The notes under the pieces: generated by a model
Told to the model about the DNA's origin: nothing
Databases searched by the model: none
The model's input: only the letters and a program-made list of their open reading frames with translations
Source: a virus
IMG/VR virus record: IMGVR_UViG_3300042887_002089
Coordinates: 1-29,628 of that record
Length of the DNA stretch: 29,628 bases
Strand: one strand, 5' to 3'
Shown here: piece after piece, positions 1 to 29,628 of the stretch
How positions within the stretch are numbered: position 1 is the first letter of the stretch
How the letters are laid out: the number at the start of each line of letters is the position of its first letter
Translations under genes and position numbers: made by a program

Positions 1-82
1 TCTTTCTGCCCGTACCTAAGTGTCGGGTCTTTGTTTCTGTCGCCCCTACGGGCTTCCTGTGAGCCACTTTTTTTGAGAGAGT

Positions 83-120
83 GGCAGGTGAGGGCGAAAG
101 GGGGGAAACCCTCACCTGCC
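83..120 (-). terminator. 12-bp hairpin downstream of the VWA gene
   Basis: A perfect 12-bp inverted repeat (GGCAGGTGAGGG at 83-94, CCCTCACCTGCC at 109-120) with a 14-base loop lies 13 bases past the stop of the minus-strand VWA gene. No U run follows on the minus strand; a weaker GCCACT/AGTGGC hairpin follows it at about 63-85. It probably marks the end of the transcript, as a terminator or a 3' stabilising hairpin. Bases 1-82 hold no gene I can support. Confidence 0.6.
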
Positions 121-133
121 GACCTTGCCACAC

Positions 134-1675
134 TCAACGGTAAGTGAGTGCGTGACCTGTGTGCGCTAGATAAACTTCGGCAAGGTGGTGAGGAACGGTG
201 CTACGCACTTTCTCGCCCTTAGCCATGCCTTTGAGCATTGCTATCGCTTGCTCAGGTGTCTCTGCTGTGTAGATACCAAACTGTTTCACGAGTGCGATAC
301 ATTCCATCACTAAGTCCTCAGACCAACTATCGCCCTTGCCCGTGACACCACCATCGCTAATCCAAATAAGAGGCGAGTTGGAACGCTGACGCTTGGAGAT
401 AGCCCAACGGATAGCAGGCGCATCGCACCCATTACCACCATTAGGGCTTGGAAGTTCACGCACACACTTTCCTTTGTTGGCGACAACATACAAGTTGGGG
501 CGAGTTGTACGCCCACCTGAGTATTGCGCTACAAGTGCCGATGGTGCGCTGAGTACCATCTCCATCACTTCATCGTGCGTGAGGCTCATAGAACCACTCG
601 TGTCCATGAGTACCACGCCACCAGCACCTTTCACCGTTCGGTCAAAGATACGCTTGTCGGGGTCGGTGAGTAGGCGAGACATACGGCGAGGACTACGCCC
701 CACATTGGTAGCGACACGCTTGCGCCCGATAGCACCCATCACATTACGCTCTAAGGCAGGCGTAGAGACACGCAACTCTTCCCACATTCCATCACGGCTT
801 TTTTTGGGTATCTTGCCACGAGCGTTCCAGCCTTTTGTTTCTGCTAACTTGCGCTCGTTTGCGTCTGCGAAACCTTTGGCTTCTTCGCCTTCGCCTTCGC
901 CTTCTTTGCCTTCGCCATCTTTGGGCTTGCCTGTCTTGCCTTTTGGCTGAGGCTCGCCTGTCGGATTATCGGTGAGCGCACCCACCATTTCTTCCAAATA
1001 CTTCGCTACGCTTTCCACATAACCAAATCCACATAAGTTCAGGCGTGTGTGTGTGTCGTGAAGTTTCGGGTTGGCGTACTCGTTCTCTAACAGGTTACGA
1101 AAGTATGTTTCTGCTGTCTCTGCGAGAGCGTTCAGATACTCAACCCAATCAGGCTTTTTGCTCGCAATACCATCTAGGTACGGTGCGTATCCAGCACAAG
1201 CACGAAAGGCAATAGCATCGGCAACTGCCGAACGAAAGTCTCCACCATCTGCTGTGCGCTGACCTGCGAGATACTCGCTTCCATCGCTCAGGTGAGTAAT
1301 GGTGTCAAACCCTGCTTGCTGTGCGAGTAGGTTCACACGGAGTTCCTCTACTCGTATCATCATTCCTGCTGTGGCGTATCCACGCTTCACCCACTTGTCA
1401 AACTGCTTTGTAGTGGGTGACACTTTTGCGTGAACCATCTCGTGCGCTCGTATCGTGCGTGAGTGTTCTGTGTCGTACATAGGCACACGCATCTCACGAG
1501 CATCTACGCCCGTCATTGGCTCACCACGCTGAGGCTGTACGCCTACGATGTTCCAACGCTTATCTGTCGTAGAGGCAGATAGGTCATTGCGTGTGAGCAT
1601 CTCAGGCTCAGGTACTTGTGGCGTTGCGCTCTTGTTAGGCGTTGCCGTAATCGGTGTATCGGCTGACTTAGACAT
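134..1675 (-). CDS. VWA-domain protein with an HExxH metallopeptidase motif
   Basis: A 513-residue protein. The N-terminal half carries HEMVH (residues 78-82) and a glutamate pair at 110-111, about 28 residues later, a spacing compatible with gluzincin-type zinc sites. A Lys/Gly/Glu-rich linker (about 240-270) follows, then a von Willebrand A domain with the MIDAS signature DTSGSMS (358-364). The start is supported by an AGGGG ribosome-binding site six bases upstream. It lies nine bases downstream of the MoxR-like ATPase gene, and MoxR/VWA pairs usually act together as a chaperone-like or remodelling machine. The pairing resembles cobaltochelatase CobS/CobT in architecture, but nothing here points to cobalamin synthesis. 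The substrate is unknown and peptidase activity is inferred only from the motif. Confidence 0.8.
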   Translation of the reverse strand: MSKSADTPITATPNKSATPQVPEPEMLTRNDLSASTTDKRWNIVGVQPQRGEPMTGVDAREMRVPMYDTEHSRTIRAHEMVHAKVSPTTKQFDKWVKRGYATAGMMIRVEELRVNLLAQQAGFDTITHLSDGSEYLAGQRTADGGDFRSAVADAIAFRACAGYAPYLDGIASKKPDWVEYLNALAETAETYFRNLLENEYANPKLHDTHTRLNLCGFGYVESVAKYLEEMVGALTDNPTGEPQPKGKTGKPKDGEGKEGEGEGEEAKGFADANERKLAETKGWNARGKIPKKSRDGMWEELRVSTPALERNVMGAIGRKRVATNVGRSPRRMSRLLTDPDKRIFDRTVKGAGGVVLMDTSGSMSLTHDEVMEMVLSAPSALVAQYSGGRTTRPNLYVVANKGKCVRELPSPNGGNGCDAPAIRWAISKRQRSNSPLIWISDGGVTGKGDSWSEDLVMECIALVKQFGIYTAETPEQAIAMLKGMAKGEKVRSTVPHHLAEVYLAHTGHALTYR

Positions 1676-1684
1676 TGCTCACCC

Positions 1685-2425
1685 CTACTTCTGAGGGGTG
1701 AGCGAGTTCACGGCGATAGCGTCAATGATGCTCTTGGCTCGTTCGCCAAATACCATCTCTGATGCTTTCTTTGTTCCGAGTGCTGTACGCAACTTGTCAA
1801 AGGCGTAGAACGAACGGAGAGAGATACGGCGTTCGCCTGCGTCACACATCTGACGAGCGTACTCACGCAAATCCTCACTCATTTTGAGTAGGGCTGAGGG
1901 GTGAGGCTCGTTGATACGAATACATACAGGGAAACGGTCTTTGAGTGCCATCGGCAGTTCGCTCATCTGCTCAATGTTGGTGGTCATCACTACGGAGAAA
2001 CCTTCCAACGGCTTGACCACTTCACGGGTCTGTGGGTGTTCCCATCGTGCGCTCTCAGGGCTGTCTGTCATTGCCAGCAATGTTGCGAACACATCGCCAC
2101 CAGCCTTGTCAATCTCGTCAATGACGAGGCGACCACCTGTAACGGCATCACCCTTCCACGCACGGATAGCCTGTCCGTCAAGCCATGACCACGAGCCATT
2201 GTCGTTAGGTTGCCAGCAACCTGTCACATCTGAGTTTGTCATGTCATCGGTACAGATAAGACGGAACGCACCACTCTCAATGTTTCCGTAGTTCAGACCT
2301 GCGTAGGTCTTGCCTGTGCCTGCTGTTCCAAACAGAATAAGACGGTCAATGCCAGCCTCTAATGCGTCTGCGACATCTTGCCAGCACTTAGGCAGTTTGT
2401 CTTGTGTTTCCAATAATGTTGCCAT
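1685..2425 (-). CDS. MoxR-like AAA+ ATPase
   Basis: A 246-residue protein with a Walker A motif GTAGTGKT (residues 33-40), a Walker B LVIDEID near residue 96, a sensor-1-like MTTN, and an arginine-finger region DRFPV, the order expected for the MoxR/CobS branch of AAA+ ATPases. I start it at the ATG preceded by GAAAGGGGAACTACA; a longer in-frame extension lacks a good ribosome-binding site. It is followed closely by the VWA gene and probably co-transcribed with it from a TTGTGT-N17-TACACT promoter at 2464-2492. The likely role is ATP-driven remodelling of a target bound by the VWA partner. The family is clear; the biological target is not. Confidence 0.85.
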   Translation of the reverse strand: MATLLETQDKLPKCWQDVADALEAGIDRLILFGTAGTGKTYAGLNYGNIESGAFRLICTDDMTNSDVTGCWQPNDNGSWSWLDGQAIRAWKGDAVTGGRLVIDEIDKAGGDVFATLLAMTDSPESARWEHPQTREVVKPLEGFSVVMTTNIEQMSELPMALKDRFPVCIRINEPHPSALLKMSEDLREYARQMCDAGERRISLRSFYAFDKLRTALGTKKASEMVFGERAKSIIDAIAVNSLTPQK

Positions 2426-2463
2426 TGTAGTTCCCCTTTCATGGGAGTTTGTAGGTGAGTTTG

Positions 2464-2492
2464 AGTGTAGCGACTTTCTTAGTAGCACACAA
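2464..2492 (-). promoter_or_regulatory. Promoter for the MoxR-VWA operon
   Basis: Reading the minus strand, TTGTGT (2487-2492), a 17-base spacer and TACACT (2464-2469) precede the ATPase gene. Unlike most promoters in this region it has no TGTGACAAA site upstream. Confidence 0.6.
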
Positions 2493-2528
2493 CTTGTTAG
2501 CCATTATTTCTATTGGCTGTTCTTGTAA

Positions 2529-2561
2529 GGGGTGGGCGACCATGATGCTGTCTCCCACCCC
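2529..2561 (-). terminator. GGGGTGGG/CCCACCCC hairpin
   Basis: An 8-bp stem lies 16 bases beyond the stop of the minus-strand gene ending at 2578. No long U run follows, so it may be a weak terminator or a transcript 3' structure between two minus-strand units. Confidence 0.45.
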
Positions 2562-2577
2562 TCACGAGACTTTGTGA

Positions 2578-2982
2578 CTAGGCGACCTGCGCTTTGTCGG
2601 TGGACTTGGACTTCGCATCAGGTGAGATGTTGTAGGTACGCACCTGTGAGTAGGTGGTGACGGTGGTGACTTCATCGGCAACGCTCTGCTCAATGATGAT
2701 GCCAACTGCCTTCTCAAAGAGGTCTGCGTCAATGACGGTCTTTGTGACTTTCTTGTAGATAGCAGGCTTCACGAGCATTGCCAACTTGTCTGCGTCAAAG
2801 GCACGGCGTGTGCCTGTGGTGATGCTGACCTGAACGCCATCTATGACGCTCTCTGTCAATCCAGCAGTTGCTAACGCCTTACGGAGTTCTGTCTCTGCCT
2901 CTTTCTTTGCCTTCTCTGCCTGTGCGCTTTCCTCTTTTGCGAGTAAGTAAGCACGGGTGGCTTGGTCTATGGATAGTGCCAT
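2578..2982 (-). CDS. Hypothetical protein with an N-terminal coiled coil
   Basis: A 134-residue protein I do not recognise. Residues about 10-45 are Ala/Glu/Lys rich and predict a helical coiled coil. The centre is a mixed alpha/beta segment and the C-terminus is charged. The start is the ATG after GAAAGGGGAAATACA; this leader is almost identical to that of the ATPase gene (GAAAGGGGAACTACA), suggesting shared expression control. Two tandem TGTGACAAAnGACACA promoters lie upstream (3024-3068 and 3100-3154). It may belong functionally with the MoxR-VWA pair because of position and leader, but that is inference. Confidence 0.7.
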   Translation of the reverse strand: MALSIDQATRAYLLAKEESAQAEKAKKEAETELRKALATAGLTESVIDGVQVSITTGTRRAFDADKLAMLVKPAIYKKVTKTVIDADLFEKAVGIIIEQSVADEVTTVTTYSQVRTYNISPDAKSKSTDKAQVA

Positions 2983-3023
2983 TGTATTTCCCCTTTCATT
3001 GGGAGTTGTAGGTGACAATGAAC

Positions 3024-3068
3024 AAGTTACAGGTGATAGGACAGAAACACAATGTGTCTTTTGTCACA
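3024..3068 (-). promoter_or_regulatory. Proximal TGTGACAAA-type promoter
   Basis: On the minus strand: site TGTGACAAAAGACACA (3053-3068), -35 TTGTGT (3047-3052), 17-base spacer, -10 TAACTT (3024-3029). The -35 starts 17 bases into the site, so the site abuts the -35. Confidence 0.7.
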
Positions 3069-3099
3069 CTCACAAGGCTTGCTCGCTGTATGAGTTGTA

Positions 3100-3154
3100 A
3101 AGGTACAGGTGACACGGCGCAATAGCAAGTTATTTCTTTGTGTCCTTTGTCACA
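3100..3154 (-). promoter_or_regulatory. Distal TGTGACAAA-type promoter
   Basis: On the minus strand: site TGTGACAAAGGACACA (3139-3154), then -35 TTGCTA (3123-3128), 17-base spacer, -10 TACCTT (3100-3105). Here the -35 begins at position 27 of the site, about one helical turn further away than in the proximal copy. Two such promoters in tandem serve the gene starting at 2982. Confidence 0.65.
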
Positions 3155-3231
3155 CGGCGCAATCGGGCTGTCGGGGTCGGTGTGGGGTGGTGGAGATGGT
3201 GGGCTGATGGTGGTCGGGGGCAGGGGGCTGG

Positions 3232-3297
3232 TCTTACGCCACCGTCGTTCTGGCGTTAGCCCCGTTGGCGGCAGCAGGGGGGGCGGGGCTTCCAGCC
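3232..3297 (+). repeat. Family-1 box-hairpin repeat, copy 1
   Basis: TCTTACGCCACCGTC (3232-3246), an 11-base gap, then AGCCCCG (3258-3264), which can pair with CGGGGCT just downstream. Short-gap subtype. It sits in the 3155-3357 intergenic stretch, which is otherwise very G-rich (runs of three to five G at 3173-3227) and has no supportable gene. Confidence 0.7.
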
Positions 3298-3357
3298 AGA
3301 TGTCTGGTCTGGGGGGTTTCTGGCGCATCAACGCGTTGAGTAATGTTCACTAACCGA

Positions 3358-3422
3358 TGTGACAAACGCCACACATGAATGTTTGACAAATGCTTGACAC
3401 TTTCAGAAAGTGCCTGTATCTT
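3358..3422 (+). promoter_or_regulatory. TGTGACAAA-type promoter, two-turn spacing
   Basis: Site TGTGACAAACGCCACA (3358-3373), then TTGACA (3394-3399), 17 bases, TATCTT (3417-3422). The -35 begins at position 37 of the site, about two helical turns further than the closest arrangement seen elsewhere. It drives the gene at 3464. Confidence 0.7.
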
Positions 3423-3463
3423 GTTCCTTGTAACACACACCTATCCCACGAAAGGGGAGAGAC

Positions 3464-3928
3464 ATGACAGAACAACTATTACAGGTGGCATCACTCGCCA
3501 ACCTGTCAAATCCCGAAGGTGGTGATGACCCGTTCCAAATGGAAGAAGCAGTCATCTTCGCCTTCACTAGCGATGGCTTCCGTATCCTTGTCCGTGAAGC
3601 AGATGCGTACCAAGCATTAGAGATGGTGACTGACAAGCACCTAGGCAGTTGGGAACTCGGCATCGGCATCATCACAACAGGTTGGGCTTGCCCGATTACC
3701 GATGATGGCACAATCGCAGAAGATGGCACAATGAGTACCCCACCTAGCGAACACCCACTTCGTCGCCGTGTGCGTCTTGTGAGTTGCGTGGACAAGGCAA
3801 AGCACATGGTGTCATCGCTTCGTTTCGCTGACGACCCTGACGAACTCATCACCGAAACAAGTGGCTCAGGCACTCTCGCTAACGCCCTAACAACAGCAAT
3901 CGGCTTCATGGTGGCTCGCACGAACTAA
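3464..3928 (+). CDS. Hypothetical protein, 154 aa
   Basis: I do not recognise this protein. It is soluble and acidic in its first half, with no membrane segment, signal peptide or metal-binding cysteine cluster. The start is supported by GAAAGGGGAGAGAC just upstream. It stands alone between its own two-turn TGTGACAAA promoter and a strong Rho-independent terminator (3950-3985), a single-gene transcription unit typical of the 3-12 kb region. Confidence 0.75.
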   Translation: MTEQLLQVASLANLSNPEGGDDPFQMEEAVIFAFTSDGFRILVREADAYQALEMVTDKHLGSWELGIGIITTGWACPITDDGTIAEDGTMSTPPSEHPLRRRVRLVSCVDKAKHMVSSLRFADDPDELITETSGSGTLANALTTAIGFMVARTN

Positions 3929-3949
3929 GCCCCACACAGGCTCGCTCAA

Positions 3950-3985
3950 AGCCCCACCGACTTCTTGTGTCGGTGGGGCTTTTTG
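3950..3985 (+). terminator. Strong Rho-independent terminator
   Basis: AGCCCCACCGAC (3950-3961), loop of seven, GTCGGTGGGGCT (3969-3980), then five T. Confidence 0.9.
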
Positions 3986-4022
3986 CTGTCCGTGAACTTG
4001 TTGCCCACCTGCTGAGTAGTCG

Positions 4023-4068
4023 TCTTCCCCCACCGTCATAAGTAGTACGGGTGCGCTTCGCAGCCCCG
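4023..4068 (+). repeat. Family-1 box-hairpin repeat, copy 2
   Basis: TCTTCCCCCACCGTC (4023-4037), a 24-base gap, AGCCCCG (4062-4068). Long-gap subtype; the sequence just before AGCCCCG (GCTTCGC) matches copy 6. It lies between a plus-strand and a minus-strand terminator. Confidence 0.7.
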
Positions 4069-4123
4069 GCGGGTTTGCCATCCCAGTTACCATCCCAGTC
4101 GGCGGCGGCAGGAATAGGGGCAT

Positions 4124-4167
4124 AAAAAAACCCGTTGAGTGCGTCAGCGTGAAACGCACCCAACGGG
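4124..4167 (-). terminator. Rho-independent terminator, minus strand
   Basis: On the minus strand a stem CCCGTTGgGTGCGT / ACGCACtCAACGGG (4131-4167) is followed by seven U (4124-4130). It ends the minus transcript of the genes at 4202-5311. Confidence 0.9.
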
Positions 4168-4201
4168 CTTTATGACTTTGGCTTGCGCCTTAGTCAGATG
4201 T

Positions 4202-4252
4202 TTAGAGGAACAGGACTAGGAAAATACCCACACAGAAGATGACAGCCATCAT
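4202..4252 (-). CDS. Tiny hydrophobic peptide, copy A (16 aa)
   Basis: The predicted peptide is MMAVIFCVGIFLVLFL. It is entirely hydrophobic after the first residues and long enough to span a membrane only just. Its ATG overlaps the stop of the preceding gene (ATGA, 4249-4252), so translation is probably coupled. It is one of six related 16-17 residue ORFs in this window, listed separately. The strong terminator at 4124-4167 follows. Resemblance in size and composition to Ibs-type type I toxins is noted, but no antisense RNA is apparent. Function unknown; recurrence is the main evidence that it is real. Confidence 0.7.
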   Translation of the reverse strand: MMAVIFCVGIFLVLFL

Positions 4253-4509
4253 TTTGCGTAATACTCCATAGCAGGGGTGTTCCACGCAGGCGCAAGTCGG
4301 CGAGCGAGGCTTGCGACCACCCACATCATGCGTTCTTCTGAGATGCCGTGAACATTCAGGTACACGCCTTGCTCTAACTCGTCTAGCACTATGTCTAGAA
4401 CCTCTGAGCCAGTAGTGCCGAGCGTGAAGTATTGCTCTTCCAGCAAGTCCACCAGTTCTTCGTTAGTCAAGTCCGTGAGGGGACTTTCGGGTTCTAAATG
4501 TATGTCCAT
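4249..4509 (-). CDS. Hypothetical acidic protein, 86 aa
   Basis: A small acidic protein, largely helical, not recognised. It starts at the ATG with an AAGGAGAAG ribosome-binding site. Its 5' end overlaps the end of the DUF4314-like gene by 16 bases and its stop overlaps the start of the tiny peptide by four, forming a tight minus-strand operon 5311 to 4202. No motifs support a function. Confidence 0.75.
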   Translation of the reverse strand: MDIHLEPESPLTDLTNEELVDLLEEQYFTLGTTGSEVLDIVLDELEQGVYLNVHGISEERMMWVVASLARRLAPAWNTPAMEYYAK

Positions 4510-4712
4510 GTATCTTCTCCTTGTATTAGACCGAGTGATGAGCCGTTGTCCCACTTGACATGAAGAGTACCCATGTCGTCAATGTAGTCCACAACGCCTT
4601 CATCACCGTTGCGTAGTTTTGTGTATGGGTCTGAGCAATGGATAAGGCGTACTCGCTTTCCAGCGAATACGCCCTTCACCCATTCGTTTGCGAGTTGGTC
4701 AATGCGCTTCAT
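4494..4712 (-). CDS. DUF4314-like small protein
   Basis: A 72-residue protein whose pattern (G-rV-LIHCSDPYTKL-GDEGVV-YIDDMGTLHVKWDNGSSLGLI) matches what I recall of the DUF4314 family, a small beta-rich domain common in phages and plasmids with no assigned activity. The start is the ATG in TAATG, overlapping the upstream stop by one base, which implies translational coupling. It is the second gene of the 5311-4202 operon. Confidence 0.75.
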   Translation of the reverse strand: MKRIDQLANEWVKGVFAGKRVRLIHCSDPYTKLRNGDEGVVDYIDDMGTLHVKWDNGSSLGLIQGEDTWTYI

Positions 4713-5311
4713 TAGCAAATCTGAAATCCACCACAGTTTGCCAAGAAAGTAATGAACTCACGAACATTCTTTTTGTCAAACGGATAGTTCTTTGCCCAAT
4801 GTTGCTGACCGCCAGTTCCCTGACAGCCGTTACATTCTTTTGTTTCTTCTGTCCAGCCCTCAGGCTTCTCAACAATGGTGTAGGTCGGAAGTTGTCCGTT
4901 GCCGTTGCCTTCGTTGTCTTTCTCATTCATCATGGCTTCCATGAGGTCGTAAGAGATAGATGCCTTGTATTCGTGTTGCTCTTTCGGGTTGGTGTACCAA
5001 GTACGCTTCCCTGTCGCCTGACAATGAACACATGGGCGAATAGGCAAAGACGCAAGCCATTCGGTGCGTGTCTGCTCGTAGTTGTCTAGCGTTCCGTCAC
5101 GCAGGCTCTTGCGTAGTGCCTTAGCGAGAAGCACAGAGTCCTCTGCATCAAGCCCATCTCCGTCATTGGAATAGCCATTCTCAACCGTACAGGTCAGTTC
5201 AGGTGCGACAAACTCGCAGTATTCCCATAAGGGTCGCCACCACCACACATTATTGCGGAAGTATGCGCCCTTCTCATTCTTTGGCTCTACGCCATAAACA
5301 TCCATTCCCAT
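4712..5311 (-). CDS. Hypothetical protein with DnaJ-type zinc motifs
   Basis: A 199-residue protein. An N-terminal segment begins MGMDVYG and is rich in Trp; the second half carries CVHCQATG and, about 60 residues on, CNGCQGTG. These CxxCxGxG motifs are characteristic of DnaJ/RNA-polymerase-type zinc knuckles, so a structural zinc site formed by both is likely. The start has an AGAAAGGGG ribosome-binding site; an alternative ATG lies two codons later. It is the first gene of a four-gene minus operon, driven by a TGTGACGAACGACACA promoter (5341-5395). Proteins of this layout are common in phages and remain uncharacterised. Confidence 0.75.
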   Translation of the reverse strand: MGMDVYGVEPKNEKGAYFRNNVWWWRPLWEYCEFVAPELTCTVENGYSNDGDGLDAEDSVLLAKALRKSLRDGTLDNYEQTRTEWLASLPIRPCVHCQATGKRTWYTNPKEQHEYKASISYDLMEAMMNEKDNEGNGNGQLPTYTIVEKPEGWTEETKECNGCQGTGGQQHWAKNYPFDKKNVREFITFLANCGGFQIC

Positions 5312-5340
5312 TGGATACCCCTTTCTAGTAGGTAGTAGAG

Positions 5341-5395
5341 AGTGTAATAGACACATGGCACTTGTCAATAGGTTATTTTTGTGTCGTTCGTCACA
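5341..5395 (-). promoter_or_regulatory. TGTGACAAA-type promoter, one-turn spacing
   Basis: On the minus strand: TGTGACGAACGACACA (5380-5395), TTGACA (5363-5368), a 16-base spacer, TACACT (5341-5346). The -35 begins at position 28 of the site. Confidence 0.7.
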
Positions 5396-5437
5396 CCTGT
5401 GCATGAACTTGTGCAAGTCGCATCCGTGCTGGCGAGT

Positions 5438-5499
5438 TCTTCCGCCACCGTCGGTTTTTGTCTGGTAGCCCCGTCCGGCAAAAACGCGCCGCGGGGCTT
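5438..5499 (+). repeat. Family-1 box-hairpin repeat, copy 3
   Basis: TCTTCCGCCACCGTC (5438-5452), a 14-base gap, AGCCCCG (5467-5473) and a downstream CGGGGCT that can pair with it. Short-gap subtype. It is in plus orientation although both flanking genes are on the minus strand. Confidence 0.7.
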
Positions 5500-5543
5500 C
5501 CGTGCCATCTGGGAGTTCTTCTGGGTTCTGAGGCTGTGACTGG

Positions 5544-5579
5544 GCAAAACAAAAGCCCCACGCCGTAAAGCGTGGGGCT
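5544..5579 (-). terminator. Rho-independent terminator, minus strand
   Basis: On the minus strand AGCCCCACGC / GCGTGGGGCT (5554-5579) is followed by TTTGTTTTG. It ends the transcript of the gene at 5604-5798. Confidence 0.85.
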
Positions 5580-5603
5580 AGTGTTTCGGGTTTGCTCTTG
5601 CGA

Positions 5604-5798
5604 TTATTTGGTGATTGCGTTTGCAAACTTCTCAGCGTCAAAACGGTAGTTCTCGGATTGAAGGGCTTTGGCGATTGCTTTGATAGCCTCGTCAAAACCT
5701 TTCAGCGTTGCTTCTGCCTGTGGCATCATGCTCGCTTCCAAGTCTTTGCGCTTGTCGTTGAGAAACTTTGCCAGCAGGACATAGTCCTTGCGTGTCAT
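5604..5798 (-). CDS. Hypothetical helical protein, 64 aa
   Basis: A small Lys/Ala-rich, probably all-helical protein starting MTRKDYVLLAKFL, a start I associate with small phage proteins of unknown role. The ATG follows GAAGGGGAAACC. Its promoter (5949-5993) would give a leader of about 144 bases that contains a GGTGCGC/GCGCACC hairpin (5837-5859) and a TGAGACA box (5830-5836), so post-initiation control is possible. Function unknown. Confidence 0.7.
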   Translation of the reverse strand: MTRKDYVLLAKFLNDKRKDLEASMMPQAEATLKGFDEAIKAIAKALQSENYRFDAEKFANAITK

Positions 5799-5948
5799 GG
5801 TTTCCCCTTCTCGGTGCTTTGGTTGTAAGTGAGACAGGTGCGCTTGTCTAAGGCGCACCCCCTACCCCGACAGTTCCCCCCTATGGTTTCAGGTCACAGA
5901 TTATGTGGAGCAATCCCAAAAGGCTTCGGTTCAGTTGTCTCACTTGTA

Positions 5949-5993
5949 AGGGTACAGGTATCACCCACACGCCACAACATGACATTTGTCACA
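5949..5993 (-). promoter_or_regulatory. TGTGACAAA-type promoter for the gene at 5798
   Basis: On the minus strand: TGTGACAAATGTCATG (5978-5993), TTGTGG (5972-5977), 17 bases, TACCCT (5949-5954). A TGAGACA box (5936-5942) lies at the predicted start point. Confidence 0.65.
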
Positions 5994-6098
5994 GAACAGG
6001 TGTTCGCCGAACAAGTGTTCGCATGAGACACAAAGGCTCAAACTGTCTCACGCTACGAACAGGTGTTCGCCTGAGACATTCGGGGGCAAACTGTCTCA
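5994..6098. promoter_or_regulatory. Cluster of two palindrome families
   Basis: Three near-identical palindromes GAACAnGTGTTC (5994-6005, 6009-6020, 6057-6068) alternate with two copies of TGAGACA-N13-TGTCTCA (6024-6050 and 6072-6098), 48 bases apart. Half sites recur at 5830-5836 and 5936-5942. The arrangement looks like a multi-site operator upstream of the minus promoter at 5949-5993 and the plus units at 6257 and beyond. Confidence 0.6.
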
Positions 6099-6140
6099 CT
6101 CTCTCGCAACTCGCCCGTGAACTCGCCCTTCGCCCGTGCA

Positions 6141-6200
6141 TCTTACGCCACCGTCGCTTTGGGGTCTTGAGCCCCGGCCGGAAAAACCGGCCCGCGGGGC
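6141..6200 (+). repeat. Family-1 box-hairpin repeat, copy 4
   Basis: TCTTACGCCACCGTC (6141-6155), 14-base gap, AGCCCCG (6170-6176). Downstream, GGCCGG/CCGGCC and CGGGGCT allow a long hairpin that closes on AGCCCCG. Short-gap subtype. Confidence 0.7.
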
Positions 6201-6256
6201 TACTGGGGCGACGCTCAGGTTGCCATCGGCAGCGGCGATGTCGGCTGAGGAAAGAC

Positions 6257-6286
6257 TTGACATCGGCTTGGCTGTGTGCCTAAAGT
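6257..6286 (+). promoter_or_regulatory. Promoter just ahead of tiny peptide B
   Basis: TTGACA (6257-6262), 18 bases, TAAAGT (6281-6286). The predicted start point falls at or very near the ATG at 6295, so the peptide mRNA would be leaderless. Confidence 0.5.
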
Positions 6287-6294
6287 GACTAACA

Positions 6295-6345
6295 ATGAAC
6301 TCACTACTATTTGTAATAGCCCTAATCATTGTGCTTAGTGCCTAA
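6295..6345 (+). CDS. Tiny hydrophobic peptide, copy B (16 aa)
   Basis: The predicted peptide is MNSLLFVIALIIVLSA. It shares MNSL-FVIA-I with copies D and E far downstream. Unlike the others it has no upstream gene to couple to and no ribosome-binding site, but a TTGACA/TAAAGT promoter ends eight bases before its ATG, consistent with leaderless translation. Its 3' end is followed directly by the promoter of the gene at 6422. Function unknown. Confidence 0.6.
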   Translation: MNSLLFVIALIIVLSA

Positions 6346-6362
6346 TGTCACAAAACAACTAC

Positions 6363-6391
6363 TTGACTAATGGCTACTAACTTGGTAGTCT
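6363..6391 (+). promoter_or_regulatory. Promoter for the gene at 6422
   Basis: TTGACT (6363-6368), 17 bases, TAGTCT (6386-6391). A clear TGTGACAAA site is missing; only a degenerate TGTCACAAAA lies upstream. Confidence 0.6.
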
Positions 6392-6421
6392 GAAAGTCTC
6401 AACTCACAAAAGGGGGGAATC

Positions 6422-6778
6422 ATGACTGATTCTGTCATTGAGTGGGAAGTGATAAGCAACACTTCAGACGAAGTGGAGTGGGACGATGCGAACTTTGTGT
6501 TCGCTGAAGTAGCCAACACGCTCATTGCTCATAATGAGGAACTCAACGAAGGCGACACTTGGTGGCGTGTTCAGGGATTCCCGTTGTGGGGCGGTGGGCG
6601 CAATGGTATTTTCCGCGCCGATAGTCCGATGGAGTTGTTGGAGAGTATTACCGTTCGTTCGGACTGGTCATTGCGCTACACGCTTGACCCCGAAACGATG
6701 ATTCTCACTTGTCACCTTTCTCACCACGATGCAAGCGGAACTTTCACGGTGCAGGCAACGCCTAATCCAGACCGCTAA
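6422..6778 (+). CDS. Hypothetical acidic protein, 118 aa
   Basis: An acidic, Trp-rich soluble protein with alternating beta-type segments. I recognise no family. The start follows AAAGGGGGGAATC. It is a one-gene unit with its own promoter (6363-6391) and a GC-rich terminator (6804-6835) that closely resembles the terminator of the gene at 9343, which suggests that gene units in this region share duplicated flanks. Confidence 0.7.
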   Translation: MTDSVIEWEVISNTSDEVEWDDANFVFAEVANTLIAHNEELNEGDTWWRVQGFPLWGGGRNGIFRADSPMELLESITVRSDWSLRYTLDPETMILTCHLSHHDASGTFTVQATPNPDR

Positions 6779-6803
6779 TCCAACCAACCACAACCAAGCA
6801 AGC

Positions 6804-6838
6804 AAGCCCGTTCCCGAAAGGGGGCGGGCTTGTTGTTT
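6804..6838 (+). terminator. Rho-independent terminator
   Basis: AAGCCCG TTCCCGAAAGGGGG CGGGCTT followed by GTTGTTTG. The core CCCGTTCCCGAAAGGGGGCGGG also occurs at 9737. Confidence 0.8.
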
Positions 6839-6850
6839 GTACCCGCATCG

Positions 6851-6910
6851 TCTTCCGCCACCGTCATAGTAGTGAGACTGCCATCGGCAGCCCCGCTACC
6901 CGATGGCAGT
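6851..6910 (+). repeat. Family-1 box-hairpin repeat, copy 5
   Basis: TCTTCCGCCACCGTC (6851-6865), 23-base gap, AGCCCCG (6889-6895) in the loop of a perfect 11-bp hairpin (ACTGCCATCGG at 6877-6887, CCGATGGCAGT at 6900-6910). Long-gap subtype. Confidence 0.85.
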
Positions 6911-7084
6911 AAGCCCCCGAACGTTCCATCTCGGCACGTTTGAGTTTGACTTTTTTTTTGTGTTTGACTCAGTTTTGACCACTCTGAGTAAGAAACTTCT
7001 ACTTTTCACCACTATCCGTGTTTATCTAAGCAAAACTGGCAAAAAACTAAGGCCAGAAAGTCCCCGTCGAGGGCCGGTTCTTCT

Positions 7085-7135
7085 GGGCCGTGCGAGAGTC
7101 CCGATGCTCGCATCGCCCTTCGGGGCTTACGGGCG
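7085..7135 (-). repeat. Family-2 AGCCCCG hairpin, inverted copy
   Basis: On the minus strand AAGCCCCGA...TCGGGACTCT (CGGGGCTT on plus at 7121-7128) can fold with CCCGA/TCGGG. It is the only family-2 copy in this orientation. The preceding 6937-7066 is A/T-tract-rich and has no gene I can support. Confidence 0.45.
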
Positions 7136-7181
7136 CACGCACGGGCGCAGTCGCACACGAGGCTGGCTTCCGATGAAGGGC

Positions 7182-7225
7182 TGTGACAAACGACACTTGT
7201 GTTTTGTGTTGTTGTTCCGTACACT
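7182..7225 (+). promoter_or_regulatory. TGTGACAAA-type promoter
   Basis: TGTGACAAACGACACT (7182-7197), -35 TTGTGT (7197-7202), 17 bases, TACACT (7220-7225). It drives the gene at 7266. Confidence 0.75.
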
Positions 7226-7265
7226 TACAGTTGTTACATACACCTACACCCTTGGGGGGTAAAAA

Positions 7266-7844
7266 ATGGAAGAAGAAAATAGTCCAGAGCAAGTTCTTGC
7301 GATGGTCGTGGAAAAAGCAAAACAAGCAAAGTGGATACTTTGTGAAGAGAATGGTGGCATAGCAGACGCACCACCAATACTCTTCGGAGAGTTCGCAAAC
7401 GGCGATGGCTTCATCGCCCCCGACCTTATGGAAGGACACCCAACAGACACCTTGCCTGTAATGCTAGACGGCTTGCTACAAGGAATGACCGAGCAGTACG
7501 GAACACCAAAGTTCCTGTGGCTTGCTTATGTCGTAGAGGGCTACTGTCGTCCAGCAATGACAGACGAAGAAATGGAAAAAACACAGCGTGGAGAAATGGA
7601 AGAGGACTACAAACAAAATCCTTCCACAGATGTCCGTGAGGGCATTATCGCTACTGTCTATCCGTGGGACGGAGAAGCAATAGCGCAGACGCTTCTGTAT
7701 CGCTACAACGACAACGGTATGCCTGTCTTTGACGACCCTAACGACTTCCAAGAGGTTGGGAAAACAGGTGGTGGAAACATTCCTGACTTGTTCCAAATGT
7801 TCATTACTCATTGTCGCCGTGTCGTAGAGGCAAACAACAACTAA
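7266..7844 (+). CDS. Hypothetical protein, 192 aa
   Basis: A soluble, acidic protein with no membrane segment or cysteine cluster that I can use. The N-terminus is Glu/Lys-rich and helical; the middle contains several Asp/Glu-rich turns. The start follows a GGGGGGT ribosome-binding site. It is a single-gene unit between a TGTGACAAA promoter and a strong terminator at 7860-7900. No family recognised. Confidence 0.75.
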   Translation: MEEENSPEQVLAMVVEKAKQAKWILCEENGGIADAPPILFGEFANGDGFIAPDLMEGHPTDTLPVMLDGLLQGMTEQYGTPKFLWLAYVVEGYCRPAMTDEEMEKTQRGEMEEDYKQNPSTDVREGIIATVYPWDGEAIAQTLLYRYNDNGMPVFDDPNDFQEVGKTGGGNIPDLFQMFITHCRRVVEANNN

Positions 7845-7859
7845 GTCCCCCCAAGAGCC

Positions 7860-7900
7860 AAGGGGTCGTTCGCCGAGTTACATCGGTGGGCGACCCCTTT
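7860..7900 (+). terminator. Rho-independent terminator
   Basis: AAGGGGTCG (7860-7868) pairs with CGACCCCTT (7891-7899), with further internal pairing, then T. Confidence 0.8.
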
Positions 7901-7920
7901 GTGCTGTCCCCGAATAGTTC

Positions 7921-7966
7921 TCTTCCCCCACCGTCATAATAGAGTTGGGTCTGCTTCGCAGCCCCG
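7921..7966 (+). repeat. Family-1 box-hairpin repeat, copy 6
   Basis: TCTTCCCCCACCGTC (7921-7935), 24-base gap, AGCCCCG (7960-7966). Here AGCCCCG lies inside the spacer of the promoter at 7945-7973. Confidence 0.7.
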
Positions 7967-7973
7967 CTAGTAT
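7945..7973 (+). promoter_or_regulatory. Promoter embedded in repeat copy 6
   Basis: TTGGGT (7945-7950), 17 bases containing AGCCCCG, TAGTAT (7968-7973), then the ATG at 7981 seven bases later. This predicts a leaderless or near-leaderless mRNA. Confidence 0.5.
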
Positions 7974-7980
7974 AAACATT

Positions 7981-8187
7981 ATGACCTACGCCTTATTTCG
8001 TTGTGTATTTTGCGACCACCCAGTTTCAGTCGGGGAAAGTGGAGTGATGAAACAGGTCTTGTGTTGGGTTCGGTCAAACAACAACACATCTCCGAAGGGC
8101 ATACAGAGCCAGCATCGGTACGCACACGCTGTGTGCTTGGAAACGGATTTACACGGCAGGTCTGAACAAGCCGAGACGCTGTTTTAG
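7981..8187 (+). CDS. Small cysteine-containing hypothetical protein
   Basis: A 68-residue protein with CVFC near the N-terminus and two further cysteines plus histidines toward the C-terminus (HAVC), compatible with a small zinc-binding fold. There is no ribosome-binding site; a promoter ends seven bases before the ATG, so leaderless expression is likely. It converges on, and overlaps by four bases, the minus-strand tiny peptide ORF. Moderate confidence that it is expressed. Confidence 0.5.
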   Translation: MTYALFRCVFCDHPVSVGESGVMKQVLCWVRSNNNTSPKGIQSQHRYAHAVCLETDLHGRSEQAETLF

Positions 8188-8237
8188 TTCAGGAAAAGAA
8201 CAAGACCAATGGCGACAACAAAGATGATGCTCATCAT
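8184..8237 (-). CDS. Tiny hydrophobic peptide, copy C (17 aa)
   Basis: The predicted peptide is MMSIIFVVAIGLVLFLN, closely matching copy A (MMAVIFCVGIFLVLFL). It starts with ATGA overlapping the stop of the minus-strand gene ending at 8234, the same overlap as in copy A. The duplication of both the peptide and the coupled start strongly suggests a real gene. Function unknown. Confidence 0.7.
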   Translation of the reverse strand: MMSIIFVVAIGLVLFLN

Positions 8238-8629
8238 TGGTGCGCCTTGCGCCAGCCACCATTGCCATCACCAAAGTAAGTGTCGGGCTTGCCGTTGCCG
8301 ACTTTCTTCCAAGTCCAAGCCCAGCGACAGCACGAAGGGTGAAGTGTCCCATCGTCACCATCATCACGAAAGTCCGTGTGTATGAAGTTCGGGTGACAGC
8401 CACCCTGAAACTTGTCACCAAGCAACGGGAAAGTGGTCAGAAACTTTACAACGCAGTCGTGACACATACTTAGAAAGCGTGTCTCTTCTCCACCTATCAG
8501 CACATCAACGCAGTCGTCAAAGCCCCCGTAGTAGCCGAAGCAGTCAATAGGTAAAGACCAGCCCCCATCAGGGGACACGCTTTGTTGTGTGTTGCGTTGT
8601 TCTAAACCACAAGTATCACAGATAATCAT
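8234..8629 (-). CDS. Cys/His-rich hypothetical protein, 131 aa
   Basis: The N-terminus MIICDTCG and later CHDC, with further Cys and His residues, suggest one or two zinc sites, with CDTC and CHDC as the likely knuckles. Aromatic residues and glycine are abundant. Start at ATG 8629 after AAAGAG. It is the second gene of the minus operon 8841-8184, between a small membrane protein and the tiny peptide copy C. No specific family assigned. Confidence 0.7.
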   Translation of the reverse strand: MIICDTCGLEQRNTQQSVSPDGGWSLPIDCFGYYGGFDDCVDVLIGGEETRFLSMCHDCVVKFLTTFPLLGDKFQGGCHPNFIHTDFRDDGDDGTLHPSCCRWAWTWKKVGNGKPDTYFGDGNGGWRKAHQ

Positions 8630-8637
8630 GTTCTCTT

Positions 8638-8841
8638 TCAGGGTTGGTAGATGTTGTACCCGTATGGGTCGTACAGAGTCGTTGTCGTTTCGCAAGGGTA
8701 GTGGTAATACTCGCAGTCGGAAAGACCTTGCTTGTCGTCTCCGATGGAGCCAATAAGAATGAGAGTCGCGCCGATAAGACCTGTCCAAAAGATGAAGCGC
8801 ACACACGACCTTATTGTGTAGTAGATGGGTGGGTGGTTCAT
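8638..8841 (-). CDS. Small membrane protein, paralogue 1
   Basis: A 67-residue protein: a short basic N-terminus, one hydrophobic segment (about residues 15-35), then an external-looking tail with HYPCET-TT-YDPYGY. It is clearly paralogous to the plus-strand protein at 11574 (shared RSCVRF-FW, HYPCET and YDPYGY). Its promoter (8848-8892) places the start point on the first base of the ATG, so the mRNA is probably leaderless. First gene of an operon ending in tiny peptide C; the paralogue is also followed by a tiny peptide. Confidence 0.8.
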   Translation of the reverse strand: MNHPPIYYTIRSCVRFIFWTGLIGATLILIGSIGDDKQGLSDCEYYHYPCETTTTLYDPYGYNIYQP

Positions 8842-8847
8842 GTCTAC

Positions 8848-8892
8848 AAGTTACAAGGTGTACCACACAACATCAACATGACTTTTGTCACA
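8848..8892 (-). promoter_or_regulatory. TGTGACAAA-type promoter, leaderless
   Basis: On the minus strand: TGTGACAAAAGTCATG (8877-8892), TTGATG (8871-8876), 17 bases, TAACTT (8848-8853), six bases, ATG at 8841. Confidence 0.7.
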
Positions 8893-8944
8893 CAGGGAGA
8901 AGCGAGGAAGGGAGTGAGTGAATAGACGGCGAAGAACAACTCGC

Positions 8945-9000
8945 TCTTGCGCCACCGTCGTAATGGGGCTGAGGGGTAGCGGGGCTAACGCGCAGCCCCA
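8945..9000 (+). repeat. Family-1 box-hairpin repeat, copy 7 (variant)
   Basis: TCTTGCGCCACCGTC (8945-8959). The AGCCCCG element is altered: GGGGCT, AGCGGGGCT and AGCCCC occur in succession (8965-8999) and could form alternative hairpins. Confidence 0.6.
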
Positions 9001-9131
9001 GAAGAAGCCAGGCGAAGGGGGTTGGAACCAGGCAAGTCGGTTGGTTTGCGTTTTGGTTTTTTCCTTTTTTGACCACGCAGCGTAATGAACTTTGTTTTTT
9101 GACCACTTTTAGTGAGATTGCGCCAAAAAAC

Positions 9132-9159
9132 TTGACAAAAACGGACTTCGTGTTATGCT
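9132..9159 (+). promoter_or_regulatory. Strong promoter ahead of a family-2 hairpin
   Basis: TTGACA (9132-9137), 16 bases, TATGCT (9154-9159). No ORF starts nearby; the transcript would begin about 10 bases before the family-2 structure at 9177. The stretch 9040-9130 is A/T-tract rich. Confidence 0.6.
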
Positions 9160-9176
9160 TTTTACCATCAGCACAC

Positions 9177-9241
9177 CCGTCGCATCTGGGAGCCCCGATG
9201 GTAGCGATGCTGACATCGGGACTATCCCGCGCGCGCGACGG
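9177..9241 (+). ncRNA. Family-2 structured RNA candidate
   Basis: An outer stem CCGTCGC (9177-9183) with GCGACGG (9235-9241) encloses GGGAGC, an inner stem CCCGATG (9194-9200) with CATCGGG (9214-9220), and ACTAT. The inner stem is replaced by CCCGCAT/ATGCGGG in the copy at 10724, so pairing is preserved while sequence changes. A TTGACA/TATGCT promoter precedes it. It then runs into the TGTGACAAA promoter of the gene at 9343. Confidence 0.55.
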
Positions 9242-9278
9242 AGTTTCTCGGCTGTGGCTTGGTCTGCCTCGGCTGGCG

Positions 9279-9322
9279 TGTGACAACTGCCACTTGCGTT
9301 TGTGGCGTGTTGCTTGTACCCT
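9279..9322 (+). promoter_or_regulatory. TGTGACAAA-type promoter
   Basis: TGTGACAACTGCCACT (9279-9294), TTGCGT (9294-9299), 17 bases, TACCCT (9317-9322). Confidence 0.65.
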
Positions 9323-9342
9323 ACAAAGTGAAAGGGGGTGAA

Positions 9343-9705
9343 ATGAAACTAACAAATACTGACCTGTCACTTATCGCATTGCGTAATCGTGACCGTTCAG
9401 GTCGTGACTGTGACCCGCAAGAAGTTATAGCCCAAATGGGCAGAATGAACTTTTTTGCTGTTTGCGGTGGCAAGTGGGCAAAGATAAACGCTAGTGATGG
9501 CGTGACTATCGGCTTGCTGATGCCGTGTGGCGAAAGTCGTGCGGTTGAGGTGGTGCTCAACTTTTTAGACCTGTATGAAGTGCGCCGTGTGCGCCTTGTG
9601 AACCGTGGCGAAGCCAAAGGTACGCTAGTCGTTGAGCACGAAGTGCTAGATGTTTACTGTGAGAACTTAGGCGATGCTGTCTATTCTGCTTCCTGCTGGA
9701 AGTAA
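9343..9705 (+). CDS. Hypothetical protein, 120 aa
   Basis: A soluble protein with a basic N-terminal third and a beta-rich C-terminal half; four scattered cysteines with no clear metal motif. The start is the ATG after AAAGGGGGTGAA; a longer frame upstream overlaps the promoter and is unlikely. One-gene unit: TGTGACAAA promoter, gene, GC-rich terminator resembling that after the gene at 6422. No family recognised. Confidence 0.7.
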   Translation: MKLTNTDLSLIALRNRDRSGRDCDPQEVIAQMGRMNFFAVCGGKWAKINASDGVTIGLLMPCGESRAVEVVLNFLDLYEVRRVRLVNRGEAKGTLVVEHEVLDVYCENLGDAVYSASCWK

Positions 9706-9734
9706 TCCAACCCAACAACCCAACCAACCAAGTG

Positions 9735-9768
9735 CGCCCGTTCCCGAAAGGGGGCGGGCGTTTCTTGT
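9735..9768 (+). terminator. Rho-independent terminator
   Basis: CGCCCG TTCCCGAAAGGGGG CGGGCG followed by TTTCTTGTTG, nearly the same hairpin as at 6804. Confidence 0.8.
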
Positions 9769-9779
9769 TGTGCGCATTG

Positions 9780-9840
9780 TCTTACGCCACCGTCACTAAT
9801 AGTTTAGGGGTACTTGGTAGCCCCGCCCACCAAGTACCCC
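9780..9840 (+). repeat. Family-1 box-hairpin repeat, copy 8
   Basis: TCTTACGCCACCGTC (9780-9794), 24-base gap, AGCCCCG (9819-9825) in the loop of a perfect 12-bp hairpin (GGGGTACTTGGT at 9807-9818, ACCAAGTACCCC at 9829-9840). Confidence 0.9.
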
Positions 9841-10002
9841 AGACGGAGTCACGTGAGCTCGAGCTCGAGCTTGGAAGGGAGAAAAAATAATGGAACTTCG
9901 TATTTTTTCACTCAAAGTTTTAATTTTTTCCTCAAACACAAAAGAAAGTGGGCAAAACACTAAGTCCTCAGGTGAAGAACTCACGTTCAGATGTCTTCCG
10001 AC

Positions 10003-10041
10003 GGGTAAGCCCCGCGGCCGGATTTTTCCGTCCGGGACTCT
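10003..10041 (+). repeat. Family-2 AGCCCCG hairpin, third copy
   Basis: GGGTAAGCCCCG (10003-10014) and CGGGACTCT (10033-10041) flank an imperfect hairpin. The preceding 9870-9990 is A/T-rich with no gene; GGCCC/GGGCC pairing continues downstream to about 10070. Confidence 0.45.
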
Positions 10042-10140
10042 GGCCCAACCCGTGGCCACGGGCCCCCGCTGCCGCTGCGACCACGACTGACATCGTGAAG
10101 TTCCATGTGCTGGTTCTGCTTGTGCTCGTTGCGGTTCGGC

Positions 10141-10184
10141 TGTGACAAACGACACTTGTCAAAGCGAGTTGTGACCTGTAACCT
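10141..10184 (+). promoter_or_regulatory. TGTGACAAA-type promoter
   Basis: TGTGACAAACGACACT (10141-10156), TTGTCA (10156-10161), 17 bases, TAACCT (10179-10184). Confidence 0.75.
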
Positions 10185-10211
10185 GCTACTTACTATCTAC
10201 AAGGAGGTTTC

Positions 10212-10418
10212 ATGCCGGAGTTCTATCCGGAAGAAGCCAAGTTACAGAAGTCAAAAAGATACGGAAAAACTTTTGGCAAGATGGTGAAGGCGTTTGAGGG
10301 CACCAAGTGCGGGCGATGCAGTCACATCATTGACGAAGGTACTAGTTGCGTTTGGCTTCGTGGGCTTGGTTGCTTTCACATACAAGGCGAGTGTCCAAAG
10401 AAAGAAGAGAATGAATAG
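10212..10418 (+). CDS. Small zinc-finger-like protein, 68 aa
   Basis: A basic, Lys-rich N-terminal helix is followed by CGRC, then two more cysteines and a Cys-x-His pair near the C-terminus (CxxC-x10-C-x7-CFH), consistent with a small treble-clef or similar zinc fold. The start has a near-perfect AAGGAGG ribosome-binding site four bases upstream of the ATG. The 3' end overlaps tiny peptide D by eight bases. A nucleic-acid-binding role is plausible but not shown. Confidence 0.75.
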   Translation: MPEFYPEEAKLQKSKRYGKTFGKMVKAFEGTKCGRCSHIIDEGTSCVWLRGLGCFHIQGECPKKEENE

Positions 10419-10461
10419 TCTTCTTTTTGTAATCGCCATCATCGTTATTCTTTCTTTCTAA
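10411..10461 (+). CDS. Tiny hydrophobic peptide, copy D (16 aa)
   Basis: The predicted peptide is MNSLLFVIAIIVILSF, almost identical to copy B and very close to copy E. Its ATG lies within the last codons of the preceding gene (eight-base overlap), with an AAAGAAAGAAGAG purine tract as a possible ribosome-binding site. A strong terminator begins four bases after its stop. Function unknown. Confidence 0.75.
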   Translation: MNSLLFVIAIIVILSF

Positions 10462-10464
10462 AAG

Positions 10465-10498
10465 AAAAACCCTCGTGCTTCGGTGCGAGGGTTTTTTT
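10465..10498 (+). terminator. Strong Rho-independent terminator
   Basis: AAAAACCCTCG (10465-10475), loop with TTCG, CGAGGGTTTTTTT (10486-10498). It could terminate transcription in both directions. Confidence 0.9.
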
Positions 10499-10503
10499 GC
10501 GCC

Positions 10504-10563
10504 TCTTCCGCCACCGTCAATTTATTTACAACCCCCTTCACAGCCCCGCTTGTGAAGGGGGTT
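10504..10563 (+). repeat. Family-1 box-hairpin repeat, copy 9
   Basis: TCTTCCGCCACCGTC (10504-10518), 23-base gap, AGCCCCG (10542-10548) in the loop of a perfect 12-bp hairpin (AACCCCCTTCAC at 10530-10541, GTGAAGGGGGTT at 10552-10563). Confidence 0.9.
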
Positions 10564-10663
10564 GCTCTCAGCGCACGTTCCCCGTCGCCAAAAAAACTGA
10601 GCAAAAAACTCAAAGAACTTCAAGTTTTTTGTCAAAAAAAAACAAAAAAGTCATAAAACGAAC

Positions 10664-10691
10664 TTGACAAATGAAAAAAACTTGTTATGTT
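10664..10691 (+). promoter_or_regulatory. Strong promoter ahead of a family-2 hairpin
   Basis: TTGACA (10664-10669), 16 bases, TATGTT (10686-10691), following an A-tract-rich stretch (10590-10660). Same geometry as the promoter at 9132. Confidence 0.6.
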
Positions 10692-10723
10692 GCTTGGTTT
10701 GACTGGGGTGTGTCAGGGTTTTG

Positions 10724-10805
10724 CCATCTTCGCACGGGAGCCCCGCATACCCGTTTTGGGGATGCGGGACTATTGCTGTCGCATCAGGTCTGGTTGCCCA
10801 GATGG
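10724..10805 (+). ncRNA. Family-2 structured RNA candidate
   Basis: An outer stem CCATCT (10724-10729) with AGATGG (10800-10805) encloses GGGAGC, an inner stem CCCGCAT (10742-10748) with ATGCGGG (10762-10768), and ACTAT. GGGAGC and GGGACTAT are shared with the copy at 9177 while the stem sequences differ compensatorily. Confidence 0.55.
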
Positions 10806-10843
10806 CTGATGGCAAGCCTCAACCTTGCCGAAAGGTGCGCAAG

Positions 10844-10888
10844 TGTGACGAGTGTCATGTTGTTATTGCGCCTTGCCCCCTATAAGGT
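10844..10888 (+). promoter_or_regulatory. TGTGACAAA-type promoter
   Basis: TGTGACGAGTGTCATG (10844-10859), TTGTTA (10860-10865), 17 bases, TAAGGT (10883-10888); an overlapping TATAAG at 10881 is an alternative -10. Confidence 0.6.
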
Positions 10889-10918
10889 GTAACCACAACC
10901 GAGGGGGTGAAAAAAATA

Positions 10919-11116
10919 ATGACAAAAACAGAAGCAGAACAACTTGCCAAAGGCAAGACGCTAGTAGAACTTTACGAGATTATTCGTCTTAGTTCCGAAT
11001 ACGAAGCGAACGCCGAAAACAACCTAATCGTTGAGGTAGTAGATGCAGAAATTCGCAGCCGAATGGGTAACGACCACCCAGTCGGACTCGCTGCACTACT
11101 TTCTCCACGCCGATAA
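10919..11116 (+). CDS. Hypothetical protein, 65 aa
   Basis: A small acidic, probably helical protein, not recognised. I prefer the ATG at 10919, with GAGGGGG as ribosome-binding site, over a GTG at 10907 that overlaps that site. It is followed 35 bases later by tiny peptide E, which has its own ribosome-binding site, and then a terminator. Confidence 0.65.
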   Translation: MTKTEAEQLAKGKTLVELYEIIRLSSEYEANAENNLIVEVVDAEIRSRMGNDHPVGLAALLSPRR

Positions 11117-11151
11117 GTCATAACCTCCCGTCTATTTAGGAAGAGAGGAAA

Positions 11152-11202
11152 ATGAACAGTCTATTTTTTGTAATCGCAATAATAATTATTGCCAGTCTTT
11201 AG
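11152..11202 (+). CDS. Tiny hydrophobic peptide, copy E (16 aa)
   Basis: The predicted peptide is MNSLFFVIAIIIIASL. It is preceded by a good ribosome-binding site (AGGAAGAGAGGAAA) independent of the upstream gene, which is the best single argument that these short ORFs are translated. A terminator starts immediately after its stop. Confidence 0.75.
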   Translation: MNSLFFVIAIIIIASL

Positions 11203-11203
11203 A

Positions 11204-11239
11204 AAAACCCTCACACTTCGGTGTGGGGGTTTTCTTTTT
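11204..11239 (+). terminator. Strong Rho-independent terminator
   Basis: AAAACCCTCACAC, TTCG loop, GTGTGGGGGTTTTCTTTTT. Confidence 0.9.
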
Positions 11240-11240
11240 G

Positions 11241-11285
11241 TCTTCCGCCACCGTCAATGTAATTGTCAATCACTTCGGAGCCCCG
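11241..11285 (+). repeat. Family-1 box-hairpin repeat, copy 10
   Basis: TCTTCCGCCACCGTC (11241-11255), 23-base gap, AGCCCCG (11279-11285). The AGCCCCG is at the same time the first base block of the 155-base structured element at 11279. Confidence 0.75.
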
Positions 11286-11433
11286 CTCGCTTCGTACCGA
11301 CCTTCCACTCACTACGCATCTTGTTACTTCGGTCTACGCCCGAAAGTAAACAAGAAACTTCGTTCGTTCCAGACGGTACTTCGCTCGCAGGCTCTTCGCA
11401 ACTCTCTGGCGAGAGTGCTTCAGAGCCCCGTTG
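11279..11433 (+). ncRNA. Three-stem structured RNA candidate, copy A
   Basis: It begins AGCCCCGCTC and ends AGCCCCGTTG. Stem 1 GTACCG (11294-11299) pairs with CGGTAC (11374-11379). Inside it stem 2 TCTTGTT (11319-11325) pairs with AACAAGA (11349-11355), extended by ACTT/AAGT and CGG/CCG. Stem 3 GGCTCT (11390-11395) pairs with AGAGCC (11422-11427) and encloses ACTCTC/GAGAGT. Unpaired ACCTTCCACTCA, TACGCAT and CGTTCCAGACG are shared with copy B at 11879, while all three stems differ in sequence and keep pairing. No ORF here is convincing. Confidence 0.8.
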
Positions 11434-11487
11434 GTTTTTTATGACTTGGGCGCATCTTCACCAGTCCTCGTGCGGTCTTTGGTCAAG

Positions 11488-11543
11488 AGTGACAAACAGC
11501 ACACAAAAAGGTTCTTGACTTTGACTCTTGTAACTTGTACCTT
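11488..11543 (+). promoter_or_regulatory. TGTGACAAA-type promoter, one-turn spacing
   Basis: AGTGACAAACAGCACA (11488-11503), TTGACT (11515-11520, position 28 of the site), 17 bases, TACCTT (11538-11543). Confidence 0.65.
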
Positions 11544-11573
11544 GTACATGGGCGGAGAACCCGAAGGGAAACT

Positions 11574-11756
11574 ATGTACAATTTCGTACGCTCTTGCGTT
11601 CGTTTTGTGTTTTGGGGAACCATTGTTAGTGCGGTTTGGCTGGGCATCATTGCTATTTCCAACTCGTACGACAGCAACACCCCTGAATGCGAAACGCTCC
11701 ACTACCCATGTGAAACACCAACAACCATCTATGACCCATACGGGTACGGGAACTAA
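11574..11756 (+). CDS. Small membrane protein, paralogue 2
   Basis: A 60-residue protein with MYNFVRSCVRFVFW, a single membrane segment (about residues 9-27), and a C-terminal tail ETLHYPCETPTTIYDPYGY. It is paralogous to the minus-strand protein at 8638 over its whole length, including the invariant HYPCET and YDPYGY. Start chosen at the ATG after GAAGGGAAA. Tiny peptide F follows nine bases after its stop, as peptide C follows in the operon of the other paralogue, so membrane protein and peptide may work together. Confidence 0.8.
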   Translation: MYNFVRSCVRFVFWGTIVSAVWLGIIAISNSYDSNTPECETLHYPCETPTTIYDPYGYGN

Positions 11757-11765
11757 AGGGGGAAA

Positions 11766-11816
11766 ATGAGTTCTGTTATCTTTGTAGCAGTTTTGTTTGC
11801 GATATTAGCATTGTGA
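11766..11816 (+). CDS. Tiny hydrophobic peptide, copy F (16 aa)
   Basis: The predicted peptide is MSSVIFVAVLFAILAL, the most divergent of the six but with the same length and S-x-x-F-V pattern. It is preceded by AAAGGGGGAAA, a strong ribosome-binding site. A terminator follows 12 bases after the stop. Confidence 0.7.
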   Translation: MSSVIFVAVLFAILAL

Positions 11817-11827
11817 AAGGAAAAAGA

Positions 11828-11858
11828 TGTCCCTGCTCAGGCAGGGGCATTTTTTTTG
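11828..11858 (+). terminator. Strong Rho-independent terminator
   Basis: CCCTGC (11831-11836), loop TCAG, GCAGGG (11841-11846), then GCA and eight T. Confidence 0.9.
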
Positions 11859-11878
11859 CCCTTTTTTGGCTACCTAGT

Positions 11879-12020
11879 AGCCCCGCTCACTCCGTCACGA
11901 CCTTCCACTCAATACGCATTCTGCTTGGCTGCGCCAAAGCAGAAAACTACTTTCGTTCCAGACGTGACTTCGTTCGCAGTCTGCAAGTTTGCTCTACGAG
12001 CAAACTCTGCAGCCCCGTTG
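11879..12020 (+). ncRNA. Three-stem structured RNA candidate, copy B
   Basis: It begins AGCCCCGCTC and ends AGCCCCGTTG. Stem 1 GTCACG (11894-11899) with CGTGAC (11963-11968); stem 2 TTCTGCTT (11919-11926) with AAGCAGAA (11937-11944) plus GGC/GCC; stem 3 CTGCA (11981-11985) with TGCAG (12008-12012), extended by AGTTTGCTC (11986-11994) with GAGCAAACT (11998-12006). Stem 1 starts 15 bases from the element start in both copies. It lies between the terminator at 11828 and the stop of the minus-strand gene at 12022. This copy lacks the TCTTCCGCCACCGTC box. Confidence 0.8.
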
Positions 12021-12021
12021 A

Positions 12022-12357
12022 TTAATCATCTTCTGGTTTGTGGAGTCGGTCCGCGCGCATCGAGTCACGGGCACCTATCAAACGAACTGCTTGGACTCCG
12101 TGTGGTGTAATGATAAAACCATCACCCGAAACAACAAGGAATCCCATGGATACCAGCTTCTTAACAGCAAGCGCAAACGACTGTTTTGATGGCCGCGCGT
12201 CGCTTCGGAATTCCCGATACTTTTCAAATGTAAATTTTTCCATACGAAATCGCCCATAGTAGAGCAATTGCTTAGGAAGGGAACCGTAGGGAATGTCCTT
12301 CTTTGATATTCCGAAACTTGGATAACGGTCTGCGTGTGGTATTTGTTTACTTGGCAT
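12022..12357 (-). CDS. Hypothetical protein, possible winged-helix
   Basis: A 111-residue basic protein. The segment from about residue 40 (FTFEKYREF...SFALAVKKLVSMGFLVVSGDGFIITPHG) reads like helix-helix-wing, as in winged-helix DNA-binding domains, so a regulator is plausible. On the minus strand TAAACT lies six bases before its ATG, suggesting a leaderless transcript starting inside the end of the neighbouring gene. Family not assigned. Confidence 0.6.
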   Translation of the reverse strand: MPSKQIPHADRYPSFGISKKDIPYGSLPKQLLYYGRFRMEKFTFEKYREFRSDARPSKQSFALAVKKLVSMGFLVVSGDGFIITPHGVQAVRLIGARDSMRADRLHKPEDD

Positions 12358-12366
12358 ACCTGCAGT

Positions 12367-12666
12367 TTATCGGGGGCTGTATTTTTCCCACTCGATTTCC
12401 CCCAAATCTTCACCATCCCAGTAAGTGCAAATCTCTCCGAGAGTCGCCGCAATTTCTGCTATCTCCGGGAACATGTCCGGCAGTGTCTTGTCGGCAGTGT
12501 CGAGCCACCCAGCGCACCACATCTCCTGAGAGTAATATGCCATCACTCGAGGCAGGGCCCATCTGAGTAGATGGTTTGCGTTGCTTGGGGCGGCCGTGTA
12601 GTTGAGGTTTATCTCGGACCATGACCTTGCAACGTCTTCATTGTCGTAAAACTTTTCAGTACTCAT
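12367..12666 (-). CDS. Hypothetical acidic protein, 99 aa
   Basis: An acidic, Trp-rich, mostly helical protein, not recognised. Its ATG has TAGAAT six bases upstream on the minus strand, a leaderless start, in a 34-base gap shared with the divergent promoter of the SNF2 helicase gene. Ends nine bases before the start of the possible winged-helix gene. Confidence 0.7.
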   Translation of the reverse strand: MSTEKFYDNEDVARSWSEINLNYTAAPSNANHLLRWALPRVMAYYSQEMWCAGWLDTADKTLPDMFPEIAEIAATLGEICTYWDGEDLGEIEWEKYSPR

Positions 12667-12694
12667 AGACTAATTCTATATACACGGCTATGAT
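12666..12694 (+). promoter_or_regulatory. Leaderless promoter of the SNF2 helicase
   Basis: TAGACT (12666-12671), 17 bases, TATGAT (12689-12694), six bases, ATG at 12701. A divergent minus-strand -10 (TAGAAT) overlaps the same 34 bases. Confidence 0.7.
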
Positions 12695-12700
12695 GAGGGG

Positions 12701-14656
12701 ATGACAGAAGGCGCTCTATTTCTTGCCGATGACCACTTGGTAATGGACTTTCCCTACAACGCTGAGCGCGTAACCGTTATCAAGACTGTTAATGGAGCAA
12801 AGTGGGACAAGGTTGCCCGAGTGTGGCGCGTTCCTATGGCGAGTATCGACGAGGCTAGAGAGCTTGCCGACAAGTGGGGTTTTATGATTGACGCCGCAGT
12901 AATGAAGTTTGACCTGCCTACACCAGAGAATGAAGTTAAGGGCGTCTACATGGATGGGGATTGGGTGTATCTAAGCTTCGCCTACGACCCCGTGAAGGTG
13001 CGCAGCGTTAAATCCTTGCCCGGAGTCACCTGGCACTCTAAAACAATGGCATGGCGCGTCCCTTCTACAGCGTTGCAAGAAGCAATTGAATGGGGAAACA
13101 AGTTCAATCAACCGATAGACGAGAACCTTTTTGACATTGCCGAAGACATGCAGCAGGTGAAGAATGAAACAATCGCAGCATCGCGCGCGAAAACGGCAGA
13201 GCTGGACATACCTGGCCTCGCAGGCGAGCTTCTCCCCTACCAGAAGGCAGGAGTTGCATATGCAGCCAATGCCCGTAGGTGCTTTATTGCCGACGACATG
13301 GGTCTAGGAAAAACAATGCAAGCCATAGGTACCCTCGAGTATGTCCACGATTCGTACCCCGTAGTTGTTACATGCCCACCAACTCTTGTTCTTAACTGGC
13401 GCGATGAAGTAAACAAATGGCTGCCTCACCGCAGGGTTGCTGTTGTAACCAATCGCTCGGTTTTCCCCGAGAAAGGTACGTACGACTATTTGATTATCGG
13501 CTACTCAAATATTGACCATTGGCAGAACCAGCTTAAAGGTCATCGCTCGTATGTCTACGACGAGTCGCACTACGCCAAGACACCAACCGCCAAGCGCACA
13601 AAAGCCGCTATCAAGATGGCTCGCTCCGCACCCAAGGAAGGGCTTGTTCTCTGCCTTACAGGAACGCCAATCACCAATCGCCCAGCAGAGTACGCAAGTC
13701 AGCTTGACATCCTTGGGCAGCTCAACAAGTTTGGTGGCCTGTGGGGCTTTTACCGACGCTACTGCGGAGCTTTCCGTGACAGGTTCGGTCAATGGCACAT
13801 CGAGGGTTCGTCTAACCTTGATGAGCTTAATGAGATGTTGCGCAGTAATTGCTACATACGTCGCATCAAGTCCGAAGTGTTGTCGGAACTTCCAGCAGTA
13901 CGTCACTCCAAGGTTGTAGTGGAGCCTAGTGCTGCAGCCATGAAGGAATACCTAAAGGCCGAAGAAGACATCATTGAGTACCTTGTTGCGCGTGCAAAAG
14001 AAATAGCCAAAGAGCTTGGTCAGTCTCCGTACTCTGCTGCCGTTCAAGCAAGAATTCGCGCCGAGTCAAACGAACACCTGGTACGCATCTCGGTCCTTCG
14101 CCGGCTTGCGGCAAAAGCAAAGATGGAGTCTGTAAATGAATGGATTGATTCTAAACTTGCTAACGGCGACAAAGTTGTCGTGGCTGCCCATCATCGCGAA
14201 ATAGTTGACGCCATAGCCAAGAAGTATGGCGGGCTCAAAATTCAGGGCGGAATGACGGCAGAAGACGTTCAGGAGCATAAGAACTTATTTCAAACAGGTT
14301 CAATAGACGATGCGCCAGTTATTTCTTTGTCAATGCAAGCAGCAAAGACCGGACACACGCTTACAGCCGCACAAGACGTGTTGTTCGTAGAACTTCCGTG
14401 GACGCCTGCCGATGTAGACCAAACCTATAGCCGTTGCCATAGATTGGGACAAAAAGGAAGCGTAATAGCCACATACATCCTTGCTCAAGGAACGATTGAC
14501 GAAAAGATTTACGACCTCATTAAGTCAAAGCGCAACGTTGTTAACATGGCCACAGAGGGCTCCGATGTAGAATTGAGTGATGGAGCAGGTCAGTTAATCT
14601 TTGACTTGATTAATGCAGGTCTGGAAAAAGATGGCAACGGAATGGCTAAGCGATGA
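12701..14656 (+). CDS. SNF2-family DNA helicase/translocase
   Basis: A 651-residue superfamily 2 ATPase. The Walker A is DDMGLGKT (residues 198-205), motif II is DESH (287-290), motif III-like LTGTPITNRP follows, and the C-terminal lobe ends with a motif VI QTYSRCHRLGQKG, all typical of SNF2 proteins. Before the motor are two repeats of about 45 residues (near 13-60 and 90-135), each containing a pattern V-x2-IK/VK-x3-G-x-W-x-WRVP, which resemble the HARP/substrate-recognition modules of SMARCAL1-type annealing helicases. Such proteins remodel branched DNA, so a role in replication restart or recombination is likely. Leaderless promoter upstream; the next gene overlaps its 3' end by 26 bases. 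Confidence 0.9.
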   Translation: MTEGALFLADDHLVMDFPYNAERVTVIKTVNGAKWDKVARVWRVPMASIDEARELADKWGFMIDAAVMKFDLPTPENEVKGVYMDGDWVYLSFAYDPVKVRSVKSLPGVTWHSKTMAWRVPSTALQEAIEWGNKFNQPIDENLFDIAEDMQQVKNETIAASRAKTAELDIPGLAGELLPYQKAGVAYAANARRCFIADDMGLGKTMQAIGTLEYVHDSYPVVVTCPPTLVLNWRDEVNKWLPHRRVAVVTNRSVFPEKGTYDYLIIGYSNIDHWQNQLKGHRSYVYDESHYAKTPTAKRTKAAIKMARSAPKEGLVLCLTGTPITNRPAEYASQLDILGQLNKFGGLWGFYRRYCGAFRDRFGQWHIEGSSNLDELNEMLRSNCYIRRIKSEVLSELPAVRHSKVVVEPSAAAMKEYLKAEEDIIEYLVARAKEIAKELGQSPYSAAVQARIRAESNEHLVRISVLRRLAAKAKMESVNEWIDSKLANGDKVVVAAHHREIVDAIAKKYGGLKIQGGMTAEDVQEHKNLFQTGSIDDAPVISLSMQAAKTGHTLTAAQDVLFVELPWTPADVDQTYSRCHRLGQKGSVIATYILAQGTIDEKIYDLIKSKRNVVNMATEGSDVELSDGAGQLIFDLINAGLEKDGNGMAKR

Positions 14657-14819
14657 TGAGTGGCAATTTGAATGGCAGCTTTTTGAGATGCTCGAAGAAG
14701 GATTTATTGAAGCGGTAGGTCTTGACAAGTTCGGTGAAGTGCAACTCAAGTTTACCGAAAAGTACTACTCCGGATATATTGAATCAATAGCCTGGGACGA
14801 CATGGAAGATGACGATTAG
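14631..14819 (+). CDS. Hypothetical acidic protein, 62 aa
   Basis: A strongly acidic, aromatic-rich small protein. It starts at an ATG inside the end of the helicase gene, out of frame with it, and its stop overlaps the next start. The overlaps imply an operon with the helicase and translational coupling. Its Asp/Glu content recalls DNA-mimic proteins, but that is only compositional. Confidence 0.65.
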   Translation: MATEWLSDDEWQFEWQLFEMLEEGFIEAVGLDKFGEVQLKFTEKYYSGYIESIAWDDMEDDD

Positions 14820-15252
14820 TAAAAAAGCAGCCCCACAACAAGAAGTTGTCGAAGTTATTCGGTCCGGCAGATGGGGAAAGGTCGAATACATACATAAGCT
14901 TTCCTGCGGACATGCCGAAGTAAGAAAAAGAGCAGCATCCACAACCAAGATTGCTTGTGAAGGGTGTCTAAAAGCCGAAATGGGTACACAGATGCTGGCT
15001 GAATTAGCCGGCGCTAAGCCCGTGTTCGCAGATTTTGCTGACATTCATGATGAGATAGCGTCTTATGTAGCATCATACGAGCAAGATGCGGCAAGAACGA
15101 AAGCAACTTTAGCCAAAAAGCTCGGTGTAGAGGTAAGTGCGGTAAACATCTACATTGATGAGACATCAGAATGGGGCGGCAGGGTTGTTCAGGCTGTTGT
15201 CTTCTTGGAAGCATGGGACATAGAACGAATCATGGGTTCAGATTCCATCTAG
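14809..15252 (+). CDS. Hypothetical protein with putative zinc site
   Basis: A 147-residue protein; C-G-H near residue 31 and CEGC around residue 49 suggest a Cys/His zinc knuckle in the N-terminal half, followed by a helical region and a mixed C-terminus. It overlaps the previous gene by 11 bases and ends inside the convergent PAPS-reductase-like gene by 15 bases. No family recognised. Confidence 0.7.
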   Translation: MTISKKAAPQQEVVEVIRSGRWGKVEYIHKLSCGHAEVRKRAASTTKIACEGCLKAEMGTQMLAELAGAKPVFADFADIHDEIASYVASYEQDAARTKATLAKKLGVEVSAVNIYIDETSEWGGRVVQAVVFLEAWDIERIMGSDSI

Positions 15253-16374
15253 TCTTTCTTGTTCCTGTTCTTGCTGAATTGTGTATGCGCGAGTACCTGG
15301 ACCAATAGGGCTTACGGCCATTGCGCTGAACTCGTGTATTAAGAGGTTTCTTGCTAGCAAATGTAGCGGGTAGGAGTACGGGTCCTTAGCGTGCTTCTTG
15401 CGGAATTCTGCGCAATACGCTTGCGCGCGCAGCTTCAACCCGGGAGTAACAATGTTTTCTTCTACGCATCTTTTTATTCCGGGCCACCCATCGCGCGCGT
15501 ACTGCATGATTCGGCCTTCTAGGTCGTAGTCTGCCCATAGTCGGCGCTGCGCATCAATGTGCGGGAAGCATTCAAACAATCTGTCGTAGAACTCTGGCTC
15601 CGTAGCGACTACATCACCAAGGCGTCGAATTGCCACAGCATGTAGGGGAATACCTACACGCGTGTTAGAACCAGTCAGCGCAGCGCGGTCGTAATAGTCA
15701 CAGTATGTTGCGTCATGCTCTTCTGTAATAAACTTAAGAACATCATCTGTTGTCCAGTCGTAAATAATTTTGGCAAACCGTAGAGGTATGTTTTTCTTCA
15801 TGCGGTAAGGGGTGACAATGTAGTTCTCGTGCAATTTCTGAACGCACGAACGGTAGCGAATCATTGATTCATTTGCACGTACTCCGGTAATGAATGCCGT
15901 GCGGCCGTTTTTGCCCTGCATTGTGTAGTAGTCAATTGATTGTGGAAGAACCTTATTTGGGTCTAATCCGAAGTTCTCTGCCCGGATTGCGTATGGTGGC
16001 ATTTCGCGCACTAGGCGGCCCTGTGATGCTCTATACGGCGACCAGAGCAAGCAGTACTCTCTGCGTCCGAGTACCCACACTTCTTGCCCTACTGGAAGGC
16101 AATACCACTCCATGTCGACCCAGTCATAGTTGCGCACTTCTTCTACGAACTTAATAACGGTAGGAGAAACCATTTCTTCATCGCGGAAGATTACCTTTAC
16201 CGGTCCAAGTCCTCGTTCTTCATGAATTTCTTTAGCCAAGTAAAGAACAGCTGTGCTGTCTTTTCCTCCAGAAAACTGAACGCAAACAGTATCAAAAGTA
16301 TCATAAACGTGTCGTATTCTTTCGCGCGCTGCGTCAACGCATGTCATGTCTAGAAATAGACGCTGTCGTGTCAC
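15238..16374 (-). CDS. PAPS reductase-like PP-loop protein (IbrA-like)
   Basis: A 378-residue protein with the ATP-binding PP-loop SGGKDS at residues 35-40 followed by a PAPS-reductase-family core (VKVIFRDEEMVSP, YDWVDMEWYCLP). Proteins of this family in phages, including the IbrA/DndC relatives, use ATP to adenylate a substrate in sulfur or nucleotide chemistry; the real substrate here is unknown. It starts with GTG in a four-base overlap (GTGA) with the small gene upstream. An NGQHR ParB-like gene lies just beyond in the same direction; IbrA-like and IbrB/ParB-like genes are known to pair. Confidence 0.85.
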   Translation of the reverse strand: MTRQRLFLDMTCVDAARERIRHVYDTFDTVCVQFSGGKDSTAVLYLAKEIHEERGLGPVKVIFRDEEMVSPTVIKFVEEVRNYDWVDMEWYCLPVGQEVWVLGRREYCLLWSPYRASQGRLVREMPPYAIRAENFGLDPNKVLPQSIDYYTMQGKNGRTAFITGVRANESMIRYRSCVQKLHENYIVTPYRMKKNIPLRFAKIIYDWTTDDVLKFITEEHDATYCDYYDRAALTGSNTRVGIPLHAVAIRRLGDVVATEPEFYDRLFECFPHIDAQRRLWADYDLEGRIMQYARDGWPGIKRCVEENIVTPGLKLRAQAYCAEFRKKHAKDPYSYPLHLLARNLLIHEFSAMAVSPIGPGTRAYTIQQEQEQERLDGI

Positions 16375-16622
16375 GTCGCACCCTTGATGAGCTTCTTAAT
16401 GTCGCAATAAGCGTTGTGGTAGGCGCTTTCAAGCGTTGTAGCAGAACGGCATTTAGTAGTTGTCTTTGTTACGAGACTATGTGCGTGAATTGTAAACATA
16501 CCTTTGGCGTAGTGGATTACATATTCGTAGTTGTTCAGAGTAAACCATTTAGTGTACTGAGTGACAGTCGAGCTGTCTTCTAATGAATAATCGTGCCGTC
16601 TGTGTCCGTACTCTACGGGCAT
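16371..16622 (-). CDS. Hypothetical basic protein, 83 aa
   Basis: A small, Tyr/His-rich protein without recognised domain. I start it at the ATG with a GGAGG ribosome-binding site six bases upstream (MPVEYGH), not at the earlier ATG that contains this site. It overlaps the PAPS-reductase-like gene by four bases, so the two are co-translated. A 9-bp hairpin lies just upstream (16643-16677). Confidence 0.65.
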   Translation of the reverse strand: MPVEYGHRRHDYSLEDSSTVTQYTKWFTLNNYEYVIHYAKGMFTIHAHSLVTKTTTKCRSATTLESAYHNAYCDIKKLIKGAT

Positions 16623-16642
16623 ATATACCTCCATGAGCAACA

Positions 16643-16677
16643 TGGGGCTGGCATACTTTTAAGCAACACCAGCCCCA
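16643..16677 (-). other. 9-bp hairpin in the leader of the 16622 gene
   Basis: TGGGGCTGG (16643-16651) pairs perfectly with CCAGCCCCA (16669-16677), 17-base loop. On the minus strand it ends some 20 bases before the start codon, with no U run, so it may be an mRNA-stabilising or processing structure. A second hairpin, ACTGCGC/GCGCAGT, is at about 16700-16722, just past the stop of the ParB-like gene. Confidence 0.5.
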
Positions 16678-16727
16678 CGTTCCTGAACTTATTATAGCGA
16701 CTGCGCCTCTCTGTGCGCAGTTATCGC

Positions 16728-17786
16728 TTACGCCCAGAATGGCGAATGTACGATTCCGCTGGTGGTAACAGTAGGGAATTCTGATGAATCTGCTGCCCAG
16801 GGGCGAATCTGCTGAAGCGAAGAGCCTTCAATCCACTTGTTAAAAGTGGTGATGAAGGTTGCAGCTTCAAGAACGTTCTTGCCTGCTGCACCCTTGCGCT
16901 TTGAGCCTCCACGACCAAGCCATTGGCGAAGTGCTAGAGCAGGGTTCATTGCCTTAAGGGATGCACCAGTCTCGATTGCTTTACAAAACTCCGCAACCTC
17001 TTGGCCGCTAAATCCAGCCTGAACACGCTGTTGGAACGCATGCACATAGAAGATAATCCATGCGCTCTGAATGCCTCCAGCAACAGACGAGATGCGTGAC
17101 GCAATAGCGTGGGCATCCATTAGGACTTCCTCGTTGGCGTACACATACTGAAGGATGTCCTCAGCGGTGATGAGATTCATTGTTGAGCGGATTGTGGGAG
17201 AGAACCCTGCTTCCATCGCAACGAGAATACGTGCTGCTGGCTGAATGTTGTGTGTGTTCTTAAACCCAGCAACGGAAAGCACATCAGAGTGACTACGGGT
17301 CTTACCACGGTCGATTGTGCTGAATACCGAGATAGGAAGGCCAAGAACCAACACTGTCTCAAAAGAAACACCAGCAGAAGCACACGCGTGTAGGCGGTGC
17401 TGTCCATTTAGGAGTTGCATGTGGCCAGAATCTGTCAAGCCAATCTGGATTGACTCACCATTAAACACGTACTGTCCACGCTTGAGCACGTCTACGTACT
17501 GGCGTACGCGCGCGGGCGAGAGAGGGCGGTTGTGGGTATTGATGAGCGCCAGAAGGTGCTGGGCCAGCTCGGGGGTAATGGTTGCCTTTACAACTGCACC
17601 AGGGTTATTGATGCAGACTTCAGAAATGTCGGCAACAGTCAGGCTGGGTGCTTTTGAGGCATTTTCAAGAAATGCATTAACGCGAGCACTGCGAGTGATT
17701 GTAGAGACCGACTGGTCAATAATGCCCACGGAACCTGCCGTGTCAGTCGTGGGTGTCTGCGCCACGCCGGAAATAAATGTGCTCAT
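16728..17786 (-). CDS. ParB/DndB-like NGQHR-domain protein
   Basis: A 352-residue protein whose core contains VFNGESIQIG and LLNGQHRLHA (NGQHR at 127-131), the signature of the ParB-like nuclease/DGQHR fold. The C-terminal half is helical with a Lys-rich segment (GGSKRKGAAGK). Homologues in actinophages are annotated as ParB-like nuclease domain proteins; catalytic activity is not certain. The ribosome-binding site is AAGGAG. The leader contains GAACGC-GGTT-GCGTTC (17805-17820) and GGGTT-TTGC-AACCC (17851-17864), possible operator or leader hairpins. Same direction as the PAPS-reductase-like gene, suggesting a functional unit. Confidence 0.8.
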   Translation of the reverse strand: MSTFISGVAQTPTTDTAGSVGIIDQSVSTITRSARVNAFLENASKAPSLTVADISEVCINNPGAVVKATITPELAQHLLALINTHNRPLSPARVRQYVDVLKRGQYVFNGESIQIGLTDSGHMQLLNGQHRLHACASAGVSFETVLVLGLPISVFSTIDRGKTRSHSDVLSVAGFKNTHNIQPAARILVAMEAGFSPTIRSTMNLITAEDILQYVYANEEVLMDAHAIASRISSVAGGIQSAWIIFYVHAFQQRVQAGFSGQEVAEFCKAIETGASLKAMNPALALRQWLGRGGSKRKGAAGKNVLEAATFITTFNKWIEGSSLQQIRPWAADSSEFPTVTTSGIVHSPFWA

Positions 17787-17804
17787 TGTGAGCTCCTTCG
17801 TTAG

Positions 17805-17820
17805 GAACGCGGTTGCGTTC
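17805..17820. promoter_or_regulatory. Palindrome in the divergent ParB-like/DUF932 region
   Basis: GAACGC GGTT GCGTTC, a perfect 6-bp inverted repeat 18 bases upstream of the ParB-like start. A second short palindrome is at 17851-17864. Either could be an operator. Confidence 0.4.
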
Positions 17821-17924
17821 GGTAGGTGTCAAGGATAAACATGTCTTTGAGGGTTTTGCAACCCCATATCAAAAAAAATCTGCCTGAGGCGTAAATTTCT
17901 TACTGCTATTGTGAGTTACACGAT

Positions 17925-18953
17925 ATGTCACACGAACTTGAAATAAGCAGCTCCGGCAAAGCCAGTATGGCTTATGCTACTGGTGGAGATAGGTCTATCC
18001 CTTGGCACAGACTTGGCACGCCCATGGCTGGGTTGCAAACAATTGACCAGATGCTTAAGGCTGCAAATGCTGATTTCGATGTTCTTCTAACCAAAGTGGC
18101 CGCAGTTGATGACTACGGGAATCTGATTAGAAACAGTGATGGTTCTGCACTAATAGTTGAAGACAGTCGGGCCACCATTAGGCAAAACCTTGATGGCTCA
18201 TTTAATCCATTAGCTACAGTTGGAACCAGATACGCAGTAAGGCAGAACAGGGAAGTGCTTGAAAGAGCCCTGGCTGTAGTCGGTGCTGACGAGAACGATG
18301 CCGTAATGGACACTGTTGGCGTACTGCGTGACGGTGCGAGATTCTTTGCGACAATAGAACTTGGAGGACTTGTTATAGACCCTGCTGGCGTCAACGATAA
18401 AATTGCTAGGTATCTAGTCGTTTCTGCCGGTCACGATGGCGTATGGCCTATCCGGTATGCAAACACAGACATTCGTGCCGTATGCAATAACACGGTCATC
18501 CTCGGACTGAAGCAGGCTCAGAGAGTGTTTACAGCACGACACACACGCAACGTTGACTCTGTGATAGACGAAGCGAAAGAAGTGCTTAGAATTTCGACAG
18601 TCTGGGCTGACATGTTCAAGATTGAGGCAGAAAAGATGATGAGTATCAACGCTGCGCCTAGAAGTAAAAAGTTGTCAGATGTTATTGACGGCGTATTCCC
18701 TAAACAAAAAGACGAAACTGCACGTCAACAGAAAAATCGCATTGAAACTATTGACGAAGTTCTATCCATCTATGGGAATAAACGGAACGCCGGAGGTTAT
18801 GGCTATAACGGATGGTCCCTGTACAATGCAATAGTCGAATACTTTGACCATTCGCGCACAAGCGACACTTACGCCAATGCTGTTGCGTCCATGGATGAAA
18901 ATTCATTTGTCACTCAGAAAAAGTTGCTAACTCATTCTCTGGTGATAAACTAA
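17925..18953 (+). CDS. DUF932 phage/plasmid-like protein
   Basis: A 342-residue protein. The N-terminal SIPWHRLGTPM and the later FFATIELGG, GHDGVWPIRYANTDIRAVCNNTV and LKQAQRVFTARHT segments are what I know from the DUF932 family (phage/plasmid-like protein), widespread in actinophages and near replication genes, with unknown activity. TATTGT 12 bases before the ATG may be its -10, giving a very short leader. First gene of the plus-strand block that runs to 25.0 kb. Confidence 0.85.
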   Translation: MSHELEISSSGKASMAYATGGDRSIPWHRLGTPMAGLQTIDQMLKAANADFDVLLTKVAAVDDYGNLIRNSDGSALIVEDSRATIRQNLDGSFNPLATVGTRYAVRQNREVLERALAVVGADENDAVMDTVGVLRDGARFFATIELGGLVIDPAGVNDKIARYLVVSAGHDGVWPIRYANTDIRAVCNNTVILGLKQAQRVFTARHTRNVDSVIDEAKEVLRISTVWADMFKIEAEKMMSINAAPRSKKLSDVIDGVFPKQKDETARQQKNRIETIDEVLSIYGNKRNAGGYGYNGWSLYNAIVEYFDHSRTSDTYANAVASMDENSFVTQKKLLTHSLVIN

Positions 18954-18957
18954 ATGG

Positions 18958-19440
18958 ATGGCACGCGACTTTTTTCCTGAAGATATGTTTGATTGGGAAG
19001 AGGACGATGATGACGAAATATCTATCGCCTTTGAGTCGGATGACGACCCATCAGAATTCATGCTTTATGATGACGAAGACTGGAGCGACCAGCGTCAGCG
19101 TCAAATATCGCAGTTTGTCGAGTACGCATACAAGAATGACGGCATTAACGCCATTACTGAAATACTGCACGCAGTAGAAGCTTGCACTCTTTGGCGTCTA
19201 GAGATAATCGCCGATTCTCACGGGTTAGACGATTACATTTTTGCGTGCTATGACAGCTTCGATAGCAATGCGTGGTTGTACTTTGTAAACTCGCCGGAGT
19301 TTGAGCAGATGACACGTGACATAACATTGCTTTCAAACATTGCTGCTGAGGCGTTTGTTCAGATACACTTCGACAAGAAGCCGACCTACAAGCAGGTATT
19401 CAGGGATTTCTTGATGCGTGCAGTGCGACGACTTAGTTAG
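18958..19440 (+). CDS. Hypothetical very acidic protein, 160 aa
   Basis: The first 45 residues are dominated by Asp and Glu; the rest is a mostly helical domain with a basic C-terminus. It starts four bases after the DUF932 stop; an ATG at 18954 is out of frame. No family recognised. The acidic tail could bind a basic partner or mimic DNA, but this is speculation. Confidence 0.7.
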   Translation: MARDFFPEDMFDWEEDDDDEISIAFESDDDPSEFMLYDDEDWSDQRQRQISQFVEYAYKNDGINAITEILHAVEACTLWRLEIIADSHGLDDYIFACYDSFDSNAWLYFVNSPEFEQMTRDITLLSNIAAEAFVQIHFDKKPTYKQVFRDFLMRAVRRLS

Positions 19441-19488
19441 CACTAGCTTTACCTACAAAACAACACCTACACCTACAAGGGAACAAAC

Positions 19489-19803
19489 ATGGACAGTACA
19501 GTGCGTTATATGCGCAATCTTGAGCTAAGGCCACCCGTAAATGGAGCTTGCATAGGTCACCCAACAGAGTGGTGGTTCCCTTCAAAAAGCGAGACATCCA
19601 TACAACGCCACTGGCGCATTAAGGCGGTAGAGGTATGCAATCAGTGTGATGTTCGCCAAGAGTGTCTTGACTACGCAATTGAAGCAGAAGAGATATTTGG
19701 CATTTGGGGAGGGTTGTCTGCGTCTGCGCGTGAAGCAGAAACTCGTAAGCGCCGTGAACTCGGAACCCTTATCGTTCACCCACGTGTGATTAAAATATTA
19801 TGA
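19489..19803 (+). CDS. WhiB-family transcription regulator
   Basis: A 104-residue protein with the four iron-sulfur cysteines in the WhiB arrangement (C21, C50, C53, C59; CxxCx5C) and the signature GIWGG at 71-75, followed by basic residues (RKRRE) for DNA contact. WhiB proteins bind a [4Fe-4S] cluster and the primary sigma factor, and are confined to Actinobacteria and their phages, which gives the host clue. Start supported by AAGGGAAC. Four-base overlap (ATGA) with the primase gene. It may control the unusual promoter family in this genome, but that is untested. Confidence 0.93.
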   Translation: MDSTVRYMRNLELRPPVNGACIGHPTEWWFPSKSETSIQRHWRIKAVEVCNQCDVRQECLDYAIEAEEIFGIWGGLSASAREAETRKRRELGTLIVHPRVIKIL

Positions 19804-21590
19804 GTCAAGTATCTGGCTCGGTAGACAAAGTTCTTTCCCTACTGCAGGGCGTGCGTCAAACTGGCAGCAACCAGTGGATGGCTCGCTGTCCTTGCCGTAA
19901 TGACGACAGCAACCCTTCGCTTGCTATTGCACAGGGCGATGATGGTGCTGCACTTCTTCATTGTCATCGTGGTGTGTCTTGTTCGGTAGATGAGATATGC
20001 AAGTCGGTTGGGCTTTCTCCGCGCGAGTTGTTTAATGATTCCGACGAGTGGAAGCCATCTCCACATTATGAACAGCAGGCTTCGTCTCCATCTCCGGCAA
20101 AGAAGAAGATGGGCAAGAAAATAGAGAAGACTTACCCGTACTGTGACGAGGACGGCAATCTTCTCTATGAAAAGGTTCGTTTCCGCTTTGATGATGGCAG
20201 TAAGTCGTTTGCTAATCGTCAGCCAGACCCATCACGTCCAGGCGAATATGTGTGGAACTTGAAAGAGCCTGCTGTGCGTCGTGTCCTTTATCGTCTCGAC
20301 GACATCACTAAGGCGATTAAAAAGGGTGAGCCAGTATGGCTGGTAGAGGGTGAGAAAGACGCTGACACTCTTGCTGCTATGGGTATCCATGCAACGACAA
20401 TGGATGGTGGCGCAGGAAAGTGGGACCAGTCCTACACGGACACTCTTGCTGGTGCACACGTTGAAATCATTGCTGACAATGACGAGGTTGGTAAACAGCA
20501 CGCACTGAGTGTTTCAGAGAAGCTTCTTGCTGTTGGCTGTACCGGATGTACTATCTGGATTTCTAAATACGGTAAAGACATTACTGACCACTTAACATCA
20601 GGTCGCACATTCGACGACCTTGATTCGTATGAGTACTACGAGCGTCCAGAAGACTATCCAGAACTGGAGGTAGACGAAGGCGAAGCAAGCACCGAAGACA
20701 AACTCCTTGACCAAATAGCGGAAGTGTTCTCTAAAGACAAGTTGACGCTGACGCAAAAACTGAATCGTGCAACAATTCTTCTAGGTTCTGCTGACACCCG
20801 TGAGATAAGCAACCCAGGGCGTCTTGTTGTTTGGCAAGACTTTCTCCAGGAAGCTGAAGTCGATACCTACGACTGGGTTATCCCTGGCCTCCTAGAGAAG
20901 AGCGAACGCGTAATGGTTGTTGCTGCAGAAGGTGTTGGCAAGACAATGCTTGCACGTCAAGTGGCTATCTGTAGTGCTGCAGGACTGCATCCATTTACGT
21001 TTCAGAAGATGGAACCAATACGAACACTGACAATTGACCTTGAGAACCCTGAACGAATCATTCGCCGTACATCGCACAGTATTATGGCGCAAGCGATGCG
21101 TAAGTCTGGCGCACGAAGGGTAGACGCCCACTTGCTTTCGAAGCCCGCTGGTCTAGACCTATGTGACAGCAGGGACCGTATGTACATCGAGAGCGTGATT
21201 GAGCGCGTTCAACCACAACTCATTTGCATGGGTCCTATGTACAAGTCGTACGTTGATTCTGGTACCCGTACAAGTGAAGCCCTTGCTGTAGAAGTAGCAA
21301 AGTACCTAGACATGATTCGCGATGTGTATGGATGTGCCCTATGGCTTGAGCACCATGCCCCACTGGGAACCTCTATGTCTTCCCGTGACCTGCGTCCATT
21401 CGGTTCATCCGTGTGGTCTCGTTGGCCAGAGTTCGGCATTGCCCTAACTCCAGACCCCACCAACCTTGCTGGGTACGTTTACGATGTTGGACACTTCCGT
21501 GGAGCCCGTGACAAGCGCCCATGGCCGACCAAACTGGCACGAGGCACAGACTTGCCGTTTGTCGTACTAGAATATACAAAGATGGATTAA
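19800..21590 (+). CDS. Primase-helicase: zinc finger, TOPRIM and RepA-like ATPase
   Basis: A 596-residue multidomain replication protein. The N-terminus has a CHC2-like zinc region (CPC...HCHRGVSC, about residues 30-62). A TOPRIM domain follows with VEGEKDADTLAAMG (about 180) and ADNDEVGKQHA (about 225). The C-terminal third is a RecA/RepA-like ATPase with Walker A AAEGVGKT (about 374-381) and a TIDLENP Walker B region. This fits a phage primase with an associated helicase-like motor, or a plasmid RepA-like protein. Co-translated with WhiB by a four-base overlap. Confidence 0.88.
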   Translation: MSQVSGSVDKVLSLLQGVRQTGSNQWMARCPCRNDDSNPSLAIAQGDDGAALLHCHRGVSCSVDEICKSVGLSPRELFNDSDEWKPSPHYEQQASSPSPAKKKMGKKIEKTYPYCDEDGNLLYEKVRFRFDDGSKSFANRQPDPSRPGEYVWNLKEPAVRRVLYRLDDITKAIKKGEPVWLVEGEKDADTLAAMGIHATTMDGGAGKWDQSYTDTLAGAHVEIIADNDEVGKQHALSVSEKLLAVGCTGCTIWISKYGKDITDHLTSGRTFDDLDSYEYYERPEDYPELEVDEGEASTEDKLLDQIAEVFSKDKLTLTQKLNRATILLGSADTREISNPGRLVVWQDFLQEAEVDTYDWVIPGLLEKSERVMVVAAEGVGKTMLARQVAICSAAGLHPFTFQKMEPIRTLTIDLENPERIIRRTSHSIMAQAMRKSGARRVDAHLLSKPAGLDLCDSRDRMYIESVIERVQPQLICMGPMYKSYVDSGTRTSEALAVEVAKYLDMIRDVYGCALWLEHHAPLGTSMSSRDLRPFGSSVWSRWPEFGIALTPDPTNLAGYVYDVGHFRGARDKRPWPTKLARGTDLPFVVLEYTKMD

Positions 21591-21598
21591 GGTACGGC

Positions 21599-22225
21599 AT
21601 GGCCCAAAACACAAACAAAAGCTTGACACGCGAGTTCCTTGCAGAGAGGGACCTGCGTATATTTAAGATGCGCCAAGCCGGCATTCCAACGAGCGAAATA
21701 GCCAGAAGGTTCGGAGTTACGTCTAAAGCCGTGTCTTCTTCTGTGTCTAGACAACTAGAGAAGTTGAACCAGGAAGCCATACTGGCATACCCTGAGGTGC
21801 TCCGTATGGAGCTTGAGAGGCTCGATGCGCTGCAACAGGCTATCTGGCCTATGACACAGCACAGGAAGATATCCATGGACGATGGCAGCGAGGTTCAGGT
21901 AGAACCAGACCTCAAGGCCATACAGCAGGTTCTGTCAATCATGGACAGGCGCTCCAAGCTCCTCGGCATGGAGCAGAACAATGTGAATATTCAGATGGAT
22001 GTCTCTACCCGTACGCCGATAAGGGCAGCTCTTGCTGGCGCTGTACAGGTAAGCGTGGCAAACCAGTTCAGCCCTGAAGCAGAGGCAAAGAAGTTACTAG
22101 AATTGATGGGTAAGTCCGGAGTCATGCCAATGGACTATATTGAGTCAATACTTGGTGAGAAAAAAGAACTAAGTCCAATTCTGGACGCAGAAGTTATAGA
22201 AATAAACGAGGAATCAGATGAGTAA
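21599..22225 (+). CDS. Helix-turn-helix protein, possible small terminase-like
   Basis: A 208-residue protein. Residues about 27-55 (GIPTSEIARRFGVTSKAVSSSVSRQL) form a classic helix-turn-helix, followed by helical segments. HTH plus coiled-helical C-terminus is seen in small terminase subunits, but no large subunit is nearby, so a transcription or replication DNA-binding role is equally likely. It begins eight bases after the primase stop and overlaps the next gene by eight. Codon use is rich in AGA, AGG and ATA, matching the three tRNAs encoded at 23-25 kb. Confidence 0.75.
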   Translation: MAQNTNKSLTREFLAERDLRIFKMRQAGIPTSEIARRFGVTSKAVSSSVSRQLEKLNQEAILAYPEVLRMELERLDALQQAIWPMTQHRKISMDDGSEVQVEPDLKAIQQVLSIMDRRSKLLGMEQNNVNIQMDVSTRTPIRAALAGAVQVSVANQFSPEAEAKKLLELMGKSGVMPMDYIESILGEKKELSPILDAEVIEINEESDE

Positions 22226-22535
22226 CGAGCAGGAAGACAACATAGAAGCAGCCATGGCCAAGGTTGCAGAGAACCTAACGCTGACCCGTAAGGCAAATAC
22301 CGGCTCGGTACCAGGGGAACCGGCCCAAAAACAGGTGATGGTTCGTGCTTCAGAGATAGACCACGCTAGATGGAAGGAAGCGGCCGAAAAGTCCGGCATA
22401 TCCATGGCTGAGTTCATTCGTGACGCTGTGAATATTGCTGCCAAGAACGCTCTTGAGTGCGACCATCCTGTAGAGATGAGAAAGAGTTACCCGTGGTCTG
22501 AATTTTGCCTGAAGTGCAATAGTAGGCTCAAGTAA
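22218..22535 (+). CDS. Ribbon-helix-helix protein with C-terminal zinc knuckle
   Basis: A 105-residue protein. VMVRASEIDHARWKEAAEKS-GISMAEFIRDAV has the strand-helix-helix pattern of ribbon-helix-helix DNA-binding proteins. The C-terminus has C-x-H and, some 16 residues later, CLKC, a plausible zinc site. It overlaps the HTH gene and is followed two bases later by the next gene. Likely a DNA-binding regulator or nicking accessory protein. Confidence 0.75.
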   Translation: MSNEQEDNIEAAMAKVAENLTLTRKANTGSVPGEPAQKQVMVRASEIDHARWKEAAEKSGISMAEFIRDAVNIAAKNALECDHPVEMRKSYPWSEFCLKCNSRLK

Positions 22536-22537
22536 AT

Positions 22538-22774
22538 ATGAGGTACTTAAATTACAATGACTTCATTGCTGCAGTGTCTACCCGTGCTGACTACGTAAGA
22601 CGAGAGCACGACTGGCGTTACGGGCAGGCATTTTTCAATGTCTTGTTTGAGGAGATGCCAGAGATAGCAAACGAACTGCGCGCAACAAAGCTTGACCCTT
22701 TTCACAAGAACGCTATTGAGGCAGAGACGTACCAGCGTATCCGTGAACTGTACGAGACAAAGGCAATTAAGTGA
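22538..22774 (+). CDS. Hypothetical protein, 78 aa
   Basis: A small helical protein with YNDFIAAVSTRADYVRREHDWRYGQAFFNVL near the start, a pattern I associate with uncharacterised phage proteins. No metal or catalytic motif. Embedded in the operon between the RHH protein and thioredoxin, with a four-base GTGA overlap at its 3' end. Confidence 0.75.
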   Translation: MRYLNYNDFIAAVSTRADYVRREHDWRYGQAFFNVLFEEMPEIANELRATKLDPFHKNAIEAETYQRIRELYETKAIK

Positions 22775-23091
22775 GCAAAGAACTAAACGACCAGAACTTC
22801 GATTCCTTCTTGGGCTCTACAGACAAGTACGTACTTGTTGACGTGTGGGCTGAATGGTGTGGCCCGTGCTCTTTCTTCGGTCCAATCATTGAAGAGGTTG
22901 CAAACGAACATAAAGAACACATCGAAGTAGGGAAACTAGACGTAGACGCTTTCCCTCAGATTGCACAGAAATATAGCGTCATGAGCATCCCTACTGTTAT
23001 CATATTTGATAACGGTCGTGTTGTGGACAGAATCGTTGGCGCGTACCCCAAAGACAAGTTTGTAGAAAAGATAAAAAAATATCTTTCGTGA
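22771..23091 (+). CDS. Thioredoxin
   Basis: A 106-residue thioredoxin with the active site WCGPC (W29, C30, C33), the buried Asp before it (D24), and the cis-proline loop SIPTV (near residue 73). Length and motifs match canonical thioredoxin. It starts with GTG in a four-base overlap. Since the window also encodes a class II ribonucleotide reductase with a C-terminal CxxxxC, this thioredoxin is the likely reductant for it. Confidence 0.93.
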   Translation: MSKELNDQNFDSFLGSTDKYVLVDVWAEWCGPCSFFGPIIEEVANEHKEHIEVGKLDVDAFPQIAQKYSVMSIPTVIIFDNGRVVDRIVGAYPKDKFVEKIKKYLS

Positions 23092-23120
23092 TTGCTTTCT
23101 GCGTTTAGGCGCGTTAGTAT
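23092..23120 (+). promoter_or_regulatory. Leaderless promoter of the 23127 gene
   Basis: TTGCTT (23092-23097), 17 bases, TAGTAT (23115-23120), six bases, ATG at 23127. It may also transcribe the tRNA gene that starts right after the ORF. Confidence 0.65.
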
Positions 23121-23126
23121 TTCAGC

Positions 23127-23348
23127 ATGTCAGTTGACGATGCATCTAGTGATGGCGTAAGGCACACATTTGGACCCGTGGCTCCCTACAACACCCGTCC
23201 CCTCACAGTAGAGTCCGCAATAGTGTCAATCACTGCATGCAACAGGACAAAAGAAGCGCATGGTGGGACAATCCCATTTGATTGGAATATTGTTCTTACT
23301 TCTGAGCTAATGCTAGACGTCCTTAGACGCATAGTCAAATTCTCATAA
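23127..23348 (+). CDS. Hypothetical protein, 73 aa
   Basis: A small protein of unknown function. It has no ribosome-binding site and a promoter ends six bases before its ATG, so leaderless translation is likely. Its stop codon is immediately followed by the first base of tRNA-Arg(TCT), so processing of the tRNA would remove it from the mRNA. Confidence 0.65.
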   Translation: MSVDDASSDGVRHTFGPVAPYNTRPLTVESAIVSITACNRTKEAHGGTIPFDWNIVLTSELMLDVLRRIVKFS

Positions 23349-23422
23349 GCCCTGATAGCTCAATCGGATAGAGCAACAGACTTCTAATCTGTAGGTTGTA
23401 GGTTCGATTCCTACTCAGGGCG
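23349..23422 (+). tRNA. tRNA-Arg (anticodon TCT)
   Basis: Cloverleaf: acceptor GCCCTGA/TCAGGGC, D arm AGCTC...GAGC, anticodon stem ACAGA/TCTGT with loop CTTCTAA (anticodon TCT), T arm with GGTTCGATTCC, discriminator G. CCA is not encoded. Decodes AGA. Confidence 0.95.
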
Positions 23423-23448
23423 CTAAACCGAAAGAACAGGAAAAACAA

Positions 23449-23661
23449 ATGAAACTTACACATAGTCAAGCACAGCAGTACGTAGGAAAGTACGTAAACA
23501 TCAAGACAGATTACTGGAATTTTATTGACGAGCGAGTCATTAAAGTTAGTGAACACGATGTTGTCACCGAGTATCATCACTGGCTTAAAACTCCAGAAGA
23601 CGGCATTCTTCGGGAAAATTGGATAGATATTTCTCGTATTGAATCAATCGAAGAGGCATAA
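23449..23661 (+). CDS. Hypothetical protein, 70 aa
   Basis: A small charged protein beginning MKLTHSQAQQYVGKYVNIKTDYWNF with a strand-rich middle, possibly an SH3-like small barrel. The ribosome-binding site is the AACAGGAAAAACAA just upstream. No family recognised. Confidence 0.7.
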   Translation: MKLTHSQAQQYVGKYVNIKTDYWNFIDERVIKVSEHDVVTEYHHWLKTPEDGILRENWIDISRIESIEEA

Positions 23662-23675
23662 AAGTTTTTTGACTA

Positions 23676-24173
23676 ATGAAAAAACTAAATGGAAACCCAA
23701 AAGGTGAGCTCGCATCATGGTTGCGCCAAAACGAAGACATACCAGGCGTTTCTGAAGCTTTGGCTAAATACAAAAAGAAATTCAACTTTAGCGATGACGA
23801 GTTTAAACATGCTTCCTCAATCAGGGAGATGGCCGAAATAAAAATGCAGCGCAACTATGGGTTTGTTAAACCAAAGCCCGGTCTCTATTACAAAGAGAGC
23901 TCACGAATCGTTTACCGCGTAGAGAAGAATGGCAATAGCTGTTCTTGGCGTCCTGCTACCCGTGACTGGTGGTCAAAGAGCGGTGACATGGTAAAACTCA
24001 TGACCGATTACGGCATGGGTAAAACTGTCCTTCTTACGCAAGAGCTGGCGTCAAGGCTCGGATTGGAAGCTGGAATGTGCGTTGCATGCGGCAAAGCCTT
24101 GACCACAGCAAAAAGCAAAGAGCTAGGCATTGGGCCGACTTGTCTCAAATCAATTACTCAAACACATGACTAA
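23676..24173 (+). CDS. Protein with C-terminal DUF6011-like zinc motif
   Basis: A 165-residue basic protein. The C-terminus CVACGKALTTAKSKELGIGP-TC has the pattern (CxxCgr-L-S--GiGp-C) I recall for DUF6011, a small zinc-binding module frequent in actinophages. The N-terminus is helical and basic. No ribosome-binding site is obvious; it starts 14 bases after the previous stop and ends six bases before tRNA-CAT. Confidence 0.75.
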   Translation: MKKLNGNPKGELASWLRQNEDIPGVSEALAKYKKKFNFSDDEFKHASSIREMAEIKMQRNYGFVKPKPGLYYKESSRIVYRVEKNGNSCSWRPATRDWWSKSGDMVKLMTDYGMGKTVLLTQELASRLGLEAGMCVACGKALTTAKSKELGIGPTCLKSITQTHD

Positions 24174-24179
24174 ATACAG

Positions 24180-24253
24180 GCCCCTATAGCTCAGTTGGTT
24201 AGAGCAGGGGACTCATAATCCCTTGGCCGCAGGTTCAAGTCCTGCTGGGGGCA
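24180..24253 (+). tRNA. tRNA with CAT anticodon (Met or lysidine-type Ile)
   Basis: Acceptor GCCCCTA/TGGGGGC, anticodon stem GGGGA/TCCCT with loop CTCATAA, T arm with GGTTCAAGTCC, discriminator A. The gene could be elongator Met or Ile2 (CAT modified to read ATA); its anticodon region CTCATAATC-CTTGG resembles tRNA-Ile2, and genes here use ATA often, so I favour Ile2. Confidence 0.9.
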
Positions 24254-24261
24254 CTAAAAAG

Positions 24262-24290
24262 TAGACAAAAACAAAAAGGACTGGTACGAT
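24262..24290 (+). promoter_or_regulatory. Leaderless promoter of the 24297 gene
   Basis: TAGACA (24262-24267), 17 bases, TACGAT (24285-24290), then ACCCGT and the ATG at 24297. Confidence 0.6.
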
Positions 24291-24296
24291 ACCCGT

Positions 24297-24446
24297 ATGA
24301 TTACACTTCAGTTACATCGCAAGAAAAAGATGGACATCATTGCTCACTCGTTGACCAAGTCCGGCATCCCTATTTGGAGCGGCATACCAGAACTCATCGT
24401 CAAGGACCTCAAAGATGCTGGTTATGTCATAAAGAAGAAGAAATGA
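24297..24446 (+). CDS. Small basic protein, 49 aa
   Basis: A 49-residue protein, Lys-rich at both ends (LHRKKKMDI..., ...VIKKKK). A GIPIWSGIPELIVKDLKDAGY segment looks like a small helical hairpin. No ribosome-binding site; promoter ends six bases before ATG. It overlaps the next gene by four bases (ATGA). Confidence 0.6.
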   Translation: MITLQLHRKKKMDIIAHSLTKSGIPIWSGIPELIVKDLKDAGYVIKKKK

Positions 24447-24643
24447 CGCGGCAGAATTCACGCCCGGCGAAAGAAAAGAAAAACAAACGGCGATACGACC
24501 CCAGGACGAGCGATATACGTCCGAAAGCCGGTCCAGTAACTATACGTAAAGCAGACGGAACGACGGAACGACAACCGGCTAAACCTGGAACAAAATACGT
24601 AGATAAACCATACTCTTCTCCGCGTCCTAAAAACGTATCCTAA
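24443..24643 (+). CDS. Small basic disordered protein, 66 aa
   Basis: A Lys/Arg/Pro-rich, low-complexity protein with no hydrophobic core, probably disordered and possibly nucleic-acid binding. I start it at the ATG overlapping the previous stop. Ends four bases before tRNA-Arg(CCT). Confidence 0.6.
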   Translation: MTRQNSRPAKEKKNKRRYDPRTSDIRPKAGPVTIRKADGTTERQPAKPGTKYVDKPYSSPRPKNVS

Positions 24644-24647
24644 TCAG

Positions 24648-24720
24648 GCTCTCGTAGCTCAGCGGATAGAGCAACAGTTTCCTAAACTGTTGGCCGTAGG
24701 TTCGAGTCCTACCGAGAGCG
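24648..24720 (+). tRNA. tRNA-Arg (anticodon CCT)
   Basis: Acceptor GCTCTCG/CGAGAGC, anticodon stem ACAGT/ACTGT with loop TTCCTAA (anticodon CCT), T arm with GGTTCGAGTCC, discriminator G. Decodes AGG. Confidence 0.95.
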
Positions 24721-24743
24721 CCACCTACAACAGAAAGACACCC

Positions 24744-24824
24744 ATGACAGAAATGTTAAGCATCTCTATACTCGTGTTCTCCGTGTGGTACTGCGGAGTA
24801 CTGACTGGGCAAAAATGGAAATAG
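24744..24824 (+). CDS. Small membrane peptide, 26 aa
   Basis: MTEMLSISILVFSVWYCGVL then TGQKWK: one hydrophobic segment with a positively charged end, a plausible single-span peptide with a cytoplasmic C-terminus. A purine tract (AGAAAGA) precedes the ATG. Its end overlaps the start of the next ORF by 10 bases. Different in sequence from the 16-residue family. Modest confidence. Confidence 0.45.
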   Translation: MTEMLSISILVFSVWYCGVLTGQKWK

Positions 24825-25009
24825 AACTTGAAGACCTTGTGACTCTTCGCTGCTGTCGCGATTGGCCCATTCATGCATACGCAGTGTACGGTCAGCAAAT
24901 TGGTCGATGTGGCATATGCAACAACAGACCATCTGTTGTATGGGAGATTTACCCAGAGGAGAAGTATGCCCGTAACCAAGCGGGCTACACCCCTCCTCTT
25001 GAGGTTTAA
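24815..25009 (+). CDS. Small cysteine-rich protein, 64 aa
   Basis: Contains RCC near the N-terminus and RCGICNN further on, so a small CC...CxxC zinc site is possible. I use the ATG that overlaps the end of the upstream membrane peptide. Its stop overlaps, convergently, the stop of the ribonucleotide reductase gene. Function unknown. Confidence 0.6.
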   Translation: MEIELEDLVTLRCCRDWPIHAYAVYGQQIGRCGICNNRPSVVWEIYPEEKYARNQAGYTPPLEV

Positions 25010-26931
25010 CGTACTGGACAGGCTCCTGTAGAGCAGTCATCCAGGTCCAACATGCCACCCGTGGCTGCCTGTAGAGGAATTGTGAAGTCAATCTTTGACA
25101 CGCTCTTCTCGTACTGCTCTTTGGTGATTTCCTCGTATGGAGGAAGTGGGAAGTTGTGGTCAGCATGAAGCAAGAACGACACGCTCTTTACGCTTGAGTC
25201 GTAGTTATCCGTGAGCCATGCCTTGATAGATGGAAGCTCTTCCTTGCGGTAGTACACAGTTACAGAGACGGCGTTGTCAGCCCACTCTGTCTGCATCTTC
25301 TTGACCCACTCAAGCTGCTGTATTGCTGTCATCTCAGAGGCCAGTACTGAACCCGTAGGTGATTGGCAAGGGAACTCAACAACGTAACGAGTGTGGTCTT
25401 CACGTCCATCAATGCCAATATCCCACTGAACCTTGTATCCACGCTTGCGACATGCGTCTACAAGTGCGTCTGCTGCACCAAAGCGAACACGACGAGTGTA
25501 GTAAGGAGCGAACGCAGGGTGGATGCCAGGTGTTACGCCTGGGAGAAGCGACAGTGTTCCGGATGGTTGAACTGTCGTGAGGCGAACAGATGTAGGGAAC
25601 CCGTGTTCCTTTGAGTATTCCTTGTCCAGTGCTTCTAGCTTCTTGTATGCAGGTGACAACCATGACACCTGCTCCTCTGTGCATTGGAGGATACCCGTGA
25701 TGCTTTGGCCAAGACGTGCGTTTTTGCGAACGATGTCTGTGGTTTTGTCGTATGGGTAGTTCATGCGTGTAATGCTCTTCTGCACCATGTACAGAAGCTC
25801 TGATACTTCACAGAACTGCTCGTATGACTCGATGTTCGGCAGGAACAAGGTTGACAGGTTGCATGACTCGCCATCACCAAGACCAATCTCGGCACATGGG
25901 TTAAAGCCTTCGATGGTGTTGTCCACCTTGCGCTCACCAAGACGACCATATGTGCGAGCTAGGCGACGGTTGACGAGACCATATGGCTCTCCTGAACCAT
26001 CGTACCCCTTCCACAGTTCTGGAAGAATCTCATCAAAGTGGTCAGCATAGATACTGTTGTTTGAGTTAGCTCTGTATGCAGGAACGTTACCCGTGGACCA
26101 ATTCTTCGCACGAATGAAAAGAACATCATCAGGGTCGCCAATAGCAATCTGTGCGGAGCGGCGTGAAGAGCCAGATACTACGATTTTTCCGATGATGTTA
26201 CATATGTCAAGCACATCAATGCTGCGAAGCTTCTTGCCTTCTCGGTTCTTCATGACCTTGCAGATGTCTTCTATGCCATCAATCAGTGCGCCTGGTCCGG
26301 ATGCTGTTCCTCCGAACGTCTTGAGTGGTGCACCAAACTCACGTACCAAGATGGTGGAGTACGAGAAAGACTTACCCGTGTCGAAATATGACTTCAACAC
26401 GCTGTGCAAAAGACGACGCCAACCAGTTCGTGAGTCGGGAACAATAATGTCTGCGTCGTTAGAGCGTTCGTGTGTGATTGTCACGTTTGGCTTTATCTTT
26501 GGAAGCTCATGTATCTTTGAGCGTTCGACAGAGAAGCCAACACCTCCACCAAGCATGAGGTAGTCAAAGAGAAGCTCAAAGTCTTCTACTGATTCGATGT
26601 TTGTGAAATAGCAGTTGTTAAGTGATGTGCCGCTGAACTGCTTAACCAGAGGTGTGCCTAGTTGCCACAGTGCACGACCTGAGAGTGAGCAGCGTAGGTA
26701 GAACATGTGGTCAAACAGTTGTTCTGCTTGGGGCTGTGATAGTGGTGCACCAATCTCAATAGCTCCATCAATAGCCCGTACGATGGTTTCAATCCACGTC
26801 TCATTGCGATTAAGGCCTGCTACTGGGCGGCTGTAGGTGCGAAGGTAAACAACCTCTCCTAATCCACCAAACCCCCAAGGTACTTGCTTATTTTCGTAAG
26901 AGGAGATGAATTCTGGAGTAAAGATTGACAT
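25006..26931 (-). CDS. Class II (adenosylcobalamin-dependent) ribonucleotide reductase
   Basis: A 641-residue protein reducing ribonucleotides to deoxyribonucleotides for phage DNA synthesis. Early SGRALWQLGT and SLNNCYFTN (near 108), GGGVGFSVERSKI, the NPCAEIGLGDGESCNLST active-site loop (near 345), TVQPSGTLSLLPGVTPG, and the C-terminal redox pair C633/C638 (CSTGAC) are the landmarks of monomeric B12-dependent RTPR-type enzymes. Somewhat shorter than bacterial RTPR (about 740), as usual in phages. No class I small subunit is present. The promoter at 26961-26989 and AGGAAAG leader precede it. Confidence 0.93.
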   Translation of the reverse strand: MSIFTPEFISSYENKQVPWGFGGLGEVVYLRTYSRPVAGLNRNETWIETIVRAIDGAIEIGAPLSQPQAEQLFDHMFYLRCSLSGRALWQLGTPLVKQFSGTSLNNCYFTNIESVEDFELLFDYLMLGGGVGFSVERSKIHELPKIKPNVTITHERSNDADIIVPDSRTGWRRLLHSVLKSYFDTGKSFSYSTILVREFGAPLKTFGGTASGPGALIDGIEDICKVMKNREGKKLRSIDVLDICNIIGKIVVSGSSRRSAQIAIGDPDDVLFIRAKNWSTGNVPAYRANSNNSIYADHFDEILPELWKGYDGSGEPYGLVNRRLARTYGRLGERKVDNTIEGFNPCAEIGLGDGESCNLSTLFLPNIESYEQFCEVSELLYMVQKSITRMNYPYDKTTDIVRKNARLGQSITGILQCTEEQVSWLSPAYKKLEALDKEYSKEHGFPTSVRLTTVQPSGTLSLLPGVTPGIHPAFAPYYTRRVRFGAADALVDACRKRGYKVQWDIGIDGREDHTRYVVEFPCQSPTGSVLASEMTAIQQLEWVKKMQTEWADNAVSVTVYYRKEELPSIKAWLTDNYDSSVKSVSFLLHADHNFPLPPYEEITKEQYEKSVSKIDFTIPLQAATGGMLDLDDCSTGACPVR

Positions 26932-26960
26932 AGCAACAGCTTTCCTGTAGGAGTGGGGAA

Positions 26961-26989
26961 AGACTAGTGTACATCAGCACATTGGTCAA
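26961..26989 (-). promoter_or_regulatory. Promoter of the ribonucleotide reductase
   Basis: On the minus strand: TTGACC (26984-26989), 17 bases, TAGTCT (26961-26966). Confidence 0.65.
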
Positions 26990-26996
26990 ATGCAGT

Positions 26997-27299
26997 CTAG
27001 GAAATTCCTAACTCTTGTGCTTTCTCGAGAGTTATATAACTGCCTTTGTGCACGGTGATTACTGTTGTTTTAGTAAATGGAGTTATCTGTCTGTCTTCGT
27101 AAACATCTTCTTCTACAAGAATCATTTGTGAATCTTTTAATGTTTCTAAAACACTGTCAGTAAATGCAATATGTGTAGGTCGCGCTGTATCTGTTGTGCA
27201 GTCACCCGTGGGGTGTTGACAGACAGGACATGTTTGTCTATCGGCTCTGATGATTGGTATTCCACCTAGAACTACGTCATCGTTACGGAATGCGCTCAT
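26997..27299 (-). CDS. Hypothetical protein with CxxC zinc motif
   Basis: A 100-residue protein. CPVCQHPTGDC (about residues 24-34) is a zinc-knuckle-like segment; the C-terminal half has a basic strand-rich region ending in EKAQELG. No ribosome-binding site; TAAAAT lies six bases before the ATG. A 7-bp inverted repeat operator candidate overlaps this promoter (27311-27330). Function unknown. Confidence 0.75.
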   Translation of the reverse strand: MSAFRNDDVVLGGIPIIRADRQTCPVCQHPTGDCTTDTARPTHIAFTDSVLETLKDSQMILVEEDVYEDRQITPFTKTTVITVHKGSYITLEKAQELGIS

Positions 27300-27305
27300 T
27301 GCTCT

Positions 27306-27330
27306 ATTTTACAGCACTTGACTGTGCTGT
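27306..27330 (-). promoter_or_regulatory. Leaderless -10 with overlapping palindromic operator
   Basis: ACAGCAC (27311-27317), six bases, GTGCTGT (27324-27330), a perfect inverted repeat directly upstream of the -10 TAAAAT (27306-27311 on the minus strand), which is six bases from the ATG at 27299. The -35 is weak, so repression or activation at this palindrome is plausible. Confidence 0.55.
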
Positions 27331-27338
27331 TGCAGTTG

Positions 27339-27686
27339 TTATCGCTTGAACCAGGCGAGGAAGCGCTTACGTAGTGCTGCTGGCTTTACGTCGTTAGCGT
27401 AGATGACCTTGCCATTCACTGTTGCAGAGATGTTCGCAGTTGAGGTGGATGAAGCGGTATTGAATGCTTCCCAAATCTTTTCTGCTGACTCAACTACATT
27501 CTGTACGCTGTCTGTGTTACCCGTGGCTGTTTTGGCCGCCTTCTTGGCTACTGACTTCTTGACAGAAGGTTTCTTAGCGGAAGGCTTCTTAGCAGGGGTC
27601 TTCTTGGCAACAGCCTTCTTAGCGACAGCCTTCTTAGGAGCTGCCTTCTTAGCGGTTGTCTTCTTTGGTGTTGGTTTGTTTGCCAT
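27339..27686 (-). CDS. Histone H1-like Lys/Ala/Pro-rich protein
   Basis: A 115-residue protein. Residues about 3-58 are degenerate repeats of AKKP/KKAVAKK type, as in the tails of histone H1 and the C-terminus of mycobacterial HupB; the rest is a small Ala/Ser/Thr-rich domain ending LRKRFLAWFKR. It should bind DNA, perhaps for compaction or regulation. I start at MANKPTPKK; TAATCT seven bases upstream suggests a leaderless transcript. Divergent from the gene at 27747. Confidence 0.8.
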   Translation of the reverse strand: MANKPTPKKTTAKKAAPKKAVAKKAVAKKTPAKKPSAKKPSVKKSVAKKAAKTATGNTDSVQNVVESAEKIWEAFNTASSTSTANISATVNGKVIYANDVKPAALRKRFLAWFKR

Positions 27687-27746
27687 GCTTGACAGATTAG
27701 TCCACCTGATTCCCTGGTGGCGGAAGTAGTCGTGTAGCTTGGAGTG

Positions 27747-28376
27747 ATGGGAGAAGCCAAATATCCACATCGTCTTGACAAGCTAGCCATCTCTATGATG
27801 TCGGCTATGAATGCCAAAGAGCAGGCTGTCAAGAAATACGGCATAGGCGAAGAGATACCCCTCAGTATTATCTGCTGGTCAGGGGACAAGATAAGTCTCG
27901 TATTGTCAGCATCTTGGGAAGTACAGAAAAGCGCGCCTTCTGACAGATTCGGCAAGGTTAATGATGCACTGTGTATAGCAAGGAAGGGATGGGGTATCGA
28001 CGCCTTCACTCTCATTGCTGAGGGGTTCTGCTCTACTGACCCCTCTGTTACTGATGGCATGGACCTGAGAGAGGCGTTCATCAAGCCTGGTATGCCAGTG
28101 TCTGAGTGTATTGCCATCACACACACAGAGCCAGAAGAGGTGACCTTCATAGCAAAGCCATTCTCACTCACGTATCCAAAGAGGGTTGTATGGGAAGAGG
28201 AGCTGTACTTTCCTGGACAAACAAGGATACGTGGTCAAGACTCTATGTATCCAAGACTAATGAGCAAGGTACTCACTGATGTGGAGTATGAATTACCACC
28301 CGTGGACGAAAATGCGTATTACGAAGAGTTGAGCGAGGGCCTAGCAGAGCATGGCTTTGCATGCCAATGGCTATGA
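27747..28376 (+). CDS. Hypothetical protein, 209 aa
   Basis: A soluble protein not recognised. The first third (HRLDKLAISMMSAMNAKEQAVKKYG) is helical, the middle beta-rich (SWEVQKSAP, CIARKGWGIDAFTLIAEGF), and the C-terminus acidic. TAGCTT six bases before the ATG suggests a leaderless mRNA, divergent from the H1-like gene. Overlaps the next gene by four bases. Confidence 0.7.
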   Translation: MGEAKYPHRLDKLAISMMSAMNAKEQAVKKYGIGEEIPLSIICWSGDKISLVLSASWEVQKSAPSDRFGKVNDALCIARKGWGIDAFTLIAEGFCSTDPSVTDGMDLREAFIKPGMPVSECIAITHTEPEEVTFIAKPFSLTYPKRVVWEEELYFPGQTRIRGQDSMYPRLMSKVLTDVEYELPPVDENAYYEELSEGLAEHGFACQWL

Positions 28377-28606
28377 TGTGGTCGTGGATACTGAGCACAG
28401 TAGGCGTCATAGGGCTGTACCTAGTAGGCAGGAGGCATTGGTGGGGCTGGTGCATAGCCTTCATCAATGAGTGTCTGTGGTGCGTGTATGCGGTCTCTAC
28501 TAAGCAGTATGGGTTTATCTTGGGTGCTATGGCATATGGCGCTATACATGTAGTCAATGCCACTAAGTGGAGGGGTGAGTTACCCGTATCGCCCGTGGAC
28601 TCCTAG
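28373..28606 (+). CDS. Small multi-span membrane protein
   Basis: A 77-residue protein with two or three hydrophobic segments (about 3-19, 27-42, 48-65), Trp-rich. The pattern WGWCIAFINECLWCVYA-x-TKQYGF is reminiscent of half of a PnuC/SemiSWEET-like transporter, but the length is well short of PnuC; it could equally be a small phage membrane protein. I start at ATG 28373 (ATGA overlap with the previous stop); two other in-frame ATGs lie upstream. Confidence 0.6.
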   Translation: MMWSWILSTVGVIGLYLVGRRHWWGWCIAFINECLWCVYAVSTKQYGFILGAMAYGAIHVVNATKWRGELPVSPVDS

Positions 28607-28655
28607 GCGATTCACACACAGTAGAAGCGTGACTCATAGACACACAGTTATACAC

Positions 28656-29177
28656 TCAGGTAAAGCAACTAGGTATGCGCTTATCTCCACGCTTGTAGAT
28701 GTCAACAGTAGAGAGATGTTCTGGCTTGATAGTTCCACTGTACGTGTACGACACGAGCTTGGATGGCAGGGTATTGGTGTGCACGTCTCCACTATCGGCC
28801 TTATTCACTGTGAGTAGTGAGCGGTCAAGGTGCTGTGTGGATACAGCGAGTACGACAGCGCTGTTGTGGTGCTTACTGTCTATGCTGGGCATCTCTACTC
28901 CATCTACGACTATCCAAGACACACTGTCTATACGAGTGTAGTTACGTGCTGCTAGGAAGCCTGCTGAACAGTCAGGGTCATTGGCTAAGTTAATTACACC
29001 AACATCATTAGGGACTAGGCCTATCGAGTAGATGAGGGGTATTACGTCATCTAATGTGGCATGGTAAATTGTCTTTGGAATCGTGTCTTCTAGTAGCATT
29101 GCAGCCTTCTTACTGTATGTGTATATGTGAATCATAGCGACTATCTCTGTGTGGTCCTGAGCATTGAGGCGATTCAT
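28656..29177 (-). CDS. Hypothetical protein, possible ADP-ribosyltransferase-like fold
   Basis: A 173-residue protein. TIYHATLDDVIPLIYSIGLVP-ND--VINLAND--CSAGFLAARNY resembles the YHxT-xxxxI-xxxGLxP and VxLA start of KptA/RES/DarT-like ADP-ribosyltransferase folds, and a later GTIKPEHLS-VDIY strand fits that fold too. Catalytic residues cannot be confirmed. Start could be 29177 or the internal ATG at 29135 (MIHIYTYSKK), which would remove 14 residues. Bases 29178-29381 hold only a GC-rich stretch and no gene I can support. Confidence 0.55.
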   Translation of the reverse strand: MNRLNAQDHTEIVAMIHIYTYSKKAAMLLEDTIPKTIYHATLDDVIPLIYSIGLVPNDVGVINLANDPDCSAGFLAARNYTRIDSVSWIVVDGVEMPSIDSKHHNSAVVLAVSTQHLDRSLLTVNKADSGDVHTNTLPSKLVSYTYSGTIKPEHLSTVDIYKRGDKRIPSCFT

Positions 29178-29381
29178 TCTGATAGGCAGGTGAACAGGCA
29201 GGCTAATAACTAATTATTTATTGGCTACATAGGAATGAGAGTGGGGTCGGCTTGCAGTGTAAGTATCGGGGCTGTCGTGAACTTTCCGCTATCCGATGCG
29301 GGGAGGGGGGGAGCGTGCGGAATATTTTTAGCACCAGCATTCCTTGGATAGATTTATCCAAACCTGGTCTAGACTGACGTC

Positions 29382-29492
29382 ATGAACAAGATTCTTTCCT
29401 TTTCAATCATTGCCGGTTGCGTTTTGCTTGTTGCCTATCTAGTGCGCAAGCTTACCCCTAAAAAATACTGGAAAGATACCTATTTCAGATAA
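29382..29492 (+). CDS. Small single-span membrane protein, 36 aa
   Basis: MNKILSFSIIAGCVLLVAYL then a positively charged tail (VRKLTPKKYWKDTYFR): one membrane segment with a basic C-terminus, expected inside. A TAGACT -10 (29370-29375) lies six bases before the ATG, so it would be leaderless; the -35 (TTGGAT) spacing of 20 is long. Its function is unknown. Confidence 0.6.
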   Translation: MNKILSFSIIAGCVLLVAYLVRKLTPKKYWKDTYFR

Positions 29493-29513
29493 ATTTATCC
29501 GATAAAAAAGGGC

Positions 29514-29544
29514 ACGAAAAAAGCGCCCCCCGAAAGGAGCGCTT
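29514..29544 (-). terminator. Terminator of the gene entering from the right
   Basis: On the minus strand AAGCGC...GCGCTT (29521-29544) with inner GG/CC pairs is followed by six U. Confidence 0.8.
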
Positions 29545-29566
29545 CAATCGTAGGAGGTTGAACTAT

Positions 29567-29628
29567 TTAGCCCTCGGTGACGGTGAATGCAACTGTCATG
29601 TTTGCACCAGCGGTGCTTGAACCAACAC
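29567..29628 (-). CDS. 3' end of a possible structural gene (partial)
   Basis: Only the last 19 codons are inside the window, reading VGSSTAGANMTVAFTVTEG and stop. The small-residue, beta-strand character is like the C-terminal end of a phage tail or capsid protein or an Ig-like domain, but the fragment is too short to assign. A strong terminator follows. Confidence 0.5.
   Translation of the reverse strand, partial: VGSSTAGANMTVAFTVTEG

Follow-up and report, generated by a model that had tools for sequence, protein, structure and literature searches.

The window, a stretch of viral DNA 29,628 nucleotides long, carries six tiny hydrophobic open reading frames (ORFs) that very probably encode translated and selected microproteins, because of their pN/pS, the synonymous saturation of their paralogs, their grouping by genome and the contrast with neighboring gene B. 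We think it somewhat probable that the six form a single family of membrane microproteins, placed as last cistrons, which would act in trans in the host membrane and be held to a lineage-specific sequence. Genes of 16–18 codons fall below the cutoffs of gene callers and are seldom proven real from sequence alone; here a comparative case can be made without experiment, through conserved positions, an excess of synonymous changes, saturated paralogs and mini-genes that run from promoter to terminator. This case also provides a search recipe for other hidden families of this sort.

The first-pass annotation had listed these six ORFs, three of them overlapping the stop of the previous gene, two with ribosome-binding sites of their own and one leaderless, and its coordinates, strands and translations are all exact. 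Peptide A (MMAVIFCVGIFLVLFL, 4202–4252, minus strand) and peptide B (MMSIIFVVAIGLVLFLN, 8184–8237, minus) overlap the upstream stops through ATGA, at 4252 and 8237, respectively; the genes concerned are gene A (4249–4509, minus; 86 aa, without a Pfam or PHROG match) and gene B (8234–8629, minus; 131 aa, common to lineage L017 with a dS of ~0.17). Peptide C (MNSLLFVIAIIVILSF, 10411–10461, plus) shares eight bases, from 10411 onward, with gene C upstream (10212–10418, plus; 68 aa). Peptide D (MNSLFFVIAIIIIASL, 11152–11202, plus), 35 nt past gene D (10919–11116, plus; 65 aa), and peptide E (MSSVIFVAVLFAILAL, 11766–11816, plus), behind gene E (11574–11756, plus; 60 aa), each have their own ribosome-binding site, which for peptide E reads AAAGGGGGAAA. 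Gene E shows a hydrophobic stretch on its N-terminal side by eye, and has a paralog of 48% identity at 8641–8841 (minus). Peptide F (MNSLLFVIALIIVLSA, 6295–6345, plus) has a leaderless-type start, which is plausible because the ORF begins 8 nt past the −10-like hexamer of a promoter-like sequence, TTGACA-18-TAAAGT (6257–6286, plus); gene F (6422–6778, plus; 118 aa) lies 3′ of it.

Terminators directly adjoin three of the ORFs, where four had been counted. They follow peptide C (10467–10498, plus; read from the sequence, with the inner stem also in the terminator scan), peptide D (11204–11238, plus; terminator scan) and peptide E (11820–11863, plus; terminator scan). Past peptide A, a terminator-like hairpin, again a sequence reading, lies ~31 nt beyond the stop (4124–4171, minus), and after peptide F comes the promoter of the next gene, gene F. 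The sequence around peptide B holds no directly adjoining terminator, and the stop of this ORF overlaps that of a convergent gene (7981–8187, plus). A further ORF with a GTG start, 10095–10145 (VKFHVLVLLVLVAVRL), was left out of the family, as it is otherwise found only in L010 and is probably due to chance.

That the ORFs are chance products, or by-products of terminator and promoter sequence, is exceedingly improbable. AT-rich intergenic DNA does often hold short hydrophobic ORFs (PMC11188072), but in first-order Markov shuffles such ORFs averaged 0.17 and never exceeded one, against nine counted in the window (ATG start, 14–18 codons, at least 70% hydrophobic, and zero charged, His, Pro or Gln residues). 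Two of these nine are nested second starts, and another, at 22956–23003 antisense to thioredoxin, is probably itself a chance ORF. Within the same contigs, peptide-type ORFs number 4.7 per 10 kb on the upstream side of the helicase, the cassette region, and 0.4 per 10 kb on the downstream side, an eleven-fold difference. We rejected a chance origin on the shuffles and this density contrast; it is further contradicted by conservation, selection and the existence of free-standing genes.

The phage of the window is uncultured, and it and its relatives have as many as six of these tiny peptide genes each; in related uncultured phages, hydrophobic ORFs of 16–19 residues lie behind the same neighbor genes. 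Behind gene A, peptides occur in L010 (MSVIFCVGLFIILFSSDI) and L019 (MTFGFIIIIFLLFLLWAFD) and have been lost in L017 and L020; behind gene B, they occur in L019 (MTFIVILIIAFAVVAIS), L017 (VSAFITVLALIVLLSVIN), L035 (VTAIIVLVAIALLFAL) and L033 (MVVSIVALIAILLLLS). Position C is filled in L019 (MTILIIVLIAVIVVAMS), L017 (MSAIIIVVALIFLFSI) and L035 (MTALIVALAVLLLLAI), position D in L010 (MNSLLFVIALIIILTF), and position E in L011 (MSSVIFVAVLFALLAL), L019 (MEIVIIILSVAFLAVSIS), L017 (MSALITVLAVIVLFTV) and L035 (MVAVVVALTVFALLSVG), while a peptide precedes gene F in L010, L011, L017, L019, L020, L033 and L035/L037. Starts across lineages are ATG or GTG, and the overlap or gap to the upstream gene ranges from −8 to +36. 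Since the frame of the peptide relative to the upstream gene differs among relatives, a readthrough tail or a fixed frameshift extension of the upstream protein is ruled out, and no fused form was seen. Relatives were gathered far more productively by protein search with the helicase than by a DNA pattern search with the peptide, which returned near relatives only, plus a chance match in L002. Cassette gene I as a query yielded no new lineages and had no match in cultured phages, and the helicase neighborhoods of Arthrobacter phages Ottawa and LiSara contain no convincing peptide family. A host search of genome contigs returned three contigs of metagenome-assembled genomes only, with doubtful binning.

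The substitution pattern argues for selection at the protein level. Pooled over ortholog pairs, pN/pS is 0.46 (p = 6e-4), from 35 changes that are synonymous and 44 that are nonsynonymous, with the window peptides at 0.29 versus L010 and 0.32 versus L011, and the indels in the F and B comparisons are in multiples of three. Within genomes, the paralogs are synonymously saturated while their proteins remain alike (pS 0.61–0.88, pN 0.23–0.51). Where paralogs share a residue, they agree in codon about as often as expected at random, so recent gene conversion as the cause of this likeness is unsupported in most genomes. In L050, the residual codon likeness (0.48 versus 0.33 expected) makes a recent duplication or conversion possible. 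The check proposed with the first-pass annotation, for frameshifts or stops in relatives and for a synonymous excess, thus left its peptide genes standing, and its view of them as real and unannotated is strongly supported by conservation, substitution pattern, position and free-standing copies.

The copies are more alike within a phage than across the same positions in different phages, a sign that the peptide system is genuine, though unannotated, and probably acts at the cell membrane. Peptides cluster by genome and not by gene position, none of 5000 and none of 3000 permutations giving as large an effect, and the within-minus-between-genome z is 2.5 and 2.3; the within-genome likeness is weak in L033, L047, L056 and L063. 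Gene B is instructive here: it is near-identical in the window lineage and L017 (dS 0.17), the DNA match between the lineages ends a few codons before its stop, and the peptide behind it differs and is typical of each lineage. Selection would thus appear to keep dispersed copies at a common, lineage-specific sequence while neighbor genes move between lineages.

Such likeness can also arise without any partner, through old duplications inside each lineage. One ancestral peptide may have been duplicated long ago in every lineage, the copies then taking independent, operon-tied roles; we regard this as possible though rather doubtful. The synonymous saturation permits duplications of that age, and the presence or absence of the peptide differs by position, but the same positions are filled across lineages, and gene bodies move between lineages when the peptide does not. 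A more specific and unlikely extension of the family reading is that each lineage keeps a private code, in which every copy continues to fit a single membrane partner or its sister peptides, and the resident peptide remains in place upon cassette exchange. If true, this would amount to a membrane recognition or exclusion system made of 16–18-residue helices, perhaps the smallest such gene family in phages.

The composition of the peptides bears on where they would act. Across 60 distinct peptides of 16–21 aa, the mean GRAVY is 2.6, Leu, Ile and Val make up 54% of residues, and the longest stretch in which all residues are nonpolar or small measures 13–19; Lys and Arg occur once each, with zero in the six of the window. 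The earlier label of very small membrane proteins agrees with this composition and length, from which a membrane location is inferred; most likely, the peptides would be helices in the membrane that act in trans. As a hydrophobic run of 13–16 residues is shorter than the usual transmembrane helix, the peptides may dimerize, span the membrane halfway or bind at its interface.

A resemblance to Ibs-type type I toxins, also raised in the first-pass annotation, did not hold up. The Ibs/Sib loci of E. coli (PF13956) likewise encode very short, hydrophobic peptides below gene-caller cutoffs, and Ibs genes, like the peptide genes here, occur as several paralogs per genome. A DNA search with PF13956 gave zero matches, at a limit of E ≤ 10, in the record of the window and in 12 related ones, with a positive E. 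coli control and a model permissive enough to match in 11 of 14 control genomes. Sib RNA was absent both at the gathering threshold and among weaker matches, and a consensus scan, of a kind that could miss an unfamiliar antisense RNA, detected nothing promoter-like on the opposite strand at the six loci, in agreement with the earlier observation that no antisense RNA is seen. Judged by these searches, the peptides are not Ibs toxins; they differ also in being phage-borne last cistrons, free-standing or leaderless genes rather than chromosomal toxin–antitoxin loci. It is unlikely, too, that they are membrane-depolarizing toxic peptides that resemble Ibs but lack an antisense RNA, and that damage the membrane or block a second infection. 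Their short hydrophobic core with polar ends fits such a role, and they fall in the Ibs size class: a review gives 19 aa for IbsC and toxicity still at 15 aa, provided that 10 or more residues are hydrophobic (PMC8309996). Type I toxins, however, usually depend on basic residues (PMC8309996), which serve to anchor the peptide at the membrane, and basic residues are nearly absent here; the Ibs model is negative, and unspecific toxicity needs no common sequence among the copies of one phage.

Another reading takes the ORFs as cis-acting leaders, in which translation of a Leu/Ile/Val-rich ORF would control the adjoining terminator through amino-acid supply or stalling. The three adjoining terminators, the branched-chain-rich composition and a sub-threshold Rfam match to Leu_leader (RF00512) at 10395–10498 (29.4 bits versus a cutoff of 50) recall the leaders of branched-chain operons, where a short Leu/Ile/Val-rich ORF likewise precedes a terminator. 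We nevertheless consider this attenuator role quite improbable. The gene after peptides A, B and E lies on the opposite strand, leaving read-through regulation no target and ruling the role out for these three; half of the window copies thus lack the co-directional gene found behind a branched-chain leader. Moreover, the peptide-to-terminator distance varies from 2 to >30 nt or the terminator is absent, composition alone leaves the genome-specific sequence unexplained, and free-standing and leaderless copies exist. A complete unit of promoter, ribosome-binding site, 17-codon ORF and terminator stands alone in three subgroups (L047/L049, L054/L055/L058 and L056), and the leaderless arrangement of peptide F is kept in several lineages, with hexamers 6–8 nt before the start.

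It seems very improbable as well that the ORFs encode leaderless hydrophobic signals of the LCP/SIP or SHP type, with a separate code in each lineage and a receptor in the phage or the host. The lineage-specific sequences, high hydrophobicity and absence of a signal peptide are shared with the Firmicutes SIP/LCP peptides of RopB receptors, which annotation also misses. LCPs, however, are hydrophobic peptides of 8–10 aa with distinct codes (PMC10518010), half the length of the peptides here, and are encoded beside an RRNPPA receptor gene. In the 29.6 kb fragment, which is part of a genome, the neighbor genes are without a Pfam match and no RRNPPA-type receptor family was seen beside the peptides; in addition, several positions vary among the copies of one phage, which would not suit an exact ligand.

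We therefore return to the family of membrane microproteins as the preferred reading. Each member, of 16–18 residues, would form a single short hydrophobic helix with nearly no basic residues. Its gene would close one of several small-gene operons, coupled to the upstream stop or served by a ribosome-binding site or promoter of its own; some relatives have it as a complete, free-standing mini-gene. Once free of the ribosome, the peptides would enter the host membrane and work there in trans. As copies are alike within a phage and unlike between lineages, the likely working unit would be helices paired with each other or with one shared, putative membrane partner that varies by lineage, be it a host or a phage protein. 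The envelope of the infected cell would be altered as a result, for example through a changed membrane potential or changed activity of membrane proteins, and a second phage might be excluded. The family thereby offers experimenters a concrete candidate for a membrane function exerted by peptides, in a phage group that has no cultured member. Small phage and intergenic microproteins reported elsewhere are often hydrophobic and under purifying selection, some starting ≤10 nt from an upstream stop (PMC11323111, PMC11188072); the peptides here are distinguished from them as a multi-copy family of 16–18 codons whose sequence is typical of the lineage and which includes transcription units that stand alone.

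Six hydrophobic-peptide open reading frames (ORFs) lie exactly where the first-pass annotation had placed them: A, 4202-4252 (-); F, 6295-6345 (+); B, 8184-8237 (-); C, 10411-10461 (+); D, 11152-11202 (+); and E, 11766-11816 (+). The window holds nine ORFs of peptide-like length and composition, against a mean of 0.17 in first-order Markov shuffles; besides the six peptides, two are nested second starts and another, antisense to the thioredoxin gene, is a probable chance occurrence. Of the four ORFs described earlier as lying directly at a terminator, only three do so (10411, 11152 and 11766); the hairpin 3' of ORF 4202 begins ~31 nt downstream, and the stop of the 8184 peptide overlaps that of a convergent 68-aa gene (7981-8187). 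A further hydrophobic ORF starting with GTG, VKFHVLVLLVLVAVRL at 10095-10145 (+), has a counterpart, VKFYVLVLLVFVAVRL, in the related uncultured phage locus L010 and none in locus L011 by the same scan, and is probably due to chance.

Related loci were gathered by helicase search (25, later 80; mostly 58-100% identity to the window helicase). Across the same contigs, the density of hydrophobic 15-19-codon ORFs is 4.71 per 10 kb on the upstream side of the helicase vs 0.43 per 10 kb on its downstream side; genomes near the window have five or six on the upstream side, other lineages two to six. They stand 3' of orthologs of genes A, B, C and E, the small genes preceding the like-lettered peptides, and 5' of orthologs of gene F. 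Their start codons, ATG or GTG, lie between 8 bases ahead of the upstream stop codon's end and 36 bases past it; the relative frame therefore shifts from one relative to another, which excludes a frameshift or readthrough product of the upstream gene.

The excess of synonymous change that the first-pass annotation had proposed to look for is present: sixteen ortholog comparisons, not fully independent since some pairs share a genome, yield 35 changes that are synonymous and 44 that are not (pN/pS 0.46, p = 6e-4 vs neutrality). Where copy lengths differ (F and B comparisons), the indels are multiples of three. Complete stand-alone peptide genes adjoin the helicase in L047/L049, L054/L055/L058 and L056, each of which runs from TTGACA-17-TAnnnT at position -59 through a ribosome-binding site and the 17-codon ORF to a strong hairpin terminator. 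In L024, L050 and L067 the peptide lies immediately 5' of the helicase and has a promoter-like site and a ribosome-binding site of its own. At peptide F (6295), a -10-like hexamer is found 6-8 nt upstream in several lineages within differing promoter sequences, the promoter scan itself having called only the window's site and the others being read by inspection.

The window peptides have the pattern M[NMS]S..FV in common; those of the L017, L019, L050/L067 and L065 groups follow MSA.I.V.A, MTF/MKF..I, MIE[MF] and ME.G, respectively. When each peptide pair was scored against composition-preserving shuffles, the mean score was z = 3.4 within genomes vs 0.9 between genomes, a difference reached by 0/5000 genome-label permutations in a curated set (12 genomes) and 0/3000 in a fully automatic set (15 genomes). 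Between lineages, same-position peptides are barely more alike than different-position ones (1.38 vs 0.84). Among the paralogs of one genome, synonymous sites have reached saturation (pS 0.61-0.88) and nonsynonymous sites have not (0.23-0.51), and codon choice at their common residues is near random in most genomes, which argues that the likeness is maintained at the protein level and not by recent DNA copying, L050 being a possible exception.

The gene B proteins of the window and L017 are 96% identical (dS about 0.17), whereas the helicases of these two phages are saturated at synonymous sites. The DNA match (window 8234-8629 vs L017:3589-3966 (-)) ends a few codons before the stop, and 3' of it each phage carries its own peptide type, MMSIIFVVAIGLVLFLN or VSAFITVLALIVLLSVIN; gene bodies therefore cross phage lineages while the resident 3' module, the peptide and the sequence beyond, remains. 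Gene A shows the same kind of exchange, yet the peptide there is lost in L017 and L020.

Across 60 distinct peptides, mean GRAVY is 2.6, Leu/Ile/Val make up 54% of residues, and one Lys and one Arg occur in total; judged by this composition, a membrane helix, perhaps paired, would be the natural reading. Multiple copies made from several operons would suggest that dose or timing matters, whereas one shared partner or mutual association of the peptides would be suggested by their lineage-specific common sequence. A serious rival to the shared partner is old duplication within each lineage, which would explain the likeness by itself.

The likeness to Ibs, the E. coli type I toxin peptides, stands as far as size is concerned, as IbsC retains toxicity with 15 residues, 10 of them hydrophobic (PMC8309996), making such a toxin possible; however, the Ibs model found no match in 13 virus records, neither an antisense promoter nor the antisense Sib RNA was seen at the peptide loci, and basic residues, save the two mentioned, are missing. 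A role as leader peptide does not hold for three of the six copies, behind which no co-directional gene lies; the sub-threshold match to the Rfam Leu_leader at 10395-10498 (+; 29.4 bits, cutoff 50) mirrors a short Leu/Ile/Val-rich ORF ahead of a terminator. The copies of a single phage differ from each other, which weakens the case for signaling in the manner of leaderless communication peptides (PMC10518010). We found no published description of this family in the openly accessible literature, whose limited coverage makes this no proof of novelty.

The window, an IMG/VR virus record, also encodes an SNF2-type helicase, a WhiB factor, a class II ribonucleotide reductase, a DUF932 protein and three tRNAs, and the WhiB factor suggests an actinobacterial host. 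Among cultured phages, those of Arthrobacter match its helicase and primase best, at about 31-34% identity, so the phage group lacks a close cultured member in the collection searched. Cassette genes (those of the small-gene region upstream of the helicase) that adjoin peptides gave no Pfam match and one weak PHROG match. Two paralogous small proteins, at 8641-8841 (-) and 11574-11756 (+), are 48% identical, each with a stretch of hydrophobic residues close to its N-terminus and the motif YDPYGY at the C-terminal end; they are kept across lineages, adjoining peptides B and E. By eye, an operator-like sequence resembling TGTGACAAACGACACTTGT lies close 5' of several cassette genes (3355, 5390, 7188 and 10140).

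A strand-specific repeat, in which the consensus TCWTMCRCCACCGTCR precedes AGCCCCG at a distance of 9-34 nt, occurs on the plus strand at 3239, 4030, 5445, 6148, 6858, 7928, 8952, 9787, 10511 and 11248. Almost always on the helicase strand, spaced about 700-800 bp and mostly just 3' of terminators, it frequently sits in a hairpin loop with a stem of variable sequence (stems of at least 7 pairs at 35 of 140 distinct instances vs 6 in shuffled controls), and is present also in the peptide-less relatives L068 and L080.

Follow-up and report, generated by a model that had tools for sequence, protein, structure and literature searches.

The window analysed here, 29,628 nucleotides at positions 1 to 29,628 of the IMG/VR virus record IMGVR_UViG_3300042887_002089, is part of the genome of a myovirus-type phage. 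Its right part contains a polar array of the hexamer ACCCGT, which occupies positions 19533–28598 of the plus strand and includes 22 copies on this strand and none on the other. When the variant GCCCGTR is included, the counts are 26 on the plus strand and one on the minus strand. The 22 positions listed in a preliminary description of the sequence are all exact, ACGGGT is absent from 19533–28587, and A or G follows ACCCGT in 21 of the 22 sites, as had been described. The earlier counts for the remainder of the window were reproduced as well: between 12 and 19.5 kb there are no plus-strand copies and three minus-strand copies, and left of 12 kb the orientations are balanced, with six plus and five minus.

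The leftmost copy of the dense array is located at 19533–19538. Three copies (20134–20139, 20796–20801, and 21264–21269) lie in the plus-strand gene of a primase-helicase (Toprim/AAA_25; 19800–21590), and one (22007–22012) is in an HTH gene. Copies at 22284–22289, 22489–22494, and 22580–22585 are followed by two intergenic ones (23174–23179 and 23193–23198) and by those at 23958–23963 and 24291–24296. The minus-strand gene of the class II ribonucleotide reductase NrdJ (25006–26931) bears array sites on its template strand, at 25057–25062, 25351–25356 (alignment position 1575), 25599–25604 (position 1327), 25693–25698 (position 1233), 26089–26094 (position 837), and 26374–26379 (position 552), the last three of which are kept in 20 of 20 array-embedded relatives. 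Further copies are at 27204–27209, 27519–27524, and 28298–28303. The right edge of the array is formed by the tandem pair ACCCGT-ATC-GCCCGTGG (28582–28598, plus strand), which has a period of 9 bp and is shared by five relatives; used as a search handle, the pair matched mostly collagen-like repeats. Eighteen of the 22 sites are in genes, ten in plus genes and eight in minus genes.

Large uncultured relatives of the phage, with genomes of 105–174 kb, carry the motif as one array on one strand. The hosts of the array-bearing family are probably actinobacterial; searches through NrdJ and through a tRNA found no host. To the right of the array in the window is a conserved non-coding element, E (29250–29365, plus strand; HMM match 29200–29375), which contains CGGGGCT..GAACTTTC, a G-run, and a sigma70-like promoter that overlaps the palindrome GGATAGATTTATCC and reads rightward. 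Each genome has one strong match to E. In each of the 13 array-bearing genomes analysed, the right limit of the array is fixed by this element, which demonstrates that the array is anchored at E. Contig ends are in excess near E, yet they are scattered over more than one base. Given this excess, E may be positioned at or near a DNA end. A physical end at a fixed base of E was rejected, since the contig ends that cluster nearby have no single base in common.

The abundance of the hexamer is far above expectation: the whole window contains 36 copies on both strands, compared to 11.2 ± 3.5 in dinucleotide shuffles, and none of the 100 shuffles reached the observed number. In 2000 codon shuffles, which held the proteins and the codon pools of each gene fixed, the array contained 6.8 ± 1.5 plus-strand copies with a maximum of 13, compared to the 22 observed. 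Pooled over 12 genomes, ACCCGT is skewed 72:2 in genes on the plus strand, 64:4 in those on the minus strand, and 41:7 in intergenic regions. The earlier argument that codon choice does not explain the skew is borne out by the agreement of codon shuffles, inverted-gene comparison, and pooled gene-direction counts; codon or amino-acid bias is ruled out by the shuffling and by the presence of sites in genes of both orientations. A mutational strand skew was also rejected, because the GC and TA skews at fourfold sites have no strand component that changes at E. Single-genome scans discriminate weakly, as many coding words are locally as skewed as ACCCGT. In the pooled analysis, ACCCGT stands out in both gene directions with a score of 7.3, versus about 2.7 for the best word without motif overlap. 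The distinguishing mark of ACCCGT is its skew in genes of both directions.

Across the relatives, the motif is Y-[A>>G]CCCGT-R (YRCCCGTR), in which position 1 is a purine and the preceding base a pyrimidine; other changes of the core are not tolerated. An array consists of about 25 copies on one strand in the approximately 10 kb adjoining E, an enrichment of about tenfold. Leftward from E, the density of sites is 1.8–2.5 per kb over 8 kb and about 0.6 per kb out to 20 kb, and then falls to background. To the right of E, the motif occurs at background only, without a mirror array, and outside the array both motif orientations are present. The preliminary description had proposed looking for a change in the sign of the skew at an origin or packaging end, and no sign change was found elsewhere in the genome. 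Gene families located inside the array contain 2.1–3.2 sites per kb on the array strand and 0.06–0.14 per kb on the other strand, in either gene orientation, whereas the same families outside the array contain about 0.1–0.2 sites per kb. Shared genes bear the sites on the coding or the template strand depending on how they lie within the array, which demonstrates its polarity and independence of genes. Selection is demonstrated by nrdJ, in which three synonymous sites are the best-conserved degenerate codon pairs among 116. Because the sites follow the array strand and not the genes, and because the nrdJ sites are conserved, the array is a DNA signal that is under selection and does not depend on genes. 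The one-sided confinement of the sites to 10–20 kb at E was not foreseen in the preliminary description, nor was their likeness to one-strand nick motifs.

Array-free relatives exist (G010, G011, L021, and L022), and no convincing substitute motif was found in these four. A sister clade without the array possesses the same element E. The presence of a ParB-like gene does not follow that of the array, and a scan of five cultured phages detected no clear counterpart of it.

The gene of a small protein, C11, is located within about 4 kb of E. Its linkage to the array is demonstrated by its presence in all 12 array-bearing genomes that reach past E and its absence from the two array-free contigs, of 89 and 66 kb, which were the only array-free genomes compared and are both fragments. 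Distant C11 homologues (L404, L405, and L410) likewise adjoin polar arrays. C11 has the signature E..EVKTDRYRNG..IE and a predicted alpha-beta-beta-beta fold (mean pLDDT of 86). Searches against Pfam and PDB sequences gave no match, Foldseek against the PDB gave no strong match, and comparison with solved structures gave no good match. However, the weak fold matches, with a best Z of 3.5, include the PD-(D/E)XK nucleases D212, RecU, HinP1I, and I-Ssp6803I. The signature and the predicted topology are compatible with a PD-(D/E)XK-like family, and C11 is a candidate nickase. In Pelagibacter phages, relatives of C11 are encoded between the genes of a DNA polymerase and an exonuclease, and the family may therefore act more generally.

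The closest known kind of sequence to the array is the one-strand nick motif of the Pseudomonas phages tf (TACT/RTGMC) and Rembedalsseter (WACTRTGAC) (PMC3517423, PMC11780129). In 61 related phages, the nick motif is one-stranded, mostly within genes, and concentrated toward one end (PMC11780129). Recounted as a positive control, the top strand of tf contains TACTRTGMC 14 times and the bottom strand lacks it; the motif spans genes of either orientation (the minus genes include sci13 and sci14) and becomes sparser with distance from one end. The array resembles these motifs in that a short asymmetric word, conserved over a diverged phage group, is enriched strictly on one strand, in and out of genes of either direction; as in sci-type motifs, the strand is set by the genome and not by gene direction. 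The one-sidedness of the array at E would correspond to the concentration of the tf and Rembedalsseter motif toward one genome end if E is such an end. However, the words differ, the array has about 25 sites in 10 kb as opposed to 13–14 over 45 kb, and it ends sharply at a defined element. Furthermore, the array, whose nicking is putative, belongs to myoviruses of 105–174 kb with probably actinobacterial hosts. The nick motif of phiKMV, counted as 3:0 by strand, is also sequence-specific and restricted to one strand, but the phiKMV nicks are few, have another consensus, and form no localized array. No C11 homologue was detected in tf or phiKMV, so that the nuclease family linked to the array sets it apart from tf.

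We favor, with a probability of about 0.4, the reading that the array sites are nicked on one strand, that C11 is the nickase, and that E is near a packaging or entry end. A phage DNA enzyme acting on one strand would recognise YRCCCGTR, whose sites are spread across the 10–20 kb beside E. The DNA, we infer, is cut at these sites as site-specific single-strand nicks like those of tf, Rembedalsseter, phiKMV, and T5, and C11 may be the enzyme that cuts them. E would lie at or near a packaging or DNA-entry end, as the analogy with tf suggests, and the nicks may have a role in packaging, in the transfer of DNA into the cell, or in recombination at the E end. The nicking reading is weakened by the motif, which bears no sequence relationship to the known nick motifs and is five to ten times denser, as well as by the weak structural matches of C11, the occurrence of C11 relatives in Pelagibacter phages, and the failure to detect a C11 homologue in tf and phiKMV. 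It is possible, although doubtful, that the array is a phage signal of a new category: a polar array of graded density that lies on one side of its anchor, a single non-coding element, that steers the place and direction of a phage nuclease or translocase in replication, packaging, or entry, and whose sites are acquired by genes that move in.

The polarity of the motif and its independence of gene direction, both proposed in the preliminary description, stand, and its list of Chi-like, segregation or packaging, primase-start, and modification-linked sites holds the surviving classes, except that restriction bias is unlikely. A rather unlikely member of this list is a guidance signal, in which polar sites regulate a helicase-nuclease or a translocase, of host or phage origin, that has its point of entry or its destination at E, where a DNA end or a resolution site would be located. 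AIMS, octamers whose abundance and strand bias increase toward the replication terminus, are, like KOPS and Chi of bacterial chromosomes, polar short words with a density gradient toward a landmark (PMC5993296). The array is comparable in that its decaying profile stops at E, its density and strand bias climb toward E, and its polarity ignores gene direction. In addition, Streptomyces TraB, a relative of FtsK, recognises GACCCGGA, which shares ACCCG with the motif (PMC5133688). However, the chromosomal signals are two-armed, whereas the array is viral, 10–20 kb long, and one-armed, with a gradient on one side of E and background to its right, and the sister clade has the same E without an array. 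Moreover, in most of the 119 Actinomycetes genomes examined, YACCCGTR did not exceed a control with the word reversed, and its replichore polarity was not seen in eight small genomes; AIMS- or KOPS-type polarity was not seen in the sampled actinobacteria, and the Actinomycetes genomes sampled do not support a general actinobacterial Chi or KOPS.

Lagging-strand priming is improbable. It would make E an origin from which a fork moves left through the array, with the phage primase starting primers ACCCG or GCCCG on the template CGGGT/C. The phage encodes a T7-type primase-helicase, E contains a promoter and a G-run, the purine after a pyrimidine at motif position 1 is like that of initiation sites, and the motif is similar to T7 primers, for example ACCC. 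However, the T7 primase template site is 5'-(G/T)2GTC-3' (PMC12839067), whereas the array template is CGGGT-R or CGGGC-R, with a purine in place of the C after GT. Priming would also require sites genome-wide and is at odds with the missing mirror array right of E and the unchanged fourfold-site skew at E, and the primase zinc domain does not split array-bearing from array-free phages. Far less probable still are type III restriction strand bias and asymmetric repressor sites. The EcoP15I sites of T7, all in one orientation (PMC12707154), provide a strict precedent for the shared orientation of the array copies, but they are genome-wide, neither localized nor tied to an element, whereas the phages studied here have both orientations outside the array. 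Escape from restriction calls neither for conserved positions nor for a word that is enriched approximately tenfold and limited to the 10 kb beside E; mere depletion in one orientation would not produce such a localized enrichment, and this bias is therefore unlikely. Stoperators of cluster A mycobacteriophages are asymmetric and numerous, as are the array sites, and are mostly in one orientation relative to transcription (PMC6550527). However, the polarity of the array ignores gene direction, and inverted-gene comparisons contradict stoperator-like sites or another element that follows transcription.

Phages with nicked genomes were first described 50 years ago, and both the enzyme and the purpose are unsettled (PMC11780129). 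In the array family, the sites are dense, conserved, and sharply delimited, a candidate nuclease is linked to them, and the landmark is fixed; array-free sister phages serve as controls, and the same genes inside and outside the array, in either orientation, as natural experiments. If the array sites are nicked, the family would help to approach the old question of what the nicks in phage genomes are for. Should the array serve guidance or priming instead, it would be, to our knowledge, the first one-sided gradient of this sort in a phage.

The ACCCGT array of the window (positions 19533 to 28598, plus strand) is real and under selection. A recount reproduced exactly the 22 plus-strand copies and zero copies of the reverse word that the preliminary description had claimed between 19533 and 28587. 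Dinucleotide shuffles of the window never matched the ACCCGT count. Synonymous-codon shuffling, performed separately for each of the 11 array genes with the proteins unchanged, left on average 6.8 ± 1.5 copies on the plus strand, where 22 are observed, and none of 2000 shuffles exceeded 13; the test is conservative because the codons of the sites are already in the codon pool. The question raised by the preliminary description, whether unrelated hexamers are equally skewed, has a divided answer. Within single phage genomes, the local skew of many coding words, which can track gene direction, equals that of ACCCGT, but ACCCGT stands alone once plus and minus genes are scored separately. When counts from 12 genomes, taken 0.5–9 kb left of the boundary element E, were combined and skew was required in plus and minus genes each, the minimum z was 7.3 for ACCCGT, compared with about 2.7 for the top word without motif overlap. 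Elsewhere in these genomes, whichever word ranks highest reaches a minimum z of 2–3. The pooled skew of ACCCGT in the 12 genomes is 72:2 in plus genes, 64:4 in minus genes, and 41:7 between genes.

The gene content of the array varies by lineage. In the window, the array covers the primase, a helix-turn-helix (HTH) protein, tRNAs (Arg-TCT at 23349, Met-CAT at 24180, and Arg-CCT at 24648), and the class II ribonucleotide reductase (25006–26931, minus strand). In the related contigs G007–G009 it covers an SNF2 helicase and a DUF932 protein, with the primase and reductase genes falling beyond its limits. G004, G018, and G019 carry the reductase in inverted orientation, just right of E. Genes of six families, when within 10 kb left of E, carry 2.1 sites/kb on the array strand if they face with the array and 3.2 if they face against it. 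The opposite strand of these genes has 0.06–0.14 sites/kb, and the same six families outside the array have about 0.1–0.2 on either strand. Three shared sites in the reductase gene read ACGGGT or ACGGGC in every one of the 20 relatives whose reductase lies in the array (73–92% nucleotide identity to the window), and rank first to third in conservation among 116 degenerate invariant dipeptides. Where the reductase lies outside the array but Thr-Gly is retained, these codons appear in 0/11, 1/2, and 1/11 cases at the three sites. The reductase sites of loci L078, L080, L082, and L095 are mostly at different codons; therefore, individual sites are gained and lost, and the array as a whole endures. 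What is selected is the DNA sequence of a zone rather than any protein or transcript.

Pooling sixteen loci defines the motif as Y-R-CCCGT-R. The ACCCGT core tolerates mainly A to G at its first position (GCCCGT, 115:23), and most of the remaining one-base variants are no commoner on the array strand than on the other. The core is preceded by C or T in 81% of cases and followed by G or A in 88%; positions further out hold little information.

Across whole contigs, the motif rises above background in a single one-stranded segment, the right end of which falls about 0.3–1.1 kb short of E (window 29250–29365, plus strand); G007 has one extra copy just past E. Aligned on E in 13 genomes, the plus-strand density is 1.8–2.5 sites/kb from 0 to −8 kb, 1.3 from −8 to −10 kb, 0.5–0.75 out to −20 kb, and background beyond. 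The minus strand in the dense zone has 0–0.2 sites/kb, and both strands right of E about 0.06. A tandem pair, RCCCGT-RTC-RCCCGT, with a period of 9, forms the last sites before E in six members. The other gaps average 417 bp, and short ones are rarer than random.

E itself, about 120 bp long, is conserved and non-coding, and its profile HMM has a single strong match per genome. It contains a CGGGRCT..AACTTT block, a G-run, and a sigma70-like promoter with a −10 region overlapping the palindrome GGATAGATTTATCC. Contig breaks are commoner near E than elsewhere: 18 of about 30 contigs that hold the reductase and reach 2 kb beyond it end in the next 1.8 kb. The contig ends near E, examined as a sign that E might be a DNA end, do not coincide at a single base. 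To the right of E, small genes repeatedly have the palindrome GGATAAATTTATCC at their promoters (window 29485–29500 and other loci); it is apparently a shared operator of an early region. Long low-complexity runs (GGGGTAGGGGT, GTGTGCGTG, and AAGGCACAAGGC) flank the last array site and E, just left of E, in G008, G009, and G018. Many terminator-like hairpins, AGCCCCG(T)-N12-18-(A)CGGGGCT, lie between short genes at about 2000–12500 of the window, and such inverted repeats occur 17–30 kb left of E in relatives. About 19 AG[CT]CCCG units, one per ~160 bp, were found at about 8.5–12.5 kb of G004 (locus L122), and also in G018 and G019. They are not tRNAs; they may be small RNAs in tandem or units of promoter plus terminator.

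The window is a viral fragment of 29,628 bases encoding WhiB, a primase-helicase, thioredoxin, the reductase, and a PAPS-reductase-like protein. Its long relatives measure 105–174 kb. One of them, G002, has TerL, portal, tail sheath, baseplate, and major capsid genes of the myovirus type. The structural module of G002 includes giant genes of 2459 (38628–46007) and 3462 codons (50408–60796). G002 also has a tryptophan-halogenase-like gene, at L137:4422–5903. The primase-helicase, SNF2 helicase, and terminase (the last queried from G002) have many phages of Arthrobacter, Gordonia, and Brevibacterium among their best phage matches, which points to an actinobacterial host. The reductase is at most 47% identical to its best phage matches, and by sequence the cultured relatives are distant.

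Among gene clusters that array-bearing genomes share and array-free relatives lack, the protein family C11 stands out. It is present in 12 of 12 genomes that have the array and are long enough to show it, and absent from array-free G010 (89 kb) and G011 (66 kb). The gene, encoded on the strand opposite to the array sites, lies 0.7–4 kb right of E, or 4 kb left of it, within the array, in G004, G018, and G019. In G013 and G017 it is beside the array start, and homologues with 51–57% identity in L404, L405, and L410 likewise adjoin polar arrays. C11 has 140–160 residues, with conserved G-E followed by EVKTDRYRNGRMVIE and SGINVTTAKWWVY, and a predicted alpha-beta-beta-beta order (mean pLDDT 86). 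The residues and predicted order resemble those of PD-(D/E)XK nucleases; D212, RecU, HinP1I, and I-Ssp6803I are among weak fold matches. C11 belongs to a PHROG without known function, and related proteins adjoin polymerase and exonuclease genes in Pelagibacter phages. We consider C11, with moderate confidence, a candidate site-specific nickase.

In Pseudomonas phage tf, the top strand alone is nicked, at 14 TACT/RTGMC sites. Our recount of the motif gave 14:0, in genes of both directions, with spacing that widens away from the left end. Phage Rembedalsseter and 60 relatives have a one-strand motif that is denser towards one end, the purpose of which was termed enigmatic (PMC11780129). As putative nick sites, the present arrays share those sequence-level features of the known motifs that could be tested, but differ in word, density, host group, and the sharp edge at E. 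T7 EcoP15I sites, stoperators, T7 primase sites, and chromosomal AIMS/KOPS are each unsupported as a parallel or at odds with a feature that was tested. It is possible that the word is a signal read by the host; in the actinobacterial chromosomes sampled it is neither enriched nor polar, and the true host may lie outside the sample. The array is well placed as a candidate for a previously undescribed form of the localized-nick signals known in phages. With a link to a putative nuclease and with relatives that lack the array, the old question of why phages nick their own DNA becomes testable.
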